A stretch of 64,000 nt of DNA from assembly GCA_020152595.1 (NCBI GenBank), contig JAIGNY010001633.1, forward strand, positions 93,501 to 157,500. The letters are read 5' to 3'. Of the stretch, positions 1-64,000 are shown piece by piece. Source of the DNA: Chiridota heheva (Eukaryota > Echinodermata > Holothuroidea > Apodida > Chiridotidae). Under the pieces are notes generated by a model. That model searched no databases and was not told where the DNA came from. It was given only the letters and a program-made list of their open reading frames with translations. The stretch's first letter is position 1; every line of letters begins with the position of its first letter. The translations under genes and the position numbers were made by a program.

Positions 1-1018
1 TGTATCATTTGCATTATTTTATGTTATTTCAGTTTGATGATGTATTATTTGCATTATTTTATGTTATTTCAGTTTGATGATGTATCATTTGCATTATTCT
101 ATGTTATTTCAGTTTGATGATGTATCATTTGCATTATTTTATGGTATTTTAGTTTAATGATGTATCATTTGCATTATTTTATGTTATTTCAGTTTGATGA
201 TGTATCATTTGCATTATTCTATGTTATTTCAGTTTGATGATGTATCATTTGCATTATTCTATGTTATTTCAGTTTGATGATGTATCATTTGCATTATTTT
301 ATGTTATTTCAGTTTGATGATGTATCATTTGCATTATTCTATGTTATTTCAGTTTGATGATGTATCATTTGCATTATTCTATGTTATTTCAGTTTGATGA
401 TGCATCATTTGCATTATTCTATGTTATTTCAGTTTGATGATGTATCATTTGCATTATTTTATGGTATTTTAGTTTAATGATGTATCATTTGCATTATTTT
501 ATGTTATTTCAGTTTGATGATGTATCATTTGCATTATTCTATGTTATTTCAGTTTGATGATGTATCATTTGCATTATTTTATGGTATTTTAGTTTAATGA
601 TGTATCATTTGCATTATTTTATGTTATTTCAGTTTGATAATGTATTATTTGCATTATTTTATGTTATTTCAGTTTGATGATGTATCATTTGCATTATTTT
701 ATGTTATTTCAGTTTGATGATGTATCATTTGCATTATTTTATGGTATTTCAGTTTGATGATGTATCATTTGCATTATTTTATGGTATTTCAGTTTGATGA
801 TGTATTATTTGCCCTATTTTATGTTATTGCAGTTTGATGATGCATCATTTGCATTATTTTATGGTATTTCAGTTTGATGATGTATCATTTGCATTATTTT
901 ATGGTATTTTAGTTTGATGATGTATCATTTGCATTATTTTATGTTATTGTAGTTTGATGATGTATTATTTGCATTTTTATGGTATTTCAGTTTAGTGATG
1001 TATCATTTGCATTATTTT
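1..1018. repeat. 40-bp minisatellite array, cut by the window start
   Basis: About 25 head-to-tail copies of a 40-bp unit containing TGCATTATTTTATGTTATTT, followed by CAGTTTGATGATGTAT. Copies differ by a few substitutions (TATTAT/TATCAT, GTTATTTC/GGTATTTT), and the last copies lose 1-3 bases. The array begins before base 1, so its full length is unknown. No coding potential is evident. Several variant copies recur together, which suggests local duplication of blocks of units. Confidence 0.95.
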
Positions 1019-1337
1019 AAGTGATGAACCAAATCTCTAGCCTGATTTTAAAAGCGGCAGAGTGCTATACTTGTTGAGGGGCACATTAATGCGCGTTTTT
1101 TGCCCTGTGTCTTTTCGGCGTTGAGTCCAGGGGCCTGTAAGGTTCAAGTCCCTGGTGAAGAAGCTCTGAATTTAGCTACAATCATACCTCAGAATGAAAC
1201 TATTCTGATTGATAAGGACCAGTCATTAGCCAAACAGGAGAATTGCCAACTATGCTATCATTCTGTGTTCTGTATCCATTTAAAGGTATTTATTTATGTG
1301 GTTCATTAAGATTATTAAGTTTATAAAAAAAAATTGA

Positions 1338-1478
1338 CAATTTTTTCTGAGGGGCAGGGCGGACAGGCAGGGCGGGCCGCTCCTGTGAAACAGCAAAGCT
1401 AGGGGGCAGAGCGGACCGCCCCTGTGAAACAGCAAAGCTAGGGGACAGGGCACACAGGCAGGGTGGGCCGCCCCTGTT
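1338..1478. repeat. GC-rich short tandem repeat, about 2.5 copies
   Basis: Two to three imperfect copies of a GC-rich block with the core GTGAAACAGCAAAGCTAGGG between GGGCAG/GCGGACCGCCCC words. The composition stands out from the AT-rich surroundings. Function unknown. Confidence 0.7.
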
Positions 1479-1782
1479 AAGTTAGGAGTCTGAATTGAAC
1501 TGAGATGAATTAACCTCTTTTCTACAGCCCTACCATTCAGAGCTTGTAAGTGGACAAGGAACATTTATAATTACCAGTCTACCAGCAGTATAAATATTGC
1601 CAAAGAACATTTAAGCATTTGTCATAAGAAGCCTTTGCAACAAACCAACAGTGCAGTCCTGAGGTTATGGAGTATATACAGTATTACCAGTGCTCATTGG
1701 GCTACCACTACCAGCAAGTTCATATAGGTAGCCTGACAAGGCTAAATGGTAGCCCGAGTTATTACTATCAGATCTGATTACT

Positions 1783-1930
1783 GTGTATATGTAAGACAAG
1801 TTTAGAGTGGTGGCATAGGATTTCGTGAGTCTATGTATAAGTAAGACAAGTTTAGAGTGGTAGCATAGGATTTTGTGAGTCTATGTATATGTAAGACAAG
1901 TTTAGAGTGGTAGCATAGGATTTCGTGAGC
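1783..1930. repeat. 50-bp tandem triplicate
   Basis: GTAAGACAAG recurs at 1791, 1841 and 1891, an exact 50-bp spacing. Each is followed by TTTAGAGTGGTRGCATAGGA, so there are three near-identical copies. It lies about 100 bp upstream of the first coding exon. GTAAGACAAG looks like a splice donor, but nothing else supports an exon here. Confidence 0.85.
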
Positions 1931-2034
1931 ACTGGTAACATACATCAAGACATCATATCAACAATTTTGAACTTAAGCATTTTTGTTGTTGATTGTTTTA
2001 TACCAGGTCTCTTGGTTTCATTTGTGATTATATA

Positions 2035-26129
<24,095 letters not shown>

Positions 26130-26454
26130 GGGATTCTACAAACTGATGCAGAAATATAGTTTTCCAGAGGGAGAGACAGAGATGAGAGTAGGATAAAAGC
26201 ATGAAAATCATTGTCTTGTCAAAGAAAGTTGTGTTGTTCAGCACTTATTGCAAATTTTACTCCTAAGGGAAGATGGTCATCTAAAGCAACATCCTAGTAT
26301 AACATGAAGTTGTACAAAGGCAGTGAACGGAGCTTACCTTACACAAAGGGGCATTGGAATTGTTTTACAGTGGATGTTTTGGGTTTAACTGCGTCCTGTT
26401 TATTATTATTGAAGTCTCACGAACTTCAATCACCACAGGAGAAATGAGGGTGAT

Positions 26455-26925
26455 CACCCTTGCCCTTTTCCCCTTATGAGTCCCAGGGGGTCCAAAACGT
26501 GACTGAAATTGTTTGTAACCTTTTTCTTTTAAATTAATTTTCATAACTTTCCTTTCGTTTTGTTAGGTTTATATGAATGCTAAGACAATAAAGTTTTCAA
26601 TAGAAAAGTAAAATTAAAGAAAATATTGACATAAATATGCAAATTTGGGCAAAATTAGGCCAAGATTTTGAAGTAGTTTTTTCTTTTGAATAATGAAAAT
26701 GAAGGATTTTTTCTACTTATTTAGAGCGTTTGTAAATTTTCCTTTCCAATGATACCAGTTTTTTTTTTTTTCCAAAGCAAAACCTGCAAAAACAATTAAA
26801 ATAAACAAAAAATATAATCACTGCTGTAATAACTCCCCCCAAAAAATGCCCCACATCTGGTGCGATATTCGAACCCGGGGCACTGTAATCCCACACATTA
26901 CCACTAGACTACATTGCGTATGTCC
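26455..26925 (-). mobile_element. tRNA-derived SINE, copy 1
   Basis: Read on the - strand, a tRNA-like head (26857-26919) has an A-box-like TAGTCTAGTGGTAATG and a B box GGGTTCGAATAT. It is followed by an AT-rich body of about 400 bp. Head and body both match the copy at 36825-37300 in order and orientation, which is the main evidence for a SINE family rather than a stray tRNA pseudogene. AATAAA at 26587-26592 on the + strand lies inside it and could act as a poly(A) signal for the coiled-coil gene. Confidence 0.75.
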
Positions 26926-27149
26926 TAGTGTGTGGACTTGTCTTCATACTTATATATCGACATGAATAAAGAGAAGATAGTTGCTTTTTTATTTCAATTG
27001 AAAGCATGTGAGTTGTATCGTGATCAGAAGCTTTGATTTTTCCCAAATTTGGTTTCAAAAAGACTAAAAATCATGATATTTTTCACTTTTGCCATAAAAA
27101 GATATTGATTAAAGGGGCAGACAAAATTCGACCGGAATTGGATGCATTG

Positions 27150-27425
27150 ATATCTTTGTAAATTTCTCGCAGGTTTTCAGACAAAAAGCAAGGTCTGGAA
27201 GTATGGCAAGTAAGTCTAAAAAAACAAAATAGTTTTTCGTTAAATTTTGTGCATTTTTAAAATTTTCTATATTTCAACCCATCTTTTTTTCCAAAATCTT
27301 CAATATAAACCCCATGAAAAAGCTATACTTTCTGAAAGAACTATTCAAGCTCTTTCAAATAATACCAAAATCACTGCTGTGGGCCTATTTGTCAAAGTAA
27401 AGTAATTTTTGAAAAGTGTATGTCC
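27150..27425. repeat. Dispersed repeat B, copy 1
   Basis: The segment with TATTTCAACCCATCTTTTTT, TAAACCCCATG and TTCTGAAAGAACTATTCAAG is shared in the same order with 48110-48440. Superfamily unknown; no TIRs recognised. Confidence 0.6.
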
Positions 27426-27461
27426 AAATCGGTCATTCATGACCACGTGGGACTTGAAGTT

Positions 27462-28560
27462 AATGCATGGGGCAAGAAATGGTGCCCTTTATTGCATGGA
27501 GCAAGAAATGTTGCCCTTTAGGGCATGGGGCAAGAAGTATTGCTCTTAATTGCATGGAGCAAGAAGTGTTGCCCTTTAGGGCATGGGGCAAGAAGTGTTG
27601 CCCTTTATTGCATGGAGCAAGAAGTGTTGCCCTTTATTGCATGGAGCAAGAAGTGTTGCCCTTTAGGGTATGGGGCAAGAAGTGTTGCCCTTTAGGGCAT
27701 GGGGCAAGAAGTGTTGCCCTTTATTGCATGAAGCAAGAAGTGTCGCCCTTTGGGGTATGGGGCAAGAAGTGTTGCCCTTTAGGGTATGGGGCAAGAAGTG
27801 TTGCCCTCTAAGGCATTGGGCAAGAAGTGCTCCTTTTAATACATGGGGAAAGAAGTCTTGCCCTTTGATGCATGGAGCAAGAAGTGTTTCCTTTAATGCA
27901 TAGAGCGAGAAGTATTGCCCTTTGATGCATGAGGCAAGAAGTGTTTCCTTTAATGCATAGAGCGAGAAGTATTGCCCTTTGATGCATGAGGCAAAAAGTG
28001 TTCCATTTAATGCATGGAGCAAGAAGTGTTGCCCTTTCATACATAGGGCAAGAAGTGTTGCCCTTTGATGCATGGAGTGTTACCCTTTGATGCATGAGGC
28101 AAGAAGTGTTGCCCTTTAATGCATGAGGCAGGAAGGGTTCCCTTTAATGCATGGAGCAAGAAGTGTTGCCCTTTCATACATGGGGCAAGAAGTGTTGCCC
28201 TTTGATGCATGGAGTGTTACCCTTTGATGCATGAGGCAAGAAGTGTTGCCCTTTAATGCATGAGGCAGGAAGGGTTGCCCATTAATGCATGAGGCAGGAA
28301 GTGTTGCCCTTTAATGCATGGGGCAAGAAGTGTCGCCCTCTCATACATGGGGCAAGAAGTGTTGCCCTCTCATACATGGGGCAAGAAGTGTTGCCCTTTG
28401 ATGCATGGAGCATGAAATGTTATCCTTTGATGCAAGAAGTGTTGCCCTTTAATACATGAGGCAGGAAGTGTTGCCCTTTAATGCATGGGGCAAGACGTGT
28501 TGCCCTTTGATGCATGTGGTAAGAAATGTTGCCCTTTAATGCCTGGGGAAAGAAGTGTTA
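27462..28560. repeat. 29-bp minisatellite between the two genes
   Basis: About 37 copies with core GCAAGAAGTGTTGCCCTTTA and then GGGCATGGG (29-30 bp). Variant classes (TTGATGCAT, TCATACATG, AGGCAGG) recur in blocks. It lies between the ends of the two convergent genes. Confidence 0.95.
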
Positions 28561-28561
28561 T

Positions 28562-29300
28562 TCCTGGAACATTTTCTTTTTTCAACGTGCTATTTGCACC
28601 CTTTTTATAATGGATGTTTTTTTTAAGCAAAATGCCATCCTTCTTCTGTCTTGCTCAGCATTTTAAAAAAGGATAACAATAAAATTCAAAAACTCAATCT
28701 GCTCAGATTTAATACTCTTGAAACCAAAGTAGAAATTGCTACATGCCTAAGGACCTGCGTTGAATGCATTAACTTATAGGTGGATCGTAATAGTTTAAAT
28801 GTACAATTTCATATTTTGTGTTAACTATCAATTTGTATATAAATGTAGCACTATTTGATGTAATCCAACTTCCTGATATGATATGTTAAATAAATTATTT
28901 TATTCACACGACTAGCTTATCTGGTTTTACTCTAATATTCTATATATAATTTCTCCCAGCTGGCAATTTCCTGTTACACAGGCTCCTCCCATAAACCCTC
29001 TGACCAAACAAACCCTGTAATCTATCCATCCTACCATAGACTTTTTCTTCTGTTCATAAAAACTTCCCACACCATCCCTTTCATCTTAATGTCCAATTGG
29101 CAGCAAATCGTGTTCAAGACTGGAGACATGTAGCAACTCTGGCCTTTTAGACAATTAAACACCCATTTTTATGCAGTGATGATGTATACAATTGTTTTTC
29201 AAGAAAATTATGGGTTTTTTTTTTTACATTTCACCGGCAGACTTGTATCGATTGCCCCATGTCCAGTATTGCAACAGTACTAAAATGTTGGTGCATATAG
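28562..29300. other. Intergenic sequence with a possible poly(A) signal
   Basis: Unique AT-rich sequence. AATAAA at 28889-28894 (+) is an alternative, distant poly(A) signal for the coiled-coil gene. No coding region seen. Confidence 0.3.
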
Positions 29301-29311
29301 AATCAAACTAG

Positions 29312-29552
29312 TACATTTAAAAGTGCGAGTTAAAACAAGTACATTTAAGAGTACGAATTCAAACAAGTACATTTTACAGTAAGAGTTCAAACAAGTACAT
29401 TTAACAGTACGAGTTCAAACAAGTACGAGTTCAAACAAGTACATTTTACAGTAAGAGTTTAAACAAGTACATTTAACAGTACGAGTTCAAACAAGTACGA
29501 GTTCAAACAAGTACATTTAACAGTATGAGTTTAAACAAGTACATTTAACAGC
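29312..29552. repeat. 28-bp short tandem array
   Basis: About nine copies of a unit with AACAAGTACATTTAACAGTA followed by CGAGTTC, some shortened to AACAAGTACGAGTTC. Just downstream of the ADAT3 stop, so possibly in its 3' flank. Confidence 0.9.
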
Positions 29553-29714
29553 CACTCAATGGATGTGTGTTGGTATAAAGTCTATAACCTAGCTTTAGTA
29601 TTATAATCAGAGTGTATGATCCAAATTGCTCTGAATGTGACCTCACTAATGGCAGCATATGAAAAGTCCCTGTAGCTTCAGTTTTCTTGTCCTTCATAAC
29701 AGAATATTCTTCCA

Positions 29715-29898
29715 TCATCCATGATCAAGATCCATTAAATCTTTGCACTGACTCTCCAGGACTCCCTTGAATACATGGAAGTGATGATTAAGCTCTAATT
29801 TGGTGTGAATCTTGTACTTGCTCCCTAAGCCACCATCAGTGTATGATGTTCCATAAAATACGCGCATGATACGAGAGTGTAGTAAGGCCATAGAGCAC
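29715..29898 (-). CDS. ADAT3: ADAT3 exon 9 (terminal)
   Basis: Acceptor TTTCTGTAG. The first G completes the Met codon of PCVM and is followed by CSMALLHSRIMRVFYG, then SKYKIHTKLELNHHFHVFKG and stop TGA at 29717-29715. It holds the second Cys of the PCxxC zinc motif, so the motif is split by an intron. Confidence 0.93.
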
Positions 29899-32800
29899 CT
29901 ACAGAAAGGAAAGAAATGACACTTTGTAATGGAAATTAAGATTCAAGGATTACTGTATGGTTACAGGAAGTGAGCTGTATACACAGTAGTAAGATCAATC
30001 TCTGGCAAATACAACTTTTGCATCATTGCAAAGTGGAGCTACTTTTATTAGCTGCAGGATTTAGCATACCATTGTTATTTTATCAATAATTCCCAATAAG
30101 CTAACTGCTCAAATTTAACAAGTTTAATTTACATTTTGTGACATCACAAAGAGAAAATCTAGGAATTTCCTTATGTTAATTGATTGTTTTTAATCAGACA
30201 CCAATGTTGTTTGAATGGGAGCAGTGGAATGTGACCAAGAAGTTTTGAATCTCTACCATATTCTCAACCTGTTTAAGGATCTATCCTCATTACTTTATGC
30301 TAAGGGTAACAGATCAAAGCGACACAAGCTTCTCATTTGCATATGATCTTTTGAATTCCAGTACAACTTTTACTTATCAAATAATAAGTCAATTAAAAAC
30401 AACAAATATCAGTATAAAACTTACATAACACATGGTTCCCTTGTTACATACAACTCATAGCCTGTGCAGAGGTATGGTACATTGCTGCAATCATGTTTGT
30501 TGGATTTATCCGGCAGAACATCTGATGATGAATCTGGAGTATTAAGTGTCCTCTTTATGTGCGATGAATCTGGAGTATTAAGTGTCCTCATTATCAACGA
30601 TGAATCTGGAGTATTAAGTGTCCTCTTTATGTCTAATGAATCTGGAGTATTAAGTGTCCTCTTTATGTCCGATGAATCTGGAGTATTAACTTTCGTCTTT
30701 ATGTTCGATGAATCTGGAGTATTAAGTTTCCCCTTTATGTCCGAGGAATCTGGAGTATTAAGTGTCTTCATGTTTGATGAATCTGGAGTATCAATTGTCC
30801 TCTTTATGTCCGATGAATCTGGAGTATTAAGTGTCCTCTTTATGTCCGATGAATCTGGAATATTAAGTGTCCTCTTCATGTTTGATGAATCTGAAGTATC
30901 AATTGTCCTCTTTATGTCCGATGAATCTGGAGTATTAAGTGTCCTCTTTATGTCCGATGAATCTGGAATATTAAGTGTCCTCTTTATGTCTGATGATTCT
31001 GGAGTATTAAGTGTCCTCATTATGTCCTGCTCTTGCTGCACTACATAATTTTTCCCTCTCCAATAAAAGTCTGAAACGTCTAAGAAATCAAATTTACATT
31101 GTATCAAACTTGATATGATCATTCCCATGTATGGTAAAGTAATATGACTCAGGCGGGATCAAATGAAAACAATACTCAAAGACATTCCCAATTAGGAAAT
31201 CAAAATTATAACAAAAAATGTGTTAAGGAAAGCTTATATCTGATCTTCTCTTGAAAGCACACTCTAACTAGAAACTTAAAATATCTTGACGACCTAACAA
31301 GGGGTTTAGATAATAATAATAAGCATCAATTTATATAGCACTTTGTGCTAAGGCCTCAAAGCACTTGGCCAAGATCACAACAATAATGTTTAAATAAAAA
31401 ATGTGTTTAGAAGACGTTTAAAGGAATTAACAGATGGTGCATTGCAAATTGTAGATGGTAGATTGTTCCAGAGAAGGTGCAGTGGAGATAAAGGCCCTTT
31501 CACCATAACATTTTTGCATTCGGATGATGACTGGCAGCCAGAAGACATCTTGTTGAGGAGCGAAGCTGACGTTAAGGATGGTTTTGGGGAATTAATTGCT
31601 TAATGTATCCAGGAGCAAGAAAGTGTTGAGATTTGGAAGTAAGAGGGAGCAGCTTCTACAATGATAGCTGTTTTACTGGAAGCCAATGAAGTGATTAAGG
31701 AACTGGTGATATGTGATTATATCGGGATGAACTGGTTATGAGCCAGGCAACAGCATTCTGCACAGTCTTTGGTTTTTGAAGTGTAGAGAGTCAGGGAGGC
31801 CAAATAGAAGCGAGCTACAATAGTCAGGTCTGGGTGTAATGCAGGAACATACAAACATAGTATTTATTTCATTCGGTAAAAATTTCCTTATTCGGATGAT
31901 GTTGCGTAGAGCATAAAAAGATGATTTACAAACAGCATTAACATGTTTTTTATATCAAGGTGTGAATCCAATTTCACTCCCAAGGTTTTGACACGGAGAA
32001 GGCGTGATCTTAGTCTGTCCAAAATGAAAATAAATTTGTAGGCTTGTTGAGATAAATTGGGAACTAGCAAGGAGAATTTCTGTCTTTGATATATAACATT
32101 GTGGCAACAAACCATGAAATGTTCTCTTTTTTTGTGGAAATAATGAATATCTGTTTTTACATTTTTATTTTCCTTTTATGTCCATGAAATTTTCTCTTAA
32201 TGTAGCCGCCAAGTCATTAAAAGAACTCATGATACTCTTTTTTAAAAGAGAATTTTATCAACTGGCTATGGGGACACGCCTCTCTTGACAGAGCATTTTA
32301 TCAACTGGCTATGGGGACACGCCTCTCTTGACAGAGAATTTTATTAACTGACTATGGGGACACGCCTCTCTTGACAGCTTTTTTCAACTGGCTATAGGGA
32401 CACGCCTCTTTTGACAGCATTTTATCAACTGGCTATGGGGACACGCCTCTCTTGACAGAGCATTTTATCAACCGGCTATGGGGACACGCCTCTCTTGACA
32501 GAGCATTTTATTAACTGACTATGGGGACACGCCTCTTTTGACAGCATTTTATTAACTGGCTATGGGGACACGCCTCTCTTGACAGCATTTTATCAACCGG
32601 CTATGGGGACACGCCTCTCTTGACAGAGCATTTTATTAAGTCACTATGGGGACACGCCTCTCTTGACAGCATTTTATCAACTGGCTATGGGGATATGCCT
32701 TTCTTGACTGAGCATTTTATCAACTAACTATGGGGATACGCCTTTCTTGACTGAGCATTTTATCAACTGGCTATGGGGAGATGCCTCTCTTTACAGAGCA

Positions 32801-35800
32801 TTTTATCGACTGGCGGTGGGGACACGGCTCTCTTGACAGCATTTTATCAACTGGCTATGGGGACACGCCTCTTGACAGCTTTTTTCAACTGGCTATAGGG
32901 ACACGCCTTTCTTGACAGCATTTTATCAACTGGCTATGGGGAGATACTTCTCTTTACAGAGCATTTTATCAACTGGCTGTGGGGACACGGCTTTCTTGAG
33001 AGCATTTGTTCAACTGGCTATAGGGACACGCCTCTCTTGACAGTATTTTATCAACTGGCAATGGAGACACGTCTCTCTTGACAGCATTTTATCAACTGGC
33101 TATGGGGACACGCCTATCTTGACAGCATTTTATCAACTGGCTATGGGGACACACCTCTCTTGACAGAGCATTTTATCAACTGGCTATGGGGATACGCCTT
33201 TCTTGACTGAGCATTTTATCAACTGGCTATGGGGATATGCCTTTCTTGACTGAGCATTTTATCAACTGGCTATGGGGAGATGCCTCTCTTTACAGAGCAT
33301 TTTATCGACTGGCTGTGGGGGACACGGCTCTCTTGACACAGCATTTTATCAACTGGCTATGGGGACACGCCAAACATGTCATTACAACCAACTCACCTGC
33401 AGGAAACCAAGGCGTGAAACCCTCAGAATTATGCGATTTGGTACAAAATATTCCACTTGTATTTTTTTACATTTCTATCATTAAATATTTATGCACAGTA
33501 AAAAAGTGCTGATACCACCCAGCCTTCCATCTCCAACATTACCTGTCTTGATTTCTTTCTTAGGTTGCAGTTATACAATATACACACAATACTTGATACA
33601 GACTCTTAGTCCACCAAGTTTGTCAGCTAACAGGCAATTTTCCACTTTCAATCATTGCACTGATTTTCTCTCTTTACAATTAGAATTATTCAGTGTGTAT
33701 TAGATCGTACTACCTTTGTGTATATACAGTACAGTTTAATCAGATTGGCTTCAGGGATCTATATCATAAGCTGATGGAACTAAATGGGGGTAAATTTAAT
33801 TTACTCAGAAACCTTAAGAAAGGAAAAATGCTAAGGAGAACACATCAAAGCCTCCTTTCAACCTTCACTTATTTTTAATGATTTTTAAGAATAGTTTCAT
33901 TGATGAAATATTTCTTTTCATAAAGTAGGAAAGGTAGGCAACCACCTCTGACACCAATGATGTACTACCCCAAAATGGGCCCTCCCTCCTTTCTATGGAC
34001 CATTACTTACCACTTATATCCCATGCTCCACCACCTTGACTTCTTGCAACTAGATCAATGCAAACCATTACCGCATGATGAAGGGGATTGTTACTATGGT
34101 TACATAAGTCATAACAGGATGCAATTATTTCATTTGTGGCTGGATTCACTATTACAGCACCAACTGGAGACTGAAAGAAGATAATGAAAATTCAGAACGA
34201 TATTAGACAGCAAACTTTGATTTCGAGAACAAAATGGTGACGCAAATATTCAAAAATTTCACTTCAATAAAGAGACATTTGAGTTTCAAACTGTGACTGT
34301 CAGCAGACTACAAGCCATGTCACGCACCCAGATTCCTCAGAAGTCTTTGTGTATTCAATATTTTGTAGTTTAAAATCAATAGTAAAATTTCTGACTTTCC
34401 GAAAGCACAAAAGACCCTACGCTTTCATTATCCTTACATATTTTGCATACAGGAAAAGTATTCCAGTATTGATCAATCATTATTTCACATTTTGAAAAGA
34501 TTTTGTAAAATGTAAAGATATAAAATCTATTCATTTGTTCCTTCTTCTTTCCATTACTTTTCATATAACAATATGAAAGTATATTCTGATCCTTTCCCAG
34601 ACAATTTTGCATAATTTGAGAAACACATAGAGAAATATCCATGGCAACTAACAATGCAATACCCATGTACGTTCTAATCCCATATACAAAATATGGGTAT
34701 CAAAATATCTTTATAGTGTGACAGAACTAAACTTACCATATTTCTTTTCTTCCCCTCTATTGCAGCTTCCACAGCCAATTTCATGTTACTATGGATTCTC
34801 AAAAGGTCATCTTTGCTGAAGAATGTTCCACTTAAAAGCTTTTCTAATCTGTGAAGTAGAGCAGATTATACTTTCATACAAATGTTTAGCCTTTGAAATT
34901 ATAACAATAAGGGTAATGCATTGCAGCAAAGGAAATGGGACTTGGAGCACCAAGATTGCCCACTTGAGCATATTTTACTTTACTGGTTGCACACTTGGTT
35001 CCCACTCAAGAAGGTGGTTCATTAACAGGGCCTCTAACACACTTTTGATATTAGGGGTCAAGACCAGTGTGGAAAAGCCCTGTAAGGGAAAGGAAAGTTT
35101 TTCTGGTTGAATGCACAAATATGAATGCTTTGAAAAACATTGCCTTAACCCCATGGACGCTGTCAAAGTTGAAATAAATAGGAGCAAAATAAACTCTTTT
35201 TTTTTTAATTGAATTTTTTTCAAATAACAACTTTGTAGGAATAATTAATGTAATGATGTCTGCATTGTTCTTGACTATAGCAAAAACATTCCAATAACAG
35301 CTCTACCCATATGACACCAGACGCCAACAAGAGCTCTACCCATATGACACCAGACGTCAACAAGAGCTCTACCCATATGACACCAGACGTCAACAAGAGC
35401 TCTACCCATATGACACCAGACGCCAACAAGAGCTCTACCCATATGACACCAGACGTCAACAAGAGCTCTACCCATATGACACCAGACGCCAACAAGAGCT
35501 CTACCCATATGACACCAGACGTCAACAAGAGCTCTACCCATATGACACCAGACGTCAACAAGAGCTCTACCCATATGACACCAGACGCCAACAAGAGCTC
35601 TACCCATATGACACCAGACGTCAACAAGAGCTCTACCCATATGACACCAGACGTCAACAAGAGCTCTACCCATATGACACCAGACGCCAACAAGAGCTCT
35701 AACCATATGACACCAGACGTCAACAAAAGCTCTACCCATATGACACCAGACGTCAACAAAAGCTCTACTTACATGACACCAGATGTCAACAAGAGCTCTA

Positions 35801-38796
35801 CCCATATGACACCAGACGCCAACAAGAGCTCTAGCCATATGACACCAGACGTCAACAAGAGCTCTACCCATATGACACCAGACGTCAACAAAAGCTCTAC
35901 TTACATGACACCAGATGTCAACAAGAGCTCTACCCATATGACATCAGACGTCAACAAGAGCTCTACCCACATGACACCAGCATCAACAGACCTATAGTCT
36001 CCTAGATGTCAAATTAGAACAAAGGCACAGTACAGCATAAAGATCTTACTCTTTATCTTCATGGAATGCAGTAGGCCAATACTTGACAGCATCATCATAT
36101 TGTTGCCTAGAAACAGGCAATTTCTCTGCAGCTTGTGTACAAAATGGTGGCCCTAGACCGGTTGTGTTGAAGCTGGGTGACTTACTGAATACCTGAGAGA
36201 GTTCTAGTGCAGACTCCTGAAACTCCAACTGTTCAAGCTGGCACAGAATAATTTGCAGGTTGTTACCTATTGAAAGCAAAACAAAGTGCAAACAAAACTG
36301 AAAGTTATCAATGAATGTGTTATGACCTTAATGTGTGAGATTGTAGTAACAGCAAACCACAGGGTGTGTCGTTCTCTGCTCACCTTAATGTGTGAGATTG
36401 TAGTCACACTGAAAAGTTTCTCTTTGAGCCTATCCACACCCGACACCCGAGTTAATCCTGAAAACTTAGGCATAGCAATTACCAACCCAACTTCCTCTTC
36501 AGTGTATTGTTTCCACTCCAAACAATGAGTGTGTATATGCCATTCCCATGCACACCAGTGTCTTAGTGGGAGAAATTTGCTTGCAAACTGGTGATAAAAT
36601 AGTTGTGTATTATATGTCGGAGGTGATGCGTACAATACCTGTGTATGATTGACGGACCATTTCTCCTAAGGAAAGATATCGCTTTAAGGTAACAGCAAGG
36701 TGTGTCCTTACCTTTTCTTCTTACTCTCTTGAGATGAGTCAGTCTCTTTAAAGGTAACAATGTTCTCAATTCTCTGTAAAATAAAGAAAATAATCAATGT
36801 AAAATTTCTCTCATGTTTTAACCCTTAGAGACCCCAGGGGCTTGAACTTTTTTCATATAAATTTTTCACAACTTTCCTTTCATTTTCTTTCAGTACAAGT
36901 TTGGATGTAACCAAAGCTAAGATATTGGTCTTTTGAGTATTGAAAGCAAAATTAGTCAAACTTGGATAAATATATGCAAATTAAGCAATATTTGGCTAAA
37001 TTTGGTCAACAAATGGGCCAATCTTTGCGCAAGTTTAATTTCGTTTGAATATTGAAAACAAAACAAAAGTTTTGTGTGACACATTTACTGTAAATTCTTT
37101 CTCAAATTTCCATTTCAATGATGCTAATCTACAATTTTTATCTACAAGGGAAAAATGAGAAAACACTACAAATAATTTTAGCCAAATGGCCCCTGAAAAC
37201 CACAACAGAAAAATGAGTGCAGTAGTCTCACCAGTGACTAGAACCTAATGTGCTCGCGTGAAGTACGCTTTGTTAACCACTACACTATGTAGTCATTATT
37301 TACTCAAAGGTGAAATTGAATTCTTATAGCTTTGAGTCAATATAGAGAGGGCATGCCTTTATCTATATATCAAACATTTTTAGCAGATTCAAGCGGAGGT
37401 TCACGAACGAAACTGTCTTATTTTAACGACTGGGTTCCACAGCTACAGGCCGTGCTACAAAGTCAAACAATAATTATACAAGCGCAAAAATGAACAAGGA
37501 ACGAGCACGGACAAGGGTAGCCAAAAGCCACACGAATAAACAAAACCTGACAACAGCCAGGGAACACAAGTAAACGTGAACACAAAGGAGTCGTTTCAGA
37601 GCCACCCCACCCCAGGAAAACTACAGATGGTAACTATAAATAAACACCATACCAACAATTCCCAGGGTGGAAGATAGGAATAACACCAAATAGAATAAAA
37701 TATAAGAAAAAATGACTAGGCTAGGCCAAGGGAAACTAAATAAGAGTCACCGAAAACGGGCGTTTAAACGCTAAGCTCAATGAAATTCGAGAGGATCAAG
37801 TGTTCTTCAAAAATGCAGGTTTTTATAAAGTGAATATCAGTTTCTGAGCGGTTTTTACAGTAATTTTTAAGAAGTGAATCAATCCGTGATTGAACGCTGG
37901 GAAGGGAGTGAAGATCAATAAGTACAACTGGTGAAACCCAACGAGGTATGTGAAAAACAATTTTTAAGAGCATTAATTTGAATTTGCTCTAATTTACAAC
38001 GGCTACTTTTGGAGAGTAGAGGGAAAACAATAAATGAGTAATCAATGAGTGAGCGAATAAGACTAGTGTATAAAATTAAGATTGTAGACAGTGGAGCTCT
38101 TGGATTATAAGCTGTCCCACAAACAGTAAATAATTGGGAAGTGCGGATTTTTAGCTCCTTAATTAAACATTCAAAATGCGGCTTAAAATTAAATCTGGTA
38201 TCAAACGTGATGCCCGAGAACTTAACTGAATTATAGTTTGGAATTACGGTATCGTTAAAAACTAAGATCGGGATTGAAACAGGACAGCGGCGAGAGAAAA
38301 CAATAGATTGTGATTTAGAAGGGTTAAGGAATAATCTCCATTTGCTGCACCAGCATTGAAGTAGGTTAATATAGTATTGCAAGTCGTCCCTTGCGGCAAG
38401 AATATTATTGGCCGACGACCAGACAGCCAAGTCGTCTGCATATTTACCCCGCTAAGCGTAGCGGGGATATTTACGAGAGTTATACTTACCTTCCATGCTA
38501 TAATATGCAATCTGGTCACACGACCTGATTCTAACGCACTTCTAACCGAACCTAAAAAACGCAGTAACCAGCCAAGCCCTGACCTCCATAATACCTCTGT
38601 ACCACCTCACTCAACATTCCACCGAGGCCTGAACGAGAGGGGAGGCGGGCGGGATGCATGGAAGGTAAGTATAACTCGTGAAATATCCCCGCTACGCTTA
38701 GCGGGTAAATTTACTTCAAGTTATACCTTACCTTCCATGCTATAATATGCAATCAGATTGCAACCGAGGATAGGAAGGAAGGGAGTTCAGATCGCA

Positions 38797-38827
<31 letters not shown>

Positions 38828-41800
38828 GGCTGGTACGAAAACTCACACGAACCGAATCCCGTTTAAAGGACGAAATTCCTTCACCTCGAAGGATGAAAGA
38901 CCTCAAGAGTGGGAGGAACTAAAACATAGGAAACCACGGCGAGGTACAGTCAAACCGAACAAGGCACCATTCGTTGACAGTAACGGAGGCAAACTCGAAA
39001 AGAACCTGAGCGTAAAGCCCAGAAAAACAAGCCAACCGAAGAGCGTTTGGACACAACTACAGCAAAGTGTCCACAAAAACGCCACAAGCCACACCGGATT
39101 CGGCCCACGAGACAGAACCGGGCGAGGAAACTACGATTGGGAACGGTGTACCAATGAAAACGAATTGAAGAAATCCCGACAAGGGAAAATTCGTTAGCGC
39201 ATAACCGCGTAAGAGCTAAAGTTAGCGGGGAACATTTAACGCCGAAAAGTGAGTCAGACAAAAACAAGAGAAAAACCGCAAAAGCGGTTTTCAACGCCGC
39301 ACGAGATCCCGTGAAAAGAGGTTATGCCCGAACCCGAGTGCATACCGCGCCGTTCTATGAACAGTTCAGACTACTTTAACAGAAAGCCACTGGATGATCT
39401 ATCGGAGGAAAATGTCACATGACACACTACGAAGAGATCTCCCAGAACTCACCAGTGGTCGCAAGTCAAAGACCGAGACCCCACCGAAAAACCCTGGTGG
39501 ATAGCTGCAAGGTATCCCAGAGCTCATGACGGAACTATGACAAAAATCGCCCCTGACCCGAGGCTCGTGACGTGAAGCCTGCAAGGTCTCGAGCAGCCAA
39601 AGTTCGCCCTGCGCCGAGACGAAAAAAGGGTCAAGTACCGCCCAAGTTTCCGACAGAAGGGGTCACAAGAAAAGTGCCCCGACCTTGATCAAGAAGCCCC
39701 GCCGGCACCGACGGTGATATCTGACGGGTGAAAACCGTGAGCAGTTGCGGGACCGCGTAGCTCCAGGCCACGCCTATCAACAGCGAAACTTGTCTAAGAA
39801 GTTGACTGGAGAAAGTGTTAACGCATCACGATAGTAACAACCTTGAAACCGCTGGAGCCTACGGCCACGGGCGCGAGAAAACGAATACCGATGTCTGTAC
39901 GGGCAGTTAAGTAACAGGCCGTAAAACCGCAAGGAAGCAGCTGTAAGGTGTTAAAGTATGGAAGGAACCATACGTGCCGTTGTTGGTAATAGCTACCCCA
40001 AACGTAAGGTTGTCTACCAAAAGGCCACCTATGGTCAAGAAAAATATCCTTCATGGAGGTAATATTGACAAGTAGGGGTAACGACACGCCAACCGTATGA
40101 GTCATAAACCCCAACACTGGGGTAGAAATCACGAAAGAGGTGACGCCCTGTGTATACTACACGGACCGTTAAACACCCTGCACCACGGAGCGGAAAAGCG
40201 CGTGGCTACTGGGGACTTACGCCGCACAAAGCACGCAACCCGTTAAGTATAATAGATCCGTTATGGGTCTACAAAGCGCCAGCATGACAAGTAAAAACCA
40301 CGAGTCCACCGCTAACGATGTCGCTGTGCACCACGGAGCAAAAGCTCGTGGCTACGCCGAGGGGGACAACTGGTACTGGTACGCGTGTCCCGAACGGCAG
40401 CGATCAGTACCAAAGGACCGTCTAGGTCCACGATAGCGTGAACGCACTACACCTGTAACGTGAGTCGTTATCTCATTATACCTCTATTCACCACGGGCCA
40501 CCGGTAAGTGGCGACGCCGTAGGGAAGAAGTACACAGCACGCGTTCCGCTGAGAATAGGTAAAATATATATAAACTGAGGCCGTAAGAAATACGGAGGAG
40601 TTCACGTGCCACGCAAGCTATACGAGTCGTGAACTGAGTTTGTTCCATCATGGAGCTACGAAACCGTAGCTGCGTGGGGAAGAGGGGACGACCGCCGACT
40701 CAGTACGCGTGTCCCGGTAAGAGAAACGCCGCGAACGCAGTAGTTCATGGCTACTGGTCCTATACCACACAGCCGCCGCCGCTGGTATAGGCCGTTAACT
40801 CCGCTTGTATAAAATCACACGGAGCCGCGGCCGGGCGGCTACGCTGGGGACTGCCGCCAACGCAAAAACGCCCCAGCAAGAAAGACGACCGCGAACACTG
40901 CAACACGCGCTAACGGTCGCAATATCCCGGTTCCGATACCGGGTTTATCGTGACGTTGTACGAAACCGCGTTAATATCTGTAGAATGTGAGCCGAGGGTC
41001 TCGCTCGACGCAAGAATCACATTCAGAGTAGTTTGAACGGTCGTGGAACTACGTAACACGGAGGGAATAGCTCGTGATGGTATGCCTCCCGTAAAGAAGG
41101 AAATCTTATCACCCGAGCGCCAGGCCTCAAACCCGAGCAAGCGCTAACACGCGACGCATCCTGGGAGCGTGACGCATCGACAAACGGGACTCGCCCTCGT
41201 GTCCATGAACTGGTGAAAAACTATGCGGAACCGTGACGCTCAACGCGAAAAATCTCACCAAGTCAGCTCACACGGACGTGGGGATCTCCGAAACTAACGG
41301 GTGTGACGACGCTGTACGCTACCTTGCTGTAGAACTAAGCAGCACTACAGACCCAAACGCCATCCCATGCCCCGGACGGAGCCGCTTGTTGTGTTACGGA
41401 CCCGTGCACGGGTCAGAAACAAGCCGTGGGGGCCGTATGGAACCGATATCGAGCCGCACGGACCCTAATGGACCCGCAAGGAATCCAATGGCTCTACAAC
41501 TAGCCGAAAAAGGGGACTAACTCACGAAGACCCGAGGGCGCCGCTCTTGTTGGCCGACCGTCCCATCGCGGAACCGAGGACCACAGCGGTGTACACGGGT
41601 TTGAACAAGTCGATAACACCAAAGCGCAACCTAAGAAGCGTTTATACGCGACGCACCGCAGGACAGTCAAGGCGCAGAACGCACCGGACACTAGGGACCT
41701 GCCCGTTGTGTCGATGATATAGGCGCAAAACATCACGGAACTGTGACGCTCAACGCGAAAATCCTACAGAGGCAGTTCACACGGCCGTGGGACAGCGTAG

Positions 41801-44800
41801 CTATGACCAAGCAGCTTCCTAGCTAGCTTAACTCAACTTCGGGGTTCATCGACAGTGTACGTTATCCCGCTGCAAAAACCCGGTCGCACAGGCCCGTGCA
41901 CGGTCAGAGAAGCGTTTGCACGCTATGCAAAGCGGGACCTCTGAGGTGCGTAACGCATCGACGCACGGAGGCCTGTCCTCCGTGCCTACGATACTGGTGA
42001 AAGTAATTGCGGAAATGTAACGCTCAACGCGGATAATCGTATAAATGGTGTTCACATGATCGTGGAACTGCGTAGCTAATGGCCACGGAACCATGAATAG
42101 AATAGCTCTCACGGGCGCTATACTACTTGTGAAGATTATCACTTGTCACCTGGCCACATAGCTCGTAGCTAGCGGGTGCATATCCGGGTAAATCGTGACG
42201 TGTACGATATCCCGTTACAAAACTACGGAGCCGTAAGCATCCGAACACCGAGCCACGCGCTCCTCGGTCGCACCTTGAAAAATACCGTCGCGGTGGAGTC
42301 TGTGCTCCGACCACGCCGCTGGAACCCAATCGCTGCAAAGAGTACCACGAATGGACTCGCAGCATAATCTGCACGCCGTAACGCGCGTGAGATGGATGTG
42401 ACCGAGCGTAAAGCAAAGAAGCGTTATCACGCTATGCCGGTCATCAAGGGTGTGTAGAGCATCGACGCCCGAGGACGTGTCCTCCATGTCCATGATACTG
42501 GTGAAAATAATTACGGAACGGTAATGTTCAACGAGACAATCTTAATTTGCGTTCACACGAAGTCGTGGAACTGCGTAGCTAATGGCTACGGGACCAAGAA
42601 GAAAATAGCTGTCCTGATGCTATACTTCTTGTAAAGAAAGTCATCTGTCACCTGACCACGTGAGCGTAGTAGCTAGTGGGCGATAACCGGGTGAACCGCA
42701 CAGTGTACGTTATCCCATTAGAGATAAGTTCCGCTCACTGGAGCCGCCCAATGGAAGCGAAAGGACCCGTGAAAACGCGACCGTGGACTCGTATGGAACC
42801 GCACGGACCAGTAAATACGGGCCGCGGAACCGCCCAATGGAACCGCACGGACCCGTGAAACACGGACGTGGAACCGCACGGACCCGTAAACATGGGCCGT
42901 GGAACCGATAACTGTCGTAGCCGTTGGCTACGGACCAAGAAGAAAAATAGCTGTCTCAATGCTATACTTCCGATGAACCGCACGTGTACGTCTTTCAAGA
43001 GGCGCCCGCCAGGAGTGGGCGGCGCCCCGCCTCCCTGGCTTTGGACCTGGGTGGCGGTGGGGAGACGAAGAGGGCCTCTCAGACCGCCGCTTCTCCACTT
43101 TCTCCGCCGCTCTTTGAAAGTACCGGTCGCGGTGGAGTCTGTGCTCCGACCACGCCGCTAGATCCCAATCGCTGCAAAGAGTACGGGATTTGACTCGCAG
43201 CATAATCTGCACGCAGAACACGTGAGATGGATGTCACCGAGCGTAATTTAAAGAAGCGTTTGCACGCCACGCATCACGAGACATCCTGGGTGTGTAAAAA
43301 CATCGACACTCGGGACCTGTCCTTCATGTCCATGATACTGGTGAAAATAAATACGGAACTTGTAACGCTCAACGAGACAGTCTTAATTGCGCTCACACGA
43401 GCCGTGGAACTGCGAGCTAATGGCTACAGGACCAAGAAGAAAAATAACTGTCAATGCTATACTTCTTGTCAAGAATGTCACCTGTCACCTGACCACGAGC
43501 TAGTGGGCGATAATCGATTAAACCGCACGATGTAACGTGAACCCGTTAAATACGGACCCGTGTAAACACGGGGGTCGCGAATGGAACTCAGAATAACGGG
43601 CCCGATGGAAGGAACCGGGCCGCGGAACCGCCCGTAACAACAGGCCGCGGAACCGTATGGATCACGGAACCGCCCAATGGAACCGCCCGCCCGCAGAATA
43701 ACGGGCCGCGGAATCCGTATGGACCACGGAACCGCCCGCCCCGAATAACGGGCCGCGGAACCGTATGGATCCCGGAACCGTATGGATCCGCCCCGAACCG
43801 CACAATGCCCGCACATAGGGCTGCGGAACCGTCAGGGATGGTCCAACGGAACCGTATGGAACCCGCCAGAACAACGGGCCGCTGGAACCGCACGGGACCG
43901 CCCAATGGAACCGCCCGCCCGTAATAACGGGCCGCTGGAACCGTATGGAACCGCCCGCCCGTAACAACGGGCCGCTGGAACCGTATGGAACCGCCCGCCC
44001 GTAATAACGGGCCGCGGAACCGTATGGAACCGCCCAATGGAACCGCCCGCCCGTAACAACGGGCCGCGGAACCGTATGGAACCGTCCAATGGAACCGCCC
44101 GCCCGAATAACGGGCCGCGGAACCGCATGGAACCGCCCAATGGAACCGTTCGCCCGAATAACGGGCCGCTGGAACCGTATGGAACCGCCCAATGGAACGT
44201 TCGCCCGTGAACAACGGGCCGCGGAACCGTATGGAACCGCCCAATGGAAATGGAACCGCCCAATGGAACTGCGTTCGCCCGAATAACGGGCCGCGGAACC
44301 GTATGGAACCGCCCAATGGAACGTTCGCCCCGTAACAACGGGCCGCTGAACCGTATGGAACCGCCCAATGGAACCGCCGTAACAACGGGCCGCGGAACCG
44401 TATGGAACCGCCCAATGGAACGTTCGCCCGTAACAACGGGCCGCGGAACCTTATGGACTCACGGAACCGCCCAATGGAACCGTTCGCCCGTAACTTTTTA
44501 CGGGCCGCGGAACCGTATGGACTCCCGAACCTTATGGAACTGTCCCTGAACTCACAACAACCGGCGCCAGCGCGTTACAAGGGTTGTGGAGTCGACAGGG
44601 ACTGTCCAAAGGAACCGCTTGGAACCGTGTTTACAACTTAGGCGACGCTCGTTAACGCCCCTAAGAGGTCTCTCTCTCTCTCTCACTTACCTTACGGAAC
44701 CGCCCAATGGAACCGTTCGCCCCGTAACTTTTACGGGCCGCGGAACCGTATGGACTCCCGAACCTTATGGAACTGTCCCTGAACTCACAACAACCGGCGC

Positions 44801-47800
44801 TCAGCGCGTTACAAGGGTTGTGGAGTCGACAGGGACTGTCCAAAGGAACCGTTTGGAACCGTGTTTACAACTTAGGCGACGTTCGTTAACGCCCCTAAGA
44901 GGATATCTCTCTCTCTCTTATCGTTACCGCTCTAGGCGCAACGCCTCTAAGAGCGTAACCTTCTCAGTGAATCTCTTTTATATATCTGAAAAGAGAAGAA
45001 CATATATCCATGCGTACATACACAAATACGGCAAAGTAAGTATGAACTTACGGACACGCTAAAGAGAGACGAGGCCTAGCAGTCTAAACAGAACACCAAA
45101 ACTCTCTTAAACAGAAAAAATTTTACTGAAAAATAAATTTCTTAAGAGAAGAACGTAAGTCCAAGCGCATAAACCTAAACACGGCAAAGTAACTATGATC
45201 TTACGGACACGCTAAAGAGAGACGAGGCATAGCATTCTAAACAGAACAACAACACTTGCTTTAACAGAAAAAAATTTAAAACCAGAAAATTTTCTATCTG
45301 AAAAACTTTAGAAACCCGAGAAAACGATCCAACGTAATGACTTTACTAGCGCCGGGTAGCGTGGGAAACACCAACCACTGTGTACTTGAGGTCTGTAAAG
45401 ATAAAAAGGAAAGATTATTTTCCTGTAATTAGGTCGTCGGAGAGACCCACCCACGGTCCTCCGACACCCCAAGTTCAATCCTGAAAATTAAATATCTTAT
45501 CTCCAAACTGTGTGAGAAAAATAAAAATATTCATATGCTGTTAACGTGAAAACGAAAATAAGCTCGCTAGTAACAACTGTAGCTCCCTAGAGTTGTTACA
45601 GGGCGACCCCACATTTACCCAGCGGTGACTAAGACCCAATGCGCATGCGCCAAAATCGAAAAAGGAAATTGGCCTAATGCATACGAGAAGGTGTACTGAA
45701 ATATCCTAACGTGTTAAACACTATACATAGTATAACGCTAGGGTCACCTCGAGGCGGGTGGGGCTAAGGGAGAAAAAGACTAATTCCCGGGCGAGAGGTC
45801 CCCAGACAGGCACAACCTGTGCTCTAGGACCTAAAACACCCACCACGAGAGTAGGACGCTCGTAACAGCCACTCGCTATGTACGAATGGAGACAAAAACC
45901 CGCTATCCTAAGTGTAGGCTACACGGGTAAAGTCGTAGGTCGGCCAAGAAATCTCGACCCATGGCTATCTCACCCTTCTCTCGAAGACTTGAAAAGGCGA
46001 GCCAGATGAGAACGGGCAGCGTAAAACCCTTCAGGTAGAAGCTGCCAAGAGAAAAGAGTTAGAAAGGTTAATTAAAAATAAAATAAAAGTGACCAGTTTT
46101 CAGCGATGTTGTGAAACAAACGCGCTGAAAAAGAGTGAGGTGGTACAGAGGTATTATGGAGGTCAGGGCTTGGCTGGTTACTGCGTTTTTTAGGTTCGGT
46201 TAGAAGTGCGTTAGAATCAGGTCGTGTGACCAGATTGCATATTATAGCATGGAAGGTAAGGTATAACTTGAAGTAAATTGAGAGATATAAATGTAATCAG
46301 AAGATGGGTTAGGAATGTCGTTTACAAAAATCAAAAAAAGTAGTGGACTAAGAGGGCTACCCTGAGGGGTGCCCTTATTCACAATCAAAGGATCAGAAAA
46401 AACATTATTAACTTTAAATCGAATTTGCCTGTTGAATAAAAAGTCTGCAATTAAGCGAATAAATTTAACCGGGAGGGAGATCTTATTTAGTTTATAAAGA
46501 AGACCATTACGCCATAACTTGTCGAAAGCCTTTCGGCATCGAAAAAGGCAGTAAACACACAATGTTTTTTACAAGGGTTTAAAGCAATATGATGAGACAA
46601 CTTGGCTATCTGGTCTGTGGTACTGAATTTTGAACGGAAACCAGCTTGAAAATTATTAAAGAAATTTATATCATTAAGATAAGTGGTAAGCCTAGAACAG
46701 ATGACCCTCTCGAGAAGTTTACTGAGAACTGAAGAAAGTGTAATAGGTCTGTAATTTTTCGGTTTTAAATGATCTTTTCCCGGCTTAGGTATAAGGATAA
46801 CATGCCCCGATTTCCACTTTATAGGAAAAATACCAAATTTAAAACAAATACTGTAAAGTTGACAAAGAAAAGATTTAAATTTTACAGAACTTTTTAATAT
46901 GAAGGTAGGTGACTTCATTCCCCCCAGGGGCCGTCTGTTTAGTATTTTTAAGAGCTTTTTCGAGAACTGAAACAGAATTAAGTAAATGATGTTTGTCACC
47001 TCTCTCGCACTTAAACTTTGAATAGAGGTTTGAAAGATTCTTTTTTCTGACAAAATTATTAATATAGTTAAAATGATCATCATCAACGAAATTATCAGAG
47101 CAGCCTGTGGAGAGGACAGGGTCAAAATACAATCGAAAACACTTGCATCTCTCGAATTCAGTAGAGTAGGTAAAGTTATTATAATATAACGGAGTAGAGT
47201 TATTTTTAAATTTAGATTTATTTAGAAGGTTGTTAATACTTTTCCAGAAATGACGACTGTCAGATTTATGGTCCAGTTTAATACATTAATTATAAAGAGT
47301 CTGATTTTTGAAGAGTTTAATTTCAGTACTAATTTTTCTACGAATTACATTAATATTATGTTTAAGTAAGGGGCACTTATTTTTATTATAATTTCTGCGT
47401 AAACGCCTGCGAAATTTGATTAAATGTATAATATACTGAGGTAAAATGGTATGCTTCCTAGTATTGCCAACGAAAGACTTAATTGGAATGAACTTGGAAC
47501 TGGCCGAGATAATTGAGGAAGTAATAAAAGAAACCAAAGTGTCAAGCGTGCCAATATCAAAAGATTTACAACCTAAATTATCTATACTTGAATCCAGAGC
47601 TGAAGAGAAACCTAACCAGTTAGCTTGAGTAAAATCAGGGTAGTCGGTCGAAACTGTAACAACGTTTTTACAATTGAGACTACAAGTAATTGGTAAATGG
47701 TCACTATCGAGACCAGGTCCAACCTGAAAAAACGAAAAGTGAATGTAAAGACTATTACTAAGTAAACATAAATCTAAGATGCAGGGTTTACAAGTTGTGT

Positions 47801-50800
47801 TAACTGAAAAAAAGTAGGGGTTATATCATAAATGAGTTTAATGTTGTTATTTAATATAAAGTCAACAATATCGTTGCCCTTGGGGGAATCATAGGAATCC
47901 CACCAAAGAGAGTGTTTAGCATTAAAATCGCCAATAATAATGAAGGAACTATGATTTGCGATACGTCTGTTTATCTGATTAGAGAGGAGGTTCAATGAAG
48001 CATTGGTGATGTAGGGTTTTGGTACAGTGATTTTGTTTTAAAATATTGTCAAAAATGGCAACATTTGAAGAAATTTCCCCAGACAAAAAAAGATTGCAGA
48101 TAGGTATAATAAAAATTTGAACAGAAATTAATACTATCATGTCTTAGGACTTGTGTGTTGGATTTTGAAACAAAAATGTTATTTTGGAGTTTGGTGAGTT
48201 TCAAAATATAAAAAACAAAATATTTGTTAATTTGTTTGCATTTTTTATAATTTTCTGTATTTCAACCCATTTTTTCTCAAAATCTTTAAAATAACCCCCA
48301 TCAAAAAATGTAATTTTCTGAAAGAACTATTCAAGTTATTTCAAATGACACCAGGATAACATTTATATTACGTTGCTAAGGTACCTAAATAATATTTTTA
48401 AAACGCATGTCCAGAAATTCTTGACAAGAACGGGTGGGCCTTTGGGTTGAGATACTTGTTTATTTCAACGAAGAATTCACCTCTATTTAAGTATTTTGCT
48501 TTGTCTTTTACTACTACACACTAGCAACACATTGTAGGCTTATTAATTGTCAACACCTTTGCGGTTCTGCATCTATTTTACCTTTTTAAAATTATATCTC
48601 TTTTACACTTATGCTCATCTAGAACTGCTTATTGCTTGAAAATTGCACATACATAATTTATTAAAAATTCTTCACTTTTGTAACATATCAACGACTTATG
48701 GAATGAAAAAATGTTAATTTGAAATGGATGTACTCAAGATTGTCACCAATAAAAAAAAAAAATGGGTGATGGTCAAGGAAGGAATGCCCCCACTTGCAAC
48801 ATGCACAAAAAGGGTGATGGGGACTTTAAACCAGTTTGGTGCCCCATCATTGGCTGCACCAGGGTAATGGGGATTTTAAACCAGTTTGATGCCATCTTGT
48901 CCCATCATTGGCTGTATCAGGGTGATGGGGACTTTGAACCAGTTTGGTGCCATGTTGTCCCATCATTGGCTGCACCAGGGTGATCGGGACTTTAAACCAG
49001 TTTGCTGCCATGTCCCATCATTGGCTGCACCAGGGTGATGGGGACTTTAAACCAGTTTGGTGCCATGTTGTTCAATCATTGGCTGCACCTGGGTGATGGG
49101 GTCTTTAAACCAGTTTGGTGCTATGTTGTCCCATCATTGGCTGCACCAGGGTGATGGGGATTTTAAACCAGTATAGGTTTGGGTGAACACTTAACATCAT
49201 TGTAAAGCACTTTGTTGAGGCTGTGCATGGGAAAAGCACTATTTAAGCACCAAACATTATTATTGCTACAAGGTTCATTACTGGTCAAAGGCTGTTAATC
49301 AGATCAATAACGTTGCTTGCTGCATGGCCAGAAATTAGAAATAGTTGACACTGATCAAAACAGCAACTACAAATTATATTACCAAGATACTCCGTGAAAA
49401 GGTTTCACACATCCCAACAATCCCAACCCCAATTACAAAATCTACCTCAAAAAAATGTCACATAAGGGTACAACAAAAGAGTTGGCCACAAAGTTCTAAA
49501 AGTGCAAAGTGATCAGATGAGTATACTTTACCTAATAAGACGAGATGTTTCTCTTTTATCTATAACTTCAGCAGCTACCACTTGCACTTGAAAAAGAAAA
49601 GAAAAAGTAGGATTTTATTTATACAATATATACAAAAAGGTTAGAATTACCCATTGATTCATACATTATAATTTATACAAAACAGCTCATAACTTTTCTT
49701 AGAAGCATAGTTTTCGTTCAAACATCTCATGAATTCATTATTCTCCCTACTGCCAATGCAGTTTTTGCTTGTTGGGAAAATATATTTTCCAGCACATGGG
49801 TATGGTCAAATTTACCCCTGCCCCTCCACATTAATACAAAGGGATGCATGGCCTCATTAACATGAACTTTGTGTGTGAACCCAATTTTTTTGTCTTTGGA
49901 CAAAATATAATTTCTCACAACGAGGTGGGGTCAAATTGACCGAGTCACTCATAAAACTTTAATAATTGGCTGGAAAAGATAAGAATTACCCATTGACCCA
50001 CACATTATACTTTATACAAAAGTTCATAACTTTTGTTAGAAGCATACTTTTTTGTTCAAACATCCCCATGAATTCATTTTTCTCCCCACTGCTTTTCAGT
50101 TTTTGTTTGTTGGGAAAATATATTTTTCAGCACGTGGTATGGTCAAATTGACCCCCTCCCCCACCCCCTCCCCTCCTTCTCCCTCCCTCATGCCGTTTAC
50201 CGAAGATGTACTAATTTGTGCTACATATCAATAATCTTCAAAATAATATTTTATGTCTCACTCACATCCCTGATACTGTATTTGCATGTGTTAACTAACA
50301 CAACTATCATGGGTTCCGTTACACATGTCTATTCCAACTCCCTGCCCACACAGTACATACGATATGATACGTATTACAGCCTTACTTGGTTTAGAATTTC
50401 AACACGTGCACAGCAGCCTTCTGACTGTTATTCATTTCTTGTTTCTCTTGCAAGCATATTATGACCACAAAAAAAAAGGTTTATAAGAAGTCCAATTTCA
50501 AGCAAGAAATTTGCCTTTCAGTTTTATTGACAAAAATGTTGGAACAGTGAAATTTGATCCAGAACAGTTTTCTTTAAAGAATTTAACCCCTGTGAACACA
50601 GAATGAGAGCACAGTAAGAAATTGTCCTGTTTGGCTCATGAATGGTCCTTATCAATCAGAATAGTTTCATTCTGAGGTATGATCATAGCTAAAATCCCAG
50701 AGGGCCAGGGGCTTAAGCCTTAAGATGGGGTTCTGCAACCTACACAAAAAAGGCACAGCGCTTCGCCATGAACTTCTAACTCCATGGCTTCGCTTGATGT

Positions 50801-53800
50801 GCACTAATGTTCCCATCAAAAAAACTAGCACCCTGGCCCTTTTGAAATCAAGCTATGGGTCTGAGATTTCCTCCGTTTTGATCCTTTTCAACACGTAAAC
50901 CTATTTCTTAGCAACAGCCAGCCAATATGATTTTTTTAAATAATCTGTTACTGAAATTCTATAGAATCTTAAAATATTCAGTAATCTAAGAATGCTTATG
51001 CAAGTAATACTGTCATGAATAGAAACTGAAGTTGATTTTTTGCCCTAGAATTTGAGAGTGATAGATAGAGTGTGGCATAGCATAAGGGACGTAATACTTC
51101 ATCTGTTGATGTGCTCTAGGTCCAAAAGGGAGGTCTTTTTTTGCACAGTTGGCAGAATTTTGAAACAACATGTCTAATTTCTACTGCCGAAATTTACTGT
51201 TCAAGTTTTCATAAGAAATGATTATAATTCATTTGAACATTAGTATCAAAGGTTTTTAGTGCTATTACATGCACGGAAAGTGCATTCAAAATATTCTTGA
51301 GACTCAATCAAAATCCCCCCTCCCTTACTTTTCTGCCACCAGCTCCTTTATCATATACTCCTTCTTACCAATTGATATGGAATCTGCTATTGCATCTGAT
51401 GGTACAAAGGCAGGGTGAAGAAGATCTGTGAGATAAGATGAAAAGAAGTAGGTTTATTAATAATATTCCAATAATTTGAATAAATTTCTCATGTAGGGCA
51501 TAAATCCCCATAAGAAAAAAAATATTAGCTTATCACCCTCACACACATCAGTATTGAGAGAATGCCAGATTTGCTACATATATTTTTTAGTACCATAGGG
51601 TGTCTGTACTTTCTTTCTTTCCACCTTAATGTGATAAACTAATACATTTTTTAGGGAGCCTGATAAGAAATATTGTCAGTGTTAAATTCAGTATACTTGG
51701 CAAGACAATTACCAACTTCCATTTCACTTAAATGACATTGATGGCAAAGTTTGATGGTCAGTTATTAGAGTGCCTAAACAATACATACAGCATATGGTAT
51801 GGATACCTGTGTGGAGAAAACTGAACCAATGACCAATCACATCAACAGCATTTAGAGAGGAATCAAGTTAATGGCACAAACCTTGAATCGGTACTCTAAG
51901 CACCTGGGTGCAATTGTCTCCAATAAAGGTGCCAACCTAAATACTAAGCTTACTGAATGCTATCAGCCAACAACAAAACATTTTTATTATACATTTAGAA
52001 ATCACAAATCAATATTTTGTTTGTATGACGAAGGCTTAATGGCACCATGACTGTCAGCGAGGGTAAAATTGTGCCTGAGAGGTTAGATCATTCCAGAGGT
52101 AGGAAAAAAAAAAAAGAGGAGTCTGAGATACTGTAAGTATGGGGATTAAAAGCCAGGAAGCTAAAATCAAGAGAGGAAGTGAAGGGGTGCTAAAAAAGGC
52201 AAAAGTAGGTAGAGGGGGTGGAAGAGGGGGACTAGTTATGATTATAGAGGGAGACACAATGAAGCAAGGAGATAATTTAATCTGGAGGGTTTTTCTGGAA
52301 GAGCTCGGCTATGGCATTGTGAGGGGTGAGGGAAGCTCTGGGAAGGTTGTACAGGGGGCAAGGAGGATGTGGTGGTTTGTGAGGGGGCAATGGCAATTGT
52401 TGCAGAGGGGTGGGGGAGTAACCAGTAAGGAGATGGGAGCTTGGTAGGGAATTTCCCAAGGTTATTTGAGCATTTAGGTCACTAAATGTAAATGTACCAC
52501 CCTAATTTTCAGGCAATTTATAGAAATAAATATAATTTAGGAAGTTTACCTTTAAAGTACAAAAAGTAAAAGATTATTTTCGGCATCATCTGCCTAAATG
52601 TGGAAATTCCCAACCAAAATTCTAAAATTTCCTACCAAAATTCTGAAATCCCTATCAAAAAATTTTGAAAGGGAATTTCCCTCACAAAAATCCAAAGTTA
52701 GTGCAAACCCTGGAGAAAGGAGTGTGAGGACCAAATGTGGTTGAGGATGGTGAGTAGGGTAATGGTGGCCAAATTAGGGAGGTGTTTCAGGAACTGGTAG
52801 GAATGTTATCTGGGCCCTTGAAGGTACAGCCAGCATCGTGGATGGCTTGGGTTTATTCAGAAAGGATGAGAGGGGTGTTGTAGCTCTCAGTCTTGTCGGA
52901 GGGAAAGGTGATACTCCAGGCTTCATCGCGAGCTTGTTTGGCTTTGAAAGCATTGGAGTAGTTGGCCGAGGACGAGATGTTGTTGAAATAGGCAGGGAGG
53001 TGATTAACAATGTCCTGTTTCGCTGTGAGAAGGTTACCATTCCAGGAGAGATGGGAGACTTGCCCGCCCTGCCATGGAAGCTGTTAACCATTCTCCAAAT
53101 CTTCTTAGTGGGGGTGTTGGTGGTGAGAGAAGAGATGAAGTTAAGACACCGACAAGATGTGATATCCTAGACCTCATGATTACGAACCATCCTCAGCAAG
53201 CTAACAGAACCAATGTTATTCAAGGTATACTGTAAGTGATCAAAATGAAACCTACACCGAATTGGATATTGCACCGTGTCGTAAGGAACAACATCCACGG
53301 ATGATCCTTCTATATAACAAAACAGACTGGCCTGGACTGAAGAAGCAAACACTCAGCATAGCAAATGAGATTACCAAAAAGGAGACCACTCCCATTACTA
53401 AGAAACTATGGCACATCTTCAGGGATGGCCTAATTAAAGGCATCCACTCATTTATTCCTCCCAAAAAATCAAGAAGAAACTCCAACCCTTGGATTAGCAT
53501 CGATCTGAAAAGAAAAATACTCTGACATAACAAGGCTTTTATTATGAGCAAACATCACAGCAGACTTGCTGATGAAATGAAATTGCAAAAACTCAAAAAA
53601 GATGTACAGAAAGACCTAAGGAAGTCTTACTGGCAATACATAGAGGAGACTGTCACCCCTACAGATTCCCACCTTAACAATATCTCCTGTATGAAAACTT
53701 TGGAAATTCAAACACAAGCGATCTGACTTCAGCTCTATCCCCCATTGAGAGTGGCAGGGAAAGTACTTACCGGCTCAAGGGACAAAGCAAAGGCCCTTAA

Positions 53801-56800
53801 TGAGCAGTTCCATTCTGTATTACTCGTGAGGTAAACTTTAGGCCAGATGACAAACCATATACATTTCTACTCATGCCTGACATCAACATTACAGTACCTG
53901 GTGTGTTAAAATTCCTTTTAATCTCCAACCCAGCAAAGCCCCTGGTCCTGACAAGATCAGCCCACGAATTTTGAAAGAGATTGCTGCCACTATTGCCACA
54001 CCACTTTATGCTTATTATCAGGAAGTCTTACAGAGAAGCGGAGTACCAACTGACTGGAAACATGCAAATGTTGCCCCAATATTTAAAAAAGGTCACAGAT
54101 ACGAACCCGCAAATTACAGACCAATCAGCCTTGCCTGCATATTATCACAGTTCATGGAGCATAGTATCTGTAGCAACATGATGCAACACGCGGGAAGACA
54201 CAGTATATTCTGCAGCATGGTTTCAGAAGCAAGCATTCATGTGAGACCCAGCTAATCTAATTTGTCCATGATATTATGTATGTACTGTATACTAAGACTT
54301 TACAAAAGCTTTTGAGAAAGTCGGTCACATAAGACTAGTTGAAAAACTGAAATGCTACAGTATTAGGCCATGAGAATGAAAGTTTTTGATTTGCATCCAA
54401 ACATTTTTCAAAAGGCTTGAGGCTTTTTTCCATTATCTATTTCTAGTATGAAGCTTCTTCCACGATGTAATAAATTGCAGTCTAGAGTCAAGAATGCATG
54501 CATCGAAGGTTTCCATGTGTGAAGATCGAAGCTGTTGGCAGCAACTGTATGCACTGTTTGATGGAACTTGAATTTTTGTGATAGAGAACTTTTTTTTCAT
54601 AATAATGAACTTTGTTTTGAATACTGAACTTTTTCGGCAGGAAGTTTTGGAGCATGCGGGCAGTGAATTATAAAACTTTCATTCTCATAGCCTTATGAAA
54701 TTAAATTTTGCAATGATTTTTTTTTCAATTTTGCAGGAATCCAAGGATCCCTATGCATCATCTCCAGTGTGGCCTATACTAGGATGCATCATTTCCAGTG
54801 TGGCCTATACTAGGATGCATCATCTCCAGTGTGGCCTATACTAGGATGCATCATCTCCAGTGTGGCCTATACTAGGATGCATCATCTCCAGTGTGGCCTA
54901 TACTAGGATGCATCATCTCCAGTGTGGCCTATACTAGGATGCATCATCTCCAGTGTGGCCTATACTAGGATGCATCATCTCCAGTGTGGCCTATACTAGG
55001 ATGCATCATCTCCAGTGTGGCCTATACTAGGATGCATCATCTCCAGTGTGGCCTATACTAGGATGCATCATCTCCAGTGTGGCCTATACTAGGATTTTTA
55101 TATTTATTATTATAGACATAAAAATGAAATAAGTCCTTCATAAGTGAAAAACCCACATTCTAATTTCTAATGTTAGTCTCCTGCTGAACATTTAATTATG
55201 TTCTTGGAAACAAGAGTTCCAAAGAACATACTGTAATCTTACCAAGGATCCAGTCACATGACTGCATTCTTAGGTCAAGCATATCTTGAGTTTGCTACCA
55301 GTAATACAGTCAAATTTGATGTACAATATTAGCATTTATTTGAGAATGTGGAGAGTATTTAAACGTAGTATACGGTATGCAGTACCGCTAGCATTCACGG
55401 CTAGTGCACTATAGAACACAACTACAGTCAGCTTAGACAGAAGCACTGCAGCTACTGTACAGCAATTCGTGATAGAAAGAAGTTAAAACCTAACGTGACT
55501 TCAAACTACAGTACATAACAGTAAAACTATAATTTACAAATAGGGAAGAAACAAATGAGATGAACATCATAAATTAAAAGTATTGTAGCATAGAATTAAA
55601 GTTTTCAAATGTTTTTAAAGGAATCATTTAGACTGATTTTAATACAAGCTGAGAAGAAAATTGTATCATCCTTTTATTCGAATTTGGTTTGTACATAAAA
55701 CAGATGGTTTGGTTTGATGAGGTTTAACAGCACTGCGACAGTCAGAATTAAACGTGCCAAGAGGGTGTTAAATAGTTAAGGTACAGAGGTTAGGGAAGAG
55801 ATGAGTGGAAAAGAAAGGAGGGAGAGAAGTGAAAATTTAAGAAATAAGTTGTACAAAAGGTGGTAAGGAGGAGAGAGGGAGAGGGATGTATAATGTTATT
55901 ATCATTATAATTATTCTTGTATATTTCAGTACAAATTTAAAACATTTGTAAAATGGAAAAAGTACATGCATATACATATTAAAACACATAGCAGAAAATA
56001 AAAGAATATGAATAAATGAATAAGGAGACAAATTTAAGATAAAAGGTTCAAAACAGTAATTCTAACTCTCCTGTCTGTAAGTAAATTGCTGCACTGTAAA
56101 TGAATGAATTTTTGTAGACGTTTATTCTGTATTTTGGAAATATGTTAGGGTTTCGAAGGTTTCTGTTTGAACGTACTAGATGACTTTGTAATGTATTGTG
56201 TAAAGAATGGTTTTGTTCTTTGTTGATTTTTGTCGCCATTGCAATGAAGTCCGATTTCGCCCTGTCATTTAAAATTTCAATAAACATGGGATAATGTAGG
56301 TTAGGAATCTTTGAGGTATACTTTAAAAAATTTCCTGATTCTGTCTTTGTCTTTCTGTAAGATTAAATGATACCAAACTGGTACAGCATAAAGAGCCTGT
56401 GATAAAATAACTGATTTAGAAAGATTAACTCTAGCATTAAGATTACAAAAAGATAAAATGTATAATAAACTCGAAACAATATAGTAAACTTTACTTAAAA
56501 ATTTTAGACACATGATGGGAAAAAGTCAGTTTATTATCAATACATACACCAAGATAATCAGTTTTTACACATTTTGCAACCTCTGAACCTTGAATAAATA
56601 TGTTGTCTGATTTTGATTTCAAAAGCCCTGTATGTTTGACGTTTTTGGTTACAAAGCACATTTCCTTTGATTTCTTTGGGTTCAGCAACAAGTTCTTTTC
56701 ATCACATTTTGACACAGACTCATCAACAAATGACTGGTACTCTACTTGATCCTCATTTACAGAATTTTTAGCAATTTTACATGAAATAGCAGTGTCATCA

Positions 56801-57895
56801 GCATACTTTATCACACAAATATTTTCGTTTGATCTTATTTCGTCCGTATAGATAGTAAAAAGTGCAGCAGATAGAGGGCTTCCCTGTGGTATATCTACAT
56901 TTAGTAAGTGCAGTAAATTGCACGTCGTTCTCCTTCAAATGATTTATGCTACACCATGTTGAATCATAATCTTGAATTTGTATCTAATGAGAAGGAACTA
57001 CATGTAGGAGTAACTTTTGACTCCAAGCTTACTTTTGAGGTTCACATCAACGAGAAAGTCAACAAGGCAAATATAAGACTTGGGAATCATCCGTAGATCA
57101 TTTACATAACTTGACAAAACCTTATTACCAACTCTACAAGGCATTTGTAAGACCTCATCTGGAATTTTCAATCTGTGTCTGGCACCGATCAAAGAAAAAA
57201 CACATTGAGTTGATCAAAAGTGTTCAAAGGAGAGCCACCAAACTTATCCCACATTTGCGTAATCTGCCATATCCAGAGGCTTAACAATTTGAAACTACCA
57301 ACATTAGCTTACAGAAGAGCAAGAGGTGATATGATTGAAGTATATAAGATGGTCTCATATATACAGTATACATGTACAGTATGATACAAGAGTTGCAAAT
57401 TTATTACCTATTCATAAAAATACTAAAACAAGATGTTCTAAAAAAAGGAAAATTCTTTAATCATATTCATTCACCAGCATTTTTTTTTCCAACCAGATTT
57501 ACAAGTTATGGAATAATTTACCTAAGGAGGTCATGGAAGCATGCTATCTAAATTTGTTTCAGAACAGGCTGGATAAGCACTAGTGTAATCAGGCTTTTCG
57601 CTTTCACTTCAAGGCCAATAGTCACGAAATACTTGACACTTCTAGGTCTGGAAGCATCATTAGGTAGGTAAATAGTTAATAAAATATATGACACAAAATC
57701 AATTAAACTGCAATCTATGATTAATCTACTCCTAGCCTACCTAATGTAAGGGTGTTCCTTCCCCACATATCACAAAATTTGTGCTATTAAAAGAAACTTG
57801 CAGTTCGTAAGCCCAGGTTCGTAAATTGGCACAAGTTCGTAAATTGGCACAGAAATTAAAATACCTATCACAGTGACTTCATATTGAGCTTCCAT
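29715..57895 (-). CDS. ADAT3: ADAT3, tRNA adenosine-34 deaminase regulatory subunit, 510 aa
   Basis: Nine - strand coding exons (57865-57895, 51369-51425, 49532-49586, 36712-36773, 36050-36266, 34737-34848, 34011-34170, 30425-31079, 29715-29898) sum to 1533 nt with matching phases and no internal stop. Recognition rests on EVIDKRETSRLIRELRTLLP, YDDAVKYWPTAFHEDKE, HHAVMVCIDLVA, PYLCTGYELYVTREPC and the tail RIMRVFYGTSYTDGGLGSKY. ADAT3 pairs with ADAT2 to convert A34 to inosine in tRNA anticodons. It is the pseudo-catalytic subunit, shown by HAV (residues 210-212) in place of the catalytic HAE. Zinc ligands are H210, C448 and C451. The family is about 350 residues; the excess comes from about 14 copies of a 12-residue repeat (about 253-419) in the linker before PYLCTGY. 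The assembly is secure from exon 2 on; exon 1 is less certain. Introns hold LINEs, satellites and TIR elements. Confidence 0.93.
30425..31079 (-). CDS. ADAT3: ADAT3 exon 8 with coding minisatellite
   Basis: 655 nt, phase 1 in and phase 2 out. Begins DVSDFYWRGKNYVVQQEQD, then 14 repeats of the type RTLNTPDSSDIK, then VPYLCTGYELYVTREPC. Donor GTAAGT lies directly after the AT of the Met codon. The acceptor is TTCTTAG, with an alternative CAG 9 nt further in that also keeps frame. The linker between HAV and PYLCTGY is where this family varies in length. Confidence 0.93.
30517..31025 (-). repeat. 36-bp coding minisatellite inside ADAT3
   Basis: About 14 units of 36 bp (one is 33 bp). All indels are multiples of 3, and every copy is free of stops in the gene frame. 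Copies 2-4 and 5-7 are near-identical triplets, giving a 108-bp higher-order duplication. The translated unit is polar and rich in Asp, Ser, Thr and Lys with TP/SS motifs, as in disordered linkers. Confidence 0.95.
31310..32115 (-). mobile_element. LINE 3' end (RT C-terminal part), ADAT3 intron 7
   Basis: On the - strand, with two or three frameshifts, the reading gives VKTLGVKLDSHLD, CITPRPDYCSSLLFGLPDS, SLLNKMSSGCQSS and WNNLPSTICNAPSVNSFKRL. This is the standard C-terminal layout of CR1/L2-type LINE reverse transcriptases. A TATATAA/AATAATAATAA 3' tail lies at 31310-31345. 5'-truncated and not functional. Confidence 0.85.
32244..33372. repeat. 41-43-bp minisatellite, ADAT3 intron 7
   Basis: About 27 copies with core ATTTTATCAACTGGCTATGG followed by GGACACGCCTCTCTTGACAG. 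Variants with GATACG, GAGATG and GACACGG recur in order, showing block duplication. Confidence 0.95.
33373..34010. other. ADAT3 intron 7 remainder, no feature seen
   Basis: Unique AT-rich sequence up to the donor of exon 7. No supportable coding region. Confidence 0.4.
34011..34170 (-). CDS. ADAT3: ADAT3 exon 7 (HAV motif)
   Basis: Acceptor CTTCTTTCAG, donor G/GTAAGT, phase 0 in and phase 1 out. Encodes SPVGAVIVNPATNEIIASCY, NNPLHHAVMVCIDLVA and GGGAWDIS. The Val in HAV replaces the proton-shuttling Glu of active deaminases, the hallmark of ADAT3. Confidence 0.95.
34171..34736. other. ADAT3 intron 6
   Basis: AT-rich. The part at about 34318-34380 (CAGATTCCTCAGAAGTCTTT) resembles a piece of the dispersed repeat at 25610 and 59240. 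Otherwise nothing is visible. Confidence 0.35.
34737..34848 (-). CDS. ADAT3: ADAT3 exon 6
   Basis: Acceptor CTTCACAG, donor ATG/GTAAGT, phase 2 in and phase 0 out. Encodes LEKLLSGTFFSKDDLLRIHS then NMKLAVEAAIEGKKRNM, matching the helical lead-in to the deaminase domain of ADAT3. Confidence 0.93.
35296..35988. repeat. 33-bp minisatellite, ADAT3 intron 5
   Basis: About 21 very uniform copies. Each unit carries three 6-bp palindromes in fixed order: GACGTC (or GACGCC), GAGCTC and CATATG. The period is a multiple of 3, so long repetitive frames of up to 228 codons open on both strands. These are not genes. GCC/GTC variants alternate in a semi-regular pattern. Confidence 0.96.
36050..36266 (-). 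CDS. ADAT3: ADAT3 exon 5
   Basis: Acceptor TTTCAATAG, donor GA/GTAAGA, phase 1 in and phase 2 out. Encodes NNLQIILCQLEQLEF, GLGPPFCTQAAEKLPVSRQQ and YDDAVKYWPTAFHEDKE. The WPTxFHED motif is diagnostic for ADAT3. Confidence 0.95.
36267..36711. other. ADAT3 intron 4 with a 21-bp direct repeat
   Basis: Contains CTTAATGTGTGAGATTGTAG twice, about 60 bp apart. On the - strand a 122-codon frame (36635-36267) includes a non-repetitive stretch, EEEVGLVIAMPKFSGLTRVS, which has no splice support and is probably chance. Confidence 0.35.
36712..36773 (-). CDS. ADAT3: ADAT3 exon 4
   Basis: Acceptor TTTATTTTACAG, donor AAAG/GTAAGG, phase 2 in and phase 1 out. Encodes ELRTLLPLKRLTHLKRVRRK, matching the HLKRVR segment of vertebrate ADAT3. 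Only this frame fits both neighbours. Confidence 0.92.
36825..37300 (-). mobile_element. tRNA-derived SINE, copy 2 (ADAT3 intron 3)
   Basis: The tRNA-like head on the - strand at 37230-37295 has A-box-like TAGTGTAGTGGTTAAC and B-box-like GGTTCTAGTC. The body shares order and words with copy 1 at 26455-26925 (for example CAACTTTCCTTTCATTTT, AAATATATGCAAATT). Both copies are diverged. Confidence 0.75.
38444..38708. mobile_element. 265-bp TTAC...GTAA element
   Basis: Begins TTACCCCGCTAAGCG and ends CGCTTAGCGGGTAA. The terminal inverted repeats are about 54 bp with small indels, each containing a palindromic hairpin (38447-38466 and 38687-38705). It is flanked by AT on each side (38442-38443, 38709-38710). 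Its left half from about 38472 to 38612 is the reverse complement of the right end of the large neighbour (46116-46258), so it looks like a deletion derivative of that family. No coding capacity. Confidence 0.85.
38826..39197 (+). other. Basic 123-codon open frame in the large element
   Basis: Open from ATG 38826 to 39197, rich in Lys, Arg, Thr and Asn (KHRKPRRGTVKPNK). It directly follows the T-run near the left end of the large element. No recognised domain. It might be a small DNA-binding protein of the element, but a chance frame in GC-richer DNA is equally likely. Confidence 0.2.
41160..43520. repeat. Divergent tandem array of about 0.5-kb units
   Basis: A block with GGTGAAAATAATTACGGAAC, ACGCTCAACG, a TTCACACGA word and CGTGGAACTGCGTAGCTAAT recurs at about 41215, 41735, 42000, 42490 and 43330, in order. 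A second block, GCGGTGGAGTCTGTGCTCCG, then CAATCGCTGCAAAGAGTAC, occurs at 42290-42345 and 43130-43185. Spacing is irregular (about 270-840 bp), so units have gained and lost segments. CpG-rich; no coding support. Confidence 0.75.
43590..44545. repeat. 42-60-bp GC-rich array with hairpins
   Basis: About 17 copies of GGAACCGCCCGCCCGTAACA followed by ACGGGCCGCGGAACCGTATG, with or without an extra 18-bp GGAACCGCCCAATGGAAC. Each unit has an inverted repeat GCCCGT-AAYA-ACGGGC. Long frames up to 282 codons cross it on both strands (GGSIRFRGPL repeats), explained by the repeat structure. Confidence 0.9.
44480..45290. repeat. Two direct duplications near the right end of the large element
   Basis: First, about 235 bp (44480-44690 and 44700-44925) sharing GTCGACAGGGACTGTCCAAA and CGTTAACGCCCCTAAGAGG plus a CT run. 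Second, about 165 bp (44986-45130 and 45152-45290) sharing TACGGACACGCTAAAGAGAG. Both are tandem copies with few differences. Confidence 0.8.
48110..48440. repeat. Dispersed repeat B, copy 2
   Basis: Matches 27150-27425 in order: TATTTCAACCCATTTTTTCT, AACCCCCATC, TTTCTGAAAGAACTATTCAA and TTATTTCAAATGACACCA. It lies at the 5' edge of the interrupted LINE in ADAT3 intron 3. Confidence 0.6.
48765..49175. repeat. 58-bp minisatellite, ADAT3 intron 3
   Basis: About seven copies with GGTGATGGGGACTTTAAACC and CCCATCATTGGCTGCACCAG. Some copies lack 3-10 bp. Confidence 0.93.
49176..49265 (+). mobile_element. LINE/SINE 3' tail fragment
   Basis: GTAAAGCACTTTGTTGAGGC, AAAAGCACTATTTAAGCACC and then ATTATTATT. 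This is the same kind of tail as the 3' end of the LINE fragment at 31310 (- strand there). Only the tail is present. Confidence 0.5.
49532..49586 (-). CDS. ADAT3: ADAT3 exon 3
   Basis: Acceptor CTTTTTCAAG, donor AG/GTAAAG, phase 1 in and phase 2 out. Encodes QVVAAEVIDKRETSRLI. The DKRxTSRLx motif is strongly conserved in ADAT3, and the junction gives SRLIRELRTLLP with exon 4 across a 12.8-kb intron. Confidence 0.93.
49648..50165. repeat. Direct duplication, about 170 bp, ADAT3 intron 2
   Basis: The segment at about 49648-49820 (ACCCATTGATTCATACATTA ... TTGTTGGGAAAATATATTTT) recurs at about 49987-50165 with moderate divergence and indels. Cause unknown; no TIRs noticed. Confidence 0.8.
50170..51368. 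other. ADAT3 intron 2 remainder, no feature seen
   Basis: Unique sequence of about 1.2 kb beginning with a C/T-rich tract (CCCCTCCCCTCCTTCTCCCT). No coding or mobile signal recognised. Confidence 0.35.
51369..51425 (-). CDS. ADAT3: ADAT3 exon 2
   Basis: Acceptor CTTATCTCACAG, donor ATTG/GTAAGA, phase 1 in and phase 1 out. Encodes LLHPAFVPSDAIADSISI. The sequence is weakly conserved here. The call rests on splice sites, phase and position just before VQVVAAEVIDKR. Confidence 0.78.
52040..53165 (-). mobile_element. LINE fragment (RT linker and C-terminal zinc-binding region)
   Basis: On the - strand with several frameshifts and stops: TPTKKIWRMVNSFHGRAGKS near 53100, then NHLPAYFNNISSSANYSNAF, ITFPSDKTESYNTPLILSE, and near 52350 a Cys/His-rich CNNCHCPLTNHHILL. 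The order is that of an Ingi/jockey-type LINE, but the RT core is deleted between about 52740 and 52440. Dead copy in ADAT3 intron 1. Confidence 0.8.
53155..54365 (+). mobile_element. CR1/L2-like LINE, 5' and early RT part
   Basis: Read with frameshifts: ILDLMITNHPQQANRTNVIQ and LSDQNETYTELD (endonuclease end), SFIPPKKSRRNSNPWI, LRKSYWQYIEE, RSGVPTDWKHANVAPIFKKG, NYRPISLACILSQFMEHSI, then HGFRSKHSCETQL and KAFEKVGHIRLVEKLKCYSI. These are the expected CR1/L2 landmarks in order. It is broken at 54366 by a MITE. The 3' part of a similar + strand LINE is found at 56938-57690, so both may be pieces of one copy. Confidence 0.88.
54366..54692. mobile_element. PIF/Harbinger-like MITE, 327 bp
   Basis: TIRs GGCCATGAGAATGAAAGTTT (left) and the reverse complement of AAACTTTCATTCTCATAGCC (right) match at 20 of 21 positions. 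TTA flanks both ends (54363-54365, 54693-54695), the TWA-type 3-bp target duplication of PIF/Harbinger. No coding capacity. Inserted into the CR1/L2-like LINE. Confidence 0.82.
54750..55095. repeat. 31-bp minisatellite, ADAT3 intron 1
   Basis: About 11 almost identical copies with AGGATGCATCATCTCCAGTG followed by TGGCCTATACT. Period exactly 31 bp. The only variant is ATTTCC in an early copy, so the array is young. Confidence 0.97.
55096..56044. other. ADAT3 intron 1, no feature seen
   Basis: AT-rich unique sequence of about 950 bp. No gene or element recognised. Confidence 0.35.
56045..56935 (-). mobile_element. L2/Rex-like LINE, RT motif B to C-terminus
   Basis: - strand reading: DIPQGSPLSAALFTIYTDEI (motif B region), VIKYADDTAIS (motif C), NLLLNPKKSKEMCFVTK and KTDYLGVCIDNKLTFSHHVS. 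After frameshifts near 56500 and 56290 follow SQALYAVPVWYH and LHNTLQSHLVRSNRN. 5'-truncated and decayed. It lies between the two halves of the + strand CR1/L2-like LINE and may have inserted into it. Confidence 0.87.
56938..57690 (+). mobile_element. CR1/L2-like LINE, C-terminal end
   Basis: Reads NEKELHVGVTFDSKLTFEVH, KANIRLGIIRRSF, YKAFVRPHLEFSICVW, IELIKSVQRRATKLIPHLRN, LPTLAYRRARGDMIEVYKMV and a final LPKEV-like block in shifting frames. This is the classic 3' end of CR1-type ORF2. Same strand as 53155-54365, so possibly the same insertion. Confidence 0.9.
57865..57895 (-). CDS. ADAT3: ADAT3 exon 1 (probable start)
   Basis: ATG at 57895-57893, ten codons MEAQYEVTVI, donor G/GTATTT in phase 1, which fits exon 2. 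The frame stays open 19 codons upstream of the ATG and then meets TGA, so this ATG is the first Met unless an upstream exon joins at the CAG near 57952. N-termini of this family are poorly conserved, so this exon is the least certain part of the model. Confidence 0.5.
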
Positions 57896-59081
57896 TTGTC
57901 TTAAACTGTCGAATGCTCCCACAAGGTAAAATATATTTGGCCCCTGGTATCACGCCCAAGAACACAGTGCCAGTAATTACGATTTTCGTAACCACATTTT
58001 TAGTTTTCAGGCTAAGGCCTATGCCTATGCCTAAGAAGAAAAATTGATAGTCTTTGGAAGTTAAAGTTTGAAGTTTCGGGTACTGTCGCAATGGTATTGA
58101 GTTGCTAATTCAGGCCTTACAACTCTGCAGTCATTCCCGGCCTAATGAAATTTTGGAATTGTCGCGGAACTACTGTAATAATTGCTGGGCAGTACGTCCA
58201 ATGTTTAATTTTAAAATTGAGTTGACTTGCCTTCTGATTTCACCCGCTTTCTGCTCTCCATACTGTCAATGTTGTGGAAAAATGTATGTATCGCGCCGAT
58301 GAATCGATCAGAGATCTAATTCCCTGAGGCTAGAACATCAATGGTATAGTAGCTCAACATATATTTTGGCAAAGGAAAGAAATAGCCTACATGTTTGATG
58401 TTTATTTTATTTTAGGGCCTAGGGAAGTGCGAGCGGGAGCTCTATAACGTTGTGATCATTGGCGCCGTCACGTGTGGGCATAGGGGACATGGCAATGTTT
58501 AAAACGCCAAAAAATATATTTTGTACAAAATGGCTAGTTTTGACAATTTTTAAGCGCCACTGGTTGTGATGATAGAACATCAATGATGTAGTAGCTTATT
58601 ATATGTTTTGGGGTGGGTATAAGTCTGGTTGCGAAATCGCTGCAGAGGCCAAAATTCCCACTGCCCCCAGGCATGCCATAACTCTCAAAATGCCCCACTG
58701 CGTATTGGAGCTTAAATATCGTTTGAAAATATGAAAACTGTTTTTCAAGTAAGCCTAAGAAACTTAAGCCACAACTGTAATATGATGTAAATCTTATTTA
58801 CAATCATGTTTGCTTGGAGCGAAATTGAAATCATAACCAGACAATCTAACAGCAAAATACTGCTTTATAAAATCAAGATGAATTTTGCATCCTTACAACA
58901 AGACCTGATTTTAATTATGATGAATTTACTCATACTGTAATTGGCTAATATATTGGCAAATAAGAGCAAATAATTAATTAGCACAAATTAACGAAGCACA
59001 ATTAATTAATGATAGCATCCCACAGATACACCAATCATTATAACAAATTATTACTAAGAAGATTTCAAAGAATAATTTCAG
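57896..59081. other. Upstream flank of ADAT3
   Basis: About 1.2 kb of unique sequence that should hold the ADAT3 5'UTR and promoter. A GC-richer patch at 58410-58500 (GAGCGGGAGCTC, GGCGCCGTCACGTG) is the only CpG cluster nearby and a possible promoter or E-box-bearing site. No upstream gene is recognised. Confidence 0.3.
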
Positions 59082-59577
59082 GGTCAAGCAAGTATATCTT
59101 ATATGAAAGAGGACTTCAAAACAAACAAAATAGTGACAAAAGCATTCAAAAATCTTATTTCGTTACGGAGATATCTAAGTTTAAAGGTTGGTATCATTTG
59201 TGTAGAAACGACTGAAATCAGACTAGTTGTGATGTCATAGCCTCAGATTTCTCAAATTCTTTGTATATTCTATCATATTTTGGTCTGCCATTTTATGGCT
59301 TAAAAATAATGGGATATGTTAAAAAGTAGTAAAACTGAATTAATAATATACCGCCTGAAGAAGAAAGATAATATAGTGACAAATGAATACATTGAAATGC
59401 ATTAAGAATTGTTAAGAATGTGAGGATGCATACGCCAACTTAAACTTACTACACCAACCAGTCATGATAAGAGCTTTAACTTGAATATCTCCTTAGCGGA
59501 ATAAGATTTTTTAACGCCTACTTCACCATTTCGTTTCTTTTGAAGTTCTCTTTCATATAAGATGGATATGCTTGACC
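59082..59577. mobile_element. Foldback/MITE element, about 496 bp
   Basis: The left arm 59082-59197 and right arm 59464-59577 are imperfect reverse complements over about 110 bp (GGTCAAGCA..., CTTATATGAAAGAG, AATCTTATT, CGGAGATAT). The 266-bp centre is shared with a copy at 25610-25790. Target duplication not identified. Confidence 0.75.
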
Positions 59578-60177
59578 ACTAAACTTATCCTTTAACAATC
59601 TCCACTGGGAAAATTTGCTAAGCAACACAGCTCATTTCTGAAAAAGCTTCACAGTGTTTCCTCTGGCAGGAGCATATTCCTAACAAAAATCTTTAAAACC
59701 TCAAGGTATATTTAAAACCAGTCCGTCGGCTGGGACGCCATAATTGTTTGTATCAAATAACATCTTGTAAAATTTGATTCGAAATAAAATTCCCTTTTTT
59801 TTAATGATCGATCTATAAGTAGTTTAAATGGTCGATGGGACGCTGAATCTTAAACCATCGTGAAACAAATAACAAGAAACTTATAACTTCAATATCTGAA
59901 TGAATACCAATCGATTATGAATTGATAAATCGGCAGAGGTAAGGAGAAAAAGAAAGGGTATTAAGTATATTACATTGATCAAAGTTTAATTCTCAAAACT
60001 TGAAAATATAGGCCTATGGTATGGTTTAGTGATATAATGATTTTACAGAGGCAAAATCGTCACATAGTCACAAAGTTTTAAACTCCATTTAAATTCAGTT
60101 GATTGGATGAAATTTCAACTAAGTTGCTGCACGATTCGTTGACCTTATTTCACGGTATACATTAAATAAAATGCCAA
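59578..60177. other. No feature seen
   Basis: AT-rich unique sequence of 600 bp between the foldback element and the tRNA-like sequence. Confidence 0.35.
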
Positions 60178-60187
60178 ACTTCAATAA

Positions 60188-60276
60188 CGCTCGATATAGC
60201 CCAGTCGATGAAGACGGACCACAGATTTTTTTCTTTCTCGAACCTACAGTTGTAGGTTCGAATCCCGCCAGAACCA
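60188..60276 (+). other. tRNA-like sequence (pseudogene or SINE head)
   Basis: A-box-like TATAGCCCAGTCGATGAAGA and a clear B box GGTTCGAATCCCGCC, followed by AGAACCA and a T run, resembling a Pol III gene. The acceptor stem does not pair with the 5' end. A T-rich block sits where the anticodon arm should be. An 11-bp perfect hairpin (60238-60261) overlaps the T-arm. Not a functional tRNA as it stands. Confidence 0.55.
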
Positions 60277-60399
60277 TTTTTTTCGAATTTTGTTTTTTAT
60301 CTTTCCGCTCATTGTAATTTTCGTATTTTCTCACAAATACGTTGAAAACAAATCAAAGTTTCCCTAGATCGTCAAGTTATAACGTTCTGCACTACGATT

Positions 60400-60910
60400 A
60401 AATCTTGACCCACATAACGCTGTATGCCCATGTAAGACAAGGATGTTGTGTTTAGAACCGGACGGTACGTAAAAGCCGCCACTTTTATGTACGTGTAAGG
60501 GAACATTGCATTTTCGGTCTATTTTCTATTGATTTCATACAGTTGTAAGTTGCTGGAATATTTTAACAATCAGTGGCGTGGTGGGTCATGTTTCACAAGG
60601 GCAAATTAATTTTGGCGCCCCCCCCCTCCCCCCTCCCTCTGATCTTGACCCAAATAACGCTGTATGCCCATGTAAGACAAGGATGTTGTGTCTTTCAGAA
60701 CCGGACAGGACGTAAAAGCCGATTTTTACCGATTTTGATAAAAAATTGTTACTTTTATGTACGTGTTAGGAAACATTGCATTTTCGGTCTATTTTCTATT
60801 GATTTCATACAGTCTGACAGTTTTAAGTTGCTTGAATATTTCCACAATCAGTGGCGTAGTGGGTCATGTTTTACTAGGGGCAAGGGAATTTTAGCGCCTT
60901 CCCCACCCCA
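60400..60910. repeat. Tandem duplication, about 240-270 bp units
   Basis: Sequence from ATCTTGACCCACATAACGCT to the CAGTGGCGTGGTGGGTCATG block at 60573 is repeated from 60642 to about 60910 with a few substitutions and indels. The second copy contains the left end of the hAT-like element, so the duplication includes both the flank and the element start. Confidence 0.82.
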
Positions 60911-62530
60911 CCCCTTCTCCCAAAAAAAAGCTCATAAGAGGCACATAGAAGAAAATTGGCATAAACCGTTTAAGAAAATGTTAAAATCAGTGTTTCGAAT
61001 CTAGGAACCGGAAGGGAAGGGGTCCAGGGGGCGACGCCTCCGGAAGCGCTACTTTGGTAAATTTTCCCGAAAATTGAAAACAATTTCCCAAAATATTTAA
61101 GAAAAATTTCGGAAAATAAAATGAAATTTCCTGAAAATGAAAGAAATCTCCTGAAAATGAAGGAAATTTCCCCAAAAATGAAAAAAAACTTCCCAACAAT
61201 TAAAGAAAATTTCCCAAAAATTTCAATAAAATTAAGGAAATTTCCCGAAAATTGAAGAAAACTTCCCAGATTTTAAAATTATATCCCGGAAATGAGAGAA
61301 ATTTTACGAAAATGGAAGCAAATTTCACGAAAATGAAGGAACTATTCCGAAAACAAAGGAATTTTTCCGAAAACTAAGGAAAATTCCTGAAAAATGAAGA
61401 AAATTTTGAAGAATTAAATTTCCAAATATTGAAGGAAATATCCCCAAAATGAAGAAAAATTCATAAAAATGGAAGCAAATTTCACAAAAACGAAGGAAAA
61501 CTCCCGAAAATTGGAAAAGATCTCCATCAAAGTTGAGAAGATTTCCCTGAAATTGCTGAAGATTGCCCGATGAAAATAAATTTGTTATACGTTTATTATT
61601 GGGGGCTTAAAATTGTGTCAACTCTAGGCATGCTATAGGGTCGAAGGTCGCGAAGCCCTGGTGGGACCCAGGGTTTCGCAGGAAGCCTTACGTTTGTCAT
61701 GGTTTTAATAGCAGAAAAGAGCTTTAAAATGTGTCACATCTATTAGGCGAAGCTGCACGTACAGACGTAGCGGCGCTGGGGCGAAACTCCAGGATTCCCT
61801 GCATTTTTTGCATTTTTCAGAGCAGCAAATTGCTTAATATTGTGTCAAATCAAGGGTCGACGTCCCAGGCGCCAAGGGGGAAAAGCCCCAAGAAGATAGT
61901 AGCGTTTTTGGCGTGATTTTGGTAGCAGAAAATTGCTCAAAATCGTGTCAAATCCGAACAAAAGTTAAAAGGAACATTATACGAATTTTAAAATGCAGGA
62001 TCCGATTGACTATAATATGTGTCTTGGAGTCTAGGAATGGTTTCATGTTTCTGATGTAAGAAGAAAACTTTGGGAAAAAATATTTACAACGTTGAGAATA
62101 TAAGAGTATATTTTCATTAAAAAAATTGCACCCCTGTGACCATTCGGCGCCCTCTCGAGAAGCTGCAGCATGTATTCAATAAAATTGTTTGCCCTTTATC
62201 AGTTTATGGCCGACGAGCTATCGCCATGCGTTGGTTTCTGTCCGAGCGCGAAATCCAGGGGCCCGCTAGAGTGTCAATGGTGGGAATATGGCGGGAAATT
62301 TGGTCTTTTCTGTGGAAAGTGCATGCGCTTTTGGACAACACAAATGGAATATTACTTGCTTGATAGTATATAGGAAGAAGTTATCAATCAACACGTAAAT
62401 TTTTCCAGAGGCATAATTTTCTTTTTTCTTCTTCTCAGGACGATTTTGGCGCCCCTCAAAAAGCTTCGCGGGGGGTTGTTTCCCCCTGTCCCCCTGCCAC
62501 CACCCCTGGCCCCCTGCCTCAACGCCACTG
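60849..62530. mobile_element. hAT-like non-autonomous element, 1.68 kb
   Basis: Starts CAGTGGCGTAG and ends with the inverted CAACGCCACTG. The flanks TCCACAAT (60841-60848) and ACCACAAT (62531-62538) match at 7 of 8 positions, fitting the 8-bp target duplication of hAT. The interior holds a degenerate array of GAAAATGAAGGAAATTTCC-like units (about 61060-61570) and CpG-rich patches. No transposase frame. Confidence 0.7.
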
Positions 62531-62880
62531 ACCACAATAAGTCTCTATCATCTGTTTTCTGTGTTGTTCTATAATGCTACATGTACCCCAGAAACAATAT
62601 CACACATTTATTACGTAATGGTGAATATTTATTACGTAATGGTGAATATTTATTACATACGTCCCCCTATAGAATTCAAGGCATTTTGCTATTTTGGCCT
62701 CTACACGTCTGCGTATATCTTTTACCGAGATTCGCCTATGTGTATTCATGTACAGATGTAGGTAAGTATATGGTCAAATTGATGAGAGTTGTTATCTAAC
62801 ATGGAAAACAGTACAGATTTAAAAGTCTTGTGACTCGGATGTTAAAATCGATCTGTTTAAAATTATGATGCGTTAATTTA

Positions 62881-63084
62881 TAAAATTTAGACGTAGCTGT
62901 TTGTGTGAACCCTTTCATGCCTTCAGAGAACTGGTCCTTTTTCTCATATGTGTAAAAGCTCTTTGGTGCAAGTCGAATTCAATGAACGAATTCAAAAACT
63001 GTTTCGTTGTGTGCTATTTTGATCTGATCCTCCAATAGTAGGCTAAGGTTAATGCCACGATAAAAACTTATACGTATTTAATAT
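62881..63084. other. No feature seen
   Basis: Short unique stretch before the Rex1-like LINE; it may be an unrecognised, decayed upstream part of that element. Confidence 0.3.
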
Positions 63085-64000
63085 TTAATGATGACGACAA
63101 GTAAGAAGGTTACAGCTGTCAATAAATATATAAACTTTTGTGTCGAGTCTATTTTACCCACTACAACACGAAGGGTATTCTCGAACAGCAAACCATGGAT
63201 ATTAAAAGAATTAAAGATAATGATTAAGCAGAAGCATGAGCATAACAAAGATTACGCAACAGCAAAAGCCAAACAAAGGGCAATTAGGGGCAAACTAAAC
63301 GCTGTAAATGTAATTACGAAAATAAACTTCAAAGTAAATTTCAGCGCAACGATAATAAAGCAAAGAGCTGTAGAGCAGCGTGGAAAGTTATGTCTAACAT
63401 CACTCGTCACAAACTGAAAAAGTCAACTATTAGAAATGCTACCAAGGGCTTTGTTGATGAACTCAATCAGTTTTACTATAGATTTGACATGATTGATTTT
63501 AATGATGAACAGCTTTCTCTCAGTGCAAGTTAACTGATATGTGCAATACTATTGACAGGTTTGTTTTATCAGTAGATGACGTGCAAATGCTTTTTTCCAG
63601 GGTTAATGTACATACAGCCATTGAGCCAGATCGTTTATGTAATAAAGTAATTCTGCTCAAATATAGCACCAAATATTTCAGGATACAATTAATACTGGTG
63701 AGATTCCTGTTATTTGAAAAACATCCGCAATCTTTCCAGTGCCAAAATTAAATACAGTAACCACCCTAAATGACTATCGTTTAGTGGCACTTACTTCGAT
63801 TATAATGAAATGTCTTGAAAAACTTATTCTCAGGTTTTTGCTAAATGAGAATGGTGTTATTTCCTCTCAAGTGCTTTTAATTCCATCCAGCCGCACTTGC
63901 TGATGAACAAACTGTTAGGTATGGGTGTCAATTGTAGGTTATTATTATGGATCTTAAATTATTTAAGAGACAGACCAGAGTTTGTTAGGATGAATGGCTT
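63085..64000 (+). mobile_element. Rex1/Babar-like LINE, runs off the window end
   Basis: Landmarks in order across frameshifts: [93 protein letters not shown], then [20 protein letters not shown] and LNYLRDRPEFVRMNG at the edge. Between LNENGVISS and [10 protein letters not shown] the usual segment leading into RT motif A is missing, so a deletion removed catalytic sequence. Dead copy. Confidence 0.88.

What the first reader, a model, noticed from the sequence alone, without database searches (positions are those of the whole stretch)
30517..31025. A minisatellite has expanded inside the coding sequence of ADAT3
Seen: exon 8 encodes about 14 copies of a 12-residue unit (RTLNTPDSSDIK type). 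All length changes are multiples of 3, with no stop, and intact ADAT3 exons and splice phases lie on both sides. Known: in ADAT3 the segment between HAV and PYLCTGY is a variable linker in a protein that must assemble with ADAT2. Inference: the minisatellite expansion that fills this window's introns also hit an essential gene and was tolerated or used as a disordered, phosphorylatable insert of about 170 residues.
Basis: partly seen in the sequence, partly recalled or inferred. Interest (0 to 1): 0.85.

Follow-up and report, generated by a model that had tools for sequence, protein, structure and literature searches.

The report
Repeat array inside ADAT3 exon
In what is probably an echinoderm, the gene for one subunit of an essential tRNA-editing enzyme carries fourteen copies of a 36-letter DNA repeat inside an exon, adding about 166 residues to a variable loop of the protein, and unrelated repeats sit in the same loop in a scallop and a soft-coral-like protein.

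Summary
Confirmed: 14 tandem units of 36 bp (12 residues, RTLNTPDSSDIK type; minus strand, 31017-30520) lie in one open exon (31079-30425) of an ADAT3 gene. Seven exons join in phase with AG/GT borders. The exon's first residues (DVSDFYWR) match relatives; of 269 AG sites between the neighbouring exon and this exon's end, this one fits best by far. So the array is best read as coding.

It sits in the 'ADAT3-specific loop', poorly conserved and deleted from mouse ADAT3 for crystallisation, though that deletion lowers activity. Without the array the loop would have ordinary length (58 residues; median of those measured 48).

New here: unrelated repeats occupy this loop in Pecten (10 residues) and an octocoral-like protein (20), with a two-copy repeat in Branchiostoma; none that strong was found elsewhere in 186 ADAT3 proteins. 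Near relatives that I could read lack them, so the gains look independent.

Variation between units looks neutral; lack of stops and frameshifts is weak evidence. Best reading: a coding minisatellite tolerated in a disordered loop. Phosphorylation or regulation is untested. No RNA data could be had, and in-frame splicing past the array is not excluded. A known kind in a new place, apparently recurrent.

The parts
30520..31017 (-). Array: 13 full units of 36 bp (unit 7: 33 bp) and a 9-codon end unit, coding for 166 residues
30425..31079 (-). ADAT3 exon F, 655 bp, holds the array; starts DVSDFYWRGKNYVVQQEQDIM, ends PYLCTGYELYVTREPCVM (last codon completed by exon G)
   Evidence: splice phases; homology of its first residues
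30763..30975 (-). Two copies of a three-unit block (units 2-4 and 5-7), differing by 1 base and a 3-base loss: turnover within the array
34011..34170 (-). ADAT3 exon E (HAV motif, HAVMVCIDLVARSQGGGAWDIS), ends in phase 1
29715..29898 (-). ADAT3 exon G (CSMALLHSRIMRVFYG ... stop)
34737..34848 (-). ADAT3 exon D
36050..36266 (-). ADAT3 exon C
36712..36773 (-). ADAT3 exon B (weak single matches, E 0.003 to 0.98; supported by order and phase)
49532..49586 (-). ADAT3 exon A (weak single matches, E 0.014 to 0.55; supported by order and phase)
30522..30523 (-). In-phase AG just after the last full unit: a possible acceptor that would skip the array

Best explanation
A minisatellite has grown by tandem duplication inside the coding part of ADAT3, in the variable ADAT3-specific loop that joins the HAV helix to the PYLCTGY strand of the inactive deaminase domain. 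The 36-bp unit has no stop in this frame and adds 12 residues per copy, so copies can be gained or lost without breaking the frame. The loop stands out from a folded core, so about 166 extra residues are borne as a long flexible chain, probably near the ADAT2 active site. Shown: array, exon, splice phases, place in the loop, variation between units that looks neutral, repeats in the same loop in other phyla. Inferred: that mRNA keeps the array, that the chain is disordered in this protein, that its effect on tRNA editing is small.
For: Seven exons in phase with AG/GT borders and an intact reading frame of 480 residues. First residues of the exon fit relatives; this acceptor scores 26.7, the next best of 269 AGs 4.7. 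Only two GT inside the array, so an intron removing just the array has almost no donor. Loop without the array 58 residues, against a median of 48. Same loop deleted from mouse ADAT3 without losing the complex (PMC8216470). Other ADAT3 proteins with repeats in this loop: P0069, P0144 and, two copies, P0023; 3 of 186 in the loop, 0 of 186 before it and 0 of 186 after it at the same score. AlphaFold2 of P0069: folded core, loop 284-434 almost all under 50 without secondary structure. Distinct codon variants between units 15 nonsynonymous to 2 synonymous, as random change would give (p 0.27).
Against: No RNA or protein evidence from this organism. The exon's acceptor is pyrimidine-poor (9 of 15; the site at 30522 has 10 of 15) and each unit offers an in-phase AG. 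The mouse loop is not inert: deleting it lowered deamination. The array exon folded alone gave a strand per unit, at mean confidence 45. Stops and frameshifts are absent no more than chance allows.
Confidence: 0.68

Rival explanations
1. The array is left out or trimmed in most transcripts: exon E is joined to an in-phase AG inside or just after the array (for example the one at 30522), which gives a loop of normal length. The long form is rare or absent.
For: Exon E ends in phase 1 and the CCAG|AT of the units is in the same phase; AG at 30522 is in phase and has a pyrimidine count (10 of 15) no worse than the full-exon acceptor (9 of 15); 25 of the 269 AGs leave the frame open to the end of exon F.
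Against: It would lose the segment DVSDFYWR, which relatives keep. The pyrimidine tracts inside the units have no long run (7-8 of 15).
Confidence: 0.12
2. The insert is used: the repeats act as a phosphorylated or binding segment that regulates ADAT, and are kept by selection.
For: 11 [ST]P motifs and many Ser, Thr and Asp; the two hydrophobic positions stay hydrophobic in all 13 full units; the mouse loop affects activity.
Against: 15 nonsynonymous to 2 synonymous distinct variants, no sign of constraint; only one [ST]xx[DE] motif and net charge 0; repeats of other lineages have unrelated units (window against Pecten 57 of 500 shuffles as good, window against octocoral-like 356 of 500).
Confidence: 0.12
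3. This locus is a decaying or second copy of ADAT3, or the array is swollen by the assembly, and the working gene lacks the array.
For: The own genome could not be searched, so copy number is unknown; the exon with the start codon was not found.
Against: Seven exons open, in phase, with intact borders; HAV and PCVMC kept, and both Pfam domains above their cut-offs.
Confidence: 0.05

Closest known systems
ADAT3-specific loop of mouse ADAT3 (PMC8216470; PDB 7NZ7)
   Same: Same place between the HAV helix and the (P)Y-C-TGY strand; poorly conserved; absent from ADAT2 and TadA
   Different: No tandem repeat is described there in the passages I read; far shorter; shown to affect activity, which is untested here
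Coding minisatellites / tandem repeats of disordered regions (PMC12457776, outline and two sections read; PMC1273636, search listing only)
   Same: In-frame tandem units in a long internal exon (655 bp), in a region expected to be disordered
   Different: Copy-number variation between individuals is not shown here; the host is a tRNA-editing enzyme subunit and a 166-residue array is large
Repeats in the same ADAT3 loop: P0144 (Pecten maximus), P0069 (unnamed source, groups with octocorals), P0023 (Branchiostoma, two copies)
   Same: Tandem repeat in the same loop
   Different: Units of 10, 20 and 11 residues, not alike beyond chance where tested; fewer copies

Membership tests
ADAT3 / Tad3 | Deaminase domain related to ADAT3 proteins | tested here: met
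   PF00383 6e-16 and PF14437 2.7e-11; mouse ADAT3 best solved match, E 1.5e-44; best hits named ADAT3-like
ADAT3 / Tad3 | HAV in place of the catalytic HAE, with PCxMC zinc ligands | tested here: met
   HAVMV and PCVMC in the spliced protein; 0 of 198 fetched homologues match the pattern H[AP]EM
ADAT3 / Tad3 | ADAT3 N-terminal domain | tested here: inconclusive
   Exon C and, weakly, A and B match relatives; the start exon was not found
Coding minisatellite | Tandem units inside an exon, in frame | tested here: met
Coding minisatellite | Present in mature mRNA and protein | not testable with these tools
   No transcripts or peptides of this organism at hand
Coding minisatellite | Copy number varies between individuals | not testable with these tools
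   One haplotype only; block duplication within the array shows past turnover
ADAT3-specific loop | Lies between the HAV helix and the PYLCTGY strand | tested here: met
   alignment A1 and loop measurement
ADAT3-specific loop | Disordered | tested here: inconclusive
   Predicted for the relative P0069; the window's exon alone gave a low-confidence model with strands

The most novel reading that the evidence does not exclude
The ADAT3-specific loop is a recurrent site of tandem-repeat growth in invertebrates, and its changing length near the ADAT2 active site tunes which tRNAs are edited and how fast. Coding minisatellites would then act as adjustable dials on the I34 tRNA pool and so on decoding.
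Probability: 0.12. Interest if true: 0.75.

Novelty: new member of a known kind. Interest (0 to 1): 0.42.

Why it matters
It suggests that one subunit of an essential tRNA-editing complex can bear about 166 repeat residues in a loop whose removal in mouse lowers activity. The recurrence in several phyla gives natural length variants with which to ask what that loop does, a question that the structural paper left open. It is also a clear case of minisatellite growth reaching an exon and apparently being borne there, with the likely filters in view: period divisible by three, open frame, poorly conserved loop.

Tried and rejected
Own genome: the genome search did not complete in seven tries of the same request, so copy number and genome-wide array content are unknown.

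First coding exon: a scan of 49587-64000, minus strand, against eight segments of relatives gave no convincing match (best mean score 8.5). It may lie outside the window or have diverged.

I34 feedback idea: the array has more codons that I34 tRNAs could read than the rest (84 of 166 against 104 of 315, the stop codon included), but NNC/NNT codons are not enriched (29 of 166 against 59 of 315), so the excess lies in NNA codons, and repeat codons are not independent. Dropped.

Shared motif between phyla: window and Pecten units both hold TP...DIK, but 57 of 500 shuffles score as high. Dropped.

Fold of the repeat: the array exon folded alone gave a strand per unit at mean confidence 45. Treated as uninformative; no fold search was run.

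Unit elsewhere in the window: best match outside the array 11 bp. No tRNA and no Rfam match at the gathering score.

Species: the tree puts the window ADAT3 beside Apostichopus and an unnamed protein (92/93, not a starred branch), but I had no row named as sea urchin or crinoid, so 'sea cucumber' is a guess.

Full report
1. The observation. TRF reports a 36-bp unit repeated 14.0 times at 30527-31027 with 87% matches. On the minus strand the array runs from 31017 to 30520 and reads without a stop as 13 full units and a 9-codon end unit, 166 residues. Unit 7 lacks one codon; the other 12 full units are 36 bp. The 13 full units are on average 88.8% alike. Units 2-4 and 5-7 are copies of one block, differing by one base and the 3-base loss, so the array has turned over since its units diverged.

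2. The gene. tblastn with eight animal ADAT3 proteins finds their counterparts on the minus strand between about 49,600 and 29,730, besides a few weak matches elsewhere. Seven exons (A 49586-49532, B 36773-36712, C 36266-36050, D 34848-34737, E 34170-34011, F 31079-30425, G 29898-29715) join in phase, with AG before and GT after each as far as it applies, and give 480 residues ending in a stop. Pfam finds PF00383 and PF14437 above their cut-offs. Mouse ADAT3 is the best solved match, E 1.5e-44 (query without most of the array). Exons A and B rest on weak single matches (E 0.014 to 0.55 and 0.003 to 0.98) and on order and phase.

3. Is the array coding? Openness is not the argument. The array is open on both strands; 4 of the 16 other arrays that I listed are open in some frame, 2 of them with ten or more copies; and as many substitutions as seen here would leave no stop with probability 0.33-0.69. 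The argument is the context. The exon begins with DVSDFYWR, which aligns without a gap to NTPGFYWK (Apostichopus), DTPGFWWR (P0001) and GHSNFYWK (Amphiura); sea stars and some others are less alike there. Scored against those three, the acceptor before this exon gets 26.7 and the next best of 269 AGs 4.7. From there the frame is open through the array to PYLCTGYELYVTREPCV and a GTAAGT donor. GT occurs only twice inside the array, so an intron that removes only the array has almost no donor.

4. What could still undo this. Exon E ends in phase 1, and the CCAG|AT of the units is in that same phase; a further in-phase AG lies at 30522, just after the array. A transcript that skips the array would stay in frame and have a loop of normal length, at the cost of the FYW segment. 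The full-exon acceptor is itself pyrimidine-poor, 9 of 15 bases, against 11 to 15 in the gene's other exons (for A, B and D counted one or two bases off the border) and 10 at the site at 30522. Only RNA can decide. I give this rival 0.12.

5. Where it sits. The array lies between the HAV helix and the PYLCTGY strand. That segment is the 'ADAT3-specific loop' of Ramos-Morales et al. 2021 (PMC8216470; [quoted passage not shown] Its deletion lowered deamination, notably of tRNA-Val and tRNA-Arg, changed binding slightly in either direction, and impeded neuronal migration in their assay. So the loop can be removed and the complex still forms, but it is not inert. The trypanosome complex uses flexible, eukaryote-acquired segments for tRNA contacts (PMC9643335, passages read); those are not this loop.

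6. Other ADAT3 proteins. Three searches listed the best 120 hits each (of 515, 516 and 1,327 found): 198 distinct proteins, mostly vertebrates by the names given. The loop could be measured in 187 of 199 rows, the window included: median 48, window 223, next 189, 157, 147, 146. Without the array the window loop would be 58. Tandem repeats stand out in the window (period 12), P0069 (20) and P0144, Pecten maximus (10), with a two-copy repeat (period 11) in P0023, Branchiostoma. As a control, 3 of 186 proteins (window not counted, 12 unmeasured ones dropped) reach a self-similarity score of 55 in the loop, 0 of 186 in the part before it (40,566 residues) and 0 of 186 in the part after it (14,653 residues), though the loops total only 8,249 residues. 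The cut of 55 was set after seeing the scores; the highest outside the loop was 40. P0069 groups with Dendronephthya (P0121) and P0122 at 100/100; these two were among the 12 unmeasured rows and, read by eye, show no such repeat. Nor do the window's nearest relatives P0001 and P0002. The gains therefore look separate. The set is no random sample: P0144 came in through a search with P0069.

7. Structure. AlphaFold2 of P0069 with an alignment of 40 gives a core mostly above 90 and a loop, residues 284-434, almost all below 50 and without secondary structure, as expected of a disordered insert. The window's array exon alone, without an alignment, gave mean 45 and a strand per unit; I draw nothing from it, but it does not support disorder.

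8. Constraint inside the array. Over the 13 full units there are 15 distinct nonsynonymous and 2 synonymous codon variants (22 and 4 if every copy is counted); about 26% synonymous is expected of random change (p 0.27 for the distinct ones). Constraint on amino acids is thus not detectable, though numbers are small and copies not independent. The two hydrophobic positions stay hydrophobic in all 13 full units, which chance could give. The chain has net charge 0, 11 [ST]P motifs and one [ST]xx[DE] motif. Phosphorylation is possible but unsupported.

9. Origin. Seventeen arrays that I picked from the 65 TRF rows, this one included, hold 14,586 bases, 23% of the window, with periods of 20-58 bp. 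The exon unit has no relative among them beyond 11 bp. So this region is prone to forming minisatellites, and one in an exon could persist because its period is a multiple of 3, the frame is open and the place is a poorly conserved loop (inference). This follows the general pattern of Homma et al. 2025 (PMC12457776; outline and sections 3 and 9 read): tandem repeats favour long internal exons and mostly encode disordered regions.

10. Organism. The tree of 35 rows places the window ADAT3 beside Apostichopus and P0001 (92/93, not starred); it is 59% identical to Apostichopus over 275 columns. I had no row named as sea urchin or crinoid. Echinoderm is likely, sea cucumber possible.

11. Verdict. 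A real in-frame minisatellite in an ADAT3 exon, very probably coding, in a loop that bears change. The kind is known. The place and its recurrence I did not find described: in the held library, searches for ADAT3 with 'tandem repeat' (8 papers), 'minisatellite' (0) and 'echinoderm' (3) showed no such report, judged from the listings alone.

Noticed in passing
window, arrays listed (for example 2147-4152, 5984-7373, 12355-13516, 21128-22959, 32247-33371): Minisatellites with unrelated units and periods of 20-58 bp make up about 23% of the window (17 arrays picked from 65 TRF rows), many of them in introns of ADAT3.
   Followed up: partly
P0144 (Pecten maximus), P0069 (unnamed source), P0023 (Branchiostoma), loop before PYLCTGY: Tandem repeats of other sequence and length in the same ADAT3 loop; their DNA could not be examined here.
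   Followed up: partly
21128-22959 and 24426-25393: Two separate 45-bp arrays about 1.5 kb apart whose units look alike (GATCAAATCxTGTGTTCTAGCTTCTCTTCT...), as if one array had been split or copied.
   Followed up: no
23484-23831, plus strand: Open stretch of 116 residues ([19 protein letters not shown]...) that looks like an exon of a neighbouring gene on the other strand; no Pfam match at 0.01.
   Followed up: partly
37918-38451, 46245-48037 and 56494-56934, minus strand: Fragments of reverse transcriptase (the first below Pfam's cut-off) and, at 47777-48037, an endonuclease domain: remains of non-LTR type retroelements, the first two within the long intron between exons A and B.
   Followed up: partly
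43600-44920: Dense G+C-rich repeat of nested units (ATGGAACCGCCC...) inside the long intron, different in make-up from the other arrays.
   Followed up: no
7412-7636: Perfect or near-perfect AT dinucleotide run of about 112 copies directly after the 5984-7373 array.
   Followed up: no
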